Shown here piece by piece: positions 1-64,000 of a stretch of 64,000 nt of DNA. The stretch covers positions 1 through 64,000 of the forward strand of contig NZ_VKHR01000022.1 in assembly GCF_009663145.1 (NCBI RefSeq), read 5' to 3'. Made by a program: the position numbers and the translations under genes. Positions within the stretch are counted from its first letter, which is position 1; each line of letters starts with the position of its first letter. Origin of the DNA: Shewanella sp. TC10 (GTDB lineage: Bacteria > Pseudomonadota > Gammaproteobacteria > Enterobacterales > Shewanellaceae). The notes below the pieces were generated by a model. That model was given only the letters and a program-made list of their open reading frames with translations, made no database searches and was not told the DNA's origin.

Positions 1-10
1 CTTCCGATCT
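1..10. other. Probable Illumina adapter remnant at contig end
   Basis: The first ten bases, CTTCCGATCT, are identical to the 3' end of the standard Illumina adapter (…GCTCTTCCGATCT). They sit exactly at position 1. They are probably not genomic, and the contig probably starts here through untrimmed reads. Confidence 0.75.
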
Positions 11-11
11 C

Positions 12-224
12 ACTTGTGAAAAACTATCCATAACCAATACAGGCACATTCGATGGTGAAGTGTACAGTAAACGTATGGAAATCTTAGATAACGGCCAATT
101 TATTGGTTACCGCAAAGCTTACGATGAGAGCCTAGAGCACAATAGCCTTCTTAATGAAAAAGTTGTTAGCCCAAGCGCTGAAGCATCTGTAGACAATCCT
201 CAGCTTTCTGCTGTAAATGTATAG
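12..224 (+). CDS. C-terminal fragment of a bactofilin-like (polymer-forming cytoskeletal) protein
   Basis: Only the last 70 residues are present; the start is lost at the contig end. The stretch ITNTGTFDGEVYSKRMEI followed by LDNGQFIG has the alternating hydrophobic/glycine pattern of the bactofilin beta-helix, in which each rung reads roughly 'G.. .G.v.a..l.i..g..'. A low-complexity polar tail of about 35 residues follows. Bactofilins polymerise without nucleotide at the inner face of the membrane. The gene converges with the DUF2982 gene 12 bp downstream. The assignment rests on one or two rungs only, so the family is tentative; the reading frame itself is convincing. Confidence 0.5.
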   Translation, partial: TCEKLSITNTGTFDGEVYSKRMEILDNGQFIGYRKAYDESLEHNSLLNEKVVSPSAEASVDNPQLSAVNV

Positions 225-236
225 ACTCCTGTAGCG

Positions 237-932
237 TTAATCTTCTTTTAAAAGATGTTCTTGTTGCCACTCGCGTAATAACTCAACAAATTCTGCGGGT
301 GGCCTATCAAGGCTATCAATCGAAACATACAGATGAAAGCCTAAATGACTCTCTAGTGTCTGGCATCGATGACCGAACATCGCAAGTACTCCTCGATACC
401 TATCGCCATTGACGACAAGTGGCGTAAACTCCGCTCCTAAGTAGGTTTCTAAGCTCTGTAAGTCTTCATCTTGCGTTGCTGCTGTCATCAGTAGTGGACG
501 TTGCTCTGTCAATAGGCCTGTGGCTAATCGAGGTGAAATACAATCGAGGATCGGGTTTATCTGTTTTAATTTAAAACCAATGTATGGCAGTTCTATTAAC
601 TCAAGGTTCTGAGTCACACGTGACACATCCACTCTGTGAATATTGTTCCAACCAATGTGCACCGTACCTCGATTGTGAAAGTAATCTAGGCCATTTTCAG
701 TAAGTTTAAAACTCGCTTTGGGCTGGTTAATCTTGGCAATACCAAGGATCAAACTCACGCTACCAAAACCAAATAGAACAATGCCTATACCAAATAAACT
801 TTTAGCATTAATGAACAGGATAAGGCTGATAAATAGCGCCAAACCGCCAAAAACACTAAGCGTTATGCCGTTTCTTTTACCGAATGGACTGATTAGTAAT
901 GTTTTTGTGTCAGCAAAATTCTCATTAGACAT
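237..932 (-). CDS. DUF2982 family membrane protein
   Basis: A 231-residue protein. The N-terminal part has two hydrophobic segments (about residues 20-40 and 45-65). A soluble domain follows with the motif SFKLTENGLDYFHNRG and a C-terminal stretch rich in W/L (EFVELLREWQQEH). This matches DUF2982, a family of unknown function seen in Shewanella and relatives. An in-frame upstream start (1016) exists but would lie deep inside elyC. The ATG at 932 gives MSNENFAD… and an 8-bp overlap with the elyC stop, typical of translational coupling. The preceding AAAGGG is about 10 bases upstream. It is probably co-transcribed with elyC. No function can be assigned. Confidence 0.8.
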   Translation of the reverse strand: MSNENFADTKTLLISPFGKRNGITLSVFGGLALFISLILFINAKSLFGIGIVLFGFGSVSLILGIAKINQPKASFKLTENGLDYFHNRGTVHIGWNNIHRVDVSRVTQNLELIELPYIGFKLKQINPILDCISPRLATGLLTEQRPLLMTAATQDEDLQSLETYLGAEFTPLVVNGDRYRGVLAMFGHRCQTLESHLGFHLYVSIDSLDRPPAEFVELLREWQQEHLLKED

Positions 933-1710
933 TGGTAATAAACCCTTTAATTTTAATCCAAAGCATACCCACATATTCATGAATTGAGCGCTGAGAAATA
1001 AATAAGTTTCCTGCACTAAAACGCCACCAGTATCCAGGTGAGCTTAAAAAGTTGGTGGGTGCTGCAACAGGGGATAATTTATTTGCAGTAAAAATCATCA
1101 TAGAACGAGGCATATGGGTTGCCGATGTCACTAATATAAAAGGAGTATTACCGATTAGGCTTTTCATTGATTGTGCCTCTTCAATGGTATCTAAGGCCTC
1201 TGGAAAAGTAACAATACTTTGCTCTGGCACGCCTAACTCTATCGCAGCTTGTTTCATAATGAATGCGTGGGGAGTTGGGGTTAAGCCACCACTCCAGCCA
1301 CTTACCACTAAAGTGCATTGATTATCAGCCAATCTAAGTTGTCTAATCCCTTCAGACAACATTGTTAATGCAGTTGAGGATAATTGCTGAACAGCACTTA
1401 TTTCAGGGTTTTCACGATGCCCTGAGCCTAAAACCATCACATAACAAGCATCGTCATTGATTTGAGCTAGAGGCAGTTCATTAACAGGATATTGAGATTC
1501 TAAGCTATTTGCGAGGTTGGCAGAAATAAAAGAGTTGCTCAGTAACATCAAGGTAGAAATGCCCAGTAGCAAACATAACTGACCAAATGATTTGAACTTT
1601 TTAGCTTGGAAACGCCAAATGAAAAGTGCGAACAATAAACAGATTAATATAAACGGCACCGGCATGACGAATTGCGACAAACCTTTTTTAAACCAAAACA
1701 TCAATTTCAT
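925..1710 (-). CDS. elyC: ElyC/SanA/YdcF family envelope biogenesis factor
   Basis: A 261-residue protein of the DUF218 (ElyC/YdcF) family; E. coli ElyC has 259 residues. Two N-terminal membrane segments (about residues 15-33 and 42-62) precede a periplasmic DUF218 domain. The conserved features are visible: YVMVLGSGHRENP, the LVVSGWSGG turn, DTIEEAQ and FILVTSATHMPRSM. In E. coli ElyC is needed for normal peptidoglycan and lipid-carrier metabolism at low temperature. Here it heads a two-gene unit with the DUF2982 gene. No strong ribosome-binding site is visible at 1710; the ATG three codons further in is an alternative start. Confidence 0.82.
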   Translation of the reverse strand: MKLMFWFKKGLSQFVMPVPFILICLLFALFIWRFQAKKFKSFGQLCLLLGISTLMLLSNSFISANLANSLESQYPVNELPLAQINDDACYVMVLGSGHRENPEISAVQQLSSTALTMLSEGIRQLRLADNQCTLVVSGWSGGLTPTPHAFIMKQAAIELGVPEQSIVTFPEALDTIEEAQSMKSLIGNTPFILVTSATHMPRSMMIFTANKLSPVAAPTNFLSSPGYWWRFSAGNLFISQRSIHEYVGMLWIKIKGFITNV

Positions 1711-1826
1711 CTGTTTTTATCTGCTTAATTAGAAGTATCTGAATTGTAATTCATCTATTGTATCTACTGTGGCTGCAGAATGCGAAAATATCAGGTTATC
1801 ATGCGATTAAACACCTAGGGTTCAAT

Positions 1827-1855
1827 AAAAATGGCGCTTTAACAGCGCCATTTTT
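1827..1855 (-). terminator. Rho-independent terminator downstream of mak
   Basis: A 12-bp inverted repeat (AAAAATGGCGCT at 1827-1838 and AGCGCCATTTTT at 1844-1855) with a 5-nt loop lies 28 bp past the mak stop. Because the arms end in A- and T-runs it could act on both strands. Confidence 0.8.
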
Positions 1856-1882
1856 GATTTCAATGAGTATAAAAACGAATGA

Positions 1883-2788
1883 CTAGTGTTCGTTTTTGCC
1901 CCAAAGCCAAGCTGCACCGCGCACACCTGAAGAAGCGCCAAATTGGTTTTTAACCACAATCGTGTCGCATTCTCTTCCTACCACATACTTAGGTAGCACT
2001 TTTGGAAGCTCAGTATAAATAGCATCGATATTAGATACACCGCCGCCTAATACAATCACATCAGGATCAATCATATTAATCAAATGTGCTAGAGAGCGGG
2101 CTAAACGATCGATATAGCGTACAAAAGCTTGTGTGGCTAAAGGATGACCTTCTGACATCATTTGTGAAATTTGAATACCGCTATCAGCTTCACCACCAGC
2201 ACGGCGGAAGTCTCGAACCCAACCTGTACCAGAGATAAACGTTTCAATACAATCTTTATTACCGCAAAAACATGATGTTGAATTGAACTCATCTGGAGTC
2301 ATCCAAGGTAGCGGATTATGTCCCCACTCACCTGCAATACCATTGCCGCCGCCATGAACTCGGCCGTTAATCGACAGTCCACCACCACAGCCAGTTCCGA
2401 TAATGACACCAAACACCACACCTTTTCCTGCAGCAGCGCCGTCAACAGCTTCTGAGACAGCAAAACAGTTAGCATCATTAGCAACGCGCACTTCTCTATT
2501 TAGTCGAGCACTTAAATCTTTATCAAGTGGATGACCATTAATCCAAGTGGAATTTGAGTTTTTAACTAATCCAGTAAAAGGTGAAACGACACCAGGGATC
2601 CCAACTCCTACGGAGCCTTGTTGATTTGTTTCAGCTTCGGCTTCGTCCACTAAACCAATAATGGCATCTAAGGTACTAGGATAATTTTTAGGGGTCGGTA
2701 CACGTTTGCGAAACAGTTCACTACCGTCTTCAGCTAACGCCACTAATTCTATTTTTGTCCCGCCAAGATCCACACCCATGCGCATCAT
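1883..2788 (-). CDS. mak: ROK-family fructokinase (Mak type)
   Basis: Phosphorylates fructose (and possibly other hexoses) with ATP in the cytoplasm. ROK hallmarks are present: the N-terminal phosphate loop [27 protein letters not shown], the IGTGCGGGL phosphate segment, GEWGH, the zinc-binding [11 protein letters not shown], and [14 protein letters not shown]. Similarity to E. coli Mak is high throughout ([20 protein letters not shown]). I place the start at ATG 2788 rather than 2803, because GGAGAG lies 7 bases upstream of 2788 and within the longer reading. It stands as a single gene with its own terminator. It may feed on sugars released by the glucan locus, but no regulatory link is visible. 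Confidence 0.88.
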
Positions 2789-2932
2789 AACTTCTCTCTC
2801 CATTTAATTATAATTTGTAATTAGATACGCACTTGAAGCTGCAGTTTTAAGGTGTAATTACAGTACCGATGACTTATTTATCAATGTGCTACCACTTTAA
2901 TACCCATTGATTTACAAGTTTATTTTTCAATA

Positions 2933-3784
2933 CTAAAACGCGTTACGCTCAAACCACTTTGGTGATGCTGCTATAAAGTACGGATTTAAAATATCTTCTT
3001 TTTGGTTGTACTCAAGTGGGGTTAATTCAGGATGCTTAAGCACCTTACCACCTGCACTCTCTAATACTGCTTGTGCTGCACCTGTGTCCCATTCGCTAGT
3101 TAAGCCTAAACGTGGGTAAACATCTGCATTGCCTTCTGCTACCAAACAAAACTTTAGCGAGCTACCAACGCTTTGCATTTGGTGCTCACCAATATGAGCA
3201 ACGTATTCAGCAAGCCCTGGACTGATATGTGAACGGCTCCCCACAACAATGGGTTTATCGTTAACTTGCTTATCAGTGATATCTAATGTTTGTGTTTTAC
3301 CGGCAGTTTCAAGCCAAGCACCCTCAGTTAAAATACCTGAATAACATTTATCCAATACGGGTGCATACACTACGCCAGCTACTGCTTTTCCCTTATGGAT
3401 CAACGCAATATTGACAGTAAACTCACCATTGCGCTTTATAAATTCTTTCGTGCCATCTAACGGATCAATTAACCAATAGGTTGTCCAACTCTTACGAACA
3501 TCCCAATCGATATCAGCCGCTTCTTCACTCATCACTGGAATATCAGCAAAATGCTTATCAAGTTCAGCAACTATTACGTTGTGACTGGCTATATCAGCAG
3601 CGGTTACAGGACTATCATCTTGTTTGTGCTCCACTTGCAAGTCTGGCTTCGAATACACTTGCATAATGGCTTCACCCGCTTGTTTTGCTATGGTGACAAC
3701 AGTTTTTAGTTGCGCTTTAGATAAACTAAATTCTTGTGCTAATTCTTTATCAGTCAAAGGGTATTCCTCAGAAAATACCGACAT
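2933..3784 (-). CDS. cysQ: 3'(2'),5'-bisphosphate nucleotidase CysQ
   Basis: A 283-residue inositol-monophosphatase-fold enzyme that removes the 3'-phosphate from PAP formed during sulfate assimilation. Metal-binding and catalytic motifs are present: SEEAADIDW (second-shell Glu), WLIDPLDGTKEF (DPxDGT metal site), NGEFTVNIALI, and SEWDTGAAQAVLESAGG near the C-terminus. It is longer than E. coli CysQ (246 residues) because of about 25 extra N-terminal residues. No clear Shine-Dalgarno precedes ATG 3784, so a start further inside cannot be excluded. It lies 144 bp upstream of mak on the same strand. Confidence 0.88.
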   Translation of the reverse strand: MSVFSEEYPLTDKELAQEFSLSKAQLKTVVTIAKQAGEAIMQVYSKPDLQVEHKQDDSPVTAADIASHNVIVAELDKHFADIPVMSEEAADIDWDVRKSWTTYWLIDPLDGTKEFIKRNGEFTVNIALIHKGKAVAGVVYAPVLDKCYSGILTEGAWLETAGKTQTLDITDKQVNDKPIVVGSRSHISPGLAEYVAHIGEHQMQSVGSSLKFCLVAEGNADVYPRLGLTSEWDTGAAQAVLESAGGKVLKHPELTPLEYNQKEDILNPYFIAASPKWFERNAF

Positions 3785-4148
3785 TTAAGCCGGGAAATGA
3801 TCGACACATATTATGCCATTGACCGTATTAAAGATTTATAACTATTTAGTTTGTCTTAGACATTAAATTAAAATCACATTCATACTCGATTTAATGACTA
3901 TTCTTATTCAATAAAAGCTTAGTCTTACTCAACTAAAGCTTAGTCTTACTCAATTAATGCCTAATCTCTTTGCTGATGCACTATCATTTTCAATCATTAG
4001 CCAAAGCTTATTGTTACTTATTTGTAACGTCAGCTTGATAGTAAGCCAAGAGCGAAGAGCTTAAAACCCTCAACGCCTTGACTGCATTCGTATTCAAACT
4101 TTTTATCTCGAACTCGAGTTATCAAATACCTCTTAAACTGAGTTCAGG
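3785..4148. other. Gene-free spacer between cysQ and the GH16 gene
   Basis: 364 bp of AT-rich sequence between two minus-strand genes. The only structure I see is a 21-bp-period direct repeat at 3914-3953. The cysQ promoter must lie here but no unambiguous -35/-10 pair stands out. Confidence 0.6.
3914..3953. repeat. Two-copy 19-bp direct repeat, 21-bp period
   Basis: AAAGCTTAGTCTTACTCAA occurs exactly at 3914-3932 and 3935-3953. A third, decayed copy (AATTAATGCCTAATCTC) follows. The spacing of 21 bp is two helical turns, which would suit tandem binding of a regulator upstream of cysQ, but it could be replication slippage. Confidence 0.75.
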
Positions 4149-6227
4149 TTATTTAGTCAGTTTTACGTTATCAACTTGCATCACCACACCACTTTGATTA
4201 CCCCATGCAGGAAAGATAACTAAAGGTGTATCCACTTGAGTTAAATCTAAACTCGACCCTGTATTGGCAACAACATCAGCAAGCATAATCTTATAATGAG
4301 TCCAAGCCCCGACTTCAGGAGTATTAATTGAAAAATCTCCAGAACTACAAGGATGTCCACAATCAATTTTAATATTAAAATCCCTTACTTCCCGCGGATC
4401 TGTAGTCACATTCAAATCAAACTCAAGGTAATTAAAACTACTCACATCTTGTTGAAAGTTAGTGCTTTGAAAATACACAACGGCTTCGTTTGTGTTAAAA
4501 CTGAATTGGCTTACAAGATTATTGTCACCACCAACATCGACCTGCTCAATGGCAACACTACCTGTCGCAGCATAATGGCCAATCGCAAATGGCGCTTTTA
4601 CTGTGTCGTCATAAACAATTAATTCATCAGATTGAGACACTTCATATTCATAGCGCACATTATCAATTTGTAGGCTCATATTACCTAAAGGCTCTATCAC
4701 AAAAGGATTGGTTACCGATGCTAAATCAGCAAAGCTCCCCGGTGAAAACCGATTGCCACTGGTGACAAGTTCAGCAATAGGTAAGCGAATTTCAGTCCAA
4801 GTATTTAGTTCGGGAATATCTATACTGATATCACTGACATTAGGCCAACCGCTGTCTATTTTAACTAACAAGTCAACGTCGGTATCCGTGCTCATCACGT
4901 TCAAATCAAACACTAAAACACCATTTGCCGACCAATGTGATAAATCTGCCGTTGGCGGATAGGAGAAATAAGCATTACCCGTTGCGCCAACCTTGTCTAA
5001 CTGCAACACTTCGCCGCGCCCTTCGACTTCAACAGCGGTTAAAGTCACTGCATTGTCAGGGTTATAACTGTCTAAGCTTAAACCTTCAGCAAGTGCGTCT
5101 TCGTATAAAGTAAACACAGGTCCAGCGCCGATATCCGTTGAAGGCGTGGTAATTTCTGGCGCCACATGACCTTCGACAATTTCAGCATTTTCATCAACAG
5201 ATGCGCAGCCTTGTCCTGTTTCAGGTGAGATACTACATTCATACACACGTACGTAGTCAACTTCTAAAGTTTGCGGAAAAACACTCTCATCCACACCAGT
5301 ATTGTTGACATTAGCCGCCCAAGTTCCGCCAACAGCTAAATTTAAGATCATGTGAAATGACTGATTATATGGGCCATCTTCTAGTGCATTTTGAAGATTG
5401 CCATCACTATCGGTATATTGACTGTACCAACCTGTTGAGCGTTGTGTAGCAAAGTGAACATCATCAACGTACCAACGAATTTCATCTTTTTCCCATTCAA
5501 GGGCATAAACATGAAAATCATCAGCAGGGTTGGCCCCTTCTGGCAGTGAATACTCAGCACCTGAATAAACATTCCCAGGCCATGCTTTGCCGTAATGCAA
5601 AGTACCGTGAATTTTCGCTTCAGGTTCTGAGCCCTCGGTCACCACTTTTAAATTAACCGCCTCCATAATATCGATTTCACCAGAACCAGCCCAAGGGCCA
5701 TAAGCCCAATCAGTGGGTAACATCCATATTGCAGGCCATGTTCCTTGGCCTTGAGGCATTTTGGCGCGAATTTCAAAACGTCCGTACTTCCAGTCACCTT
5801 TATTGGTGGAATCTAACCTTGCTGAAGTATAAGGCTGCTGTTTTGAGGTATCATCTGCATCGTAATTCGGGTCTCCTAAAGCCACGGCTGGACCACTGAA
5901 ATCTTCACGTTCTGCGGTGATCACCAACATACCGTCAGCAACCTTACTGTTTTCATCACGCTGGGTATAACATTGGTGTTCTTGATTGCCCCCACCATAA
6001 CAATTGTGAGCTAAATTCCACTTATCTAAGTCAATACTGGTACCATCAAATTCATCACTCCAAACCAGAGTCCACGCACTCTCTTGTGGCTGTTCGACGG
6101 TGTTATCGACAGGAGCGGTATCATTGGCTGCCTCTACTTCCGATGAACTATCTGAACCACAACCAATTAATAATACGGCAGCGACACTGACACTAGTGAG
6201 CGTTAAAGCTGGTGTTAATTTTTTCAT
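4149..6227 (-). CDS. GH16 endo-beta-1,3-glucanase (laminarinase) lipoprotein with two C-terminal ExoP_C-like domains
   Basis: A 692-residue secreted lipoprotein. Residues 1-23 form a lipoprotein signal ending in LLIGC (Cys23). A polar linker to about residue 50 follows, then a GH16 catalytic domain at about 52-335. The catalytic motif GEIDIME gives nucleophile Glu184, helper Asp186 and acid/base Glu189. After a Cys-containing junction come two related beta-sandwich modules (about 365-530 and 540-692). Both end in a 'QIDNVR/QVDNVK' strand and resemble the C-terminal carbohydrate-binding-like domain of the ExoP GH3 enzyme. Family knowledge predicts cleavage of laminarin or mixed-linked beta-glucan at the cell surface. 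The GH3 gene lies 139 bp upstream on the same strand with a terminator-like hairpin between. Substrate is inferred from family and neighbours. Confidence 0.9.
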   Translation of the reverse strand: MKKLTPALTLTSVSVAAVLLIGCGSDSSSEVEAANDTAPVDNTVEQPQESAWTLVWSDEFDGTSIDLDKWNLAHNCYGGGNQEHQCYTQRDENSKVADGMLVITAEREDFSGPAVALGDPNYDADDTSKQQPYTSARLDSTNKGDWKYGRFEIRAKMPQGQGTWPAIWMLPTDWAYGPWAGSGEIDIMEAVNLKVVTEGSEPEAKIHGTLHYGKAWPGNVYSGAEYSLPEGANPADDFHVYALEWEKDEIRWYVDDVHFATQRSTGWYSQYTDSDGNLQNALEDGPYNQSFHMILNLAVGGTWAANVNNTGVDESVFPQTLEVDYVRVYECSISPETGQGCASVDENAEIVEGHVAPEITTPSTDIGAGPVFTLYEDALAEGLSLDSYNPDNAVTLTAVEVEGRGEVLQLDKVGATGNAYFSYPPTADLSHWSANGVLVFDLNVMSTDTDVDLLVKIDSGWPNVSDISIDIPELNTWTEIRLPIAELVTSGNRFSPGSFADLASVTNPFVIEPLGNMSLQIDNVRYEYEVSQSDELIVYDDTVKAPFAIGHYAATGSVAIEQVDVGGDNNLVSQFSFNTNEAVVYFQSTNFQQDVSSFNYLEFDLNVTTDPREVRDFNIKIDCGHPCSSGDFSINTPEVGAWTHYKIMLADVVANTGSSLDLTQVDTPLVIFPAWGNQSGVVMQVDNVKLTK

Positions 6228-6317
6228 TTTCCCCCCAAGGAAATAGCAAAAAATCTTGAAAAAAATCCAACAAAATCCCTTACAAAGTTAATTGCAAGTT
6301 CACAGCAGTGCAGGAGT

Positions 6318-6355
6318 AAAACCAGTTAGTCTTGACCGAAATAAAGACTAACTGG
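6318..6355 (-). terminator. Intra-operon hairpin between GH3 and GH16
   Basis: A perfect 12-bp inverted repeat (CCAGTTAGTCTT at 6322-6333, AAGACTAACTGG at 6344-6355) with a 10-nt loop lies just past the GH3 stop. On the minus strand a TTTT run follows. It may attenuate read-through into GH16 or protect the 3' end of the upstream mRNA. Confidence 0.65.
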
Positions 6356-6366
6356 CATAAGGTTAT

Positions 6367-8994
6367 TTAAGGAGCTGGACAGCTAATTGTGGCGTTATCT
6401 GCAGCATTTGGCACGATGAATAAATCACTGAAATTGATTTCAGCTTGGCCATCAGTAGCAAGATAAAATGGCGTGTTAATGTTGCTAAAGTCCACTTGCT
6501 TATTCGCAAAACACTTCAAATCAACACTAATCGTTTGCCAGTTTCCAACTGATGAATTTAATGCCGCTGTAATATCAACATCCGCGCGGCAATCTCGATC
6601 ACATGCCATGCCTAACATCACAGGTTTTTCAATCTTATTAGTCGTTTTAATCAATACAGAAAGTGCGGCATTATTATTTGAGTAAGCTCGTAAGTCCCGT
6701 GGGAAGTTACTGATTAAGCCAACAAAGCCAAGCTCTGTTCCATTAAAGTTCACTAATCGAGCATCTTCTTGTACTGCTTTATCAAAGGTTCTTAAAGTTA
6801 ATGCATCATTTTGCTGAATACTGCTACTCACCGTTTCCATTGAGGTTTCAGTACCCACAATCAGTTTCCATGGTGCTTTAACCGCACGCTCAAATAAAGC
6901 TAATGTTTCAAGCTTTGTTTCAGAGGCAAAGTTATCTTCTGAAAGCGTATTCGACACTTCACTTTTCTCACCATATTTAAGGCCGTAACCATAGGCAAAT
7001 AAAGGTTGGTAATCTTCATCGTTTACATTAACTGAGGTCTGCTGCGGGGTTATTGGCCATGAGAAAGAAAGCTTACCCACAAAATCCGCATTCACTTTAC
7101 CGTCAGAATTTGAAAATAACACTTGAGCCACACCGTCACCTTCAGTCCCCGGTAACCATGCCGCTACAAACGCATCTGATGCATTTAATTCAGGGTTAAC
7201 CCACATTGGGCGGCCACTAATAAACACTGATACAACAGGAATACCTTGTGACTTTAATGAACTAAGCAAAGCTAAATCACGTTTGTCACCACGTTGATAC
7301 TCAAGGTTATCAATGTCGCCATTACCTTCTGCATATGGCTCTTCGCCAAACACAACAATGGCAACGTCGGGTTTGTTCGCCGCATCAAATTGGCCATCAA
7401 CACTTAACCAGCTTTGCCCGCCTGCTGCTTTTACTGTTTGTTCAATACCTGCATAGATAGACGTTGCACCTGGGAAGTCTTCATTTAAATTATCAGTTCC
7501 CTGCCATGTGATGCTCCAACCGCCGGACTGCTTACCTATGTTATCCGCTGCATCACCTGCTACCAGTACTTTGGTATTGGGTGCTAAAGGTAAAATGTTG
7601 CCATTATTTTTAAGCAACACTAATGATTCACGCACCGCTTGTCTTGCCACATCACGGTGAGCTTTAGCACCAATTAATTCCGTTTTACCTGAAATAGCGC
7701 GATTAGCAGGGCTTGGTTTTTCAAATAAACCAGCTCTGAATTTAACTCTAAGAATACGACGTACTGCATCATCAACTCTTGCTTGAGTGATTTCTCCCGC
7801 TTTCACTTGGGCAATCGTATTGTGATAAAGCGGTTTCCATGCACTCGTTGGCACCATGAATACATCAAGTCCTGCATTCGCAGCTTGTGCACAAGATTCA
7901 TTAGTACATCCATCAACTTGTCCATGACCGTTCCAGTCACCTACAACAAAACCGTCAAAGCCCATTTTATCTTTTAACACATCATTGAGCAGATACTTCT
8001 CACCGTGGATTTTTTTACCTTGCCAACTGTTAAATGAGGCCATCACGGTTTGTGCACCTGCGGTTAACCCGCCGACATACCCCTGAGCATGGATATCAAA
8101 TAAGTCTTGTTCTGAATCTAAGTTCTGGCCTTGATCTATGCCTTTCTCTGTACCACCGTCACCTAAAAAGTGCTTAACGGTAGAAATAACATGTTGATCT
8201 GATAAAAAGTCATCACCGACTTTGCCTTGCAAGCCTTCAACAATTGAGTGGGAATACGCTTTAACAATACGAGGATCTTCTGAGTAACCTTCATAGGTTC
8301 GTCCCCAGCGATCATCACGAACTACAGCAACCGTTGGTGCAAACACCCAATCAATGCCGGTTACCATCACTTCTTTAGCGGTTATTGCGGCAATATCACG
8401 GATCAAGTCGGGATTATTCGCAGCACCCAAACCAATGTTGTGTGGAAATAGCGTTGCCCCAATCACATTGTTATGACCATGAACCGCATCTGTGCCCCAC
8501 ATCGTAGGGATAGAAATACCATCAACGCTATCGTCAATGGATGCTTGATACATATCTTCAGCGAGCTTAATCCAGTCTGCTGGAGTTGCATGCTTATCAT
8601 CATTTGGATATGCACCGCCGCCATTTAAATATGAGCCGAAACCATATTTACGCATATCTTCAACCGTGATATCGCGAATTTCAGGTTGGATCATCTGAGC
8701 AACTTTTTGCTCTAAGGTCATCTTTTCCATTAGCTTAGAAATACGTGCCTCTAATTCAGCATCTTTCGCTAACGGAATATCTAAAGTAGGCCAAATATCA
8801 ATGTTATTTTTGACAGTGCTAGCAGCTTCATTTGTTTCTGAAACTTCCACTACTACTTGTTTATCTGACTCCGCTTCAGCTGGCATAGCCTTTTTATCAT
8901 CATCCGAGCAAGCAGACAGCCCAACCAATACGGCGATGATTTGCAATGGCAACGTTAATTGCTTCCTTGCGATAACCTTATTTGCCTTTTTCAT
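6367..8994 (-). CDS. GH3 exo-beta-glucanase/beta-glucosidase lipoprotein, ExoP type
   Basis: Start placed at ATG 8994 (875 aa): AAGG lies 8 bases upstream and a lipoprotein signal follows at once (LVGLSAC, Cys29). The ATG at 9021 lacks a good site. Domains: GH3 (alpha/beta)8 barrel at about 85-440 with nucleophile Asp353 in VVGDWNGHG; GH3 C-terminal sandwich at about 460-680 with KNNGNILPL; ExoP_C-like module at about 690-875. The order matches ExoP from Pseudoalteromonas, an exo-1,3/1,4-beta-glucanase of about 840 residues. It probably trims oligoglucans from the GH16 enzyme to glucose at the outer membrane or in the periplasm. A sugar-transporter gene lies 82 bp upstream on the same strand. 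Confidence 0.9.
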   Translation of the reverse strand: MKKANKVIARKQLTLPLQIIAVLVGLSACSDDDKKAMPAEAESDKQVVVEVSETNEAASTVKNNIDIWPTLDIPLAKDAELEARISKLMEKMTLEQKVAQMIQPEIRDITVEDMRKYGFGSYLNGGGAYPNDDKHATPADWIKLAEDMYQASIDDSVDGISIPTMWGTDAVHGHNNVIGATLFPHNIGLGAANNPDLIRDIAAITAKEVMVTGIDWVFAPTVAVVRDDRWGRTYEGYSEDPRIVKAYSHSIVEGLQGKVGDDFLSDQHVISTVKHFLGDGGTEKGIDQGQNLDSEQDLFDIHAQGYVGGLTAGAQTVMASFNSWQGKKIHGEKYLLNDVLKDKMGFDGFVVGDWNGHGQVDGCTNESCAQAANAGLDVFMVPTSAWKPLYHNTIAQVKAGEITQARVDDAVRRILRVKFRAGLFEKPSPANRAISGKTELIGAKAHRDVARQAVRESLVLLKNNGNILPLAPNTKVLVAGDAADNIGKQSGGWSITWQGTDNLNEDFPGATSIYAGIEQTVKAAGGQSWLSVDGQFDAANKPDVAIVVFGEEPYAEGNGDIDNLEYQRGDKRDLALLSSLKSQGIPVVSVFISGRPMWVNPELNASDAFVAAWLPGTEGDGVAQVLFSNSDGKVNADFVGKLSFSWPITPQQTSVNVNDEDYQPLFAYGYGLKYGEKSEVSNTLSEDNFASETKLETLALFERAVKAPWKLIVGTETSMETVSSSIQQNDALTLRTFDKAVQEDARLVNFNGTELGFVGLISNFPRDLRAYSNNNAALSVLIKTTNKIEKPVMLGMACDRDCRADVDITAALNSSVGNWQTISVDLKCFANKQVDFSNINTPFYLATDGQAEINFSDLFIVPNAADNATISCPAP

Positions 8995-9076
8995 AAAATT
9001 TGCCTTATGTATTCTTGTCATAAATTCTAATCAGGTTGCCAGAATGCTCGTAGATGCAGCATTCACGGCAAATATT

Positions 9077-10387
9077 TTAAATTGCTTGCGGGCGTTTCGC
9101 TTTACTGCCAATTAAACCGTAATAAGCAATAAAGGCATAACACACTAGCGGTAAAATGAACGCCAGTTGAATGCCAAATGTATCAGCTAACATACCTTGA
9201 AGTAGCGGAACAATCGCACCACCAACAATTGCAAGACACAACACACCTGAACCCTGACTGGTATGTTGTTTTAAATCTGCCAACGCTAAACTGAAAATCG
9301 TTGGGAACATAATTGAATTACATAATCCCACTAATAATAATGCCCACATTGCCGTGGTACCTTCTGCAAGCATTGCTACTGCAACTAACAACACTGCACA
9401 TGTCGCGTTAAATGCCAGTACTTTACCTGCAGCTATTTTCTGCATCACTAATGCCCCAATAAAACGACCAACCATCGCTCCGCCAAAGTAGTATGCGATG
9501 TACTTGGCAGCTTGTGCTTCAGTAAAACCGCCTATATCAGGTTGGGTTAAAAAGTTAATTAAAAAACTACCAATCCCAACTTCTGCGCCAACATAAACAA
9601 AAATGCCCACTGCGCCTAATACCAGATGAGGATATTTCCACGCACTGCCTGTTGATGTTGCATCAGCATCCGTTTTTTGCTCATTAATACCAAGAGTTGG
9701 GAGTTTAAGGACGAAGAAAATAATCGCTAATACACATAAGGCGCCAGCTAACATTAAGTAAGGCACTTGCACTGTACTGGCTTGATGAACGGCTTCAACA
9801 GTCGCTGTCGATACAGCCGAATCAGCAACACCTGATTCTGTGCCATGGCTCATGTTGCTTAAAATAAGGTAACTACCAAAAAATGGTGCGACCGTTGTAC
9901 CTAACGCGTTAAAAGCCTGGGTCATGGTCAATCTTGAAGAGGCCGTTTCAGCAGGCCCAAGTGCGCTAACATATGGGTTTGCTGCGACTTGTAAAATAGT
10001 AATCCCTGCAGCAAGCACAAAAAAAGCACTCAAGAACATCCAATAAGATGCGTAACTGGCAGATGGATAGAACATCAAACAACCCACACAGGCAATCGCA
10101 AGCCCTGTCACAATCCCCTTTTGATAGCCAATTTTCCCGACAAGGTGCCCAGCAGGAATGGATACAATAAAATAGGCACCAAAGAAACAAAACTGGACCA
10201 ACATGGCTTGGGTGTAGCTTAATTCAAACATATTCTTTAAATAGGGAATTAAGATGTCATTTAAGCAAGTTAAGAAACCCCACATAAAAAATAATGATGT
10301 TAATGCCATCAAAGCAAACCGAAAATTCCCAGTTTGATGAACACTCCCCATTTCTGCAGCATCTGCATTTAACGGTGCGTTAGCCAT
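9077..10387 (-). CDS. FucP-family MFS sugar:H+ symporter (glucose/galactose type)
   Basis: A 436-residue inner-membrane transporter with about 12 predicted helices. FucP-family signatures are present: [51 protein letters not shown] and [20 protein letters not shown] sits 7 bases before ATG 10387. Members carry glucose, galactose or fucose. In this setting glucose released by GH3 and GH1 enzymes is the likely cargo, which is inference. It is first in the minus-strand unit transporter-GH3-GH16 and divergent from the GH1 gene. The shared intergenic region carries a LacI-type operator. Confidence 0.88.
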
Positions 10388-10500
10388 GACATTTCCTCTT
10401 TAATTATTATGTATTTATGGTTTAAGCCAATCTGAATTCTGTGTTCTACATCTTTTGTAGTATGTAAACAGCTTGTTTCGAGAATTATCTAAATCAATTA

Positions 10501-10529
10501 TTGACGTTTGGTTAATTAATCACTAACCT
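10501..10529 (+). promoter_or_regulatory. Candidate sigma-70 promoter of the GH1 gene
   Basis: TTGACG at 10501-10506 and TAACCT at 10524-10529 are separated by 17 bp. The LacI-type operator begins 2 bases after the -10 box, the same geometry as at the TonB receptor promoter. The -10 match is weak. Confidence 0.45.
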
Positions 10530-10531
10530 CG

Positions 10532-10547
10532 ATGTAAGCGCTTTCAT
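10532..10547. promoter_or_regulatory. LacI-family operator in the divergent transporter/GH1 region
   Basis: ATGTAAGCGCTTTCAT matches the palindrome ATGTAAGCGCTTACAT, typical of GalR/LacI operators with a central CG, except for one base. It lies between the minus-strand transporter unit and the plus-strand GH1 gene. It is therefore placed to control both. Confidence 0.8.
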
Positions 10548-10684
10548 TTTTAACATACCGATAACGAAAGTCAACGATTTTTATTAGTAAAAATTGTAAC
10601 AGCACCTCAGTAACCGCTTGTGTTCAGGCCATTGAAGCGCTGTAGGCAGAATTACATCAGAAACATATTAAGTGAATAATAAAT

Positions 10685-12019
10685 ATGAAAATATCATTAC
10701 CATCAGATTCTAAAATGCACTCAAAAGGATTTACTTTTGGTGTTGCAACCGCCTCTTTTCAAATTGAAGGAGCGGCTGATTCTCGCTTACCTTGTATCTG
10801 GGATACCTTCTGTGCAACCCCAAATAAAATCCGTGATGCTTCTGACGGCAAGCAAGCTTGTGAGCATGTGGCATTATGGGAAAACGACGTTGAGTTAATC
10901 AGTTCATTAGGTGTTGATGCTTACCGATTATCGATATCTTGGGGAAGAGTCATCAACCAAGATGGCAGCCTGAATCCAGATGGAGTGAGCTTCTATATTA
11001 ATTTGATGGATGCGCTTATCAGTAAGGGAATTAAGGTATACGCCACGCTTTACCACTGGGATTTACCGCAACATATTGAAGACCAAGGCGGATGGCTTAA
11101 CCGCAATACTGCATACCTATTTCAAGATTATGCCGATAAAATTACCCAAGCGCTGGGTAACCGCGTGCATTCTTATGCCACTTTAAACGAGCCATTTTGT
11201 AGCTCTTACTTAGGCTATGAAATTGGTATTCATGCACCAGGGCTTGCAACTAAAGCTTATGGTCGTAAATCAGCACATCATTTACTACTCGCTCACGGCC
11301 TTGCCATGCAAGTAATCCAGAAAAATAGCCCAGACTCTTTAAATGGTATTGTGCTGAATTTCACCCCTTGTTACCCCTATTCACAAAATCCTGCTGATAT
11401 AAAAGCCAGCCAAATTGCAGATGATTATTTCAATCAGTGGTATATCAAACCCATTATGTTTGGTGAATATCCATCAATCATCGATGATTTTGATGATGGT
11501 GATAAGCCAGATATTTTTCCTGGTGATATGGATATCATTAGTCAACCAATCGATTTTTTAGGGATCAACTTTTATACCCGCGCTGTATATCAAGCCTGCA
11601 GTGACAATCAGTTTATCCAAATCGATATGAAAGATGCCCCTAAAACCGATATCGGTTGGGAAATTTATCCCGCCGCATTTACTGACTTATTAACCAGCTT
11701 GCATAAAACATATTCATTACCACCGATATATATCACTGAGAATGGCGCGGCTATGGACGATAAGATCGCCAATGATGCAGTGAATGATTTAGACAGACTT
11801 GAATATTATCAAGCCCACTTAAATGCCGTGAACAATGCGATGGAGCAAGGCGTTAAAGTTGATGGCTACTTCGCTTGGAGCTTAATGGACAATTTTGAAT
11901 GGGCAGAAGGCTATTTAAAACGCTTTGGAATCGTGTATGTTGATTACCAAACTCAAAAAAGAACCATAAAGCGCAGTGGACTTGCCTACCGTGACTTTAT
12001 CAGTCAAAGAACTGTTTAG
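10685..12019 (+). CDS. GH1 beta-glucosidase
   Basis: A 444-residue cytoplasmic enzyme (no signal peptide) hydrolysing beta-glucosides such as cellobiose or laminaribiose. The GH1 barrel begins with FTFGVATASFQIEGA. Acid/base Glu169 lies in TLNEP and nucleophile Glu352 in YITENG. YHWDLPQ and WSLMDNFEWAEGY are also present. Length is normal for the family. The start at 10685 has only a weak ribosome site; Met11 is an alternative. It is followed 62 bp later by a GPH symporter, suggesting uptake and cleavage of short oligosaccharides as one unit under the LacI operator at 10532. Confidence 0.92.
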   Translation: MKISLPSDSKMHSKGFTFGVATASFQIEGAADSRLPCIWDTFCATPNKIRDASDGKQACEHVALWENDVELISSLGVDAYRLSISWGRVINQDGSLNPDGVSFYINLMDALISKGIKVYATLYHWDLPQHIEDQGGWLNRNTAYLFQDYADKITQALGNRVHSYATLNEPFCSSYLGYEIGIHAPGLATKAYGRKSAHHLLLAHGLAMQVIQKNSPDSLNGIVLNFTPCYPYSQNPADIKASQIADDYFNQWYIKPIMFGEYPSIIDDFDDGDKPDIFPGDMDIISQPIDFLGINFYTRAVYQACSDNQFIQIDMKDAPKTDIGWEIYPAAFTDLLTSLHKTYSLPPIYITENGAAMDDKIANDAVNDLDRLEYYQAHLNAVNNAMEQGVKVDGYFAWSLMDNFEWAEGYLKRFGIVYVDYQTQKRTIKRSGLAYRDFISQRTV

Positions 12020-12081
12020 TTGAAGCATTTTTTATGCTCGACACCCTATATTAAAATAATAATGACCCGAAAGAGGTTCGC

Positions 12082-13401
12082 ATGATTAGCGTTAAAGAAA
12101 AAATAGCCTATGGATTAGGTGATACAGCCAGTAATATTGTGTTCCAAACTGTAATGTTGTTTCTAACCTTCTTTTATACTGATATTTTTGGAATTTCACC
12201 TGCATTCGTCGGCACTATGTTTCTTGCGGTGCGTTTTATTGATGCGATAACCGATCCTCTTATGGGGGCGTTAACCGACAGAACAGAAACTAAATGGGGT
12301 AAGTTTCGCCCTTACCTCATCTGGTTCGCACTTCCTTTTGGATTGATCAGCGTACTTGCTTTTACTACACCAGATTTAGCTGAAGAAGGTAAAATGATCT
12401 ATGCCTTCGTCACTTACACGGCGTTAATGATGGTTTACACCGCCATTAATATTCCTTACTGCGCTTTGGGCGGTGTATTAACCGCTGATCCTAAAGAGCG
12501 TGTTTCTGTGCAATCTTACCGATTTGTATTTGCCATGATTGGCGGATTAATGGTATCGGCGTTAACTTTACCTTTAGTAGAATACTTTGGCCAAGGCGAT
12601 CAAGCTAAAGGTTACCAGCTGACCATTGCAGCGATGAGCGCATTGGGCGTGGTGATGTTTATTCTGTGTTTTATGGGCACAAAAGAGCGATTACACCCAC
12701 CTAAAGATCAAAACTTAAGCTTCAAAAAAGACTTCAAACTACTTTGGCAAAATGACCAATGGCGTATTCTGTCAATTGCAGCGATCTGGCTATTATCAGG
12801 CATGGTACTTAAAACCAGTTTAGCCATTTATTACGTGAAGTATTATTTGCATATGCCAGATTCAATTACCTTATTCATCACCCTAGGGATGATTGGTAAT
12901 ATTTTCGGCTGTATTTTGGCTGAACCACTGGCTAAAAGGGTTTGTAAGGTAAAAGCATATATTACGATTCAATTCATAGCCGCAGCTCTATGTATAGCGG
13001 CCTATTTCGTCTCAGGCGATCAAGTTGAAATCGCATTTGCGCTGTTTATTTTATGGGGCTTTACTTTCAATATGGGCACCCCACTACTATGGGCGAAAAT
13101 GGCAGACGTAGTTGATTACGGCCAGTTTAAAACTGGGGTAAGAATTACCGGAATGATTTATTCATCGGTGATTTTCTTTATCAAGTTAGGTGTCGCTATT
13201 GGCGGCGCGGCAGCAGGTTGGTTACTCGCGCTATATGGTTATCAAGCTGATACCGAGCAAACACAAGCAACTCAACAAGGGATTTTGATTTCATTTACTA
13301 TCTACCCTGCTGTGGGATCAATTATCGTTGCTATCGTCATGAAGTGGTACAAGTTAGATAATGAGCAAGTTGAGAAAGTACACGCTGCAATTACTCAATA
13401 A
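12082..13401 (+). CDS. GPH-family glycoside:cation symporter
   Basis: A 439-residue inner-membrane protein with about 12 helices. The GPH (MelB-like) signatures are clear: EKIAYGLGDTASNIVFQ at the N-terminus, DAITDPLMGALTDRTETKWGKFRPYL and NIPYCALGGVLTADPKERV. AGAGG lies 6 bases before ATG 12082. The family moves glycosides with Na+ or H+. Next to GH1, the cargo is probably a beta-glucoside disaccharide or oligosaccharide (inference). A strong hairpin follows at 13520, so the unit ends before the regulator gene. Confidence 0.9.
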   Translation: MISVKEKIAYGLGDTASNIVFQTVMLFLTFFYTDIFGISPAFVGTMFLAVRFIDAITDPLMGALTDRTETKWGKFRPYLIWFALPFGLISVLAFTTPDLAEEGKMIYAFVTYTALMMVYTAINIPYCALGGVLTADPKERVSVQSYRFVFAMIGGLMVSALTLPLVEYFGQGDQAKGYQLTIAAMSALGVVMFILCFMGTKERLHPPKDQNLSFKKDFKLLWQNDQWRILSIAAIWLLSGMVLKTSLAIYYVKYYLHMPDSITLFITLGMIGNIFGCILAEPLAKRVCKVKAYITIQFIAAALCIAAYFVSGDQVEIAFALFILWGFTFNMGTPLLWAKMADVVDYGQFKTGVRITGMIYSSVIFFIKLGVAIGGAAAGWLLALYGYQADTEQTQATQQGILISFTIYPAVGSIIVAIVMKWYKLDNEQVEKVHAAITQ

Positions 13402-13519
13402 ATGTGTTCAGTAGTCACTTATAAACCTTATATGACTAATGAATAATTATTTAAAAATTGTAGAATTTTATTAATTACAGAGCTTGATACAATTGATACG
13501 CTCAACAGATAATACTGTA

Positions 13520-13567
13520 TATTTGGCGAACTGATTTATTAATGTTCGCCAAATAAAACGGTTTTTT
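13520..13567 (+). terminator. Hairpin terminator after the GPH symporter gene
   Basis: Perfect 12-bp inverted repeat TATTTGGCGAAC (13520-13531) and GTTCGCCAAATA (13544-13555), 12-nt loop, then AAACGG and TTTTTT. The U-tract is 6 bases off the stem, so termination may be inefficient. Confidence 0.6.
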
Positions 13568-13649
13568 AATGATTGTGCTAAATAGTTCATGCTAGTCTAA
13601 CCGACGTTTTGACTCTCATCATTAGCTAGACAGAATTAAATAGGGATAT

Positions 13650-14660
13650 ATGGCGACAATATATGACGTATCAGTTTTAGCAGGCGTTTCACTCGCGACA
13701 GTGTCACGAGTGATGAATAACAACACTAAAGTCAGCGAAAAAACGAAACAGAAAGTATTAAGTGCAATGGATCAATTGGGATATCGTCCAAATACCATTG
13801 CGCAGTCCCTTGCGTCTAGCCGCTCTAATAGTGTCGGCGTTTTAGTCTCCCAGCTTGATGGTCCTTACTATGGCCCAATGATGACTGAGATTGAAACCGC
13901 TCTTCGTGCTGGCAATAAACACGTCATTATTGCTGCGGGTCATAGCGTAGAGTCTCAGGAAAAAGACGGTGTTGAGTTTTTAATGAGTCGTGGCTGTGAT
14001 GCACTAATTCTTGACGTGGAAGCTGTTGATGATGAATACCTGATTAAGCTGCACCAGGGTGATACACCCATTGTGCTAATTAACCGCTATATCGAAGAAA
14101 TTAGCGATTCTTGTGTTTATTTAGATAATGATCTTGGTGGTTACCTCGCCACCAAACACATTCTCAGCCATGGACATAAAGACATTGCGTATATCTCAGG
14201 CCCTAAATTTAAACTCGATGCCCAAGATCGCTTATTAGGCCATAAACGGGCATTAAAAGAGTTTGATGTCGAATTTGATGAGCAACTGTGCTTTGAGGGA
14301 GACTTTAAAGAACACAGCGGCAGTTTGGCGATGGAACACTTACTTAGCGTCAAAAAGACCTTTACCGCTGTGGTTTGTGCTAACGATCAAATGGCCTCTG
14401 GGGCTATTGCAGTTTGTCTTGAGAAGGGCATGAAAATACCCGATGAATTATCTTTCGTCGGTTACGATAATATTCCCTTCCCACAATACATTTCACCTAA
14501 GCTAACAACTATTAATAACCCGATTCATGAGATGGGAAAAATGGCTGCATTTTGGGTATTAAAGCATGTATATAACGACCCTAAAGCATCGGTTGAGAAT
14601 ACATTTATACCTACTTTAATTGTTAGAGACTCGGCAACAAAACCTGATAGAGAATTTTAA
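13650..14660 (+). CDS. LacI/GalR-family transcriptional regulator of the glucan locus
   Basis: A 336-residue repressor. The N-terminal helix-turn-helix is canonical (ATIYDVSVLAGVSLATVSRV, then the hinge helix NTIAQSLASSRSNSVGV). The effector domain has the periplasmic-binding-protein fold: PYYGPMMTEIE, GCDALILD, VVCANDQMASGAI and SFVGYDNIPF. It resembles GalR and AscG, which bind sugars and release operators. Its likely sites are the palindromes at 10532, 15011, 15196 and 24655. It sits between the two halves of the locus with its own terminator. The sugar effector is not visible from sequence; glucose or a beta-glucoside is inferred. Confidence 0.9.
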   Translation: MATIYDVSVLAGVSLATVSRVMNNNTKVSEKTKQKVLSAMDQLGYRPNTIAQSLASSRSNSVGVLVSQLDGPYYGPMMTEIETALRAGNKHVIIAAGHSVESQEKDGVEFLMSRGCDALILDVEAVDDEYLIKLHQGDTPIVLINRYIEEISDSCVYLDNDLGGYLATKHILSHGHKDIAYISGPKFKLDAQDRLLGHKRALKEFDVEFDEQLCFEGDFKEHSGSLAMEHLLSVKKTFTAVVCANDQMASGAIAVCLEKGMKIPDELSFVGYDNIPFPQYISPKLTTINNPIHEMGKMAAFWVLKHVYNDPKASVENTFIPTLIVRDSATKPDREF

Positions 14661-14671
14661 TAATTTATATT

Positions 14672-14708
14672 AAAACCGTGTTTTTATTTTAAAGCGCGGT
14701 TTTTTTTA
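14672..14708 (+). terminator. Rho-independent terminator of the LacI-family gene
   Basis: AAAACCGTG (14672-14680) pairs with CGCGGTTTT (14695-14703), with one G-U pair. The T-run continues to 14708, right after the regulator stop codon. Confidence 0.85.
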
Positions 14709-15165
14709 TAAATTCTTTTAACCCAACCCATTAGCCAACCTCTTGATCAGTGTCGCTCCCCTCCTCTCTTTTCATTTGTTTTGTAGAATATCTATCAACA
14801 TAAAAATAGCTTTCCTGACTCATTTTGACTTGAATAATTAACCGTAATTTTGAGCAATTCACCCTTTCATGAGCCGTCAAAACCTTTGGCTATTTGTCAT
14901 ACAAAATGCACCTTAATAGTGATGTAGCACCTTGAAATTGTTCTTGAATAAAAATTACCTTCCTAGATCAGCAACAACTCACCTCTCTAGCGCAAATTAA
15001 ATAAAAAAAATGTAAGCGCTATCACAAAATTATTTCATTTATTATTTTAAAAAAAATGATAAAAATAATAATTATTAACCTTAAAAATCAGCAGCTTAAG
15101 CTAGTGTTAATTGTATCCTTTCAAAAGCAAGGTTAATAGATTGTAATAATTACTAGTAATTATTG
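14709..15165. other. Long AT-rich leader region upstream of the TonB receptor
   Basis: About 460 bp without a credible gene. It becomes extremely A+T-rich from 15000 to 15140. It carries one operator (15011) and leads into the promoter at 15166. I see no RNA gene here. Confidence 0.6.
15011..15024. promoter_or_regulatory. LacI-family operator O2 upstream of the TonB receptor
   Basis: TGTAAGCGCTATCA matches the 14-bp palindrome TGTAAGCGCTTACA at 12 of 14 positions. It lies 185 bp upstream of the primary operator at 15196, a distance that would allow repression by looping. Confidence 0.65.
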
Positions 15166-15194
15166 TTGACGCTGTTAACAAATTAATCTAGTTT
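15166..15194 (+). promoter_or_regulatory. Candidate sigma-70 promoter of the TonB receptor gene
   Basis: TTGACG (15166-15171), 17-bp spacer, TAGTTT (15189-15194). The operator starts 1 base downstream and would cover the predicted +1. The -10 hexamer is only moderately good. Confidence 0.5.
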
Positions 15195-15195
15195 T

Positions 15196-15211
15196 ATGTA
15201 AGCGCTTACAT
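15196..15211. promoter_or_regulatory. Perfect LacI-family operator at the TonB receptor promoter
   Basis: ATGTAAGCGCTTACAT is a perfect 16-bp palindrome overlapping the predicted transcription start. It is the best site in the window and defines the motif used to find the others. Confidence 0.88.
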
Positions 15212-15335
15212 TAACTTTTACATAAAGGCTTTTAAAAGCGTTTAAAAATGATGAATAAACACATTACGTGAATACGTAATCCGAATAAAAAAATCAGAGA
15301 GTAGTAGCCTGAGATCTAGTCGAGGGGAGACTTAG

Positions 15336-18335
15336 ATGAAATCTAGAACATTTAAAAAGACCAGAATTGCCACTAGTTTGTCGGTAGTACTGAGTGCAAG
15401 TACCATGATGCCAGTATTCGCAGCAGATGAAGTTGCTGTAGATGAAAACATTGAAGTACTTCAAGTCACGGGTATTCGCGGAAGCTTAATTAAATCAATG
15501 GATTTAAAACGTAGCTCTAACGGTATCGTTGATGCAATTAACGCTGAAGATATTGGTAAGTTCCCAGACAGTAACTTAGCTGAGTCTTTGCAACGTATTA
15601 CCGGTGTATCAATCGACAGACAAAATGGTGAAGGTAGCCGAGTTTCTGTTCGTGGTTTCGGTGCAGACCAAAACTTGGTTATGCTCAATAACCGTCAAAT
15701 GCCAGTAACAACCGGTTCTCGCTCTTTTGACTTCGCAAACATTGCATCAGAAGCAATTAGTGCTGTTGAAGTTGAGAAAACAAGCCAAGCGAAAAACTCA
15801 ACTGGTGGCATTGGCGCAACCATTAATGTTCTAACTCATCGCCCACTAAGCTCTCCAGGCCTTAAAGCAACATTCGGTGTTAAAGCTGTTGATGATCAAT
15901 CAACTGATGAAGGCTCTGTTACACCAGAACTATCAGGTTTATATTCAAATACATTTGCTGATGGCAAATTTGGTATCTCTATTTCTGCGAGTTACCAAGA
16001 ACGTGAAAGCGGTAACCAACAAGCACAAGTCGGTACTGGCTGGCGTAGTTTCCCAGGTATTGTTGACCAAGACTGGGGCGGCGATAACGCTGAATGGGGT
16101 GGTGTACCAAAAGATGACAATCAAATTAACCGCCCAGGTGAAGATGATGTGTACGCTGTACCACAAACCACAGTTTACCGTTTTGAAGAGCAGCAACGTA
16201 CCCGTACTAACGGTCAGTTAGTATTGCAATACGAGCCAATCGACTCTTTACGCGCAACACTTGATTACACATACATGCAAAATGATGTTGATACCCAGTC
16301 TCATGATGTATCTGCATGGTTTAACTTTGTTCCAACTCAAGAAAGTACTTGGTCTGACGGCCCAGTTTCTTCTCCATTGGTTTATTCTGAAACTTACCCT
16401 GATGGTGGCGCTGATTTATCAATGGCTGCTGGTGATTACGGTACTCGTGATGAAAGTGGTTCTTTAGGTTTTAACTTAGAATGGGATGCGACTGATAACT
16501 TATTCTTATCATTGGATTACCATACTTCTGAAGCAGAGCGCTCTCCAAATAGCCCGAACGGTAGTAACAGTAACTTAAGTACAGCTGCATTTATTCGTAC
16601 AAGCGCAGCAACAGATTTCACAGGCGATGTACCAGTTTTAGCTGTTGGTGGTGGTAATGCTGTTCGTCCTGAAGATATGCGTGTTACCGGTTCAGTATTT
16701 GGTAATGCTCGTAATAAATCAGAAGTTGAGCAACTACAAATCAATGGTACTTACGTATTTGAAGAAGCAGGTAGCATCGACTTTGGTATCGCAGCAACTG
16801 ACGTAAATAATCACTCTCAATCAGTTAACGTTCAGCGTAATGACTGGGGTGGTGTTGGCGCTGAAGGCGACTTTGACCCTTCATGGTTCCCAGCGGGTAG
16901 CGTTCAGGATAAATTTGATGGTTCACAAGGTGACTTCTCAGATTATGAAGGCTCTGCCTCTATTGACCCACAAGATGTGATTTTCCTTTGGGACTTCGAA
17001 GCGGTTCGCGCTCGTGCTGCAGAATTATATGGTTCAACTGCTGTTGGTGATTGTGGTAATGGTTTCTGCCCATCTACTGATTATGCAAGTGATACCGACA
17101 GATTTACTCAAGAAGAATCTCAATCAGCATACGTTCAATATAACTACGAAGGCGAATGGGGCAATATGCCATTTGATGTTCACTTCGGCGTACGTTATGA
17201 GAAAACTGATGTTGAGTCTAAGTCAGCAGTTTCATCTTATGACCAAGCGACATGGATTGCAGAGACAGAGATTGCACTTGAAAGCACTACATCTGATAAC
17301 CGTGTATTTGGTACTCAAACAGGTTCGTATGATTACTTCTTACCAAGTTTCAACTTCAATATTGAAGTGGTAGAAGATGTTTATCTTCGTGCTGCATACA
17401 GTGAAACAATTGGTCGACCAGACTACACCTCTATTCAAGGTGGTACCTCAGTCGGTACTCTAGCAAACCGTGGTGGTGGTAGTGGTGAATCAGGTAACCC
17501 AAGCCTACTTCCACTTGAATCAACTAACTATGATTTCTCTGGTGAGTGGTACTACGCAGATGCAAGTTATGTCTCAGTCGGTTACTTCCGCAAAGACGTA
17601 ACAAACTTTATTGATAGTAACCCTGTCAATTCTACTATCTATGAAATCCCAGACCCATCAAATGGTGTTTACGTTGCTGAAGCTATTGCCGCAGGAAATG
17701 TAACAGCAATTGATCAGCGTCAGTGGATTTACGACACTTATGGTGCAACCGATCCAAATGTCACTCTAAACCCAGATAACGGCAATATTGAGATCACTGG
17801 TAACCCTGGTGACCCAAGCCTTAACTTTGTACTAACTACCCCTTCTAACAGTAGCGACAGTTCTGTGATTGATGGTTGGGAGTTCGCTGTACAGCATTTC
17901 TTCGGTGAATCTGGATTTGGTATGCAAGCTAACTACACGTTAGTAAATGCAGGTGATTCTTATGACAATTTCAACCTAAACCGCCCTGGTGATGACCCGC
18001 AGAATGTATTAACCAATATCAGTGATACGGCAAACGTTGTTGCTATCTATGAAAACTATGGTTTCTCAGCGCGTCTTGCATGGAACTGGCGTGATGAGTT
18101 CTTGAACTCTACAGGAGACGGCACAGGTGCTAACCCATCATATACTGAAGAATACTCACAAGTTGACTTCAATATTGGTTATGACATCGCTGCAGTTGAA
18201 GGCCTAACAGTATTCTTTGAAGGTTTAAACATTACTGAAGAAAATACGCGTACTCATGGTCGTTCATATACTCAAGTGCTTAATTACACCCAAACAGGAG
18301 CCCGTTACAGTCTAGGTGCGCGTTATACATTCTAG
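15336..18335 (+). CDS. TonB-dependent outer-membrane receptor (oligosaccharide type)
   Basis: A 999-residue receptor. The signal peptide covers about residues 1-29 (…SASTMMPVFAADE). The TonB box region is around IEVLQVTGIRGSL. The plug domain spans about 45-165 with SLQRITGVSIDR, VSVRGFG and GGIGATINV. A 22-strand-type barrel ends in the aromatic C-terminus RYSLGARYTF. It is of the long receptor class that imports glycans in Xanthomonas, Caulobacter and Shewanella. CGAGGGGAG lies 7 bases before the ATG. It is probably repressed by the LacI protein through 15011 and 15196 and imports glucan fragments made by GH16 and GH3 enzymes. The substrate is inferred. Confidence 0.92.
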   Translation: MKSRTFKKTRIATSLSVVLSASTMMPVFAADEVAVDENIEVLQVTGIRGSLIKSMDLKRSSNGIVDAINAEDIGKFPDSNLAESLQRITGVSIDRQNGEGSRVSVRGFGADQNLVMLNNRQMPVTTGSRSFDFANIASEAISAVEVEKTSQAKNSTGGIGATINVLTHRPLSSPGLKATFGVKAVDDQSTDEGSVTPELSGLYSNTFADGKFGISISASYQERESGNQQAQVGTGWRSFPGIVDQDWGGDNAEWGGVPKDDNQINRPGEDDVYAVPQTTVYRFEEQQRTRTNGQLVLQYEPIDSLRATLDYTYMQNDVDTQSHDVSAWFNFVPTQESTWSDGPVSSPLVYSETYPDGGADLSMAAGDYGTRDESGSLGFNLEWDATDNLFLSLDYHTSEAERSPNSPNGSNSNLSTAAFIRTSAATDFTGDVPVLAVGGGNAVRPEDMRVTGSVFGNARNKSEVEQLQINGTYVFEEAGSIDFGIAATDVNNHSQSVNVQRNDWGGVGAEGDFDPSWFPAGSVQDKFDGSQGDFSDYEGSASIDPQDVIFLWDFEAVRARAAELYGSTAVGDCGNGFCPSTDYASDTDRFTQEESQSAYVQYNYEGEWGNMPFDVHFGVRYEKTDVESKSAVSSYDQATWIAETEIALESTTSDNRVFGTQTGSYDYFLPSFNFNIEVVEDVYLRAAYSETIGRPDYTSIQGGTSVGTLANRGGGSGESGNPSLLPLESTNYDFSGEWYYADASYVSVGYFRKDVTNFIDSNPVNSTIYEIPDPSNGVYVAEAIAAGNVTAIDQRQWIYDTYGATDPNVTLNPDNGNIEITGNPGDPSLNFVLTTPSNSSDSSVIDGWEFAVQHFFGESGFGMQANYTLVNAGDSYDNFNLNRPGDDPQNVLTNISDTANVVAIYENYGFSARLAWNWRDEFLNSTGDGTGANPSYTEEYSQVDFNIGYDIAAVEGLTVFFEGLNITEENTRTHGRSYTQVLNYTQTGARYSLGARYTF

Positions 18336-18372
18336 ATTGAACACTTTGTAAAAATGTAAACTAAGGTCGTTT

Positions 18373-18402
18373 GAGGTGACTATCATGGTCACCTCTTTTT
18401 TT
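18373..18402 (+). terminator. Rho-independent terminator of the TonB receptor gene
   Basis: GAGGTGAC (18373-18380), 7-nt loop, GTCACCTC (18388-18395), then seven T. It separates the receptor from the halogenase module. Confidence 0.9.
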
Positions 18403-18416
18403 AAGCTACATCCGTT

Positions 18417-18442
18417 TGCAACATGGACGTTGCACCTTTTTT
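18417..18442 (+). terminator. Second, weaker hairpin after the receptor
   Basis: TGCAAC (18417-18422), 6-nt loop, GTTGCA (18429-18434), CC, then six T. It stands in tandem with the stronger terminator just upstream. Confidence 0.45.
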
Positions 18443-18492
18443 ATGAACTTACAATTCTCTTTCATTATTACAAATTATTACTTACAAACACT

Positions 18493-18506
18493 TGTAAGCG
18501 ATTGAA
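18493..18506. promoter_or_regulatory. Degenerate LacI-type half operator before the halogenase module
   Basis: TGTAAGCGATTGAA keeps the left half (TGTAAGCG) of the operator but the right half is decayed. It lies 105 bp upstream of the first halogenase gene. It could bring the module under the same repressor, but weakly. Confidence 0.35.
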
Positions 18507-18610
18507 AAATATTCAATGCTAGTCGAGCACTAGCAAAAAAGATAACTCTAACGATACGAATTAAAGTTACTAAAACAGGCCTTTACTACAAAAAATAAAA
18601 TAGGCATTTT

Positions 18611-20194
18611 ATGGCACAAGCGATTCAAAACATTATTATTGTTGGCGGCGGCACTGCGGGTTGGTTAACTGCGGGAATACTGGCTGCTGAACACAACGCT
18701 GATAATGGTAAGTTATCGCCCTCCCCTAAGCTCAATATAACCTTAATCGAATCCCCTGATGTGCCCACTATTGGCGTCGGAGAAGGCACTTGGCCTTCAA
18801 TGCGAACTACCCTGAAAAATATCGGTATCAGTGAAACTGAATTCTTACTGAGTTGTGATGCAAGCTTTAAACAAGGCTCACGTTTTATAAATTGGACTCA
18901 TGCCCAAAAAGCTAGCGGCAATTCAACAGAACATTATCTCCACCCTTTTAGCTTACCCATTGGCACTAACGAGTTAGATCTTTGCCCTCATTGGCTAGCA
19001 CATAGAGACCAAGTTAGCTTTGCCGATGCAGTCGGCCAACAAAATCAATTAAGCCAATTAAGTTTAGCCCCCAAACAAATCACAACGGGCGAATACCAAT
19101 TTCAAAATAATTATGGCTACCACCTCAATGCAGGAAAATTTAGCCAGTTATTGCAAAAGCATTGCACTGAAAAGCTTGGCGTGACTCATATTCAAGACCA
19201 TGTCTGCACTATTCATAAATCAAAAAATGGTGATATTAGTCATTTATCAACGAAACAATCTGGTGAACTCAGTGCTGACTTTTTCGTTGATTGTACTGGC
19301 GTTAAGTCTCTATTACTGGGTGAGCAACTTAATGTCCCTTTTATTTGCCAAAAATCAGTTTTATTTAATGACTCAGCTCTTGCTGTACAAGTGCCCTATC
19401 CAAATAATGATACTGAAATAGCCTCTTGTACCCATTCAACTGCACAATCAAACGGTTGGATTTGGGATATTGGTTTACCTACAAGGCGTGGGGTCGGTCA
19501 TGTTTACTCATCAAGTCACACAGACCAAGCACAGGCTGAAAAACAGTTAGTTGAATACCTAAAGCCGACAATCAATATTGATGCGGATAATCTTGAAATC
19601 AGAAAACTATCTATAGCGCCTGGCCATCGACAAGTTTGTTGGAAAAACAATTGTATGGCTATCGGCATGGCTTCAGGCTTTATTGAACCTTTAGAAGCCT
19701 CTGCATTAGCCTTAGTTGAGTGGAGTGCCAATACCTTAGCTCAGCAACTGCCTGCAAACAGACAAGTCATGGACATTGTTTCTGCCCGAGTCAATAAAAG
19801 GTTCAGTCAGCATTGGCAGCAGATTATTGAATTTTTGAAATTGCACTATGTACTCAGTAAAAGAACCGACAGTGATTATTGGCATGACCATCGAGAGTCT
19901 TGTTCTATTCCTGAATCATTACAGCAGCAACTTGAACTATGGCGCACTCAAGCACCAAATAAACATGATATCCAGCATACTGATGTGTTATTTCCCGCAG
20001 CCAGTTTTCAGTTCGTGCTCTACGGAATGGCGTTTCAAACCATGTTGCCGAGCCAGTTAAAGCCATCGCAACAAAACAGAGCTCAGCAGCTTTTCACTGA
20101 AAATATTAAACGCACTCAAGGTTTAAAGCAGTTATTACCTACCAACCGTGAGTTGCTAGCAAAAATAGCACAATATGGATTACCTAAAATTTAG
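18611..20194 (+). CDS. Flavin-dependent tryptophan-halogenase homologue (divergent)
   Basis: A 527-residue flavoprotein. The FAD-binding motif IVGGGTAGWLT lies near the N-terminus and GVGEGTWPS follows. Lys87 in the ASFKQG context corresponds to the catalytic lysine of tryptophan halogenases. The family's W-x-W-x-I-P block appears here as WIWDIGLP (residues 283-290), so the spacing to proline is altered. The conserved GFIEPLEAS is present, but the family's usual STSIH continuation is replaced. Whether it halogenates anything is unknown. Homologues of this type recur next to TonB receptors in Alteromonadales and Caulobacterales. It is first in a same-strand row with SapC, a cupin, a second halogenase and a DUF6445 gene. 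Confidence 0.85.
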   Translation: MAQAIQNIIIVGGGTAGWLTAGILAAEHNADNGKLSPSPKLNITLIESPDVPTIGVGEGTWPSMRTTLKNIGISETEFLLSCDASFKQGSRFINWTHAQKASGNSTEHYLHPFSLPIGTNELDLCPHWLAHRDQVSFADAVGQQNQLSQLSLAPKQITTGEYQFQNNYGYHLNAGKFSQLLQKHCTEKLGVTHIQDHVCTIHKSKNGDISHLSTKQSGELSADFFVDCTGVKSLLLGEQLNVPFICQKSVLFNDSALAVQVPYPNNDTEIASCTHSTAQSNGWIWDIGLPTRRGVGHVYSSSHTDQAQAEKQLVEYLKPTINIDADNLEIRKLSIAPGHRQVCWKNNCMAIGMASGFIEPLEASALALVEWSANTLAQQLPANRQVMDIVSARVNKRFSQHWQQIIEFLKLHYVLSKRTDSDYWHDHRESCSIPESLQQQLELWRTQAPNKHDIQHTDVLFPAASFQFVLYGMAFQTMLPSQLKPSQQNRAQQLFTENIKRTQGLKQLLPTNRELLAKIAQYGLPKI

Positions 20195-20312
20195 AGCAAG
20201 GCTTAAATAAAATTCAAACAAGACTTAAAACAAAACTTAAAACAAAGAATAGTAAACCAACAATAAACGAATAATAAGCACAGCCAAGGCTGTATTTGAT
20301 TAGGGTGTCAGC

Positions 20313-21041
20313 ATGAACAAACCAGTATTACTTAATAGCGTAGATCATAAAGATTTAAAAATTATCACTGAACGCTCAGAAAAGTACGGTGATAATCTTT
20401 GGTACACGGTGACTTTCCCAGCAGAATTTAGAAGCGTACAAGCGCACTATCCTATCTTTTTTCAAAAAGACTCAAATACCGGCCAATTCTATTCAATTGC
20501 CATGTTTGGATTTCAACATAAAGAAAATTTATTCCTACAAGACGGTAAATGGCAAGCGGCATATATCCCGTTAACTGTTCGTCGCCAACCATTTTTAATC
20601 GGTCAGCAAACAGTACAGGAAGATGGTGTTGAGCAAATTCAACGAGTAATCCATTTAGATCCTAACAACCCAAGGATCAATGAAGACCAAGGTGAGCCGT
20701 TATTTTTCCCATACGGTGGTAACACTCCTTACCTTGATGAAGTCGGTGAAATGCTGGAAACCATTCACCACGGCTTAATTGATAGCAAAAATTTCATTGA
20801 TACCTTAATCAAACTAGAGTTACTTGAGTCGTTCACTTTAGATATCGAATTAGATAACGGTGAAAAACATCAAATGATTGGTTTTTACACTATCAATGAA
20901 CAAACCCTTGCCACGCTTCCTGCGGAAACACTCGCTGAACTGCATCAGCAAGGTTATTTGAATGCGATATATATGACACTGGCATCCCAATCTAATATCC
21001 GTCAATTACTGAACTTCAAAAATGCTCAGACAAGTGCTTAA
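20313..21041 (+). CDS. SapC family protein
   Basis: A 242-residue protein with the SapC-family pattern: WYTVTFPAEFRSVQAHYPIFF near the N-terminus, IAMFGFQHKENLFL, YIPLTVRRQPFLIG, GEPLF and a C-terminal LYLASQ-like stretch. No signal peptide or membrane segment is visible. The family is named after a Campylobacter S-layer-associated gene, but its biochemical role is unknown. It recurs beside tryptophan-halogenase homologues and TonB receptors. It lies 118 bp after the first halogenase, across an A-rich repetitive spacer, and 34 bp before the cupin gene. Confidence 0.85.
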   Translation: MNKPVLLNSVDHKDLKIITERSEKYGDNLWYTVTFPAEFRSVQAHYPIFFQKDSNTGQFYSIAMFGFQHKENLFLQDGKWQAAYIPLTVRRQPFLIGQQTVQEDGVEQIQRVIHLDPNNPRINEDQGEPLFFPYGGNTPYLDEVGEMLETIHHGLIDSKNFIDTLIKLELLESFTLDIELDNGEKHQMIGFYTINEQTLATLPAETLAELHQQGYLNAIYMTLASQSNIRQLLNFKNAQTSA

Positions 21042-21075
21042 CCCTGTATCAGGCATATCTATAAGGTTGCTGTAA

Positions 21076-22089
21076 ATGGATACCAAACTGACAGTAAGAG
21101 TGATTGAAAACAACTCAGTGAGTGACATCATTGCTGTGATTGAGTCAATCAATGAGCCGGTTATTTTTAAAAGAGCATGTGCCCACTGGCCTCTAGTGGA
21201 AGCTGGCCTTAAAAGTGCTGAAGATGCGGCTCAATACTTACTGTCTTTTTATCAGCAGACCCCAGTAACTGCTTATTACGTGGCACCAGAACATAAAGGC
21301 CGCGTATTTTATAACGAGCAAGTCAATGGCTTTAATTATCAGGCTGCTCAGCTCAATTTAAATCAAGTAATTGAGAAGCTGTTTGCTCACCAAGATGATG
21401 CATTGCCGCCAAGCATTTATATGGGTTCAACTGAAATTAATCATTTTTTGCCCGGGTTAGCCGCTGAAAACAGTTTACAACTTGAGTCAATCAAGCCATT
21501 AACCAGTGTTTGGTTAGGTAATCAGTCTCGTATTGCAGCTCATTTTGATTTTCCGCAAAACTTAGCTTGTAATGTTGTTGGAAAGCGCACCTTTACCCTA
21601 TTCCCGCCCGAACAAGTGAGTAATTTGTATATTGGCCCGATGGAGTTTGCCCCGGGTGGTCAAGAAATCAGCATGGTCGATTTTGATAACCCTGACTTTG
21701 ACAAATACCCCAAATACAAAGATGCCTTAGCTGCAGCGAGAACCGCTGAACTTGAAGCTGGTGATGTGCTTTATGTGCCCAGTATGTGGTGGCATCAAGT
21801 CAGTGGGATAGAGTCGTTCAATGTGCTGATTACCCATTGGTGGCGTGATACTCCGGCGTACCTTGGCAGGCCCAATAATGCCCTAGCAATGGCGATGTTA
21901 AGCCTTCGTTCATTGCCTAAAGCGCAAAGGCAAGCTTGGAAAGCCATGTTTGACCATTATGTTTTTGAACATGACGATGATGATGTTAGCCACATCCCCA
22001 AAGAAGCCCAAGGGATGCAAACCAAGCCACTTGATGAATTAAACGCTAGAAGATTAAGAGCTGATTTGATCAACAAATTAAAACGATAG
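21076..22089 (+). CDS. JmjC-like cupin (Cupin_8) putative Fe(II)/2-oxoglutarate oxygenase
   Basis: A 337-residue protein of the cupin-8/JmjC group. Metal ligands are visible: H156 and D158 in AAHFDFP and the distal His240 in PSMWWHQV. The preceding ELEAGDVLYVP is the usual strand. The N-terminal NEPVIFKRACAHWP matches the 'PVvlrg…WPa' opening of the family. Members hydroxylate proteins or small molecules using Fe(II) and 2-oxoglutarate. Substrate here is unknown. Its position between SapC and a second halogenase suggests the module modifies a common substrate, possibly a peptide or outer-membrane protein (inference). Confidence 0.85.
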   Translation: MDTKLTVRVIENNSVSDIIAVIESINEPVIFKRACAHWPLVEAGLKSAEDAAQYLLSFYQQTPVTAYYVAPEHKGRVFYNEQVNGFNYQAAQLNLNQVIEKLFAHQDDALPPSIYMGSTEINHFLPGLAAENSLQLESIKPLTSVWLGNQSRIAAHFDFPQNLACNVVGKRTFTLFPPEQVSNLYIGPMEFAPGGQEISMVDFDNPDFDKYPKYKDALAAARTAELEAGDVLYVPSMWWHQVSGIESFNVLITHWWRDTPAYLGRPNNALAMAMLSLRSLPKAQRQAWKAMFDHYVFEHDDDDVSHIPKEAQGMQTKPLDELNARRLRADLINKLKR

Positions 22090-22189
22090 GCTCTAAAGCA
22101 TCATGCTTTATTGCTTGTTCATTAAAGATTTCAGATACGAATAAAGCGTTAATTACCAATGAGTGATTTAACCTTAAGGAAATACAGTT

Positions 22190-23719
22190 ATGCAAAACCA
22201 AGCCTCCACTTCAGAAAGAGCGACTAGCGCAAAGAACAAACCAATTAAGAAAGTGGTCATCGCCGGTGGTGGCACCGCAGGTTGGATGGCAGCGGCTGCA
22301 TTAACAAAATTATTAGGTAAAAACCTAGAAGTTGTTTTAGTTGAATCTGACGAGATTGGTACTGTAGGTGTCGGTGAAGCCACTATTCCTACATTACATA
22401 TATTTCATCGCTTATTAGGTATTAAAGAACAAGATGTCATGGCGGCGACTAATGCCACCTTCAAGCTTGGGATTTCATTTGAAAATTGGCACGATGTGAA
22501 TAAGAACTATATTCACTCATTTGGTTTTCTCGGTAAAGATTGTTGGGCCTGTGGCTTTCAGCACTTTTGGCTCAAGGGTCAGCAAAGAGGCATTGTCAGT
22601 GAAATAGGCGATTATTGTACTGAGCACTTAGCTGCTCGTGAAGGCCGCTTTGCCGTTTTACCAAATCAAGACTATAACCATGCATATCACATGGATGCGA
22701 CCCTTTACGCTAAGTTTTTACGTGCTATCGCGGAGCAACATGGTATTACTCGTATCGAAGGTAAAATTTCAGATGTGTTGCAACACGAAGATACAGGCAA
22801 TATCAGTGGCTTAAAATTGATGTCTGGCGAGCTTGTGGAAGGTGATTTATTCCTGGATTGTACTGGTTTTAGAGCCATGCTGATTGAAGGAACATTGAAT
22901 ACAGGTTTTGATGACTGGAGCCATTGGCTTCCTTGTGACAGCGCCATAGCTGTGCAAACAAAAACCACAGAAAAACCGATTCCTTATACGCGCTCAATCG
23001 CCCGAGACTCTGGCTGGCAATGGCGGATCCCACTGCAAAGCCGTACTGGCAACGGCATCGTTTTTTGCAGTAAATACATGAGTGATGAAGACGCAAAAAC
23101 CACCCTAATGAATAACATAGAGGGCGAGCCGTTAACCGATCCCCGAGTGATCAAATTCCGCACTGGTAGCCGCCGTAAAACCTGGCATAAAAACTGTGTC
23201 GCAATTGGTTTGTCATCTGGCTTCTTAGAGCCACTTGAGTCCACCAGCATCCATCTAATTCAACGAGGTATTGTGCGTCTTCTGCAAATGTTCCCTTCAC
23301 AAGGGATTGTTGAGGAGGACATTAATGAATTTAATGAGCAAACTCGTACAGAAACTGAAAACATCCGCGACTTTATCGTATTGCATTACAAAGTGACAGA
23401 CAGAACTGATACCCGCTTTTGGCGTTACTGTAAAAACATGACTGTTCCAGCCTCATTGCAACACCGCATCGATATGTTTGATGCTTCAGGGAAAGTCTAT
23501 AAACACGGAAACGAGTTATTTGGTGAAAGTTCATGGATCCAAGTGATGATGGGACAAGGTCTAGCGCCGAAACAATATCACCCTATTGTCGATATGATGG
23601 AAGATGAAGAATTAGAACACTTTTTAGGGTCTATTAAGGCTAAAGCCAAACAGAAAGTGGCCAATTTACCAGATCATTACGATTTTGTTCAGCATTACTG
23701 TAAATCTAAAATGCTGTAA
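22190..23719 (+). CDS. Flavin-dependent tryptophan-halogenase homologue (canonical motifs)
   Basis: A 509-residue paralogue of the halogenase at 18611 but closer to the family norm. FAD motif AGGGTAGWMAA, GVGEATIPT, Lys92 in ATFKLG, the signature W-Q-W-R-I-P at 276-281 and GFLEPLESTSIHLIQ are all present. Motifs therefore allow FADH2-dependent halogenation, although many environmental homologues lack demonstrated activity. GGAAA precedes the ATG. No flavin reductase gene is adjacent, so FADH2 would have to come from elsewhere. It is followed 44 bp later by the DUF6445 gene. Confidence 0.88.
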   Translation: MQNQASTSERATSAKNKPIKKVVIAGGGTAGWMAAAALTKLLGKNLEVVLVESDEIGTVGVGEATIPTLHIFHRLLGIKEQDVMAATNATFKLGISFENWHDVNKNYIHSFGFLGKDCWACGFQHFWLKGQQRGIVSEIGDYCTEHLAAREGRFAVLPNQDYNHAYHMDATLYAKFLRAIAEQHGITRIEGKISDVLQHEDTGNISGLKLMSGELVEGDLFLDCTGFRAMLIEGTLNTGFDDWSHWLPCDSAIAVQTKTTEKPIPYTRSIARDSGWQWRIPLQSRTGNGIVFCSKYMSDEDAKTTLMNNIEGEPLTDPRVIKFRTGSRRKTWHKNCVAIGLSSGFLEPLESTSIHLIQRGIVRLLQMFPSQGIVEEDINEFNEQTRTETENIRDFIVLHYKVTDRTDTRFWRYCKNMTVPASLQHRIDMFDASGKVYKHGNELFGESSWIQVMMGQGLAPKQYHPIVDMMEDEELEHFLGSIKAKAKQKVANLPDHYDFVQHYCKSKML

Positions 23720-23763
23720 CCAATCATCTAACGGTCAATAAAAATAAAGGCAGTAAGCTTGTT

Positions 23764-24558
23764 ATGACGCAGTCGAAAAACCAAACAGAAAGCTCTCAGA
23801 CATCGAGTAGTCAAGAGAACAAGGTTAATGCTGAGGCTAAGCCATCGACATTAAATTCGATGGTCATGGTAAACAAGCCAATAAAACCTGAAATTCATTT
23901 TATTGGAGAGTCTAAAACTCCGGTCATTGTGATTGACGACTTTACTGCCGATATAGCTGATTTACAGCACTGTGCTAACCAAATCGACTTCACTTTAGAT
24001 AAAGGCTCTTACTACCCAGGCGTAAGAGCAAAGCTGCCAAAAGATTATGTCATCGAAGTACTCAATCAAGTATTCCAATTGATTTATGATGTATATAAAA
24101 TCCCTACTAATCTTCGTATAAAACCGCAAGCGACCTACTTTTCATTAATCAACCGTCAACCTGAAAGTTTAACCACCTTGCAGCGCATTCCACATTTTGA
24201 TACTCCTGCACCTTATTATTTTGCGTTGCTGCAATACCTTAATGCTAGCCCCCATGGTGCGACCGCTTTTTTTAAACACGGGCCAACCAATTTTGAACGT
24301 ATCACTCAATCGAATATGGATGAATACTTTCGGGCTGCAGAGCCTTATTTGCAACAGTTAGCCCCCTATCCAGCTAAGTATTTTGTCGACAGTAATGAGC
24401 AGTATCAGCAATATCATCAAATTGAATATAAACAACATCGATTAGTGATTTACCCAGGTAACTTATTGCATTCGACTTTAGTTAATCAGCAAACTGATAT
24501 CGACAGCAATCCGAAAACAGGCCGCTTAACGGCAAACATATTCATTAATGTCAGTTAG
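23764..24558 (+). CDS. DUF6445 family protein, dioxygenase-like
   Basis: A 264-residue protein. The first 40 residues are polar and low-complexity. A double-stranded beta-helix-like domain follows, with a possible iron triad: His144 and Asp146 in RIPHFDTP and distal His236 in PGNLLHSTL. This matches DUF6445 proteins, which occur with tryptophan-halogenase homologues and resemble 2-oxoglutarate/Fe(II) prolyl-hydroxylase folds. Substrate is unknown. It is last of the five-gene module; a spacer of 71 bp separates it from the second GH3 gene. Confidence 0.75.
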   Translation: MTQSKNQTESSQTSSSQENKVNAEAKPSTLNSMVMVNKPIKPEIHFIGESKTPVIVIDDFTADIADLQHCANQIDFTLDKGSYYPGVRAKLPKDYVIEVLNQVFQLIYDVYKIPTNLRIKPQATYFSLINRQPESLTTLQRIPHFDTPAPYYFALLQYLNASPHGATAFFKHGPTNFERITQSNMDEYFRAAEPYLQQLAPYPAKYFVDSNEQYQQYHQIEYKQHRLVIYPGNLLHSTLVNQQTDIDSNPKTGRLTANIFINVS

Positions 24559-24629
24559 CTTTACCACTACATTAATTTCATCAATTTTCTAAATGCTTTA
24601 AATAATCAATACTTAAAAGGGAGCCTCAG

Positions 24630-27272
24630 ATGACACCGATAAAACGGTCAAAAATGAAAGCGCTTACAAAGAATAAACTTCGAGCTGTGTCGATGTCTGC
24701 TTCAATGCTGATACTTAGCAGCTCAGTTAGTTATGCCGACTCTTCCAATACTGCAGATTCATCAAGTACAGTGAAACAGTCACACGCATTATCAGTACTG
24801 AGTCAAAGTGAGCAACAACGTTTACAAAGTCGTTTATCAAAGGTTGAATCTGAAGTAGAGAGACTGTTACCGCAACTGACTTTGGAAGAGAAAGTATCTT
24901 TAGTCCATGCTGGCGGTAAGTTTCATATCCCAGCCATTGAGCGGTTAAATATCCATGAAATGTGGATGTCAGATGGTCCCCATGGTGTACGTTATGAAAT
25001 CGACAGAAACTCATGGGCACCTGCTGGTTGGACTAATGATTACTCGACTTATTTGCCGCCTCTTACTGCAGTCGCAGCAAGCTGGGATCCAAAAATGGCA
25101 AGCCTACATGGCAATGTATTAGGCGCCGAAGCGCGTCATCGTAATAAAGATCTTATTCTCGGCCCAGGCGTTAACCTTGCTCGCCTGCCATTATACGGTC
25201 GCAACTTTGAGTATATGGGTGAAGACCCATATCTTGCTGCCACATTAGTCGTCCCAACTGTTAAAGCCATTCAAGCTAATGATGTCGGTGCAACCGTTAA
25301 GCATTATGCGCTAAACACTCAAGAGCTAAACCGTACTGGCGTCAATGCAAAGCCAGATGAACGTACGTTACGAGAAGTCTACTTACCCGCTTTTGAAGCG
25401 GCAGTAAAAGAAGCTAACGTTTATGCGATTATGGGCGCTTATAATGAGTTTCGCGGTACCAATGCCAACCAAAGTCATCACCTAATCAAAACAATTCTTA
25501 AAGGTGAATGGGAGTATGAAGGCGTTTTGCTAACCGATTGGAATGTTGATATTAATACCTATGATGCTGCAATGAATGGTTTAGATATTGAAATGGGCAC
25601 CGCTGTCGAAAGTTATGATGAGTACTTTTTAGCAGCCCCGTTACTTGAAATGATTAAAGCTGGCAAAGTACCAGAGTCAGAGCTCGATGATAAAGTGCGC
25701 CGAATTCTGCGAGTTCAATTAAGTATCGGGATGATGGATAAGCAGCGATTATCGGGCGAGCGAAACACACAATCACATCGTGATGATGCTCGCACCATTG
25801 CGACCAATGGCGTAGTGCTATTAAAGAATGACAACCAGGTATTACCCCTTGATGCGAATAAGGTCAAAAACATCTTAGTGTTAGGACCTAACGCTGATAA
25901 ACGACATGGGTTCGGTGGTGGTTCATCTGAAGTAAAAGCTTTATATGAAATTAGCCCACTTGATGGTTTAAAAGCAAAGTTTGAGCAAAGCAGCAACAAG
26001 GTCAACATTCAATACATGCGCCCTGCTAGCAGCCAATTTATGCCAATACCCAATGATTACTTAACGACCCGCCATTGGACAGGCACACCTTCTTGGCAAA
26101 TCAATTACTATTCAGATAAACAACTGACGAAATTATCAAGCGAGTCTTGGATTGCAGATCCTCAATTTGACGCTAAAGGACAGCCTCAAAATGTTGAAAT
26201 TTTAGCGAATATCAAGCCAATGGAATCAGGCAGCCATTCATTAAAAGTGCTTGGCGACGGACAAGTATCGCTATTTGTTAATGACGAATTGTTACTGAAC
26301 GAAAATGCTAAACAAACCACAATTATCGATAAAGAAGTCAAACTAACAGCAGGTGAAACCTATGCCTTTAAATTAGTATATCAAGGTGACAGCAAGGTAA
26401 CCCTAGGCTGGGAGACACCCAACAGCCTATATAATTCAGAATCTGAATATTTAACAGCGGCTAAACAGGCTGATGCTGTAGTTTATTTTGGCGGCTTAAG
26501 CCATGCAGATGACAGGGAGTCTATCGATAGACCTGATATGGTATTACCTGGTCAGCAAGATGAAATTATCAATAAGCTAATCAAAGCGAACCCTAATACT
26601 GTGGTATTCATGATTGGCGGATCTGCGGTTGAAATGCCATGGGCTGAAAAAGCAAATGCTATCGCTTGGGGCTGGTATGGCGGAATGGAAGCGGGTCATG
26701 CATATACAGATATATTATTTGGTGATGCGAACCCAAGCGGTAAAATGCCGATAACCCTTCCTAAAAAACTGCAAGATACTGCACCTATTTCGCTAAATGA
26801 TTATAACGAGACAGAATCCTTATATTCTGAAGGTGTATTTATTGGCTACCGTTGGTTTGAACAACAAAAAATTGCTCCTGAATTTCCGTTTGGACACGGG
26901 CTTTCATATAGTAAGTTCACCTACGAAAATTTAACGTTTTCACAGAGTAAATTAAAAGGAGATGAAAGCTTAACTGTCAGTGCAAATATCACTAACACGA
27001 GTAAGGTTGACGGCGCAGAAGTAGCGCAACTTTACTTGTATGATGTTAAATCAAGCGTGCCACGGCCATTAAAAGAGCTTAAAGGCTTTGATAAAATTTG
27101 GCTTAAAGCGGGTGAAACAGGCCAGGTTAACTTTACTCTCAATCAACGCGACCTTTCCTTCTGGGATATCAATACTAATGACTGGTTAGCAGAATCTGGC
27201 GAGTTTAAAGTTATGATGGGTTCATCAGTTGAGGACATTCGATTACAAAAGAGTTTTCAATATCAACAATAA
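24630..27272 (+). CDS. GH3 beta-glucosidase with inserted PA14-like domain, secreted
   Basis: An 880-residue periplasmic or secreted enzyme. A long signal peptide ends near residue 37 (SSSVSYADS). The GH3 barrel occupies about 80-370 with GATVKHYALN and nucleophile Asp303 in LLTDWN. The C-terminal sandwich holds an inserted PA14-like domain at about 470-605 (…GSHSLKVLGDGQVSLFVNDE…, GWETPN). A terminal fibronectin-III-like domain runs over about 770-880 (VAQLYLYD, PRPLKELKGF). GGGAG upstream supports ATG 24630 over Met9. PA14-bearing GH3 enzymes prefer short beta-glucosides. A LacI operator overlaps codons 9-13. It differs in architecture from the ExoP-like GH3 at 6367. Confidence 0.92.
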   Translation: MTPIKRSKMKALTKNKLRAVSMSASMLILSSSVSYADSSNTADSSSTVKQSHALSVLSQSEQQRLQSRLSKVESEVERLLPQLTLEEKVSLVHAGGKFHIPAIERLNIHEMWMSDGPHGVRYEIDRNSWAPAGWTNDYSTYLPPLTAVAASWDPKMASLHGNVLGAEARHRNKDLILGPGVNLARLPLYGRNFEYMGEDPYLAATLVVPTVKAIQANDVGATVKHYALNTQELNRTGVNAKPDERTLREVYLPAFEAAVKEANVYAIMGAYNEFRGTNANQSHHLIKTILKGEWEYEGVLLTDWNVDINTYDAAMNGLDIEMGTAVESYDEYFLAAPLLEMIKAGKVPESELDDKVRRILRVQLSIGMMDKQRLSGERNTQSHRDDARTIATNGVVLLKNDNQVLPLDANKVKNILVLGPNADKRHGFGGGSSEVKALYEISPLDGLKAKFEQSSNKVNIQYMRPASSQFMPIPNDYLTTRHWTGTPSWQINYYSDKQLTKLSSESWIADPQFDAKGQPQNVEILANIKPMESGSHSLKVLGDGQVSLFVNDELLLNENAKQTTIIDKEVKLTAGETYAFKLVYQGDSKVTLGWETPNSLYNSESEYLTAAKQADAVVYFGGLSHADDRESIDRPDMVLPGQQDEIINKLIKANPNTVVFMIGGSAVEMPWAEKANAIAWGWYGGMEAGHAYTDILFGDANPSGKMPITLPKKLQDTAPISLNDYNETESLYSEGVFIGYRWFEQQKIAPEFPFGHGLSYSKFTYENLTFSQSKLKGDESLTVSANITNTSKVDGAEVAQLYLYDVKSSVPRPLKELKGFDKIWLKAGETGQVNFTLNQRDLSFWDINTNDWLAESGEFKVMMGSSVEDIRLQKSFQYQQ
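24655..24668. promoter_or_regulatory. LacI-family operator inside the start of the GH3 gene
   Basis: TGAAAGCGCTTACA is the exact reverse complement of the operator core at 10533-10546. It lies 25 bp inside the coding sequence and encodes part of MKALT. It would act as a roadblock or from an internal promoter if functional. Confidence 0.6.
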
Positions 27273-27308
27273 CGAAATAGAAACAAGCTAAACTCCATCC
27301 CTCAAACT

Positions 27309-27342
27309 ACGTAAACCGAGTAAATTAAATCTCGGTTTACGT
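27309..27342. terminator. Bidirectional terminator between convergent genes
   Basis: Perfect 12-bp inverted repeat ACGTAAACCGAG (27309-27320) and CTCGGTTTACGT (27331-27342) with a 10-nt A+T loop, between the GH3 stop and the stop of the convergent 27353 gene. The U-tract is poor on both sides. Confidence 0.65.
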
Positions 27343-27352
27343 TATTTATACT

Positions 27353-27814
27353 TCAGGCTTTTGTTTCAAGTTTTGTAGGCTCTGTTTGCTTTAGAGTTTT
27401 AAATATGCCCAATAGAGCCATGCCGAACACCATATAGAACAACTTAATGGCAGAAAACTCTAACGTCACTATTGGAGAATCCAAATGTCTTGATAACTCT
27501 TTAGAAGAAAAAACTTCAACAACGCTTAATATTAAAGGGTAACTAATCAGCAATAGAGCAGATAGCTTTAAAAAATGTGTAGATATTGGATATGATATGT
27601 AACGTGAGATTAATACAAGCGATAAGCCCATAATACTATTACTAATTAGCAGCAACCCTGCAGCTATTCTAATTTGCGCTTCATTAGCCCCCTTTGCAAA
27701 TGGGTACACCTCTAGTAATTCTGCCATATAACTCATTGGCTGCAATACTCCCCATAATGGATAAAGTACAACAATTGCTGCAGCGGTGATTAACAATCCT
27801 TTGATAATAAACAT
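27353..27814 (-). CDS. Hypothetical four-helix inner-membrane protein
   Basis: 153 residues with four hydrophobic segments (about 5-22, 45-66, 78-95, 125-142). The start is well supported by AGGGAAGAG upstream of ATG 27814. The size and helix arrangement are like small DUF4345-type or DoxX-like membrane proteins, but I see no motif that decides. It converges with the glucan locus and is probably not part of it. Confidence 0.6.
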   Translation of the reverse strand: MFIIKGLLITAAAIVVLYPLWGVLQPMSYMAELLEVYPFAKGANEAQIRIAAGLLLISNSIMGLSLVLISRYISYPISTHFLKLSALLLISYPLILSVVEVFSSKELSRHLDSPIVTLEFSAIKLFYMVFGMALLGIFKTLKQTEPTKLETKA

Positions 27815-27934
27815 GACTCTTCCCTAAACTATTTGTATACCTTACCTAAAAGCGCTGTTAAAGACACAAATAGGTATTTGAAGTTAAATAAGACCTGATA
27901 GCTGACCGCAAGTTCCAGTATTTAATCACAAACC

Positions 27935-28312
27935 CTATTTAACTTTCTGTTTAACTATTATTGAAGCGACAACTAGCAACATAGCAATGGCAAAAAAATC
28001 GACGAGATAACCTTGTCCCTGAGAAAAATTACCAAAAGGCATTGCGAGCGAGAAAGGCGCCTGAAAGGGAAAGAGCTCATTAAGTGGTAAAGGCCTTACG
28101 ACTTGTGTAGCAAACAAAACTAACAGAGGAACAAGTCCCAATCGGTTTCCTTTAAGTACGCAGTAACTCCCAACAAAAGGAATGACAATAAACATTTGAC
28201 AATAGCTGAATTGATAGAACCATTGTTCATGGGTCGGCTGGGTGAACATCAATAACATAGCAGCAATGAAACCATATAGAATTAATAAGACTGCTGATAT
28301 TGTTTTAAGCAT
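27935..28312 (-). CDS. Hypothetical small membrane protein
   Basis: 125 residues, mostly hydrophobic, with four likely helices (about 3-20, 38-55, 60-72, 102-120). GGATG precedes the ATG by a few bases. It lies in a minus-strand row with the DTW gene upstream and another membrane protein downstream. I do not recognise the family. Confidence 0.55.
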   Translation of the reverse strand: MLKTISAVLLILYGFIAAMLLMFTQPTHEQWFYQFSYCQMFIVIPFVGSYCVLKGNRLGLVPLLVLFATQVVRPLPLNELFPFQAPFSLAMPFGNFSQGQGYLVDFFAIAMLLVVASIIVKQKVK

Positions 28313-28331
28313 AATACATCCATGTTTGTCG

Positions 28332-28841
28332 TTATTTTTTCAAGTCAATTTGTAATCTAAGCAAATCCATAATTTTTTCAGCACATGATGAATTACCGTA
28401 CTGTTTTAAAATATGTGCTGCGCACTCTGCGGTACATAATCCACCCTCTAGCTGATTCCTTCTTAACTTATAAATTGAATCTTCGGAGTTGTTAATGGAC
28501 ACTTTGTTAAGCGTTTTTAAATAAGGGCTTCGATTAAAGATTTTACGGGCTTCTTGCCACGTGGAGTCAATGATGATTAAAGCATCGAAATCCGATATAA
28601 CTTTATTATTGGCAGCTACTTTTGCGTTACCAGAGTTATTCTCTGTTTGTTTATCTTTTTCAGTCTCAGGAAAAAGTAAACCGACACTAGACGAAATGAT
28701 TAACTCAATTAATGCCTCATTGGGTTTTACTCTATCCCACTCAATTACCCAAGCATCTTCATCAAGGACTTGTTTGACCCAGCGCCCTGTATTATTGGGC
28801 CTAGTGATTTCTTTTTGATGAGTAAGTAATATGATTTTCAT
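28332..28841 (-). CDS. Short DTW-domain protein (tRNA aminocarboxypropyltransferase family)
   Basis: 169 residues. The DTW signature appears as IIIDSTWQEARKIFNRSP. The family-typical opening LTHQKEITRPNNTGR and the C-terminal LRRNQLEGGLCTAECAAHIL also fit. In E. coli the DTW enzyme TapT makes acp3U in tRNA using S-adenosylmethionine. This protein lacks the N-terminal cysteine cluster and is shorter than TapT (about 230 residues), so it belongs to the short subgroup, whose substrate is less certain. No clear ribosome site precedes ATG 28841. It is divergent from the LysE gene. Confidence 0.82.
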   Translation of the reverse strand: MKIILLTHQKEITRPNNTGRWVKQVLDEDAWVIEWDRVKPNEALIELIISSSVGLLFPETEKDKQTENNSGNAKVAANNKVISDFDALIIIDSTWQEARKIFNRSPYLKTLNKVSINNSEDSIYKLRRNQLEGGLCTAECAAHILKQYGNSSCAEKIMDLLRLQIDLKK

Positions 28842-28943
28842 TTAACGGGTTCAGTAAACAAGGTAGTGAATAAGAGGGACATTGCATTGCTATATTTATT
28901 TAAGATAAGCTCAGCAGTCAATGTATCAGGAAGCACAATTATA

Positions 28944-29567
28944 ATGGAACTCCAGCAATCTCTCAGCCTTTTATTTACCATGTTAGTGTTGGCTTTGGTT
29001 CCTGGCCCTGTGGTATTCGCTATTATTTCACGCTCTTTTTCCCATGGTTTAGTTGCAGCAATGCAGTTGTTTTGGGGAGTATTATTAGCTGACTATCTAT
29101 TTATTTGTATTGCACTATTTGGACTAACGGCTTTAGCCAATGTTATGGGCCCAGCCTTTGTTGTCATCAAATATTGTAGTGCAGCATATTTGTGTATCTT
29201 AGGTTTACAACTCATCACTTCAAAAACTAAAACAGCTGAAATCCTTGAAGTTAAAAAGCCGGGATATTCAAGCGGCTTCAAACATACATTGACTGGCTTA
29301 ATGATTGGATTAAGTAATCCTAAAGCAATAATTTTTTATATTGGTTTTTTCCCCGCTTTTGTTCCATCAAACAATATTAGTATCAATGACGTCATTCTTG
29401 TTATGAGTATTGCCACCCTTTCTTTTGGCAGTGTTAATTTTTGTTACTCACTCATGGCCGTAAGAGCTAAAAAAGTTTTTAGCTCTGCGAAAGCCAATTT
29501 GATTATAAATAAAGTCGCTGGCAGTGTGATGCTAATTGCTGGAATACTTATAGCATTTAGCATTTAG
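28944..29567 (+). CDS. LysE/RhtB family amino-acid exporter
   Basis: I start at ATG 28944 (207 aa, MELQQSLSLL…), which gives the normal RhtB length; the upstream start at 28866 adds residues without family similarity. Five or six membrane helices and the family motif LVPGPVVFAIISRSFSHGL near the N-terminus are present, with GLMIGLSNPKAIIFYIGFFPAF in the middle. AGGAAG lies about 12 bases upstream. The family exports amino acids or homoserine lactones; the substrate is not predictable here. Confidence 0.85.
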   Translation: MELQQSLSLLFTMLVLALVPGPVVFAIISRSFSHGLVAAMQLFWGVLLADYLFICIALFGLTALANVMGPAFVVIKYCSAAYLCILGLQLITSKTKTAEILEVKKPGYSSGFKHTLTGLMIGLSNPKAIIFYIGFFPAFVPSNNISINDVILVMSIATLSFGSVNFCYSLMAVRAKKVFSSAKANLIINKVAGSVMLIAGILIAFSI

Positions 29568-29846
29568 CTTTCGCTAAATCATATTAATAAACTGAACACG
29601 ATATTTAATCATATTGACCTCTGTCACAATTTAATCATTACTTCGTCTTAGCTTAAAGAAACCCTTTTAAATGTTGTCATTAAGATCTATTGTTAATTTA
29701 TATAACCCGAAGATACAACCATATACACACAAGTGTTGCAAAACGTTGTTATTCGGTCTGTATACAAATGAATCTATTCTCACATTCAAATCTAGGTATT
29801 AATATATCTGAACTCATTACATTCTGTTTAGTAAAGGAATCATCTC

Positions 29847-30071
29847 ATGATTATTGAAGTCAAAGTTCACTGCAGTAATTGCAAAGAGCATCTGATGACC
29901 AATAGCAAATTCTACCCTGATGGTTTTTCTGATTGCCTTTGCCCGAGCTGCCACACTCGATGTCACTTTAGTCAGACTGTTGAAGAAATGATTTCTATAT
30001 CCAAATGGTACAACCCATTAACCTGGGGAAAATTGAAACCTATTTCGCAGCTCAGTCACAAAGCGATCTAA
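29847..30071 (+). CDS. Small zinc-ribbon-like hypothetical protein
   Basis: 74 residues with two cysteine pairs: HCSNCKEH near the N-terminus and CLCPSCHTRC in the middle, suggesting one structural zinc. AAGGAA lies 8 bases before the ATG. The C-terminal half contains KWYNPLTWGKLKP. It is flanked by long A+T-rich spacers. I do not recognise a family; expression seems likely from the good ribosome site. Confidence 0.6.
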   Translation: MIIEVKVHCSNCKEHLMTNSKFYPDGFSDCLCPSCHTRCHFSQTVEEMISISKWYNPLTWGKLKPISQLSHKAI

Positions 30072-30225
30072 CAACTTTATATCGAGCAAATATTTCACTG
30101 TTCAATATTTCTCTGTCCATACCTCTCTGTCTATTTTAACCCAAATCGATTCAAGAGCTGTTCAGCTTATATAAGCTATTTTTAGTTTTTTACTAGGGCC
30201 GCACACGTTTAGGAAAAGTAAAGTT

Positions 30226-30726
30226 ATGCAAGTATATTCTTCAGTCAATAGTCAACCAGCTAGCAATTCAAGTTCTGTAAATACTACTGTTGCACCTTCT
30301 AAATCTATCGATTCAGCTTCTTCTAATGGCTTGCCTTTGAGCTCTGCTGTTTCAGCGACTCAAGCTACTCCTCAAACTGATACCGTAACAATCAGTGCCA
30401 GAGCGATGTCTATGTCGTTAAACATGTCTACTTCGAGCACCGAAACGGCTAATGACTCAACAGTCCAGCCTGCTTTACCAAACGATGGTGAAAAAGTTGA
30501 AAATTATGTTCATTATAAGAAAGCTCAAGCTCAGTATCAGTTCTATTCTGATTTAGCAGGTGTTGCTAATGGTAGCGATAGTTCAATGAGTGCGACTTCA
30601 GCTTATATTGTAAAAAATAATGATGAAGCAAGAGCCGCAACGGTTCAGGCTGCCAATATGAACAACCAACAAGATATGTTGAATACCTATATTGAAACGA
30701 CTCAAAGCATAAACGAAAGCGTATAG
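30226..30726 (+). CDS. Hypothetical Ser/Thr-rich protein with DTVTIS motif
   Basis: 166 residues, very rich in Ser, Thr, Ala and Asn in the first 80 residues, with no signal peptide or membrane segment. The motif DTVTISARA (residues about 52-60) resembles the 'DTVxISxxA' tag found in several small Shewanella and Vibrio proteins related to flagellar and surface functions. The second half (ENYVHYKKAQAQYQFYSDLAG) is likely helical. TAGGAAAAG precedes the ATG, and a strong terminator follows at 30826. Function unknown. Confidence 0.6.
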   Translation: MQVYSSVNSQPASNSSSVNTTVAPSKSIDSASSNGLPLSSAVSATQATPQTDTVTISARAMSMSLNMSTSSTETANDSTVQPALPNDGEKVENYVHYKKAQAQYQFYSDLAGVANGSDSSMSATSAYIVKNNDEARAATVQAANMNNQQDMLNTYIETTQSINESV

Positions 30727-30825
30727 GTTTTTAATTTTAAATAACAATCTTAAACTACGTATCCGTAACTATCATTTTATGTTACAAGCAGTAAATTAAA
30801 TGCTTAAGTATTAGTTGTAATATTC

Positions 30826-30867
30826 AATAGGCTGTTATCATTGTCGATAACAGCCTATTTTTTATTT
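30826..30867 (+). terminator. Rho-independent terminator
   Basis: Perfect 14-bp inverted repeat AATAGGCTGTTATC (30826-30839) and GATAACAGCCTATT (30846-30859), 6-nt loop, then a T-rich tail. It ends the 30226 transcript. Confidence 0.9.
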
Positions 30868-30898
30868 GATGTATTACAGTCATTATAATGAGTACAAA

Positions 30899-32377
30899 AT
30901 GAAGTTAAAAATACTAGCAGGGATAGCTTTACTAAGCAGTTTTTCCACCCATGCAGCTTGGTGGATAGAACCAACCGACTTACCACTTCGCGCAGACATT
31001 CAACTATTAGCCGACACTGGCATTATTCTTCAACCTGTGACGACGTTTCCATTGATGTGGTCAGGGATAAAGTCAGACCTTGATAACGCAGCTGAAAGCC
31101 CGATGACGGTTCATCAAAAAGACGCTTATCATCGTGTTATGCGCGCCTATAACAAAGATCATCAAGCAATAAACCTTGGCGCCAGTCTATCAGGTGCGAA
31201 TGAACAAGCGCGCTTCATTGGGTACGGCAATGATTATCGAGATAAAGCAGAAGTTGAGTTCACAGCAGAAGTGACTCAAGACTGGTTTAGTGGACGCCTT
31301 GCAGCGAGCTATCACTACGATGCCATTGATGGCAACGAATCACGCCTTGATAACAGTTTCGCTGCGGTAAAACTCGGCAATTGGATTGTGACCGGTGGCG
31401 CTGTCCAAAAGTACTGGGGGCCTGGCTGGGATACCGGTTTAATTCAAACGACAAACGCTCGCCCAATGCCAGGGATTACCTTTTCAAGAAACAACAGTAA
31501 TGCGTTTGAAACGCCTTGGTTGAATTGGATTGGCCCTTGGACATTCACCACCAGCTTTAGCCAAATGGAAAGCGAGCGCTATGTTCCCGATACTCAACAT
31601 TGGGGCGCACGCGGTACCTTTAAACCTATCTCTAAGTTAGAGGTTGGTTTCTCTTGGACCATGCAATGGGGCGGCGAAGGCTATGGAAATAGCTTATCAG
31701 ACTGGTGGGATGGCCTGACAAATGGCGGTGTAGATGAAGGTGATGAAGTCAATGGTCAGGAGAACATGCTTGCAGGTTATGACTTCAGATGGTCAGATAC
31801 CGCATGGGGCGTGCCATATGGCATTTATTATGAGCGTATCCATGAAGATTATCACAATGGAAAAAATAGGCTGATAAACGCATCTAACATGGGCGGCGTT
31901 GATATTTATATTGCCGAGTTAAGTACCCGATTTTTTGCTGAGTACTCTGATACAGCCGCATCATGCGGAATAGAATCGGATGTTTACAACTGTATGTATG
32001 AGCATGGTTTTTATCGAGACGGTTATCGTTATTACGGCAGAAGCCTTGGTAGCACATACGATAATGATTCGCGGGTTGTGGTGTTAGGTGGTATTACTCA
32101 ACTTGAACATGGCCAAAGTCTTAGTACTAAGTTCCGCTATGCTAAATTAAACTTTGATGGCAGCGATGTAAGTTATCCTGAAACATCTGAAGGCGGTAAC
32201 CCAGTTTCACCTGGTCGATACGAACGTTTATACCAAATTGATGCAAGCTATCATCGCCCATTTTATGAAGGAAAACTAAAACTTGGCGGTACAGTTGGTT
32301 ACAGTGAATATCCTGAGATTGAAACAAGTAGCGATTGGGAAACCACCTTTTATGCTGGTTGGGAACGTGACTTCTAA
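30899..32377 (+). CDS. wzi: Wzi-family capsule/exopolysaccharide outer-membrane protein
   Basis: A 492-residue outer-membrane protein. Start at ATG 30899 gives a clean signal peptide (MKLKILAGIALLSSFSTHAAWW). The family opening WWIEPTDLPLRADIQLLADTGII is present. VTGGAVQKYWGPGWDTGLI and a C-terminal beta-barrel ending in the aromatic YAGWERDF follow. Wzi in E. coli binds capsule at the surface. Here it stands just before the regulator genes of the exopolysaccharide locus, convergent with them, so it may anchor that polymer (inference). Because the preceding terminator lies at its start, its promoter is not obvious. Confidence 0.88.
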   Translation: MKLKILAGIALLSSFSTHAAWWIEPTDLPLRADIQLLADTGIILQPVTTFPLMWSGIKSDLDNAAESPMTVHQKDAYHRVMRAYNKDHQAINLGASLSGANEQARFIGYGNDYRDKAEVEFTAEVTQDWFSGRLAASYHYDAIDGNESRLDNSFAAVKLGNWIVTGGAVQKYWGPGWDTGLIQTTNARPMPGITFSRNNSNAFETPWLNWIGPWTFTTSFSQMESERYVPDTQHWGARGTFKPISKLEVGFSWTMQWGGEGYGNSLSDWWDGLTNGGVDEGDEVNGQENMLAGYDFRWSDTAWGVPYGIYYERIHEDYHNGKNRLINASNMGGVDIYIAELSTRFFAEYSDTAASCGIESDVYNCMYEHGFYRDGYRYYGRSLGSTYDNDSRVVVLGGITQLEHGQSLSTKFRYAKLNFDGSDVSYPETSEGGNPVSPGRYERLYQIDASYHRPFYEGKLKLGGTVGYSEYPEIETSSDWETTFYAGWERDF

Positions 32378-32434
32378 ACAGTTCATATCAATAGCGTAAA
32401 CTCAATTCTTAGGATTTACTAAGCTAAAGCATTA

Positions 32435-32465
32435 AAAAGCCCATCAACTGTGATGGGCTTTTTGT
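32435..32465. terminator. Terminator between wzi and the convergent regulator
   Basis: 12-bp inverted repeat AAAAGCCCATCA (32435-32446) and TGATGGGCTTTT (32451-32462), 4-nt loop, flanked by A and T runs, so active in both directions. Confidence 0.85.
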
Positions 32466-32508
32466 TTACTGCCTTTTATTTACTGTTTCGAGCTTTAGAT
32501 TCAGCTCA

Positions 32509-34053
32509 TTAAAGCCCTTTATCTTCCCACTGCTGCTTTTTACGATAAATTGTCGATGGGCTCACATCTAACAGGGCAGCAGCTTTAGGAATATTGCCAT
32601 CACATTGAGAGATGGCAGTTTCAATGGTTATTTTTTCAGTTAACCAAAGTGGCTGGATGTCTTCTTCAGAAGTGATTGCATGAACAAACTGTTCATTAAG
32701 CGCAACTGAACTGCTTGTACTAGAACTTGGTATTTGTGCACTATCCATATTATTTGAATGAGACTGAACATCAGGCTCGGATTGAGATAGATGGCTGGCA
32801 TTAATTTCAGTCACTGTCGCCCCACCACTATTTTGTAACTGAGTCACTGTTTCATTCACTACTTCAGGTTTATTCAAGGTTAATGCTGAAGTCACCTGCG
32901 CAGGAAGCATGGTTAAACTGACCTCATCAGCAATGTTAAGCACCACAACCTGACGTATTACATTTTGTAGTTGACGGACGTTACCTGGCCACGAATATTG
33001 GGTAAAACAACGTTCAACTTCTGAACTAAAACGCTTAAAGGTTTTACCTTCTTCTTTACTATATTGTTTTAATAGCTTTTTAGCGATTGAAATAACATCT
33101 TTACCGCGCTGTCTTAATGGCGGAAGTTCAATAGGTATCACGTGCAATCGATAGTATAAATCCTCTCTAAAGCGACCTTCTTGTACTTCTTTCCAAGGAT
33201 CTCTGTTGGTTGCACTGATAAATCGGACATCAACTTTTTCTTCTTTGCTGCCACCGACTCGCTGAAACACCCCAGTTTGAATAAACCTAAGCAGTTTACT
33301 TTGCAGCTCTAAGTCCATCTCACATAGCTCATCAAGAAACAGAGTGCCGCCATCAGCACGAGTTGCAGCACCATCACGATTGCTGACAGCGCCAGTAAAC
33401 GCACCTTTGGTATGGCCGAAAATTTCACTTTCAATTAAATCTTTGGGAATTGAAGCACAATTAAGCGCGATAAAAGGTTCTTCAGCCCTTATACCTGCTT
33501 CATGGATCGCTTGGGCACAGACTTCTTTACCCGTGCCGCTTTCACCGACTACAAAAACTGATGCTTTGCTGTTTGCAACACAATCAATGGTGTTATAAAC
33601 CGTTTGCATAGCAAGTGAGTCACCAATAAAGCCATGAAAATTTGTTTTAGGTAAGCTGTTTTCATAATTCGAAACTAATGCGAGCAAATCACGTTGTTTG
33701 AGCGCATTTCGCACTGTGATTGATAGCCTTTTACTATCAAAAGGCTTAATTAAAAAATCAAACGCGCCAGCACGCATAGCATCAACAGCTAAATCAATCG
33801 TGCCATGTGCAGTGATCATGATAACCGTAATATTAGGGTATTCTTTTTGGACTTTAGTCAAAATATCCATACCAGACATATCCGGTAATTTGATATCGAG
33901 TACCAGTAAATCAGGCTGTTTTCGGGCAAGCTCTTTTAAAGCGTCTTCACCAAAATTGACATGGGTGACTTCTGCGCCTTCCGCGCACAGATACTCACTG
34001 TACAACGCACCTAATGACATACTGTCTTCTACAAGAATGGCACTAAATCCCAT
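32509..34053 (-). CDS. Sigma-54-dependent response regulator (LuxO/SypG-like)
   Basis: 514 residues. The receiver domain covers about 1-120 with phospho-acceptor Asp53 ([13 protein letters not shown]). The AAA+ sigma-54 activator domain covers about 140-375 with Walker A GESGTGKE (170-177) and the sigma-54 contact loop GAFTGA (217-222). An unusually long Ser/Thr-rich linker runs over about 390-460. A Fis-type helix-turn-helix at the C-terminus ([19 protein letters not shown]) completes it. In Vibrio fischeri the equivalent SypG activates sigma-54 promoters of the syp polysaccharide genes. Three such promoters exist here at 47538, 54885 and 57593. It follows the hybrid kinase gene by 29 bp and is surely its partner. 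Confidence 0.9.
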
Positions 34054-34082
34054 GTGATAATTCCTTTTTTATTTCAACTTTT

Positions 34083-37000
34083 CTATTCATCTGATTCAAT
34101 ATTAAACTTGTGCTTAATTTGAGATAAACTTTGTTCAGCAACGATAAAGATATCTTCAAATAAGCTAGATAATGGCTCGTCACTCGTTCTTGATGCAGCT
34201 TCTAATTTTGTGGCTATTTCTGAAAGCTTTTGCGCACCAAAACTGCCTGCACTGCTTTTTATGGTATGCACTTGATCTTCGATCTCATCACGGTTTCCTT
34301 CAGGGGTAAGCGCTGCTAAAGTATCGATTCTCATTTTAGTTTCGCCGTAAAATACTTTCATCATTTTAGCTAAACTGGCTTTACCTACGGCTTGTTCCAA
34401 TTCATCAAACACTTGTTGATTTAATAATTCAGCTTTCAGATCATCACCTTTGGCATGACTAGTTTCAGAAGCATCAGTTTCTTGAGCCTGTAAATCAGAG
34501 CTTAACTCATCAACTGGGGACTCAATATTTGAAGCTTCTTCTTGGTTATTAGATTCAGTGTCTAATGCAGCATCGAGTTCTATATTGTCAGGCTCGTTTA
34601 GCACTAATTGCATTCCCATCCCCATTTCAGGTTCTTGCACTACTCGGGCTAGCCAATGACTCACACCTTTAATCAAGTCTGATTTATTAACGGGTTTACC
34701 AATACAATCTAACATCCCTACAGCTTTACAAGCCGCAATTTCCTCACTAAACACATTCGCCGTCATTGCCAGTACTATTTGATCGGGTTTGTGGGCTAAA
34801 ATTTTCTGACAAGCCTCTAGTCCATCCATTTCAGGCATTCTGATATCCATCAGAATTAAATCAAAATCATGTTTTAGGCCAAGCTCTACAGCTTCAACAC
34901 CATTGTTTGCATAGGTCATCACTGCGCCTTCGTTGGTTAACATAGTGCCAGCAACCATTTGGTTTGCGGGACTATCTTCAGCCAATAAAATTCGACAACC
35001 ATTTGGTAAGCTTACTGCTTTCTCTAAGGATTTTTCGTGGGTGTTTTCAGCAGTAGCACCACTGATAAGGCTGAGTAACATCTCACGACTAAGTGGTTTA
35101 CTGACTGACTCTTCTATACCAAGAGATGTGATTAACCCTTGAGCATCATTGTTCACTCCCGATGACAATGCCGAGATATAACCTGTCTCGAACAAGTAGT
35201 CACTTCTTAACAAGCCAATATCTTTTTCTTTCGCTTCAAGTAAACAAGCATCATCAAGCATGACTAAATCAAACCGGCCACGGACACGTGTGCTATTGAA
35301 TACATTGGTAACTTGATGTTCATACTTGGTCTCGACGCCGTATTGACTATATTGTTTCTTAATCAATTTACACACAGTTTCGTCTGGGTGAATTAGTAGC
35401 ACTCTTGGGCGTTCTGGCAACCTTACATTATGGTTAGTCGCTTGACTTGATTCATCTAGTAAAACAGACAGCGTAAATTGACTGCCTTCACCGAGTTTGC
35501 TGGTAACAGAAATCGAACCACCCATCATTTTTGCTAACTCTGAACAAATCGCTAAGCCTAAACCTGTACCTGCATAACTGGTTGTGTGAGTATCATGCAC
35601 TTGAGAGAACTCTCGGAACAACTTCTCTTGAGAAGCTTCACCAATCCCAATCCCTTGGTCAGTAACACGGCAACATAATTCAACTTTGTCATTACCACGA
35701 TTCGGGATCCACATTTCAACAGAAATACAGCCACTGGTTGAAAACTTAATCGCATTATCGACTAAGTTTTGTACCACCTGTCTAATTCGCTGCGCGTCAC
35801 CCACCAGCATTTGCGGCACATTGCGATTAATATAACTCGCTAGATGAACCCCTTTATCGTGGGCTTTATGGGATAAGATTTGCAGTACTTGAGCAACAAG
35901 TTGATCAGGCTCAAACTCTTTAGGTTCTAACACCATTTGACCGGCTTCAATTTTAGAAAAATCAAGAATGTCATTAATCGTGCTTAATAAAACCGAGCCA
36001 GCTTCTTTAGCCGTGCGGGCATACATTCTTTGCCCTTTTTCTAGACTTGAATCCAGTAATAAATCAACACTGCCTAACACGGCATTCAGTGGTGAGCGAA
36101 TTTCATGACTCATGGTCGCTAGGAAACGGGATTTAGCCTTACTGCCCTCTTCAGCTTGCTCTTTTGCTTGGCGCAGCTCTTCTTCTTTAGATTTTTGCTC
36201 TGAAATATTACGTAAAAATGCGGTGTAATACATTTCATCACCTAACTGAATAGGAATCACCCTTAATTCCACAGGAAATTCATCACCCGCTTTGTTATGT
36301 GCCGGTACTTCTATTCGATTATTAAGTACCGGGCCCTCACCTGTCTTTCTATGGTGTTCCATGCCATTTTTATGTGCTTTATGAAAGCCATCTGGAATGA
36401 TGAGGTCCTCTAGTAATTCCCCCAACGCCTCCTCACGTTCATAACCAAACAATTTCACCGCTGCCGCATTAAACTCTTCCACACGGCCAGCTATATTAAT
36501 GGTGATTAACGCATCATGGCTCGCTTCAAGAGTCGCTAAGTGAATAGATTGGGTTCTCGCTGCGGATGCTTGTTCGCTCTTGAGCTCAGAGACGTCTTTG
36601 ATAAATCCAAGAAACAATATTTCCCCATCTATTTCCATCTTAGAAATAGATAATTCAATTGGAAACAAATGACCATCTTTATGCTGCGCTTGTAATTCCC
36701 TTCCACGGCTAAAACCAATTATTTTGGCATCGCCTCCATTCAAATAATCTTGAATGTAGCCATCATGCATAAACCGATCAGCCATCGGCATCAAGATTGA
36801 GACGTTCTCTTCAATGAGCTCTTCTTTTTCATAACCAAAAAGTTTACTGACCGCATTGTTAACTTCATTAATCACGCCATCTACATCAATAATTACAAAA
36901 CCATCAACCGCTGAATCTAATATGGTATTAAGCCGGACATTCGCGCCTTTTAAGTCATGGCGTTCTTCATCAACGGTTTTAAGCATTGCATTAAAAGCAT

Positions 37001-37655
37001 TGGTTGTGTCGGTAATATCTTGAGTGCCAGGCTCAGCAACCTGTACTCCCATTTCTCCCTCAAGCACTCTTTTAGAAGCATGTTGAATATTGAATACATG
37101 CTTAATAAGACGTAAACCCTGAAACCAAGATAAAATAGAAATAAGGATAATCACCAGCAGCATCAAAGCACTATATTTCACAGCAACATTTTCAACACTG
37201 GTATCAAACTCGACAGTATTAACCATCACCTTAATATCAATGCCATTGCCATTATTTGATTGTGCTTCCACTAACACTAAATCTTCAGTTCGTACTGATA
37301 AATCTGGGGCTAGCAGTTCAAAAACACCTTGGAGATTTCTCTGCGCGGCATATAGGCGAGTGCCATCTTTGAATATTTGTACCGATTCGATATGACTAAT
37401 TTGGTGTTCTTCTAAAGACTGTTTAAGAAGTAATATAGATTTGCGGGGCTGATTGACATCAACACTATTAGCAACCAATACAGCTGACAAGTGACCCTGT
37501 TGCTGTATTTCGGCTTGATTGGCTACCTGAATAACGCCAAGACTGTTGTAAATAAGCATTAACAGTAATGCAGCTTGCATTAACCCTATGGCGATAATAG
37601 CTTTTAATCTAAAAGACAAATTCCTTCTCCTAATGCCGCTTACAAATCTATCCAT
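34083..37655 (-). CDS. Hybrid sensor histidine kinase with two PAS, two receiver and an Hpt domain (RscS/SypF-like)
   Basis: 1190 residues. Two membrane helices (about 18-40 and 162-180) flank a periplasmic sensor. HAMP, then two PAS domains (about 245-355 and 370-485) follow. The dimerisation domain has His517 in SHEIRSP and the ATPase domain has NLVDNAIKF, DQGIGIG and GTGLGLAI. A degenerate first receiver (about 750-870; Asp801 but altered acidic pocket), a canonical receiver with Asp937 (LILMDIRMPEMDG) and a C-terminal phosphotransfer domain with His1130 (HTIKSSAGSFG) complete the protein. This can run a full phosphorelay to the sigma-54 regulator and perhaps to the receiver at 37873. RscS and SypF of V. 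fischeri have similar layouts. The signal is unknown. Confidence 0.9.
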   Translation of the reverse strand: MDRFVSGIRRRNLSFRLKAIIAIGLMQAALLLMLIYNSLGVIQVANQAEIQQQGHLSAVLVANSVDVNQPRKSILLLKQSLEEHQISHIESVQIFKDGTRLYAAQRNLQGVFELLAPDLSVRTEDLVLVEAQSNNGNGIDIKVMVNTVEFDTSVENVAVKYSALMLLVIILISILSWFQGLRLIKHVFNIQHASKRVLEGEMGVQVAEPGTQDITDTTNAFNAMLKTVDEERHDLKGANVRLNTILDSAVDGFVIIDVDGVINEVNNAVSKLFGYEKEELIEENVSILMPMADRFMHDGYIQDYLNGGDAKIIGFSRGRELQAQHKDGHLFPIELSISKMEIDGEILFLGFIKDVSELKSEQASAARTQSIHLATLEASHDALITINIAGRVEEFNAAAVKLFGYEREEALGELLEDLIIPDGFHKAHKNGMEHHRKTGEGPVLNNRIEVPAHNKAGDEFPVELRVIPIQLGDEMYYTAFLRNISEQKSKEEELRQAKEQAEEGSKAKSRFLATMSHEIRSPLNAVLGSVDLLLDSSLEKGQRMYARTAKEAGSVLLSTINDILDFSKIEAGQMVLEPKEFEPDQLVAQVLQILSHKAHDKGVHLASYINRNVPQMLVGDAQRIRQVVQNLVDNAIKFSTSGCISVEMWIPNRGNDKVELCCRVTDQGIGIGEASQEKLFREFSQVHDTHTTSYAGTGLGLAICSELAKMMGGSISVTSKLGEGSQFTLSVLLDESSQATNHNVRLPERPRVLLIHPDETVCKLIKKQYSQYGVETKYEHQVTNVFNSTRVRGRFDLVMLDDACLLEAKEKDIGLLRSDYLFETGYISALSSGVNNDAQGLITSLGIEESVSKPLSREMLLSLISGATAENTHEKSLEKAVSLPNGCRILLAEDSPANQMVAGTMLTNEGAVMTYANNGVEAVELGLKHDFDLILMDIRMPEMDGLEACQKILAHKPDQIVLAMTANVFSEEIAACKAVGMLDCIGKPVNKSDLIKGVSHWLARVVQEPEMGMGMQLVLNEPDNIELDAALDTESNNQEEASNIESPVDELSSDLQAQETDASETSHAKGDDLKAELLNQQVFDELEQAVGKASLAKMMKVFYGETKMRIDTLAALTPEGNRDEIEDQVHTIKSSAGSFGAQKLSEIATKLEAASRTSDEPLSSLFEDIFIVAEQSLSQIKHKFNIESDE

Positions 37656-37723
37656 GTTATTGGGAAATAACCACTATATATCCAATATAAAGCATGCCAC
37701 AACTCACTATGGAACACCTCGTT

Positions 37724-37751
37724 GCATTTTGCAAAAATTAATTTGCAAAAT
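37724..37751. promoter_or_regulatory. Paired TTTTGCAAAA-type motifs between the divergent regulator genes
   Basis: GCATTTTGCAAAA (37724-37736) and ATTTGCAAAAT (37741-37751) lie between the kinase and the phosphatase genes. They resemble the motifs found about 100 bp upstream of the three sigma-54 promoters. This would fit autoregulation by the same activator, although no good -24/-12 site is seen here. Confidence 0.4.
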
Positions 37752-37872
37752 GAAAATACGCTATATTGCACATTGCGAATAATCAAATATAACTATGATA
37801 ATAAACAATAAATAAATTTAGGAACATAAATTGCTTTAACTCTCTATACCTCTTTATTTTTAGGAAACAGCT

Positions 37873-39108
37873 ATGCAAAATGCAAGTGCTCCTGCAAAAA
37901 GAATGTCAATTTTATTAGTGGAAGACACTTTTAGTGAGCGTTATTACATTGCTAGCCTTTTACAAAGCTTCGCACCTGAAGGCGTGGAGTTCATCATCAC
38001 TCAATGTGAAGACGGGCTTACGGCACTTGATACCTGTAAATTACATAATTTTGATTTGATCATTAGTGACTGGCGCATGCCGAATATGAGCGGAGTCGAT
38101 CTGTGTAAGCGTTTAAAAGAAGCCAACAACCCTGCATTTTTTATATTGTTAACCGGTAACGATAAAATTCAAGATATGGTTTATGCCATGGAAACAGGCG
38201 CCGACGACTACATAACTAAGCCGTTTCTTGCATCAGTGCTTAAAGTAAAAGTTCAGGCAGCAGTTCGATTGATCCAAGCCAAGCAGTCAATTATTGATAG
38301 CAAACAAAAGCTTGAGTCTATACTCAGTGATAAGCAAACAGAGCTAGAACAAGCCGCTTTACTTCAGCGTTCGCTATTACCGAAAGAAAACTTAGCCTTT
38401 AATGACTGGCATGTTAGACATTACTTTGAACCTGCAGCTGAACTCGCTGGTGACATATTCCAATGTTTTACCATTACTGATGATTGGATTGGCTTTTATG
38501 TCATTGACGTTTCAGGTCATGGGGCACGCTCTGCCATGCTGAGCTTTACTCTTGCTCAAGGCCTTTCTCCGCAGCGAATGGACTGGTTACTTCCAGCAGA
38601 AACCTTGATGCAAAGACTCAACCTCTTATTTGATGATCCTGCAAATCTCGGCCAATTCGCTACAGTGATTATTGGTAAAATTAATACTAAAACCCACCAA
38701 CTTCAGTTGTGTAATGCCGGTCATCCAATGCCTTTGGTCATCTCTAAGTATGAAATAAAAACACTCGATGTTCCCTCAGGACTGCCGATAGGCGTAGATA
38801 AAAACAGTGAATATAATACGGGTGAATATCAGCTTAATTCCTCAGAGCAATTACTATTATTTTCAGATGGCGTTTATGAAGTAAATCATCCTCAACATGG
38901 CATGTTTGGATTAGAGAGATTCAAACAACGCTGCTTTGAATCTAGAGAAATGCCAGCCAATAAATTTCTTGAACATTTAACTTATGTATTAAATCTGTGG
39001 AAACAAAATGAACCACAGGATGATATGTCGCTTTTGCTTTTTAGCGCCCCTAAAGACGATAGAGCAGACTTTGAAGTTGAAGACATGTTAGTTAATAGCA
39101 CTTTATAA
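37873..39108 (+). CDS. Response regulator fused to PP2C/SpoIIE-type phosphatase (SypE-like, kinase domain missing)
   Basis: 411 residues. The receiver domain covers about 10-130 with Asp66 (LIISDWRMPNMSG). A short coiled coil (about 135-165) and a PP2C phosphatase domain (about 170-395) follow. The metal-binding motifs are AGDIF, IDVSGHGARSA and LFSDGVYE. The phosphatase should dephosphorylate a STAS protein, reversing the action of an RsbW-like kinase. In V. fischeri SypE carries kinase, receiver and phosphatase in one chain. Here the kinase is a separate gene 219 bp downstream and the STAS substrate lies at 47602, beyond an insertion. The receiver is probably fed by the hybrid kinase at 34083. 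Confidence 0.88.
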   Translation: MQNASAPAKRMSILLVEDTFSERYYIASLLQSFAPEGVEFIITQCEDGLTALDTCKLHNFDLIISDWRMPNMSGVDLCKRLKEANNPAFFILLTGNDKIQDMVYAMETGADDYITKPFLASVLKVKVQAAVRLIQAKQSIIDSKQKLESILSDKQTELEQAALLQRSLLPKENLAFNDWHVRHYFEPAAELAGDIFQCFTITDDWIGFYVIDVSGHGARSAMLSFTLAQGLSPQRMDWLLPAETLMQRLNLLFDDPANLGQFATVIIGKINTKTHQLQLCNAGHPMPLVISKYEIKTLDVPSGLPIGVDKNSEYNTGEYQLNSSEQLLLFSDGVYEVNHPQHGMFGLERFKQRCFESREMPANKFLEHLTYVLNLWKQNEPQDDMSLLLFSAPKDDRADFEVEDMLVNSTL

Positions 39109-39162
39109 ATAGCCACTTTTAAATAGCTGTTTTTAAATAGCTAGTTTTAAATAGCTGTTTTT
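39107..39162. repeat. Four copies of a 14-bp direct repeat
   Basis: AAATAGC(T/C)(G/A)NTTTT units at 39107, 39121, 39135 and 39149, exactly 14 bp apart. The first overlaps the phosphatase stop codon. Probably a slippage product; each copy carries its own TAG. Confidence 0.8.
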
Positions 39163-39327
39163 CAATCACAGCGAATACAGATTAACCAGAGATGGCTCAG
39201 CAAGTGATGAGAAAAATGCTTCATATTTAAAAGTGGTCATATTAAAAATTAGTCATATTTCAAAGTAGTTTAGTTTAACAAATCAAAGCCATATATTTTG
39301 TCTTCATCAGGCTTTTAAGGATGAGTA

Positions 39328-39726
39328 ATGAACAACTTACAAATGAATATTTCATTGAATGAAGTAGCACCAGAAAAGGTTTACAACCAAATTGAAGCGT
39401 TTTTACTGACTCATGACATAGAAACACAGCTAAGGTTTAAAATCATTTTATGTATTTTAGAATCGGTAAATAATGTTATTCAACACTGCCCTGATAGCGC
39501 AGAGACAATCACTGTCATGATTCAAAACCAGCAAGATAATATCGTTATAGATATCCTAGATAACACTGACTTTGTAAAATTATCAGCACCTAAAAAATGC
39601 CCAGAGATTGATAAGCCCAATGGCAGGGGATTATGGATTATGGAGCAATGGATGGACCAAGTACAAAAACAAGCAACTGTGCTCGGCACACATTTACGAC
39701 TTTCTATGCAAAAGCAGCCAGCCTAA
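39328..39726 (+). CDS. RsbW-like serine kinase / anti-sigma-type ATPase
   Basis: 132 residues of the HATPase_c_2 family. The N-box ILESVNNVIQHC and the glycine-rich box PNGRGLWIM are intact, so ATP binding is likely; DILDNTDF supplies the D-x-x-D region. AAGGAtgag precedes the ATG. Its expected role is to phosphorylate the STAS protein (47602) on a serine, opposing the phosphatase at 37873. This corresponds to the N-terminal domain of SypE in V. fischeri but as a stand-alone protein. Everything from here to 47.4 kb downstream looks inserted. Confidence 0.85.
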   Translation: MNNLQMNISLNEVAPEKVYNQIEAFLLTHDIETQLRFKIILCILESVNNVIQHCPDSAETITVMIQNQQDNIVIDILDNTDFVKLSAPKKCPEIDKPNGRGLWIMEQWMDQVQKQATVLGTHLRLSMQKQPA

Positions 39727-40055
39727 TATTGTTATAAAATGTACTAGCTCAGACTTGATCATAGTGCGATATTTATGCTGCTGTTTAGCTATAGGTTTGG
39801 GCCAGAATCAGGACTCAAAGGTCAGAGCATAAATTGATGCACTAATTAGTTTTGATGGAATCGATTGGTCAGTATTTGAGATAACAAGACCCCAAATAAC
39901 GTTTTATGTGAGCTGACTAATTAACCATGTTTTAAGGCCAAAAAAGGCAAACATTTCGGCAATGGCAGCATCAAATGGTTTATTGACCGTATAGAGAACT
40001 CTATTAACATTAAACCTAACTCATTTCAGTACATAAATGCGTTTGTAAAGACCGG
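39727..40055. other. Spacer at the edge of the cassette array, with possible gene remnant
   Basis: 329 bp without an intact gene. On the plus strand, about 39942-40057, an open frame reads KGKHFGNGSIKWFIDRIENS and ends QYINAFVKTG before a stop. It looks like the C-terminal tail of some larger protein but has no start and no recognisable family. It marks the outer border of the integron array. Confidence 0.35.
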
Positions 40056-40355
40056 TTAAGGGGCTTGATAGATGTTATTTACAACCAACAAGAAGAGAAT
40101 CAACCCCAGAATAATTATACCTACACCTATTGCGCAACCCCATAAAACTGTAAAGCCTATAAATCTAATTTTTTGGCCTGATATGGAGAAGTGCTTCGGT
40201 GCTAATGTTAATGGCCAAATATTACTTTGAATTGATAAATCCCGCTTCGGAGCAGAAGGCAGAATGTGTTTATAAAGTAGTTGAGGAAGAACAATAATAA
40301 TTAAGAAAAATGTAAAGGCCAATAAGCCTAAAATATAAAACATTATCGTTTCCAT
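40056..40355 (-). CDS. Cassette protein: two-helix membrane protein
   Basis: About 99 residues with hydrophobic segments at both ends (IMFYILGLLAFTFFLIIIVL and a C-terminal VGIIILGLILFLLVV). The ATG at 40355 is chosen; GTG 40361 with AAGGAAGG closer to it is equally possible. It is the outermost cassette gene and has no complete attC after it. The stop is embedded in GCCCCTTAA, which looks like the right half of an attC, so the site may have been deleted. Function unknown. Confidence 0.5.
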   Translation of the reverse strand: METIMFYILGLLAFTFFLIIIVLPQLLYKHILPSAPKRDLSIQSNIWPLTLAPKHFSISGQKIRFIGFTVLWGCAIGVGIIILGLILFLLVVNNIYQAP

Positions 40356-40376
40356 GATCACCAAACCTTCCTTAAC

Positions 40377-40489
40377 ACCTAACGCCCGCTTAAGCGGACA
40401 AATTTTTTTGGTTATAATGTGGAGCGAATCGGAATCTAACCAACTGTTTTTTTGTTCCGTTTAAATCGCTTTTTAAGTGCCAATTATCA
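40377..40489 (-). repeat. attC site 1
   Basis: Bounded by ACCTAAC (40377-40383) and a decayed core ATTATCA (40483-40489; expected GTTATCA). Internal arms include AACGCCCGCTTAAGCGG. The mutation of the invariant G may make it a poor recombination substrate. Confidence 0.6.
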
Positions 40490-40490
40490 G

Positions 40491-40892
40491 CTAAACATTT
40501 TGATTGAAACGGATTACATCCATATCATTTCCATATGCCATTGCCAATTTGTCGGTGTCATTAAAAAAGAAAGTAATCCAAACATTATTCATTCTCTTTT
40601 CCCAATTTGATGACTGCCCATACCTTGCTAGATATAGTTTTATCTTCTTTCTCTTGCCAAAGAACGTTAAACGCCCAGTAGGATCGTTATACCAAACAGA
40701 GGAAGCAATTCCATTCTTTTCATAAACAGCTACTTCAAAGAATTCTGTCGATATCTTGTAAGACACCTCTTCATCTTCTACTGTTTTAGAAATATCATCC
40801 TTTGCATTCTTGAGGATATCCAAAGCATCAGATATTGGAATACCTAATGGGACGTGAGGAGTTTCTATTTTTCCTGACCATATACCACGCAA
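40491..40892 (-). CDS. Cassette protein, hypothetical, soluble
   Basis: About 133 residues, no membrane segment. ISDALDILKNAKDDISKTVE and YEKNGIASSVWYNDPTGRLTFFGKRKKI suggest a small alpha/beta protein, but I recognise no family. There is no ATG near the front: TTG 40901 is too close to AAAAGGA, so TTG 40892 with a 10-base spacing is preferred. The stop abuts attC 1. Confidence 0.5.
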   Translation of the reverse strand: MRGIWSGKIETPHVPLGIPISDALDILKNAKDDISKTVEDEEVSYKISTEFFEVAVYEKNGIASSVWYNDPTGRLTFFGKRKKIKLYLARYGQSSNWEKRMNNVWITFFFNDTDKLAMAYGNDMDVIRFNQNV

Positions 40893-40912
40893 ATTTAACA
40901 ATTCCTTTTAGC

Positions 40913-41054
40913 ATTTAACGAAGTTAGCAGCGGCCGTTAGCAGCGCCGCAGTGTAGGTGTTTGTGTTGTGCTAGCGTCAGCGTGAAAGCACATAAGCAAA
41001 CGCCGGAACGGAGGTCCAGCACCTTAGGTGAGATGTTGGCTAACTTTGTTATAC
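40913..41054 (-). repeat. attC site 2 (long)
   Basis: Bounded by ATTTAAC (40913-40919) and GTTATAC (41048-41054). At 142 bp it is the longest site of the array. Its arms (GAAGTTAGCAGCGGCC…, …GGTGAGATGTTGGCTAACTTT) differ from the others, pointing to an origin in another integron lineage. Confidence 0.7.
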
Positions 41055-41056
41055 GC

Positions 41057-41503
41057 TTATTGACAACCACCCGCATTTTTGTATGTTTCATAATCTGTTG
41101 AAGAAACATACCCCCACTCTTTATCATTTTTCTGCTCATATGCCTGTTGTGCGACAAACAGTATGGCCTCGAATTCCATATCTTTAGGGAATTCCTTTGG
41201 ATTGTCTAAGATATGCTGAAAAAACTCTTTGCCATTGGCTACGACAACACATCTGGAATAGAGAAAACCATCTACAGAAAAGTATTTTTCATCGCTGATA
41301 TAAGCGTCTTCGCCTATTTCTTTCGCATGCGCTTTAGTATCAAGTGCGTGGAGCTTTTGCGTCAATAACTCTTCAAATTGAAATATTTCTTCGTCAGATT
41401 TCTGCGACAAACAGTCTACGACTGGCTCTACAACGAATTCGTCGTCCCCGGACTCATCCCAATTGAGCATTCCGATAATGCTCCAGAATTCATTTTCGCT
41501 CAT
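41057..41503 (-). CDS. Cassette protein: DUF4240 family
   Basis: 148 residues from ATG 41503, supported by AAGGAG 5-6 bases upstream. The protein opens MSENEFWSIIGMLNWDESGD and contains LHALDTKAHAKEIGEDAYISDEKYF, FLYSRCVVVANGKEFFQHIL and the C-terminal EAILFVAQQAYEQKND. This is the layout of DUF4240, a family of small soluble proteins of unknown role, sometimes near toxin or immunity genes. An upstream in-frame start (41578) falls inside attC 3 and is not used. Confidence 0.72.
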   Translation of the reverse strand: MSENEFWSIIGMLNWDESGDDEFVVEPVVDCLSQKSDEEIFQFEELLTQKLHALDTKAHAKEIGEDAYISDEKYFSVDGFLYSRCVVVANGKEFFQHILDNPKEFPKDMEFEAILFVAQQAYEQKNDKEWGYVSSTDYETYKNAGGCQ

Positions 41504-41515
41504 GACTCTCCTTAC

Positions 41516-41613
41516 GTATAATGCCTCATTAAGAAGCGAGTTTAGGCTTGATATAATTGTGACGAAGGAGCTCTGCAAGCCTTGACGAGCCTCCCTTTAA
41601 TGACTTGTTATAT
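41516..41613 (-). repeat. attC site 3
   Basis: Bounded by GTATAAT (41516-41522, last base deviating from RYYYAAC) and GTTATAT (41607-41613). The arms CTCATTAAGAAGCGAG and GACGAGCCTCCCTTTAATGA pair. The neighbouring DUF4262 gene ends within its right core. Confidence 0.65.
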
Positions 41614-42072
41614 TTTACTTAGCACACCAGTGTGATTGAGTATCGGCTGTGCCCAATTGTAAAAATCAGATGTGCCAGAATCCCAAGGCCACAAACCTTT
41701 GGTAGTAGGCCAAATCATTTGCAGCACTTTAAAATTATCCCCGTTGTGCAACCATAAGCCCCAACCTAAATATTCTTTGTAGTGTGATTTATCAACCTCG
41801 ATAAAACACACATCAAAATCACCAAGAAAATTTGAATAGAATTTCCCGGGTTCAAACGATTCACCCGCAAGCAGTCTATCTTTGTAGTTATTAACTACAG
41901 AGTGAGCCAAATCGTTATTTAGCCCGACAATTAATAAATCTGGTTTATTTTGCTTTTTGTTTATACCGATAGAGTAGGTAAATTCTGGCTCTTCTTCACT
42001 TTCCATGACTTTCATAACATGACAACCAAATTCATCAATATTACTTAGTGCTTTTTGATCCTGCTCGTTCAC
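41608..42072 (-). CDS. Cassette protein: DUF4262 family
   Basis: 154 residues from GTG 42072, which has GGAGAG at ideal distance; the ATG at 42099 lies within the attC and is less likely. Features of DUF4262: IDEFGCHVMKV, FTYSIGINKKQNKPDLLIVGL, GWGLWLHNGDNFKVLQMIWP and the C-terminal WPWDSG. The family occurs scattered in many bacteria, function unknown. It sits beside the DUF4240 cassette on the same strand. Confidence 0.75.
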   Translation of the reverse strand: MNEQDQKALSNIDEFGCHVMKVMESEEEPEFTYSIGINKKQNKPDLLIVGLNNDLAHSVVNNYKDRLLAGESFEPGKFYSNFLGDFDVCFIEVDKSHYKEYLGWGLWLHNGDNFKVLQMIWPTTKGLWPWDSGTSDFYNWAQPILNHTGVLSKI

Positions 42073-42085
42073 CAAACTCTCCGTA

Positions 42086-42185
42086 AAATAACGCCCCATT
42101 CAGGGACTGATAATTGTTGGCTAAAATATGAAGCGGAGCGGAACCAGCCAACTGTAATTTGTCCCGCTTGAACACCTTGCTATGT
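42086..42185 (-). repeat. attC site 4
   Basis: Bounded by AAATAAC (42086-42092) and GCTATGT (42179-42185), where the second base of the invariant GTT is C. The internal palindrome (GACTGATAATTGTTGGCT… with …AGCCAACTGTAATTTGTC) is clear. Confidence 0.65.
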
Positions 42186-42497
42186 CTGCTCAAATTTACG
42201 GTAGAAACGAGTAAAATAGTAGTAAAGCACGAAACTGCCAGCAACATTTGTAAATACTATTATTAGAAAACCGATGAATGCTTTTATCCAACCAAGGTCT
42301 GATCTATGTAGATATAGGCCCGCCAAAGCAACAATTATTAGCGCAGCCATATTGCCAATGAGAGTGATAGATAATCCAATATGAATTACTCTCAGCACAC
42401 CTGTAAGAATGCTGGCTGGTGTAAAAAGGAACACTAATGCTAGCAGGAAAAACGATATTATCAGGGTTTTCCAAATGGATCTGAGCTTTTGATTCAT
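42180..42497 (-). CDS. Cassette protein: three-helix membrane protein
   Basis: 105 residues with hydrophobic spans at about 11-30, 36-60 and 70-93. AGGA lies 12 bases before ATG 42497. The stop overlaps attC 4. No family recognised; it resembles the many small membrane proteins carried by Vibrio superintegron cassettes. Confidence 0.55.
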   Translation of the reverse strand: MNQKLRSIWKTLIISFFLLALVFLFTPASILTGVLRVIHIGLSITLIGNMAALIIVALAGLYLHRSDLGWIKAFIGFLIIVFTNVAGSFVLYYYFTRFYRKFEQT

Positions 42498-42521
42498 GAG
42501 AAATGTTCAATCCTAATGGTG

Positions 42522-42618
42522 GCATAACGCCCATTTAAGGGGCTGATAATAGTTTGCTAAAATTGTGAAGCGAAACCGAGCAAACTGTTAGCAGTCCCGC
42601 TTTAAATTCTTGTTATGT
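42522..42618 (-). repeat. attC site 5
   Basis: Bounded by GCATAAC (42522-42528) and GTTATGT (42612-42618). It is nearly identical to sites 6 and 7 (AACGCCCATTTAAGGGGCTG … AGTCCCGCTTTAAATTCTTG), the homogeneous type expected of a chromosomal integron. Confidence 0.88.
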
Positions 42619-42622
42619 GTTT

Positions 42623-42889
42623 TTACACCAAGCCAAATTTAGCTAATATAAACAACAGTATAAAACCAAAGTTTAGACCTAAACCACCATAGCAAACCAG
42701 ACGTCTTACATAAAGTCGATTAGGTTCATACCATTTAGTTTGAAATAAATGTGGGACTTGCCAAATCTCAAAATTGCGGCAGTCGTATTTTTCTTTTAAC
42801 GATAGATTAATAGATTTAGGCGCAAGCAAAACACCTGTAACAAAAACGACAAAAGAAACAGCAAGAAGAATTAAAATTAAAACTAGCAT
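42623..42889 (-). CDS. Cassette protein: two-helix membrane protein
   Basis: 88 residues; hydrophobic at 2-23 and 66-86, with a middle part DCRNFEIWQVPHLFQTKWYEPNR. AAGGAG stands 7 bases before ATG 42889, one of the best ribosome sites in the array. Family not recognised. Confidence 0.6.
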   Translation of the reverse strand: MLVLILILLAVSFVVFVTGVLLAPKSINLSLKEKYDCRNFEIWQVPHLFQTKWYEPNRLYVRRLVCYGGLGLNFGFILLFILAKFGLV

Positions 42890-42912
42890 TTAGAACTCCT
42901 TCCTAGAGAAAC

Positions 42913-43014
42913 ACATAACGCCCATTTAAGGGGCTGATAATAGTTTGCTAAAATTGTGTAGCGTAGCGAAACCAAGCAAACTGTTAGCAGTCCCGCTTTA
43001 AATTCTTGTTATAT
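42913..43014 (-). repeat. attC site 6
   Basis: Bounded by ACATAAC (42913-42919) and GTTATAT (43008-43014). Differs from site 5 mainly by a 5-bp duplication-like change in the loop (GTGTAGCGTAGCGAA versus GTGAAGCGAA). Confidence 0.88.
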
Positions 43015-43260
43015 GACGCCTTCAACACGTTTTTCATTTGTGCCAAATGTCCCCAGCCAGATAAATAAAAATGCAAAAGCCATATATTTAAATACAAAAG
43101 CATAAAAGCCCCAATCCTCACCTTGCACAGAAGTATATCTACTCGATTCAGCTATACCCGTTGAAAACGCAATATAAACTTTGTGCAAAAACGGAGCTGA
43201 TATTAATAAGCAAAATACTCTTATAGGCCAAACCCATTTGGCTTTAATATATAGCTTCAT
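43009..43260 (-). CDS. Cassette protein: two-helix membrane protein
   Basis: 83 residues if started at ATG 43260 (MKLYIKAKWVWP…). The longer frame from 43314 begins inside attC 7 and is less likely. Hydrophobic spans lie at about 11-28 and 52-68. The stop TAA is part of the attC 6 core. The sequence GTSVQGEDWGFY-like middle is unfamiliar. No function proposed. Confidence 0.5.
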   Translation of the reverse strand: MKLYIKAKWVWPIRVFCLLISAPFLHKVYIAFSTGIAESSRYTSVQGEDWGFYAFVFKYMAFAFLFIWLGTFGTNEKRVEGVI

Positions 43261-43301
43261 TAATTTCACAGGTCTCAAATAACACTCCCAATTATTCAGG
43301 C

Positions 43302-43406
43302 ATATAACGCCCACATTAAGGGGCTTTTTATTAGTTTGCTAAAATTGTGAAGCGAAGCGGAACCGAGCAAACTGTAAAAAGTCCTGCTTTAATTGCCTTG
43401 TTAGGT
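43302..43406 (-). repeat. attC site 7
   Basis: Bounded by ATATAAC (43302-43308) and GTTAGGT (43400-43406). Same class as sites 5 and 6 (AAGGGGCTTTTTATTAGTTT … GAGCAAACTGTAAAAAGTCC). Confidence 0.85.
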
Positions 43407-43694
43407 TTAAATTTCTGCAAGGTACAAAGCTATAAGTTCTAGAGACCAGTAGCTAAATAATAAACCAAGCTTAAACTTCATATGCAAGCTAGAGTAGAGT
43501 CGAATTTTATCGGGCTCAACTAATGGTTGGTTTAAGTGATGCCTTTTTAACGCACCAAAAATCGAGTATGCAATCGCGATAGGTAAAGGTAATAACATAA
43601 GAGGAATTGACGTATACCAATACCCAATTAAGGGAATTCCAATTAGAACCCAGTCACCAAAAGTGATCATGGGATATTTAGACCTAGCTTGCAC
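43407..43694 (-). CDS. Cassette protein: membrane protein
   Basis: 95 residues from GTG 43694, which has AGGAG at 5 bases; the TTG one codon earlier is too close. Two hydrophobic spans (about 13-45, possibly a hairpin, and 76-93). The middle contains LKRHHLNQPLVEPDKIRLYSSL. The stop immediately precedes attC 7. Family not recognised. Confidence 0.55.
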   Translation of the reverse strand: MQARSKYPMITFGDWVLIGIPLIGYWYTSIPLMLLPLPIAIAYSIFGALKRHHLNQPLVEPDKIRLYSSLHMKFKLGLLFSYWSLELIALYLAEI

Positions 43695-43708
43695 CAATAC
43701 TCCTTTAA

Positions 43709-43793
43709 ACCTAACGCCTCATTCAGAGGCTTTTAATTGTTGGCTAAAATGAGAAGCCAACTGTAAAAAGCCCTTTGCAATGCCTTGTTAGGT
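43709..43793 (-). repeat. attC site 8 (short)
   Basis: Bounded by ACCTAAC (43709-43715) and GTTAGGT (43787-43793). At 85 bp it is the shortest; the central stem TTGGCT / AGCCAA is retained and the two outer cores are exact complements. Confidence 0.85.
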
Positions 43794-43816
43794 GTTTTTG
43801 CGCTATCACTTAAAAT

Positions 43817-44050
43817 TTAATTTTCAGACGCATCTTCATGCCATATTTGTTGAATCTTAATGCCTTTATCAAAAGTTTTATCACTATCATCTGAAAAATG
43901 CACTTCAACTCGAATATCATTTTCATCATCTGATAGTTGAACCCAATCAACCCACTCGATAATTGGGGAGACTGTACCATCTGAGTTTACTATTCGATAA
44001 CCTTCACCAAGGTTTTCTGACATAACACTTTCAATTTTATCTTCATTCAT
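43817..44050 (-). CDS. Cassette protein, acidic, hypothetical
   Basis: 77 residues, strongly acidic (DDENDIRVEVHFSDDSDKTFD), no membrane segment. Started at ATG 44050 (MNEDKIESVMSENLGEGYR); an upstream GTG lies inside the attC core. Such acidic proteins can be DNA-mimic inhibitors or antitoxins, but nothing in the sequence proves this and no toxin gene is adjacent. Confidence 0.5.
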   Translation of the reverse strand: MNEDKIESVMSENLGEGYRIVNSDGTVSPIIEWVDWVQLSDDENDIRVEVHFSDDSDKTFDKGIKIQQIWHEDASEN

Positions 44051-44075
44051 AAGATACTGCCTGACAATCCATGAC

Positions 44076-44172
44076 ACCTAACGCCGCATTAAGGTGCGAG
44101 TAGCATGGCATAAACTTTGGCGAAGCCAAAAATGCCATGCGTTACGAGTCACTCTTAAATGCTTTGTTATAA
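44076..44172 (-). repeat. attC site 9
   Basis: Bounded by ACCTAAC (44076-44082) and GTTATAA (44166-44172). Strong inner palindrome: AGTAGCATGGCA with TGCCATGCGTTAC. Of a different class from sites 5-7. Confidence 0.82.
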
Positions 44173-44173
44173 C

Positions 44174-44548
44174 TCAAACCCAAATTGGCAGCTGATAGAT
44201 TTTTCCATTTAGATCCACAACTACTGCTTCGACGTATACTTGATGGTTGTCAGCACGATAAGCCGATATATAAAATTCATCAAAGCATTCAATGGGCAAA
44301 CTGTGAGATTCGCATAACTCGGGTAGCCACTTGCGATAAGCAAGAACCGTCTTACGCACTCTAGGCGTTAGCTTAAACAGCTCTTCATCTTTAGCTGGAA
44401 TCCAACTGATCCTGACTAAATCACCTGCTTTAAGGCTAACCAGTTTGAAGATATCATCACGGACAAACCCACCATCGATGTAATTTTCGCCACTAAAAAA
44501 TGATAAGGTGAAGTTCTTAGCCACACCTTTGATATTCTTCAGTTTCAC
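44174..44548 (-). CDS. First cassette protein, hypothetical
   Basis: 124 residues, soluble. KGVAKNFTLSFFSGENYIDG and VSLKAGDLVRISWIPAKDEE suggest a beta-rich domain; the stop abuts attC 9. AAGGAT precedes the GTG/ATG start at 44548. The sequence GTTATAAC 15-20 bp upstream (44562-44569) looks like the recombination junction of the first cassette, and the DNA beyond it is not an attC. Family not recognised. Confidence 0.55.
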   Translation of the reverse strand: MKLKNIKGVAKNFTLSFFSGENYIDGGFVRDDIFKLVSLKAGDLVRISWIPAKDEELFKLTPRVRKTVLAYRKWLPELCESHSLPIECFDEFYISAYRADNHQVYVEAVVVDLNGKIYQLPIWV

Positions 44549-44874
44549 AATTTATCCTTGAGTTATAACAGCTTATTAGCGAGAATTCCGATAAACACCC
44601 ATTGGCTACTTACCAAAATTGAACCGCTTCATAGATTAATTTGTTAATATTTTTAACAACTTAACAGCCATCATAATTTAAATCAATCGTCGAAATAGTG
44701 GATGAAACCGAGAATAGAGATAACCGAGAATTATCTTGGGTCGTTATGTAAACCTCCCGTAGGGTAAAATATTTATTTTTCAACGGTATAGATTTGTTTG
44801 ATTGGTAAATCCGAGAATTGTTGCTTTTACATAACGAGAAGCAAATGCTGTCAATTTCAGCTTTTTAAATATAA

Positions 44875-44890
44875 CTGTATATAAATACAA
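44875..44890. promoter_or_regulatory. LexA-like (SOS) box
   Basis: CTGTATATAAATACAA matches CTGT-N8-ACAG with an A+T-rich core at all but the last base. It lies about 300 bp beyond the first cassette, where the promoter of an SOS-controlled integron integrase would be expected. No gene follows it. Confidence 0.45.
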
Positions 44891-45370
44891 GTGTATAAAA
44901 GGCTAACAAGCTTTGGGCTGAAACGAGTTATCCGTTTATGTTTTGTACTTCATCTATATTGACTCAATTTCAGTAGTCCATGACTGCAATTTAACCCATT
45001 GCCTGCCGCAGGCTATCGTGCAAGCACGACTGTGACACGCTGCAAGTTCATCCCTGAAAGCTCGGCCATGACGTCCATGTCATGAACGGTCACAGCCGCG
45101 CTTACACCCGAATTTTCATCTCTTCGATTTGACTATATTCGCGACGACTTAAAGAGCAAAAAGATACAAATCTAAAAGACTCAGTTTGAATTGAGGACGC
45201 AGAGAAAATAGCGTGAGCCTGACAGGACGTCAGGCTAGCTTTCGCGGTGCAGAGACACCCCATCGGAAGCGTTAGCATTTTCACTCTTTGCAATAAAGAG
45301 GTGGCCGAAGCAGTCTACAAGCGAGGTTAAAAGCTGGATGATTCTCCGTTGGAAATTTTGCTGTTTAAAT

Positions 45371-45467
45371 TTCGCCGGAGCTGCGGAGCCTAATTCTTAA
45401 ATAAAGAGTATAGAGGGTATTACTGTTGATACCCTCTTGGTCGGGTGTGGGTGGAAAACCCACGACC
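45371..45467. repeat. Structured dispersed repeat, copy A
   Basis: Begins TTCGCCGGAGC. Hairpin GAGGGTAT / ATACCCTC (45413-45420 / 45429-45436) has loop TACTGTTG. Then GGTCGGGTGTGGGT and ACCCACGACC form a second stem. Copy B at 47078 keeps loop and layout with different, still paired, stems. Confidence 0.7.
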
Positions 45468-45783
45468 TTGATTTAGATTCTATTCAAATAGAAATCATTA
45501 GCTGACTAAAGCTGCTAACAAGTTTTGGAGCCACCAATTCAATACTTCATTTACATATACTCAATTTCAGTAGGCCATGGCCAGACTCACGCGATTTTCT
45601 CGATTGCCTCAATTCAAGTTAAGTATTCAATCCTTTAAAAGATTTTTTAATCTAGCAATAACAAACGAACCTGCGGGCTCAATGGCCTCCGTTGGAAGTG
45701 TCCGAATGCGTTGAGCTAATTTTCGTGATGGAGGCAGGACTGATGTGGTCAAGTAAATCTGTACACGCTTAGGGGAGTTATTA

Positions 45784-46928
<1,145 letters not shown>

Positions 46929-46980
46929 TTTTACACCAATTTATATTAAGGGGAGTTTACCCCATATCGGTGTACAGATT

Positions 46981-47403
46981 CATTAAGCCACAACAGACGC
47001 CGACATAGCCTCAGTTGAGCCATGGATGGCGAATCTGAGGCGGTAGTAAATTCGCTCTATAGCATGAGGAACAACACTTCGCCGGAGCGGCAAGGGATGT
47101 CGAGAAGGGAAATGCTGTTGTTTCCCTTTCGTCTGGTGTGGGCGAAGCGCCACGACTTTGATTTTTTTTCAAATGATAACTTCTAAATTTGAAACAAGCT
47201 TTGGAGCAAAAACGACTTACCTGCATCTGCTTTGTACTTCATCATTATTAGTTCTGTTACTGAGAGTCATTACTTCTATCTAATCCATTGCCTGCCGCAG
47301 GTCTGTTCGGCTTCTTTGAATCTCGCTCATCACCTTTCAACTTGAAACATAGTTGCTCAATAGTCACTGATTTCATTCTTCACGAATAAATATTCATCTT
47401 TTT
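46981..47403. other. Gene-free repeat region right of the IS
   Basis: About 420 bp without a gene. It carries copy B of the dispersed repeat and, at about 47195-47300, a segment (AACAAGCTTTGGAGC, TTTGTACTTCATC, CCATTGCCTGCCGCAGG) also present at 44905-45012. The IS therefore lies inside a repeat cluster. Confidence 0.6.
47078..47155. repeat. Structured dispersed repeat, copy B
   Basis: TTCGCCGGAGC again leads in. Hairpin AAGGGAAA / TTTCCCTT (47105-47112 / 47121-47128) has loop TGCTGTTG. Then GTCTGGTGTGGGCG and CGCCACGAC pair. Stems differ from copy A at paired positions while loops are conserved. Confidence 0.7.
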
Positions 47404-47474
47404 GCAATTTGCAAAACGCGATAACTAGCATCAAAACCGTGTTGCAAACAGCAATTAACCTCATTGCAAACAGC
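47404..47474 (+). promoter_or_regulatory. Cluster of three TTGCAAA-type enhancer-like motifs
   Basis: GCAATTTGCAAAA (47404-47416), and on the opposite strand GCTGTTTGCAA twice (47442-47452 and 47464-47474, 22 bp apart). They lie 64-134 bp upstream of the sigma-54 promoter at 47538, the usual range for an activator of the SypG type. Confidence 0.5.
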
Positions 47475-47537
47475 AAACCTTCAAACCAAACTAAAAACAA
47501 AATACAGTAAACCACTGATTTTAAACAACATAAATTC

Positions 47538-47553
47538 TGGCACGCTAACTGCA
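47538..47553 (+). promoter_or_regulatory. Sigma-54 (-24/-12) promoter of the STAS/export operon
   Basis: TGGCACGCTAACTGCA fits the consensus TGGCACG-N4-TTGCW with one mismatch and exact GG/GC spacing. It starts 64 bp before the STAS start codon. Confidence 0.8.
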
Positions 47554-47601
47554 ATATCTAATTACAAGCACAAGAGCATCATTTCAATCAAGGAGCACGT
47601 T

Positions 47602-47997
47602 ATGAAATTTGAATTAAAAGTAGCGCAACATGCAAGTGTAGTCACTCTACCAATCAGAATGTTCATGGCGCACACACCGACATACAGAGCAGCACTTATT
47701 GACTATATCGATAGAGGACACACCCGTTTAGTTATCGATATGCAGCACCTTGAATATATTGATTCAAGCGGATTATCAGTATTGATATCAGCACGTAATC
47801 AAGCGCTCAATTACCAAGGCAATATTGTCTTACTGTCACCTAGCCCAGCAGTGAGATCACTCATTGAGCTAACACGTTTACATCATATTTTTGAAATTTT
47901 TGAAACCGAAAAATTAGCACTCGAATTCTTAAGACACAGCAGCATTGTTGAAGAATCTGATTTTGATAAACGTGTCATCGCCGATTTGGCTAGCTAA
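47602..47997 (+). CDS. STAS-domain anti-sigma-factor-antagonist protein (SypA-like)
   Basis: 131 residues from ATG 47602, which has AAGGAG 6-7 bases upstream; the longer frame from 47464 runs through the sigma-54 promoter. The STAS fold is clear: LVIDMQHLEYIDSSGLSVLISA with the conserved phosphorylatable serine at Ser55/Ser56. In V. fischeri SypA is controlled on Ser56 by SypE and permits biofilm formation after a late assembly step. Here the RsbW-like kinase (39328) and PP2C phosphatase (37873) are the expected writers and erasers. The gene opens the polysaccharide operon at the sigma-54 promoter 47538. Confidence 0.88.
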   Translation: MKFELKVAQHASVVTLPIRMFMAHTPTYRAALIDYIDRGHTRLVIDMQHLEYIDSSGLSVLISARNQALNYQGNIVLLSPSPAVRSLIELTRLHHIFEIFETEKLALEFLRHSSIVEESDFDKRVIADLAS

Positions 47998-48055
47998 TTA
48001 ATAACAAAGCAATTTATTTAAACCGTTCTAAACTCAACGTAAAGGGAATAACGCA

Positions 48056-49267
48056 ATGAAAACGATTAATACATTAATTTCAGTCGCTATGATCGCAAGT
48101 TTAACCGCTTGCGTTACCCCTTCGCAGCCAGCGCAGCAAGACGTTTGTGATTTAGAAAATCAACTAACAAGCTGTCATTATTTTGGTCAGCAAACACCTT
48201 ACAACCGAAAAGTAAGTGCTGTAATGTCAAACCACACAACCTTTCCAACAGCGCCAATATTTGGCAATAAAGAGATGGTTGTAGACACAGAGAATCAAGC
48301 TCTATCGTTATCTGTAGGTGACAAAATTTCGGTAAAAATCCTTAATGGTGAAGAATTTAGTAAAGATGTTGAAGTCGATGCCGATGGTAATATTTATCTA
48401 CCATACTTGCCTACTATTTCAGCAAAAGGATTAACACTTAAACAGCTAAATACTTATATAAACAAATTATTAATAGATGAAAATCTCATGCTTGCTCATG
48501 CTGTTCGCATTAGTATTTTACCCATCAGTTGGGCACCAATTGAAATTACCACTTCGGGTGCAGTGTTCGAGCCTGGGCAGCATATGATTAATAAAAAACT
48601 ACCAATAGAATTAAAAGATGATGGCAGTAACTATGCAGGTGACCAAGCCATTAAACGTAGTATTGGTGCAGCCGTTAAATCGTCGGGCGGAATTAGACCA
48701 GATGCAGATATCTCTGCAATAAAAGTCATCCGTAATGGACAGGTTTTCAATATGGATTTACGTGGTATGCTAACTGGTGAGAAAGTACCCAGCATGACAT
48801 TAATGGCTGGGGATCATGTCCATGTTCCATCAACACATTCTTTTAATGATCAACTCGCTAGACCATCGCAATTGACAGCACCAGGGATCAGGGTATTTAT
48901 GTCAAACTTAACACAGCCAGCAAGCTCAAATAGTCAATCAGCCGTCGACCGTGAGGCAACTCGTTTCCCATACGGTACACGTTTATTGAATGGAGCTATC
49001 GCAGCAAACTGTGTCGGTGGTGCTCAATCTACTAATGCGAGCCGTTACGTCATACTTGTCACTAAAAACCCACTTTCAAATGAAATTGATATTGTAGAAC
49101 GCTCAATTGATGGGTTAATCCAAAGTGCATGGAACGACCAATCTAACCCAGTGTTATTACCAGGCGATGGATTAGCTTGTTATGACTCTCGCGTTACCAA
49201 TATGCGTGAAATAGCCAGAACCGTAACAGAATTAGTGGTACCAACTACCCTTATCGGGTGGTTGTAA
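48056..49267 (+). CDS. Polysaccharide export lipoprotein (Wza/SypC-like)
   Basis: 403 residues. Lipoprotein signal with SLTAC (Cys19). The polysaccharide export domain includes LSVGDKISVKILNGEEFSKD and VEVDADGNIYLPYLPTISAKGLTLKQL. Downstream SLBB-like segments include ITTSGAVFEPGQHMI and GIRPDADISAIKVIRNGQ, with the family's AGDHVHVPS. It should form the outer-membrane export channel. AAAGGGA precedes the ATG; the STAS gene is 58 bp upstream and the chain-length gene 10 bp downstream, so all are one operon. Confidence 0.9.
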   Translation: MKTINTLISVAMIASLTACVTPSQPAQQDVCDLENQLTSCHYFGQQTPYNRKVSAVMSNHTTFPTAPIFGNKEMVVDTENQALSLSVGDKISVKILNGEEFSKDVEVDADGNIYLPYLPTISAKGLTLKQLNTYINKLLIDENLMLAHAVRISILPISWAPIEITTSGAVFEPGQHMINKKLPIELKDDGSNYAGDQAIKRSIGAAVKSSGGIRPDADISAIKVIRNGQVFNMDLRGMLTGEKVPSMTLMAGDHVHVPSTHSFNDQLARPSQLTAPGIRVFMSNLTQPASSNSQSAVDREATRFPYGTRLLNGAIAANCVGGAQSTNASRYVILVTKNPLSNEIDIVERSIDGLIQSAWNDQSNPVLLPGDGLACYDSRVTNMREIARTVTELVVPTTLIGWL

Positions 49268-49277
49268 GGAGCCAGCA

Positions 49278-50909
49278 ATGAGCCGAATTCATGATGAAGA
49301 AAAGACTCAGAACAGCACGGAAAGCCAAGCTAACGAAAGCCAAGCTAAAAATCCGGCGATTGAAAAAGCCATTGCTGACAGTCAAACAAATGCTCAATCT
49401 AAAAATAGTAAAATGAGCCCAAATGACACCGAAGAGCAAGACAGCGCTGAAGAAAGCTACAAAGTCGATAACAGCGAAGAACACAGCAGTTTTTCTGAAT
49501 TAGCTTATTTATATTGGATAAAACGTGCCACATTAGAAGGCAGCAAACTCACACCAAAACGTCGTAAACGTCTTTACCTTAAAACAGCCTTTGGCGCATT
49601 ACTGATAATTTGGCTTTTAGCTGGCTTATTTATCGTACTTGCGCCAACAAAATATGTGAGTAAGTGGGTGTTAATTTTACCTGGTGCTGCAGCTGGTTCT
49701 TCACTAAGCCTAGATAGTTTAGGCCAAGCCACTACATCAAGCATTTCGCCTTATATGAGCTCAGCAATCGATCCTCGACAAAATTACAAAGCACTTTCAA
49801 TGAGCACTTTATTGATGGAAAGTGCGGCGCATTATCTGGATTTACCCAAATCAGCAATAAGTAAGCCCAAGCTAAAATTACCCAGTCAAACAGGGTTAAT
49901 GGAGTTCAGCGTCAAAGCTGCGACGCCGGAAGCAGCACAAGAACAAGCCTGGGCTATGTATCGTTCATTACAAAATATTCTCAACGATCTTCGAGCTGAC
50001 GAAATTGGCTTGCGTGAGGTTGGCATTAAAAAAGGATTGGCTGGTTATTCTAGACGAGTCAAAGAAACCCAGAAACAGTTACTGGATTTCCAATCTGAAC
50101 GTGGGCTAGTCACGCTGGATCAATTCAAGGAACTTGCGGTAACAATTGAACGCCTAAGACACAGCAAAGTCACTATGCTAGCTGAACTAGAAGGATTAAA
50201 CGCAAGTTATTTCCTTTATGAAAACCACCTTGGGCTTACAGATGCCCAAGCGGCAATGTTGCTTAAACTAAACAATGACAAACTGTTTCAACAATTAGTT
50301 GAAAAACATAATACTGCCAATACGGTTTATATTGAAAATGCAGGCCGATTAGGTGCTCGTCACCCGGTATTAGTTTCTCTAAAAGCTGAGTTAGACAGTA
50401 TTTTAGATAGCATGAAAAAACGTTTTAATGTGGTGATTGGTTTTCAAGATGAAAAGTTATTGATGATGCTAACCCTTGACGATGTTGATGGTCGAGCTGA
50501 AATGATGCAAGAGTTCATTACTATCGCCTCTAACCGTAAAGCAGCGCAATCTGAAGTCGACACATTATCAACCCAAATAAACCAATGGGAACAACGTTTA
50601 CAATACAGCAATGATGATGCAGCTAAACTTGCCGACTTGCAAAGAGAGCATCAATTAGCGACTGCGGTATTAACTTCTGCAATGGCCAAAATGGATGTAG
50701 GTAAGTCCGATATTTATACCGCCTACCCAATGCTGCAATTATTATCTGCACCCAGCTTGCCATCTGCACCCGACAAGCTAGCCGTTTTACTGATTGCGTT
50801 CGGTGGATTGTGCGCCTCATTCATGTCACTAGTAGGATTAAGCATTTTATGGATTCGCAAACCATTACTGCGGAAAATGTTGACGAAAAAATCATCTACA
50901 ACTGCATAA
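49278..50909 (+). CDS. Polysaccharide chain-length/co-polymerase protein (Wzz/GumC type, no kinase)
   Basis: 543 residues. A long, charged, Ser/Gln/Asn-rich cytoplasmic N-terminus (1-75) precedes helix 1 (about 103-121). A periplasmic part with coiled coils (about 230-320 and 420-470) and a C-terminal helix (about 503-525) follow. No Walker kinase domain is attached, unlike Wzc. It would set polymer length and link the export channel to the synthesis machinery. GTAAGGAG lies just upstream. The downstream polymerase gene overlaps its 3' end by 61 bp. Confidence 0.82.
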   Translation: MSRIHDEEKTQNSTESQANESQAKNPAIEKAIADSQTNAQSKNSKMSPNDTEEQDSAEESYKVDNSEEHSSFSELAYLYWIKRATLEGSKLTPKRRKRLYLKTAFGALLIIWLLAGLFIVLAPTKYVSKWVLILPGAAAGSSLSLDSLGQATTSSISPYMSSAIDPRQNYKALSMSTLLMESAAHYLDLPKSAISKPKLKLPSQTGLMEFSVKAATPEAAQEQAWAMYRSLQNILNDLRADEIGLREVGIKKGLAGYSRRVKETQKQLLDFQSERGLVTLDQFKELAVTIERLRHSKVTMLAELEGLNASYFLYENHLGLTDAQAAMLLKLNNDKLFQQLVEKHNTANTVYIENAGRLGARHPVLVSLKAELDSILDSMKKRFNVVIGFQDEKLLMMLTLDDVDGRAEMMQEFITIASNRKAAQSEVDTLSTQINQWEQRLQYSNDDAAKLADLQREHQLATAVLTSAMAKMDVGKSDIYTAYPMLQLLSAPSLPSAPDKLAVLLIAFGGLCASFMSLVGLSILWIRKPLLRKMLTKKSSTTA

Positions 50910-52132
50910 GTTTTAGTTACTTATTTTGGTTGTTAGGTGCGTTATATGTCATTGCACCAGTGATTGCTTGGATTCTATTTTTACGCTTAATTTATAAAAA
51001 GCTCGCCCGCCAGCCGGTGTCGCGCATCAGCATTACCCATTATGTTTGGGTTTTAGGCATGTGGGTCATGTTAATTGCGTTGGTCGTCGGCCATCTGCAA
51101 TTTGGCCTTGGCACAGGCAAGCTCATCAAATCCTCTATCGGTTGGGCTAAAGGCTGGGCATTACTGGCAATATTTCCCCTTATTGGTTGTCTGAGTATCA
51201 GACCTGAAATCATTTATCGCGCCAGTTGCCATGTATGTAAACACACAGTAATTCTATTTCCCGTGTTTTTAATAGCTTGGAAAGCTGGGTTACCCAGTAC
51301 TTTATATGTTTCACCACTCAGTATTATTGGTGGACCAGGCCCTGAGTTTTTCAGCGTGAGTTTATACGAAATAGATCCCGGTAGCGGCGTGCCCCGCTGG
51401 CGCTTATTCACTCCATGGGCACCGGCTTTAGGCATGTTAGGTAATTTATATTTTATTTTTGCCTTACAAGAGAAAAACCAAAAATGGAAACGATGGGGTC
51501 TTGCTGGCAGCCTACTCATGATTTTAATATCGCAATCACGCTTGGCTATTGCATGTTATTTGGCCTTAATAGGTTTCTTTTCTACACTGCGCTTTGTGCG
51601 TTCGCCTTGGTTATATCTACTGCTCACTCCTGTCATGTTATTTGTCGGCGTTATTGGTGAAGCGACCATCACAAAAATTGAGCAAAGTATTTCAGCAGTA
51701 AAAGCGGCGCGTGCAGGTTCCACTCGTGTAAGACAATCATTAGCGGACATCGCTGTTGAGAGGTGGATGAACGAAGCCGTTTATTTCGGTCATGGTATTG
51801 TCGAACGTGGGCCTCACATGGTGGAATATATGCCAATTGGCTCACATCACACATGGTACGGATTACTGTTTGTCAAAGGACTTGTTGGGGCAATAGCGTT
51901 AGCCATTCCTATGTTAGTGACTTTCTTCGTTCTATTAAGCAAGTTATTCAGTAACCCATTAGCAAAAGTCGGCATGGCAATTTTACTGATGCTTGGTTTA
52001 TACACCTTTGGTGAGAACTTAGAAATTTTGGCTTACTTGTTTTGGCCTGGTTTGATTGTACTAGGCATGGCATTAAAGGCAGAAGAGCCGGAAGTGGTAT
52101 TTAATAAAGCTAAAGCGCTTGATGAGGTTTAA
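50849..52132 (+). CDS. O-antigen ligase/polymerase-like membrane protein
   Basis: About 427 residues from ATG 50849 (MDSQTITAEN…), inside the end of the previous gene; 50810 is another in-frame start. About ten hydrophobic helices are present, with a periplasmic loop holding RQSLADIAVERWMNEAVYFGHG and SHHTWYGLLFVKGLVGA. The 'H(H)TWYG…GLVG' pattern is typical of Wzy/WaaL-type O-antigen polymerases. The gene should polymerise the repeat unit. A strong terminator follows at 52157, closing the first polysaccharide transcript. Confidence 0.82.
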   Translation: MDSQTITAENVDEKIIYNCISFSYLFWLLGALYVIAPVIAWILFLRLIYKKLARQPVSRISITHYVWVLGMWVMLIALVVGHLQFGLGTGKLIKSSIGWAKGWALLAIFPLIGCLSIRPEIIYRASCHVCKHTVILFPVFLIAWKAGLPSTLYVSPLSIIGGPGPEFFSVSLYEIDPGSGVPRWRLFTPWAPALGMLGNLYFIFALQEKNQKWKRWGLAGSLLMILISQSRLAIACYLALIGFFSTLRFVRSPWLYLLLTPVMLFVGVIGEATITKIEQSISAVKAARAGSTRVRQSLADIAVERWMNEAVYFGHGIVERGPHMVEYMPIGSHHTWYGLLFVKGLVGAIALAIPMLVTFFVLLSKLFSNPLAKVGMAILLMLGLYTFGENLEILAYLFWPGLIVLGMALKAEEPEVVFNKAKALDEV

Positions 52133-52156
52133 CTCGATGGCAATCGCGAAACAAAA

Positions 52157-52184
52157 GAAGCTACCCTCAGGGTAGCTTCTTTTT
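52157..52184 (+). terminator. Rho-independent terminator of the export operon
   Basis: GAAGCTACCC (52157-52166), 3-nt loop, GGGTAGCTTC (52170-52179), then T5. Confidence 0.92.
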
Positions 52185-52204
52185 AATATAAATGAGCAAT
52201 GATT

Positions 52205-52495
52205 TTAAACTACTGGCTGCATTTCATTAAGAATAAACTGCTCTACAGCACCTTCTGTGGCTTTGGCATAAGCAGCGATATGACTATTCTCCATATGGGC
52301 TCGCCATAACTCACGAGACTGCCAGTTCTCATAAAACATAAAGTGAGCTGGGTTATCATTATCTTGATGCAAATCGTAATTGATGCAGCCTCGCTCTACG
52401 CGAGTTGGATCAATTAACTTTATAAGCTCGGCTTTTACTAATTCGATTTTGTCCGCTTTAGCAATGATATTAGCAACGATGGTCAATTGGCTCAT
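52205..52495 (-). CDS. ABM-domain monooxygenase-like protein (YgiN family)
   Basis: 96 residues of the antibiotic-biosynthesis-monooxygenase (ABM) ferredoxin-like fold. LTIVANIIAKADKIELVKAEL, GCINYDLHQDNDNPAHFMFYENW and HMENSHIAAYAKATEG follow the family pattern closely, including the FxFxExW strand. YgiN acts as a quinol monooxygenase; many relatives have unknown roles. AGGAT precedes the ATG. It is followed by a nitroreductase gene upstream on the same strand (111 bp), a plausible redox pair, unrelated to the polysaccharide genes. Confidence 0.85.
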   Translation of the reverse strand: MSQLTIVANIIAKADKIELVKAELIKLIDPTRVERGCINYDLHQDNDNPAHFMFYENWQSRELWRAHMENSHIAAYAKATEGAVEQFILNEMQPVV

Positions 52496-52606
52496 TTATA
52501 ATCCTGTTCACTCATGTTGATGATACTTAAAGGCGCCAAATCAAATCAACGACCTAAAACGTCTTTTCCTATGCTGTGTTAAAGCAATAATCTAACATCT
52601 GTTTTA

Positions 52607-53263
52607 TTAAAGAATGGTCAGAACTTGCTCTTTCGATAAACGAGATTTAGGTAAGTTTGCATTATAATCTTCAGAGCTGTGATGGTAGCCAATCGCTAAT
52701 GCCACTTCACATTTGAATCCGCCTAACTCTTCAGCAAAGATTTCACCAATTAATTCGCTATCAACGCCTTCCATCGTCGTTGAATCGATACCAAGACGCG
52801 CTAAAACATGCAGAGTGTTACCTAGTGCTAAGTATGTTTGCGACTTAGTCCAAGCAGCATTATCGCCTTGTTCATCGGTATTTAAATCAACAAAAGCGAA
52901 AGCTCCAAATGCAGCTTCTCTGTCTTCAGCTTTAGTGCGTTTGTCTTCAATCCCCTTATCTACCACTTTGGCATAATCATCTCGGTTATAATTTGAATTA
53001 TGAGCAAATAAAATAACCTGTGAACAAGCTTTTATATGGGGTTGATTAAACTGGAAATTATTGGCGAATGTATCATGCATTCGCTGTTTTGCTGCATCAC
53101 TTTCAATCACAATAAACTTCCAAGGTTGTGAGTTTATTGATGATGCCGATAATCTCATTGCTTCATACAGGACTTCGAGATCTTCTGCTGAGACTCGTTT
53201 ATTTGGATCGTAACGCTTAGTTGTGTAGCGACCATTTAAATCTGAAATAACTGGATGGGTCAT
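52607..53263 (-). CDS. nfsB: NfsB-like oxygen-insensitive NAD(P)H nitroreductase
   Basis: 218 residues, equal to NfsB/FRase I of E. coli and V. fischeri. FMN-binding features: RYTTKRYDP near the N-terminus, MRLSASSINSQPWKFIVIES, LALGNTLHVLARLGIDSTTMEGVD and a C-terminal ALAIGYHH. It reduces nitroaromatics, quinones or flavins with NAD(P)H. GGAGTAGAGC precedes ATG 53263. As a flavin-reductase-type enzyme it could in principle supply reduced flavin, but the halogenases are 29 kb away and nothing links them. Confidence 0.87.
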   Translation of the reverse strand: MTHPVISDLNGRYTTKRYDPNKRVSAEDLEVLYEAMRLSASSINSQPWKFIVIESDAAKQRMHDTFANNFQFNQPHIKACSQVILFAHNSNYNRDDYAKVVDKGIEDKRTKAEDREAAFGAFAFVDLNTDEQGDNAAWTKSQTYLALGNTLHVLARLGIDSTTMEGVDSELIGEIFAEELGGFKCEVALAIGYHHSSEDYNANLPKSRLSKEQVLTIL

Positions 53264-53364
53264 GCTCTACTCCATGTGAAACTTGGTGTTTGGTTTGTAT
53301 TTTAATTGCTAGTGTTTAGATATAAGCATATGAAAAATAATCTTTTAGATGCAGCACTATTTAT

Positions 53365-53910
53365 TTATCGCCACTTGATTGAGCATCCCATACTGGCAGA
53401 CTGTTGCTGGGGTCCTTTGCCTGTTTCAGCTATCATTTTCATGGCATTGAGCAACTCAGGTGTGCGACTACTGTCATCTGCCATTTTGGCATCATCTAAT
53501 CTGCCTCGATATTGCAATTCGCCGTCTTTATTAAAACCAAAAAAATCTGGAGTACAAACAGCATCATAAAGTTTGCCAACACTTTGTTGTTCATCCACTA
53601 AGTAAGGAAATTCAAAGCTGTACTCTTTGATAAAAGCTTTCATATTTTCAGGTGAATCGGCAGGAACGGCTTGATAATCATTAGACATCACAGCTAACAC
53701 ATTTATGCCCTGCGACATTAATAGCTTAGTGTCCTCAGCAAGGCGATGACCAATACGTTTTACATAAGGGCAATGATTACAAATAAACATCACCAATAGC
53801 CCTTTATTGCCAAGGTGTTGGCTCATGGTAAATGATTCGCCAAATGGGTCTTTCAAAGTAAATTCGGGGGCTTTCCAGCCAAAATCACAAATAGGGGTAT
53901 CAAGTAACAC
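53365..53910 (-). CDS. Thioredoxin/AhpC-fold family protein
   Basis: 181 residues from a GTG start with TAGGAG nine bases upstream. The TlpA/AhpC-like opening APEFTLKDPFGESFTMSQ leads to the active-site-like CNHCPYVKRIGHRL (Cys-x-x-Cys). VLAVMSNDYQAVPADSPENM and TPDFFGFNKDGELQYRGRLDD match the widespread 'thioredoxin family protein' of marine gammaproteobacteria. It has no signal peptide, so it is probably cytoplasmic. Substrate unknown. Confidence 0.85.
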   Translation of the reverse strand: MLLDTPICDFGWKAPEFTLKDPFGESFTMSQHLGNKGLLVMFICNHCPYVKRIGHRLAEDTKLLMSQGINVLAVMSNDYQAVPADSPENMKAFIKEYSFEFPYLVDEQQSVGKLYDAVCTPDFFGFNKDGELQYRGRLDDAKMADDSSRTPELLNAMKMIAETGKGPQQQSASMGCSIKWR

Positions 53911-54110
53911 TACATCATCTCCTAAACTTAAATGTCTGCTGAGCTTGGTTTAAATGTACGGCCTAAGTGCTAAGTTTTAGCTCTAAGCGAAAAGCTTAAA
54001 AAACCTTATTAAACAGTATTATTGTAAATTAGCCTGTTAACTATGTCGGGTAAACAGCTTAAAGATTGAAAGAGATTCTTATTATTTTTGATAATCACAT
54101 GACGCAGCTA

Positions 54111-54476
54111 TTAATAGCTTGTCTCTATTTGAGATTTTATATACTCACACCACATTGGAGTATCTCTTGGCGGTACTTCAGATTGTCCCCGAACACCTAA
54201 CTTAAATTCAATAACCGACTGCCATTCTTCTGAACCTATATCAGGTCCATGTCCTTGGCCGTCACCAGAGGAAATTAGGCGCTCAATTTCAGAAAAATAT
54301 GTCATATCACACTTTATATTAGGGCTAGCCATTGGCTTGTTAGTATCTGTTTTCTTTGTATCGCTCACTTGTGCGAGGTCTTCTTGAGTTGAGTTAACGG
54401 GTTGCTCACTGCATCCAGTTAGTATCGTTAAGGCCAAAATCAACAAGGACAAAACCGTTATATTAAGACTTTTCAT
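54111..54476 (-). CDS. Small hypothetical lipoprotein
   Basis: 121 residues from ATG 54476, chosen because AGAGGTGAT stands before it and a lipoprotein signal begins there (MKSLNITVLSLLILALTILTGC, Cys22). The rest contains two cysteines (IKCDMTYF and PMWCEYI) that may pair, and GDGQGHGPDIGSEEWQ. Family not recognised. It is separated from the next gene on the other strand by a repeat-rich spacer. Confidence 0.65.
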   Translation of the reverse strand: MKSLNITVLSLLILALTILTGCSEQPVNSTQEDLAQVSDTKKTDTNKPMASPNIKCDMTYFSEIERLISSGDGQGHGPDIGSEEWQSVIEFKLGVRGQSEVPPRDTPMWCEYIKSQIETSY

Positions 54477-54585
54477 ATCACCTCTGTAATCAAATCGCTT
54501 ATCACTTCGCTTATAGCGAATAAACTTATCAAACCTTTCTTGTTTCAATATTAATCTAATTTCTGGTTACTTTTAGTGACTTCTC

Positions 54586-54710
54586 GTTACTAAAGCTTTC
54601 GTGACTGAAGCTTCTGTTACTAAAACTTCTGTGATTGAAGTTTTGTTGCTATAGCTTTTGTGGCTGGAACTTTTGTAGCTGAAACTTTTGTAGCTAGCAC
54701 TTTCGTGAAG
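54586..54710. repeat. Degenerate 15-bp tandem repeat
   Basis: Eight or so units of the form CTTYTGTRRCTGAAR (for example CTTTCGTGACTGAAG, CTTCTGTGATTGAAG, CTTTTGTAGCTGAAA), one with a 1-bp deletion. Not coding. It lies in the 497-bp spacer upstream of the flippase operon, about 80 bp before the enhancer-like motifs. Confidence 0.75.
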
Positions 54711-54790
54711 ATATTTCTATAAAGAAAGCCTTCATAAATATTTTATTAACCCTCAAATAAATACCGCTAACGATTGGTTTTAACTCGATT

Positions 54791-54848
54791 GCAATCTGCA
54801 AAACAACTATCCCAAATTGCTAAACACAGTTTAGAGCAATTTACAAAA
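54791..54848 (+). promoter_or_regulatory. Enhancer-like TGCAAA motifs before the flippase operon
   Basis: GCAATCTGCAAAA (54791-54803) and GCAATTTACAAAA (54836-54848, one mismatch) precede the sigma-54 site at 54885 by 94 and 49 bp. They share the pattern seen at 47404 and 57498. Confidence 0.5.
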
Positions 54849-54884
54849 ACACAAAATAATCAAACAAAACAAACACTTAAATTT

Positions 54885-54900
54885 TGGCACGATAACTGTA
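54885..54900 (+). promoter_or_regulatory. Sigma-54-like promoter of the flippase/glycosyltransferase operon
   Basis: TGGCACGATAACTGTA has a perfect -24 element and the same spacing as the site at 47538, but the -12 GC is GT. Flanks are also similar to the 47538 site. Weaker than the other two by sequence. Confidence 0.6.
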
Positions 54901-54973
54901 ATACCTATGTATCGACGCAACTTGCTTTCAGTTTCAATCAGCAATTTGCAATTCATATATAAAGGTAGCGGTT

Positions 54974-56317
54974 ATGCAAAACATCACCAAGCTTCAAGTT
55001 GAACAGAAGCCATCGCTGAATCAAAAGCTATCGCTTAATGAGATGCTAAGTCATGGCATTCGTTCATTAGGTAAAAACCTTTTGTGGTTAGCGAGCGCAC
55101 AGTTCAGTGGTCGAGTGGTGAGATTAGGCGCAAGTGTTATTACCGCACGTTTACTTACTCCTGAGATATTCGGTCAAGTTGCCATAGTGCTAACTTTGTT
55201 CGAACTAATCTGTACTCCAACAAGACGTATCACCTCAGCGGCGTTAATTCGCATGAATGATGCTGAATTTACCGATAATTTAGCCAGCGCCAATACCATC
55301 AACTTTGCATCTTGTATTAGTGCATTCGTATTAATGAGCTTAATCAGCTTGCCGTTAGCTTATTACTATCAAGATACCCAATTAATACTGCCTATACTGT
55401 TTGTTGCCAGTAGTTACTTATTGCTTCCATTTGGCATGTTGTACGCCACGGTTAATTTACGTAATAACAATATGCGTAAAGTGGCAAGTGCAAACCTTTG
55501 GCAAACAGTCGGTGACGGCGTGTTAACCGCAATATTGGCCCTAAGCGGGTTTGGTATTTGGGCAATCATAATCCCTAAAGTGGTCATGGTGTTTGTGTGG
55601 ATTGTTATCCATAAAAAATCAACTCCGTTACCAGCTTTTACCCAAGCGGTTTCGTTAGAACGCATTAAATCATTACTCACCTTTAGTGTTCCAGTTAGCT
55701 TAAGCGACTTAATCAACACCTTAAGACAGAGTATTGATTACCTAGTCATTGGTTACTTCATGGGTGTTGAAGCATTAGGTGTTTACTTCTTTGCTTACAA
55801 TGTGAGTTTAGGGGTGAGTTTAGGCTTGGTTCAAAGCTTTGGCACCGCTTTTTACTCACACCTTTGCAGTAATAAAGATGAAGCAAACAGCCAAGCAACA
55901 ATTCAATCAGCACAGCAAAAGTATCGCAATAGCGTTATTGCGATTACAGCAATCGCTGCGCCAATCATCATCTTACAAACCAGCTTAGCGCCACTGTATG
56001 TTCCATTTGTCTACGGTGAGCAATGGTTAAGCACTGATGCAATATCGGTTTTCGTTTACTTATGTTTAAGCGGCTTAGTTCGTCCAATGGCAGAGGCTGC
56101 AAGTCAGTCACTACTCGCTAATGGACATAGTCGTTTGAACTTCAATTTAAATATCGCCATCACCGCATTGCTAACTCTGGTAATCAGCATTGCAAGTCAG
56201 TTCGACTTAACCACAGTCGCATTGAGTGTGATGGTCACTTATTTAATCACTATGCCTTGGCTTTGCTGGTACAGCAGCCGCATCTCATTTAATCGATCAA
56301 CTGTTAAACACAGTTAA
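54974..56317 (+). CDS. Polysaccharide flippase (Wzx-like, MATE/MOP superfamily)
   Basis: 447 residues with about 12-14 membrane helices. Family opening: GKNLLWLASAQFSGRVVRLGASVITARLLTPEIFGQVAI, then RRITSAALIR. Later VPVSLSDLINTLRQSIDYLVIGYFMGVEALGVYFFAYN is the classic second-half signature. It should flip lipid-linked repeat units across the inner membrane. AAAGGTAG precedes the ATG. It is the first gene after the sigma-54-like promoter and is followed by a glycosyltransferase 10 bp downstream. Confidence 0.9.
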   Translation: MQNITKLQVEQKPSLNQKLSLNEMLSHGIRSLGKNLLWLASAQFSGRVVRLGASVITARLLTPEIFGQVAIVLTLFELICTPTRRITSAALIRMNDAEFTDNLASANTINFASCISAFVLMSLISLPLAYYYQDTQLILPILFVASSYLLLPFGMLYATVNLRNNNMRKVASANLWQTVGDGVLTAILALSGFGIWAIIIPKVVMVFVWIVIHKKSTPLPAFTQAVSLERIKSLLTFSVPVSLSDLINTLRQSIDYLVIGYFMGVEALGVYFFAYNVSLGVSLGLVQSFGTAFYSHLCSNKDEANSQATIQSAQQKYRNSVIAITAIAAPIIILQTSLAPLYVPFVYGEQWLSTDAISVFVYLCLSGLVRPMAEAASQSLLANGHSRLNFNLNIAITALLTLVISIASQFDLTTVALSVMVTYLITMPWLCWYSSRISFNRSTVKHS

Positions 56318-56327
56318 GGAAAACATT

Positions 56328-57386
56328 ATGACTCCAAGAATCTCTGTAGTAATGCCTGTATATAACGTTGAGAAGTTTGTTAAAGCGGCAATCGAGTCTG
56401 TACTACACCAGACATTTGATAACTTTGAATTACTGATTATCGATGATCGAGGTGATGATCGCAGTATTCAGATTTGTAAGCAGTTTATTGGCGACCCACG
56501 AGTTCATATTATTCGTCACGCTAAAAATAAAGGCTTAGCCGCTGCGCGTAATACCGGTATCCGTCATGCATTAGGAGAGTTTGTTGCTTTTATCGATTCA
56601 GACGATTTATGGCACTCAGAAAAGCTAGCTCGCCATGTAGAGCACTTAGATAGTGACAGCCAAATTGGTTTAAGCTTTTCTCGTTCAAGCTTTATCGATT
56701 ACGACGGTAAATTTATTGATTTTTATCAAATGCCTAAACTAAATGATATCGATGCAGCTCACTTACTTTGTCGTAACCCTGTTGGCAACGGTAGCGCTCC
56801 AGTTATTCGTCGCAGCACATTAAATGACATCCGATACCAATCAATGAGCACAGCTGAACGCTATAGCTGCTATTTCGATGAAACTTTCCGTCAATCGGAA
56901 GACATTGAATGTTGGTTACGCATTGCAGCTACCACATCTTGGAAAATCGAAGGTTTACCTGAGCCTTTAACCTATTACCGCTTAAATCATGGTGGTTTAT
57001 CTGCAAACTTGATGAAGCAGTATGCTTCATGGGAAAAGATGATTGAAAAAGCTCGTGATTTTGCCCCTACATTACTCGCACGTCATGAAAAAGCAGCTAG
57101 AGCGTACCAATTACGCTACCTTTCAAGACAAGCGATTCGTTTAGGTGATGGTAAAGCAGCGGTTGAATTAGTGAACAAAGCAATTTCTACTTCACCAAGC
57201 ATTTTACAGGCTGAAACAGGCCGTACATTGACTACTTTAATTGCAGCATATGCACAATGGGTCATGCCAGCTTGGGGTTATATCGTTATCGAGGGAGTGG
57301 GACAAAAATGCATTAGCATCATGCAAAAAATGCGCATATCCCGCGACGGTGTCACCAGCGATTTCATGCAAGATAACAAACTTTAA
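56328..57386 (+). CDS. Family 2 glycosyltransferase
   Basis: 352 residues. The GT2 (GT-A fold) core lies at the N-terminus: ISVVMPVYNVEKFVKAAIESVLHQTF, LLIIDDRGDD (nucleotide site), GLAAARNTGI and the metal-binding FIDSDDLWH. Glu-rich QSEDIECWLRIA supplies the likely general base. No membrane helix is obvious except a weak C-terminal one. It adds one sugar of the repeat unit; donor and linkage are not predictable. It forms a two-gene unit with the flippase. Confidence 0.9.
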   Translation: MTPRISVVMPVYNVEKFVKAAIESVLHQTFDNFELLIIDDRGDDRSIQICKQFIGDPRVHIIRHAKNKGLAAARNTGIRHALGEFVAFIDSDDLWHSEKLARHVEHLDSDSQIGLSFSRSSFIDYDGKFIDFYQMPKLNDIDAAHLLCRNPVGNGSAPVIRRSTLNDIRYQSMSTAERYSCYFDETFRQSEDIECWLRIAATTSWKIEGLPEPLTYYRLNHGGLSANLMKQYASWEKMIEKARDFAPTLLARHEKAARAYQLRYLSRQAIRLGDGKAAVELVNKAISTSPSILQAETGRTLTTLIAAYAQWVMPAWGYIVIEGVGQKCISIMQKMRISRDGVTSDFMQDNKL

Positions 57387-57497
57387 CTCCTCATAAGCAC
57401 TCTTATTGGATTTACAGAGGCTTGGTATTTATTAACACAAAATCCAAAGAGCATTAAATGAAAACTACTTCCCTGTTCTGGCTTTGCAGTATCGTTC

Positions 57498-57510
57498 GCA
57501 TTCTGCAAGG
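57498..57510 (+). promoter_or_regulatory. Enhancer-like motif before the third sigma-54 unit
   Basis: GCATTCTGCAAGG, 95 bp upstream of the sigma-54 site at 57593; same GCA-n-TYTGCAA core as at 54791. Confidence 0.45.
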
Positions 57511-57592
57511 TCAGCTTTTTATCTGCGATAAACTTAAAACAACCTCTCCCCGAAATACAACAAAAATCATATAAAACATAACCTTAAAAAAT

Positions 57593-57608
57593 TGGAACGT
57601 TTCGTGCT
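57593..57608 (+). promoter_or_regulatory. Sigma-54 promoter of the glycosyltransferase/glycerol-phosphate operon
   Basis: TGGAACGTTTCGTGCT has the -24 GG and -12 GC at the right distance (consensus TGGCACG-N4-TTGCW). It starts 61 bp before the start codon of the 57654 gene, as at the STAS promoter (64 bp). Confidence 0.75.
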
Positions 57609-57653
57609 TTAACAAGGTATCAGACTAATAAAATCGTCCTTGTGAGGCAAAAC

Positions 57654-59621
57654 ATGAAAACAAGCCAAATTAGTAATACTCACGATCACACTCCACTTTC
57701 TATCATAATGTTTGATTGGATTATCGCGTTTTATGTGATGGCTTTAGCAAGTCCAATTCTAATGTTTAAAGTCATTACATTAGCCTGTTCAAAACATTCT
57801 ATTTTCGAAACCCTCTACATTCATGTAGGCGATAAAGAAGTGGAGATTCGCCTTTTCTCTCAAGGACGCTTTAAGGCGTTACCTTTGTTTTATAGTGTCC
57901 TAAAAGGCGATATCGGTTTATTAGGAAGTGCATTTGAATATGCGGTATTTGATGCGACTCAAAATAATAGCCGACCAGGAATATTATCTGTTGAACAGAT
58001 GCAACGTCGTATGGGGATTCAACATGTAAAGGTAACTTCAGATAAGCCAACAAATTTGATGAGTTACATTGCCAACATTGTTAAATGTCTATTCAGTAAG
58101 CTGGTCGTTGTCTCTACTCAATTGAATTACCCGACTCAATTTAACTTGTTAGGGGTCAATATTGATAACAACACCATGAGCGAAAGTGTTGATTTGTTAA
58201 TCCGTTCATCTCTGTCAGCGACCACCAAACAGTTTGCCTTTGTGAATGCTGATTGCCTTAACCTTGCTGCAACCAATAACAATTATCGCAATACCGTCAA
58301 TCAGTGTGACCAAGTGTTTGCAGATGGTAGCGGAATACGTATCGCCTGTCAGTTACATCATATTGGTCTTAAAGATAATGTGAACGGCACTGATATGTTA
58401 CCTCTGCTGTGTGAGCAAGCTGCAGCCCAAGGTATTAGCTTATTTTTCTTAGGCGGTAAACAAGGCACTTCAGACCAGGCCGCTGCAAATCTTATTAAGC
58501 AATTTCCGACCCTTAATATTGTCGGTTGTCATCACGGTTTTTTAAACCAAGATAATGAACAACAAGTGATTGAGCAAATCAACCAATCCGGAGCTCAGAT
58601 TTTGCTAGTTGGTATGGGCGCCCCAAAACAAGACCAATGGATAAATGATCATAAAGCAGAACTAAATGTAGGCGTAGCGGTTGGTGTCGGTGGATTGTTT
58701 GATTTCTTTGCTAATAACGTCTCAAGAGCACCTGTTGCCGTTAGACAGGTCGGTATGGAATGGGTATGGAGACTAGCCCAAGAACCTAAAAGAATGTGGA
58801 AACGTTACGTTGTGGGTAATCCGTTATTCCTTGCCCGTGTGTTGAAGCAAAAACGTTCAAGTAATATGCCTGTGCACTCTGCGAATACAAGCAGGGCTAA
58901 TACAAGCAGCGCTAATTCAAACCACTCTGCTACAAGCAAACAGCCACAGCCGATGTTATCGGGGTTAGGCCAAACCAACACACAGAATAAACGTCGTTGG
59001 TATTTCTTTGGCATCAAATGTGGTCAATTCGCAAAACGCACATTTGATATTGTCGCCGCTAGCATTTTGCTAATTCTACTAGCACCACTATTCGCATTTA
59101 CAGCCTTGAGTATTCGTATTGAATCAAAAGGAGCCATCTTTTTCTCACAAACTCGTAGCGGCCTAAATAACCAACCTTTTACCATGTGGAAGTTTCGCTC
59201 AATGTATATCGATGCTGAAGCAAGACTTGAAAAAATAAAACAAAACAATGAGATGCAAGGTGGCGTGTTATTTAAAATGAAAAAAGATCCTCGCATTACT
59301 AGCGTAGGAAAACTCATCCGTAAAGCTTCAATCGATGAATTGCCACAACTTTGGAACGTATTAATGGGTGATATGTCACTAGTTGGCCCAAGACCTGCAC
59401 TACCTAGTGAAGTAAGCCAATATCAGTTAAGTGACCGTCGCAGATTGGGAGTTAAACCTGGTATTACTTGTATTTGGCAAGTAAGCGGACGTTCAGATAT
59501 TCCTTTTGATAAGCAGGTAGAGCTAGACATTGATTATATCTACCAGCAATCACTTAAAGAAGATATCGCTCTGTTATTGAAAACTATTCCAGCAGTACTT
59601 TTGGCGCGTGGCGCCTACTAG
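57654..59621 (+). CDS. Three-part protein: degenerate sugar-transferase + WecG/TagA glycosyltransferase + priming sugar-phosphate transferase
   Basis: 655 residues from ATG 57654 (GAGG 6 bases upstream). Segment 1 (about 15-150): one membrane helix and LPLFYSVLKGDIGLLGS, recognisable as a shortened PglC/WcaJ-type domain without catalytic residues. Segment 2 (about 160-400): GT26 WecG/TagA domain with FVNADCLNLA, VFADGSGI, NGTDMLPLL, LVGMGAPKQDQWI and EPKRMWKRY. A Ser/Asn-rich linker (about 405-440) follows. Segment 3 (about 450-655): complete bacterial sugar transferase with a helix (ASILLILLAPLFAFTAL), MWKFRSMYIDAE, IDELPQLWNVLMGDMSLVGPRP and GITCIWQVSGRSDI. It thus joins priming and the second glycosyl transfer. 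Confidence 0.88.
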   Translation: MKTSQISNTHDHTPLSIIMFDWIIAFYVMALASPILMFKVITLACSKHSIFETLYIHVGDKEVEIRLFSQGRFKALPLFYSVLKGDIGLLGSAFEYAVFDATQNNSRPGILSVEQMQRRMGIQHVKVTSDKPTNLMSYIANIVKCLFSKLVVVSTQLNYPTQFNLLGVNIDNNTMSESVDLLIRSSLSATTKQFAFVNADCLNLAATNNNYRNTVNQCDQVFADGSGIRIACQLHHIGLKDNVNGTDMLPLLCEQAAAQGISLFFLGGKQGTSDQAAANLIKQFPTLNIVGCHHGFLNQDNEQQVIEQINQSGAQILLVGMGAPKQDQWINDHKAELNVGVAVGVGGLFDFFANNVSRAPVAVRQVGMEWVWRLAQEPKRMWKRYVVGNPLFLARVLKQKRSSNMPVHSANTSRANTSSANSNHSATSKQPQPMLSGLGQTNTQNKRRWYFFGIKCGQFAKRTFDIVAASILLILLAPLFAFTALSIRIESKGAIFFSQTRSGLNNQPFTMWKFRSMYIDAEARLEKIKQNNEMQGGVLFKMKKDPRITSVGKLIRKASIDELPQLWNVLMGDMSLVGPRPALPSEVSQYQLSDRRRLGVKPGITCIWQVSGRSDIPFDKQVELDIDYIYQQSLKEDIALLLKTIPAVLLARGAY

Positions 59622-59629
59622 GAGATGTT

Positions 59630-61024
59630 ATGCAGGCTATCGTATTTGCAAATAGAAACGGAAATGAACTAGCTCCTCTAAATCAACACTATTGCCCTGC
59701 TTTATTGCCTGTGGCTAATAAAGCACTCGTTGAATATACCTTAGAGGATTTAGCTGCAGCAGGCATCACTGACGTAAAAATGGTTATCAGTCATGAAGCC
59801 CAAAAGATTGAGTCTCAAATTGGCAATGGCGAGCAATGGGGCTTAACCCTTGACTACTTTTTAAGTAAACCAGAAGAGCAAGTTGATAGCGTTCTGTCAC
59901 GTATGAATATTGATAAAACCGTACAAGCATTAGTTGTTCGTGGCGATATATTACGTAGCCCTTGTCTAGCTCGTTTCATTGAGTTTTCACGCTTAATGCC
60001 ATCGAAATTTGTCCACGCCAAAATGGACCAACGTAACCCTGCCATGATGATGCTGCCAGCAGGTTGGAAGCATAACCAGTTATTAAACTGGCCGTTAGAA
60101 ACCACAGACGTTGACCATAACAACAGCGTTGCTCAGGTTATTCATGGTGAATGCTTCTACATTGATAGCTTAGCCGCATATGTAAAAGCATCTGACTATG
60201 TCATCAACAGCCAAGATTTCTGTGTAAAAGGCCGCGCAATCAATACCAAAAACCCACAACAAAATTTAGTGGTGGAAGCGCAATGTCAGTTACCAGATTT
60301 ATCTGAAACCCAGGCATTTGGTGCTATTGGAGAGTTCACTAAAGTATCAAATAAAGCGCAGTTAGCTCAGGGAATTGTGGTTGGAGAATATTGCTTCATT
60401 GAAGACAGTCAAATCCAAGACAGTATTATTTTACCTAATACTTACGTGGGGCCGCAGTTAAGCGTCGAAAATAAAATTATCTCTCAAGATTTAATCATCG
60501 ACCCACAAACCAACAGCTGGAGCAAAGTTGAAGATCAAAACTTAATTGCCAAATCGACCCAAGAAACGAGCAATTACAACGGGGTTTTTCAACGCGCAAT
60601 ATTACTTATGTTGTACGTATTGTTGTCACCACTGTTGCTGAGCCTTTTCCTAGGTTCGTTAATCCTCAAGCCACGCAAACCTATTGTGTCTGAAACAGTG
60701 ATTAATAATAACAAACAACCCGTTAAAGCTCACAAGTTCAATATAAGTAATCCAAGCTTTGCCCTGCTACCGCAAGTTTGGTTAGTGGTAAAAGGCGATT
60801 TACAGCTATTTGGTGCGTCGACCCAGTATCAAAGCAAACAAGATGGCTCAACCACTTATGGAGTTTATGGGCCCGTACAACTTAATTTTAATAAAGATAC
60901 CCCAATTGAAGAAGTCCAAATGGTGGAAATGGAGTTTGAGCACTCTAAAAAGCCAATGTATTTAATCAATATGCTTCAACATCAATTTGATAAAACCAAT
61001 ACCACTGTTGAGATTAAAAGCTAA
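59630..61024 (+). CDS. Nucleotidyltransferase-like protein with degenerate C-terminal sugar-transferase domain
   Basis: 464 residues. The N-terminal third has the sugar-nucleotidyltransferase fold (IVFANRNGNELAPLNQHYCP, then LLPVANKALVEYTLEDLAAAGI). The essential GGxGTRL loop is ANRNGNEL and the PKP lysine is lost, so catalysis is doubtful. A short left-handed beta-helix part (GIVVGEYCFIEDSQIQDSII) follows. Then comes a membrane helix (LLMLYVLLSPLLLSLFLGSL) and a remnant LLPQVWLVVKGDLQLFGAS that mirrors the LPQLWNVLMGDMSLVGP of the upstream gene. It starts 8 bp after that gene (GGAG). A regulatory or scaffold role with the priming transferase is a guess. Confidence 0.75.
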   Translation: MQAIVFANRNGNELAPLNQHYCPALLPVANKALVEYTLEDLAAAGITDVKMVISHEAQKIESQIGNGEQWGLTLDYFLSKPEEQVDSVLSRMNIDKTVQALVVRGDILRSPCLARFIEFSRLMPSKFVHAKMDQRNPAMMMLPAGWKHNQLLNWPLETTDVDHNNSVAQVIHGECFYIDSLAAYVKASDYVINSQDFCVKGRAINTKNPQQNLVVEAQCQLPDLSETQAFGAIGEFTKVSNKAQLAQGIVVGEYCFIEDSQIQDSIILPNTYVGPQLSVENKIISQDLIIDPQTNSWSKVEDQNLIAKSTQETSNYNGVFQRAILLMLYVLLSPLLLSLFLGSLILKPRKPIVSETVINNNKQPVKAHKFNISNPSFALLPQVWLVVKGDLQLFGASTQYQSKQDGSTTYGVYGPVQLNFNKDTPIEEVQMVEMEFEHSKKPMYLINMLQHQFDKTNTTVEIKS

Positions 61025-61075
61025 CACAAACAATGAAATCATCGTCAAAACTTAGCTTCATCAAGGAGAATTATT

Positions 61076-61468
61076 ATGAAAACGATTATTACTTATGGCA
61101 CTTTTGATTTATTTCACTTTGGTCACGTTAGATTGCTCGAGCGTCTTAGCAAAATGTGCGATCAGTTAATTGTCGGTGTATCTACTGACGAATTTAACGC
61201 CCTTAAAGGTAAAGCAGCATTCTTTAGCTATGAACAACGAAGTGAAATTATCGCTGCTTGTAAATATGTCACTAAAGTCATCCCTGAACAAAATTGGCAG
61301 CAAAAATCTGCAGATATTGAGCAATATGATGTCGATGTATTTGCTATTGGTGATGATTGGGAAGGTCAATTTGACCATCTAAATAGTCAATGTGAAGTAT
61401 TGTATCTAACCAGAACAGATGACATCTCAACCACTGAAATTAAAAATAACCTTGCAGTAGGTGTTTAG
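61076..61468 (+). CDS. tagD: Glycerol-3-phosphate cytidylyltransferase
   Basis: 130 residues, same size as TagD of Bacillus. Cytidylyltransferase motifs: ITYGTFDLFHFGHVRLLERL (HxGH-type HFGH) and the C-terminal LTRTDDISTTEIK (RTxxISTT). It makes CDP-glycerol from CTP and glycerol 3-phosphate. CAAGGAG stands before the ATG. It is paired with the glycerophosphotransferase gene 114 bp downstream, so the polymer is probably decorated or built with glycerol phosphate. Confidence 0.9.
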   Translation: MKTIITYGTFDLFHFGHVRLLERLSKMCDQLIVGVSTDEFNALKGKAAFFSYEQRSEIIAACKYVTKVIPEQNWQQKSADIEQYDVDVFAIGDDWEGQFDHLNSQCEVLYLTRTDDISTTEIKNNLAVGV

Positions 61469-61582
61469 CAGTTTGATTTGAGCTTTATTTATTTTGGCTC
61501 TTTGACCAAAGCTGGTCGCGTAAGTAAAAAATCATGCTATCTTTGTATTTAAAGGATTTTTTTATTGTCACGGAGGCGATAC

Positions 61583-62833
61583 ATGAGCCAATTCATTTTT
61601 AATTGCATTAAATTTGTAGTGACTCAGAGCCTGTATTTTATTGCAGGTTTTAGCCCTCGCTCCCGTAAAGCTGTAATGGGGTGTTATAAAAACAAATTTG
61701 CCGATAACAGTAAGTATCTATTTTTACATTGGCAACGAGCGATGACCATAAGGGCCATTTGGGTAAGTGGCGATAAAGACGTCGTTAAAACATTAAATCT
61801 GCAAGGGTTTGAAGCTTATTATCGCTGGAGTTTAAAAGGCATTTATCACGCTTTAACGGCTAAATATTATGTATATAACAGCTATATTGGTGACGTTAAT
61901 CAATATTTTGCTCGCGGCGCTATCAAAATTAACCTGTGGCATGGCTCGCCACTGAAAAGAATCGAATATGATATTAACAACGGCCCACTTCTTAAGGTAT
62001 ATCACCCAAAAACACTTAGGGATAAATTTGTTTCTAGCACCCAATTTCATCAACAAAAAATTCGCCCAGATCATATGGTTGCGCCAAGTGATCTCGTCGC
62101 TCAGTTATTTGCTGGGGCGTTCAGAATTAACCCGCAACAGATGATATTAAGTGGTAACCCACGTACAGATTACTTCAAGCGTTATCCGCAGCAATCAAAC
62201 AGTATTAAAAACGATTTAAAGCTATCGCTCATCGATGAATTGAAACAAATCAATCAAGTAAAGCAAGTTATACTGTACGCCCCTTCTTGGCGTGATAACT
62301 CAGCCTTGGCTAAAACCAGCAAGTCCGTTGGTAGTAATCAGTACTCCACAGCAATTGATTTTAAAGCTCTGTCAGCATCCTTAGTCAAAAATCAGCAACT
62401 CTTTTTACTGAGATTACACCCTAATGAAGCAGAGCTAGCTCAAGCGATGGTGAACCACCCTAACATACTGAATATTTCAGACTGGCAAGACACCTACGAA
62501 ATCATCAATGACATTGATTTACTTATTACTGATTATTCATCGTTATACATAGATATGCTGCAAACCAAAGCTGATATTGTGTTCTTTCAGTTCGACCAGC
62601 AAGAATATCAATCCGATAGCAGACAATGTTATCCCTATGCAGATAACCTGCCCATGGCAGGAGAAGTGCTAACAGAGTACCACCAGCTGGCAGATTATCT
62701 TGAAAATCTGAGTCAAAACCCGAATATCATTTCTTTAGCAAATAAAAAAAATAGAGCTGAGTTAGCACAGCTCTATTGGCAATATCAACATAATGAATGC
62801 TTCAAACAATTAGATAAACTCGTCAGCGCATAA
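61583..62833 (+). CDS. CDP-glycerol glycerophosphotransferase family protein (TagB/TagF-like)
   Basis: 416 residues from ATG 61583, with CGGAGG 6 bases upstream (TTG 61565 would be too early). Family motifs: INLWHGSPLKRIEYD (His of the active site), SGNPRTDYF, VILYAPSWRD, LLRLHPNEAELA and LLITDYSSLYIDML with the conserved DYSS. The enzyme transfers glycerol phosphate from CDP-glycerol. Gram-positive bacteria use it for teichoic acids; in Gram-negatives it modifies capsules or O-antigens. It is last in the operon and a long 8-bp repeat begins 3 bp after its stop. Confidence 0.88.
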   Translation: MSQFIFNCIKFVVTQSLYFIAGFSPRSRKAVMGCYKNKFADNSKYLFLHWQRAMTIRAIWVSGDKDVVKTLNLQGFEAYYRWSLKGIYHALTAKYYVYNSYIGDVNQYFARGAIKINLWHGSPLKRIEYDINNGPLLKVYHPKTLRDKFVSSTQFHQQKIRPDHMVAPSDLVAQLFAGAFRINPQQMILSGNPRTDYFKRYPQQSNSIKNDLKLSLIDELKQINQVKQVILYAPSWRDNSALAKTSKSVGSNQYSTAIDFKALSASLVKNQQLFLLRLHPNEAELAQAMVNHPNILNISDWQDTYEIINDIDLLITDYSSLYIDMLQTKADIVFFQFDQQEYQSDSRQCYPYADNLPMAGEVLTEYHQLADYLENLSQNPNIISLANKKNRAELAQLYWQYQHNECFKQLDKLVSA

Positions 62834-62835
62834 GC

Positions 62836-62987
62836 TCACAGCGTCACAGCGTTACAGCGTTACAGCGTTACAGCGTTACAGCGTTACAGCGTTACAGCGT
62901 TACAGCGTTACAGCGTTACAGCGTTACAGCGTTACAGCGTTACAGCGTTACAGCGTTACAGCGTTACAGCGTTACAGCGTTACAGCA
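62836..62987. repeat. 8-bp tandem repeat, 19 units
   Basis: Two TCACAGCG units, sixteen perfect TTACAGCG units (62852-62979) and a final TTACAGCA. It starts 3 bp after the glycerophosphotransferase stop. All three frames are open, encoding LQRYSVTA if translated. The perfection suggests recent expansion; copy number from short reads may be unreliable. Confidence 0.95.
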
Positions 62988-63217
62988 ATAATAAAGTACA
63001 TCTCACTATTAATTTGCTCGAAAGTTAGAAAGCCCAACACAGACAAGGGCTTCGGGTTGTGGTTCGACAGTCTTACTTTTACAAAAATAGCTAACTTTTT
63101 TAAAATAACGAACTGTTAGGTTTTGGTGAAAGTGACAAAAACTCTACTGGGCAGTGTTAATGCGAACTAAGCCAGTTAGCCCCAATAGTGCTGAAACACA
63201 TTTGGACAGGAATGAGC
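62988..63217. other. Spacer between the tandem repeat and the next attC
   Basis: 230 bp without a gene. An imperfect hairpin AAGCCC (63030-63035) / GGGCTT (63047-63052) is the only structure seen and may end the operon. Confidence 0.4.
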
Positions 63218-63316
63218 TTGTAACGCCCCAATAAGAGACTAAAAATTGTTTGCTAAAATGTTTGAGGAACGAAAACAGCAAACTGTTTTTAGCCCTGCTT
63301 AATTGGCTTGTTAGCC
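63218..63316 (-). repeat. attC site 10, second cassette array
   Basis: Bounded by TTGTAAC (63218-63224) and GTTAGCC (63310-63316). It has the same class features as sites 5-7: AACGCCCC, TTGTTTGCTAAAAT, CAGCAAACTG, AGCCCTGCTTAATTGGCTTG. Same strand as the first array; the array continues beyond the window. Confidence 0.85.
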
Positions 63317-64000
63317 GTTTTTATTTGCAAGAGAAAATCTAAAAAGTGTTGCCTATTTTTTTGAAAAGCACCATCCATCCCTAAATACACCACCAGTAGT
63401 GATCCATTTGTTGACGGTAAAAATGTAACTTCTTTATGAAGCAAAGCCTCGTCATCATAAAGATATAAACTTTCAAGCTTTTTAACCCCTAATGTTTTTG
63501 ATTCAATTTTAGAGTCAATTCCCAATTGAGATAACCAATAATTATTAAAACTTTCAGTTTCGTTCGATGAAGTATAAGCCAACATCAGTGTTGACTGAGA
63601 ACGACCTGCTTTAGTGTTATCCTTAACGGCACCAGTTGAGATAGTTAATAATTGTGTTTCCATTCCATTAGTAGCTTTAAACTCACCAATTGCGCCTATC
63701 ATAAAATAATATGGAAATGTTGTAGACCAATTTCCTTTTTTAGATTCTATTCTGAACATGTCATTGATAGCTGAAACCTTTATCCCATCACTGATTTTCA
63801 TTATTTCAGGCATTGGCTCCATTTTATCTCTCTTAACTTGATTGTAAAATAGGTGCGTACCATAAGCACCAAGCCTTTCACTCCAAGAAAGTAACGTACT
63901 CAAAACCAGATCCTTTTCTTTTGGGAGAATAATTCCATCTTTATTATTTAACTCTGATACATACGAACTTAGTAAATAATACAAATGCTCTCTGGGCCCT
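63289..64000 (-). CDS. Cassette-borne hypothetical protein, 5' end outside the window
   Basis: At least 236 codons, open to the window edge, so the true start is probably beyond it. The protein is soluble: GDGIKVSAINDMFRIESK-like and WSTTFPYYFMIGAIGEFKA stretches suggest an alpha/beta domain, and LLTISTGAVKDNTKAGRSQSTLML is distinctive, but I recognise no family. The last residues (KTANKPIKQG) are encoded by the attC itself, showing that gene and site belong to one cassette. Confidence 0.7.
   Translation of the reverse strand, partial: GPREHLYYLLSSYVSELNNKDGIILPKEKDLVLSTLLSWSERLGAYGTHLFYNQVKRDKMEPMPEIMKISDGIKVSAINDMFRIESKKGNWSTTFPYYFMIGAIGEFKATNGMETQLLTISTGAVKDNTKAGRSQSTLMLAYTSSNETESFNNYWLSQLGIDSKIESKTLGVKKLESLYLYDDEALLHKEVTFLPSTNGSLLVVYLGMDGAFQKNRQHFLDFLLQIKTANKPIKQG

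What the first reader, a model, noticed from the sequence alone, without database searches (positions are those of the whole stretch)
57654..61024. Three sugar-transferase-like domains, two degenerate, in adjacent genes
The motif LPQLWNVLMGDMSLVGP of the intact priming transferase (end of the 57654 product) reappears as LPLFYSVLKGDIGLLGS at the start of the same protein and as LLPQVWLVVKGDLQLFGAS at the end of the 59630 product. Both have a preceding membrane helix but lack the catalytic region. The copies may be membrane anchors or pseudo-enzyme partners that assemble a priming complex.
Basis: partly seen in the sequence, partly recalled or inferred. Interest (0 to 1): 0.7.

Follow-up and report, generated by a model that had tools for sequence, protein, structure and literature searches.

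The report
Dead priming-transferase domains in EPS genes
Two neighbouring genes of a Shewanella exopolysaccharide operon each carry a catalytically dead copy of the membrane enzyme that starts sugar-chain building, and evolution has kept these dead copies, so they probably help assemble or control the live enzyme.

Summary
The 57654 product is pseudo-PGT / WecG-TagA glycosyltransferase / active priming phosphoglycosyl transferase (PGT). The 59630 product is pseudo-nucleotidyltransferase / beta-helix / pseudo-PGT. Both degenerate segments are true monotopic-PGT homologues: profile-profile probability 98.2% and 94.0% against the active domain (controls 0.1%), and fold searches whose only strong hits are PglC and WbaP. 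They keep the membrane helix and core but lack about 40 catalytic residues. The nucleophilic Asp is present in 42 of 42 active domains and 0 of 42 of either copy. They are not decay: the two genes are adjacent in 41 of 41 named Shewanella loci, the segments evolve under purifying selection, and homologues with the same deletion occur in other gammaproteobacterial families, several above Pfam's cut-off. Upstream genes encode a Syp-like switch (STAS, phosphatase, ATPase); in a genome of another class the order is PGT, 59630 homologue, STAS. Best reading: conserved pseudo-PGT modules that anchor and assemble the EPS initiation complex, the 59630 protein being a scaffold or regulator. Complex formation and regulation are inferred, not shown.

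The parts
57690..58133 (+). p1N: catalytically dead monotopic PGT domain (residues about 13-160 of the 57654 product), hydrophobic helix with Ser-Pro break, motif FKALPLFYSVLKGDIGLLGS
   Evidence: hhalign 98.2% to the active PGT; Foldseek/VIA: PglC Z 14.2, next unrelated 3.5 (model pLDDT 58.8); Asp 0/42, Glu 1/42
58146..58853 (+). WecG/TagA/CpsF glycosyltransferase domain (second-sugar transferase)
   Evidence: PF03808, 206.4 bits against cut-off 27.4; NGTD or NGSD motif in 42 of 42
59019..59618 (+). active priming PGT domain, Asp-Glu dyad intact (ASIDELPQLW)
   Evidence: PF02397 230.1 bits; dyad in 42 of 42
59630..60229 (+). pseudo-nucleotidyltransferase domain of the 59630 product (p2): catalytic Arg replaced by Glu, catalytic Lys lost, metal Asp kept
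   Evidence: PF00483 35.8 bits against 21.2; residue census over 42 sequences; alignment with an intact NTase of the same genome
60230..60529 (+). left-handed beta-helix (hexapeptide) domain of p2
   Evidence: LbH_EIF2B 27.1 bits, below its cut-off of 54, and other sub-threshold hexapeptide models; p2 family profile matches eIF2B gamma chains over positions 148-301
60572..60964 (+). p2C: second dead monotopic PGT domain (residues about 315-445 of p2), motif PSFALLPQVWLVVKGDLQLFGAS
   Evidence: hhalign 94.0%; Foldseek/VIA: PglC Z 10.1, next 3.2 (model pLDDT 74.3); Asp 0/42, Glu 0/42
61076..61468 (+). glycerol-3-phosphate cytidylyltransferase (TagD-like)
   Evidence: TIGR01518 169.5 bits against 165.4
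61565..62833 (+). CDP-glycerol glycerophosphotransferase family protein
   Evidence: PF04464 165.6 bits; homologue in 31 of 31 stretches
56328..57386 (+). GT2 glycosyltransferase, same operon
   Evidence: PF00535; homologue in 30 of 31 stretches
54974..56317 (+). Wzx-type flippase
   Evidence: PF13440; homologue in 30 of 31 stretches, a half-length match in the other
48056..52132 (+). export protein (48056), BexC/CtrB-like chain-length protein (49278), Wzy-like membrane protein (50810)
   Evidence: PF02563, TIGR01010 and a sub-threshold Wzy_C match
47599..47997 (+). single-domain STAS protein (SypA-like); start at the ATG inside the longer listed ORF
   Evidence: PF01740 69.1 bits; tblastn match in 26 of 31 stretches
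37873..39726 (+). response regulator with PP2C/SpoIIE phosphatase (37873) and HATPase_c_2 kinase-like protein (39328): partner-switch module
   Evidence: PF07228/PF00072; PF13581

Best explanation
The two degenerate segments are pseudo-PGT domains: duplicated monotopic phosphoglycosyl transferases that lost the catalytic insert and Asp-Glu dyad but kept the membrane helix and the core fold. SHOWN (by sequence and prediction): homology, fold, loss of catalytic residues, long conservation, linkage. INFERRED: in protein 1 the pseudo-PGT holds the WecG/TagA domain on the membrane next to the fused active PGT, so that the first sugar-phosphate and the second sugar are added to undecaprenyl phosphate in one place. 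In protein 2 a pseudo-PGT anchors a dead nucleotidyltransferase/beta-helix, which acts as a non-catalytic scaffold or sensor of the initiation complex, probably by pairing with PGT or pseudo-PGT domains of protein 1. Sub-claims: conserved pseudo-PGT modules 0.95; membrane anchoring of partners 0.75; physical assembly of an initiation complex with protein 1 0.5; regulatory role of protein 2 0.4.
For: Profile-profile and fold evidence. Residue census over 42 loci. dN/dS of the pseudo-PGT domains 0.056-0.129, where computable, against 0.216-0.455 for the p1 linker. p1 and p2 adjacent in 41 of 41 named Shewanella loci and in 31 of 31 unnamed same-genus stretches; the two sets overlap, at least 20 of the 41 sharing a contig length with the 31. 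Genus sample: 32 of 60 genomes have both, 28 have neither at the thresholds used (the one extra weak p1N hit, G026, lies in a FabZ-like frame). A PF02397 scan of seven genomes finds half-domain matches (profile 2-56 and/or 88-178, middle missing) in four of them (G463, G531, G571, G677), all in p1- or p2-type frames and over the cut-off. Whole p1 architecture also in G571 and G677. Where the WecG domain is not fused to an active PGT (L151, L152) it still carries the pseudo-PGT, which favours membrane holding; TagA is proposed to be activated by membrane association (PMC6493773, passages). PGT, p2 and STAS genes are consecutive in L167.
Against: No interaction was measured or modelled. The p1N model is of low confidence (pLDDT 58.8). 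The PF02397 scan does not pick up the degenerate segments of the window's own genome, G156 or G819; p2C of L138 is not reported by Pfam and that of L167 scores 13.7 bits. In the f25 genomes (L138, L156) protein 1 lacks the pseudo-PGT, so a WecG-PGT fusion can do without it. In G571 and G677 p2 lies on another contig than p1. Of ten p2-bearing outgroup genomes searched, only four gave a pseudo-PGT/WecG protein (G463, G531, G571, G677); G593, G819 and G733 gave a WecG match alone and G547 none (draft genomes). In G733 the p2-like frame ends before any pseudo-PGT. The Pro of the helix break is at the expected column in only 24 of 42 p2C domains, and p2C is further eroded in L124.
Confidence: 0.6

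Rival explanations
1. The pseudo-PGTs are only passive membrane anchors (a re-entrant helix with its cap) with no contact to the PGT and no regulatory role.
For: The hydrophobic helix is kept; p1N as a whole is variable (mean column identity 33%); the split proteins L151 and L152 carry the segment without an active PGT in the same chain.
Against: A helix alone would suffice as an anchor, yet the cytoplasmic fold downstream of the deletion is kept, with invariant or near-invariant G-P-x-Q-L and P-x-E-E residues in p2C and dN/dS about 0.1.
Confidence: 0.27
2. Cryptic catalysis: the segments still transfer or bind substrate with shifted residues, or p2 is still a nucleotidyltransferase.
For: The metal Asp of the NTase is kept in 42 of 42; p1N of L152 keeps the GPRP motif.
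Against: Catalytic Arg and Lys of the NTase are lost in 42 of 42; the PGT Asp is lost in 42 of 42 in both copies together with about 40 surrounding residues.
Confidence: 0.06
3. Relics: decaying duplications without function.
For: One of 31 same-genus copies of p2 is broken (L085) and p2C is further reduced in L124.
Against: Purifying selection; p2 is a single open frame in the other 30 of 31 same-genus stretches and in 41 of 41 named loci (sets overlap); homologues in other families and one other class.
Confidence: 0.03
4. The motif similarity is chance between unrelated membrane proteins.
For: Pfam alone is below cut-off in the window (E 0.011).
Against: Homologous segments in L150-L153 reach 27.1-58.8 bits against a cut-off of 27; hhalign and fold searches.
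Confidence: 0.01

Closest known systems
Monotopic phosphoglycosyl transferases (PglC, WbaP; PF02397)
   Same: Predicted fold, hydrophobic re-entrant-type helix, LPQL/GD/G core; only strong structural neighbours
   Different: Catalytic Asp-Glu dyad and about 40 surrounding residues are missing, so these are homologues but not PGT enzymes
Bifunctional monoPGTs (Bi-PGT; class as described in PMC10942596, passage)
   Same: p1 is an active PGT fused to another functional domain (WecG)
   Different: p1 carries in addition a second, dead PGT domain at the other end
WecB/TagA/CpsF glycosyltransferases (TagA, PMC6493773)
   Same: PF03808 domain; TagA is proposed to be activated on the membrane (passages)
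   Different: Here sandwiched between a dead and an active PGT, or, in L151 and L152, behind a dead PGT alone
eIF2B gamma/epsilon and GMPPA-type non-catalytic nucleotidyltransferase/beta-helix proteins
   Same: The p2 family profile matches eIF2B epsilon best in the PDB (E 5e-25, NTase part) and eIF2B gamma over positions 148-301; catalytic residues lost
   Different: Bacterial, with a membrane pseudo-PGT at the C-terminus; sensing or allostery not shown (that eIF2B and GMPPA are non-catalytic, and GMPPA's role, are recalled, from no call)
Vibrio fischeri syp locus (SypA/SypE/SypF/SypG)
   Same: STAS protein, response-regulator phosphatase, hybrid sensor kinase and sigma-54 regulator near a Wzx/Wzy-type EPS cluster
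   Different: Phosphatase and ATPase are separate genes here, whereas SypE is a kinase/phosphatase (PMC10120452, passages); that syp has no p2 homologue is recalled, not tested; glycerophosphate genes are present here
EpsW-EpsZ of Myxococcus xanthus (PMC12802240, abstract)
   Same: Precedent for a non-catalytic partner that activates an initiating PGT, proposed to do so by promoting its dimer
   Different: EpsW is a response regulator, not a pseudo-PGT

Membership tests
Monotopic PGT superfamily, as an enzyme (p1N, p2C) | monotopic PGT fold | tested here: met
   VIA-align Z 14.2 (p1N) and 10.1 (p2C) to PglC; next unrelated chains 3.5 and 3.2; p1N model pLDDT only 58.8
Monotopic PGT superfamily, as an enzyme (p1N, p2C) | Pro break in the re-entrant membrane helix | tested here: inconclusive
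   41 of 42 in p1N; 24 of 42 at that column in p2C; active 42 of 42
Monotopic PGT superfamily, as an enzyme (p1N, p2C) | catalytic Asp-Glu dyad | tested here: not met
   Asp 0/42 and 0/42 (one p2C row gapped there), Glu 1/42 and 0/42; control active domains 42/42
Monotopic PGT superfamily (C-terminal domain of p1) | full PF02397 domain with dyad | tested here: met
   230.1 bits, profile 1-178; dyad 42/42
WecB/TagA/CpsF glycosyltransferases (middle of p1) | PF03808 above cut-off | tested here: met
   206.4 bits against 27.4
Sugar-1-phosphate nucleotidyltransferases (front of p2) | catalytic Arg of GxGTR and Lys of PKP | tested here: not met
   Arg to Glu 42/42; Lys 0/42; register checked against an intact NTase of the same genome; the motif itself is recalled
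eIF2B/GMPPA-like pseudo-NTase with beta-helix (front of p2) | sugar-nucleotide or sugar-phosphate sensing | not testable with these tools
   Only sequence similarity
Syp-like partner-switch-controlled EPS locus | STAS + PP2C phosphatase + HATPase kinase + sigma-54 regulator | tested here: met
   PF01740, PF07228, PF13581, PF00158 in the window; STAS in 26 of 31 stretches, several cut short
Syp-like partner-switch-controlled EPS locus | STAS phosphorylation state controls EPS | not testable with these tools
   none

The most novel reading that the evidence does not exclude
The 59630-type protein is the missing effector of SypA-like STAS switches: the STAS protein, set by the phosphatase/ATPase pair, binds the dead nucleotidyltransferase/beta-helix, and its pseudo-PGT then pairs in the membrane with the active PGT (or the p1 pseudo-PGT) and switches EPS priming on or off after translation, perhaps gated by nucleotide-sugar level.
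Probability: 0.15. Interest if true: 0.85.

Novelty: new variant of a known kind. Interest (0 to 1): 0.62.

Why it matters
In the lists returned by the searches run here (open-licence PMC full text only, lists capped, e.g. 20 of 417 papers, judged mostly by title and start of abstract) I saw no description of a conserved dead monotopic PGT domain, or of a protein joining a dead nucleotidyltransferase and a dead PGT. If confirmed, the core PGT fold is also a non-catalytic membrane docking module. It would offer a concrete candidate for how STAS switches act on EPS synthesis below transcription: for V. fischeri SypA that target is stated to be unknown (PMC10120452, passages).

Tried and rejected
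Chance motif: rejected by hhalign with negative controls and by fold search. Decay: rejected by dN/dS and wide conservation. A common origin of p1N and p2C: each is a clade in the ML tree (SH-aLRT/UFBoot 69.5/85 and 51.2/93), but p1N+p2C together are not; two active sequences fall among them; weak signal on 148 sites, left open. That tree used 15 of the 42 Shewanella loci per group and hand-cut outgroup segments; one active sequence (L198) was dropped because no dyad motif was found.

G026 hit to p1N: a match inside a FabZ-like frame (FabZ is my reading of the sequence). G099, G322 and the listed short class and phylum hits match only the NTase part. G733 (L157) was left out of the alignments: its p2-like frame stops before a pseudo-PGT. 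PADLOC on five inserted genes: nothing. Literature for the Shewanella locus: nothing relevant in the lists (six papers, none). The sequence-network survey of monoPGTs (recalled as a PNAS 2021 paper) was not found under the id I gave.

Limits: the pattern-based genome-contig scan uses two peptides of the NTase part, so absence outside Shewanella there means little. at E 1e-40 sees only close p1N relatives (it misses the window's own p1N). Active and WecG profiles in hhalign had 22 rows, taken from every second of 41 loci plus the window. Some dS values exceed 1 or saturate. Stretches fetched often end before the regulator genes, so counts of STAS, HATPase and SpoIIE are lower bounds. The fold lists show no family beyond monoPGTs as a strong match; that proves no absence.
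Full report
WHAT IS THERE. The window lies in a genome whose close relatives are Shewanella: all 41 loci that a p2-profile scan of named genomes returned are Shewanella. The EPS operon runs STAS (47599), export protein, BexC-like protein, Wzy-like protein, Wzx flippase, GT2, p1 (57654-59621), p2 (59630-61024), TagD-like (61076) and glycerophosphotransferase (61565). p1 is a WecG/TagA/CpsF domain (206.4 bits) and a full C-terminal Bac_transf (230.1 bits), preceded by about 160 residues that Pfam does not recognise. p2 is an NTP_transferase-like domain (35.8 bits), sub-threshold hexapeptide matches and a C-terminal stretch with a sub-threshold Bac_transf match.

THE TWO DEGENERATE SEGMENTS ARE PGT DOMAINS. 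Profiles of p1N and p2C (42 rows each) against the active domain (22 rows): 98.2% (E 4.4e-14) and 94.0% (E 1.4e-7); p1N against p2C 96.7% (E 4.6e-10); both against the WecG domain (22 rows) 0.1%. AlphaFold2 models of the isolated segments (pLDDT 58.8 for p1N, 74.3 for p2C), searched against the PDB, give only monotopic PGTs as strong hits: PglC and WbaP, E 5e-5 to 4e-4 for p1N and 1e-4 to 4e-3 for p2C, next unrelated hit at 1.2 and 1.9. VIA-align Z is 14.2 (rmsd 3.3, 143 residues) and 10.1 (rmsd 5.0, 146 residues) to PglC, next 3.5 and 3.2. The p2 family profile also finds PglC by sequence (E 5e-8, positions 317-471).

WHAT IS MISSING AND WHAT IS KEPT. Over 42 loci (window plus 41), the nucleophilic Asp is in 42/42 active domains, 0/42 p1N and 0/42 p2C; the Glu in 42/42, 1/42 (L123) and 0/42. 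The stretch from the Arg of FRSM to the dyad is 44-46 residues in active domains, 5-7 in p1N and 7-9 in p2C, with 0 in L124, whose p2C has lost more of the fold. The Gly of the GD motif is kept in 41/42 and 42/42. The helix-breaking Pro, shown for PglC to shape the re-entrant helix (PMC6133551, passages), is in 41/42 p1N and 24/42 p2C at that column. In p2 the NTase catalytic Arg is Glu in 42/42 and the catalytic Lys is absent in 42/42, while the metal Asp is kept in 42/42 (register checked against an intact NTase of the same genome; the canonical motif itself is recalled). The six outgroup p2 sequences aligned also lack both the Arg and the Lys.

NOT DECAY. dN/dS, where dS could be computed: p1N 0.056-0.129 (6 of 8 pairs), p2C 0.082-0.097 (4 of 8), pseudo-NTase 0.039-0.088 (7 of 8), beta-helix 0.040-0.227 (6 of 8), WecG 0.058-0.099 (7 of 8), active PGT 0.048-0.117 (8 of 8), p1 linker 0.216-0.455 (7 of 8); several dS exceed 1. 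p1 and p2 are adjacent in 41 of 41 named loci and in 31 of 31 unnamed same-genus stretches, one of them with a broken p2 (L085). The sets overlap: at least 20 of the 41 share a contig length with the 31. In the genus sample 32 of 60 genomes carry both and 28 neither, at the thresholds used.

OUTSIDE SHEWANELLA. In the order sample the only long p2 match outside the genus is G156 (295 genomes); its family has 2 of 75. The class sample of 369 gives, besides the window's own, five full-length matches (G463, G531, G571, G593, G677), one running into a contig end (G547) and one partial (G733); the phylum sample adds one genome of another class (G819). In L151 and L152 a separate pseudo-PGT/WecG protein exists, with Bac_transf at 51.6 and 58.8 bits against a cut-off of 27; the p2 C-termini of L150-L153 score 27.1-38.3 bits. 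Not all do: L138 is not reported and L167 has 13.7 bits. A PF02397 scan of seven genomes finds half-domain matches in four, only in p1- and p2-type frames, and none for the degenerate segments of the other three, the window's genome included. G571 and G677 have the whole p1 architecture, on another contig than p2. In f25 genomes p1 lacks the pseudo-PGT while p2 keeps a C-terminal segment alignable to p2C. In the ML tree p1N and p2C each form one clade across families, with modest support, so both look older than Shewanella.

REGULATORS. Upstream lie a sigma-54 response regulator, a hybrid sensor kinase with Hpt, a response-regulator/SpoIIE phosphatase and a HATPase_c_2 protein: with the STAS protein, a Syp-like partner switch. 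By tblastn STAS is found in 26 of 31 stretches, HATPase in 15 and SpoIIE in 9, many stretches ending before these genes. In L151 p2 is followed by the phosphatase and an HATPase gene; in L155 the phosphatase is the second gene after p2. In L167 the order is active PGT, p2, STAS. Against a tight link: no STAS, phosphatase, HATPase or sigma-54 hit near p2 in L150, L152, L153 or L154; no HATPase hit beside the STAS gene in L081, L138 or L156.

HOW IT PROBABLY WORKS. TagA is proposed to be activated by membrane association (PMC6493773, passages). A pseudo-PGT in front of the WecG domain would hold it there; that it is kept when the WecG protein is not fused to an active PGT (L151, L152) fits this. 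WbaP is a homodimer (PMC10942596, passages), and a non-catalytic partner can activate a PGT (EpsW-EpsZ, PMC12802240, abstract), so pairing between dead and live PGT domains is plausible but untested. p2 as a whole looks like a non-catalytic scaffold or sensor; the best PDB sequence match of its family profile is an eIF2B subunit.

VERDICT.

Noticed in passing
window 39727-47463: About 7.7 kb with a transposase pair (45784-46928; rve/HTH_21, IS3-type by recall) and DUF4240/DUF4262 genes separates the HATPase gene from the STAS gene; in relative L139 the two lie about 0.6 kb apart.
   Followed up: partly
window 52607-53910: Minus-strand nitroreductase and AhpC/TSA-type genes sit between the Wzy-like and Wzx genes inside the EPS operon.
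   Followed up: no
L085: The only broken p2 copy among 31 same-genus stretches: two open pieces, with p1 still open.
   Followed up: no
window 61076-61468 and loci L056-L086: The glycerophosphotransferase is found in 31 of 31 stretches but the TagD-like cytidylyltransferase in only 24 of 31 (one of those, L069, only 40% identical and about 13 kb away), so some strains may get CDP-glycerol elsewhere or use another donor.
   Followed up: no
L167 6847-9405: In a genome of another class, active PGT, p2 homologue and STAS gene are consecutive with gaps of 2 and 13 bases.
   Followed up: yes
L157 470-2715: In G733 a p2-like frame without a pseudo-PGT lies beside a sigma-54 response regulator 49% identical to the window's.
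   Followed up: no
window 24630-27272 and 30866-32377: Large family-3 glycoside hydrolase with PA14 domain and a Wzi-type capsule assembly protein near the regulators.
   Followed up: no
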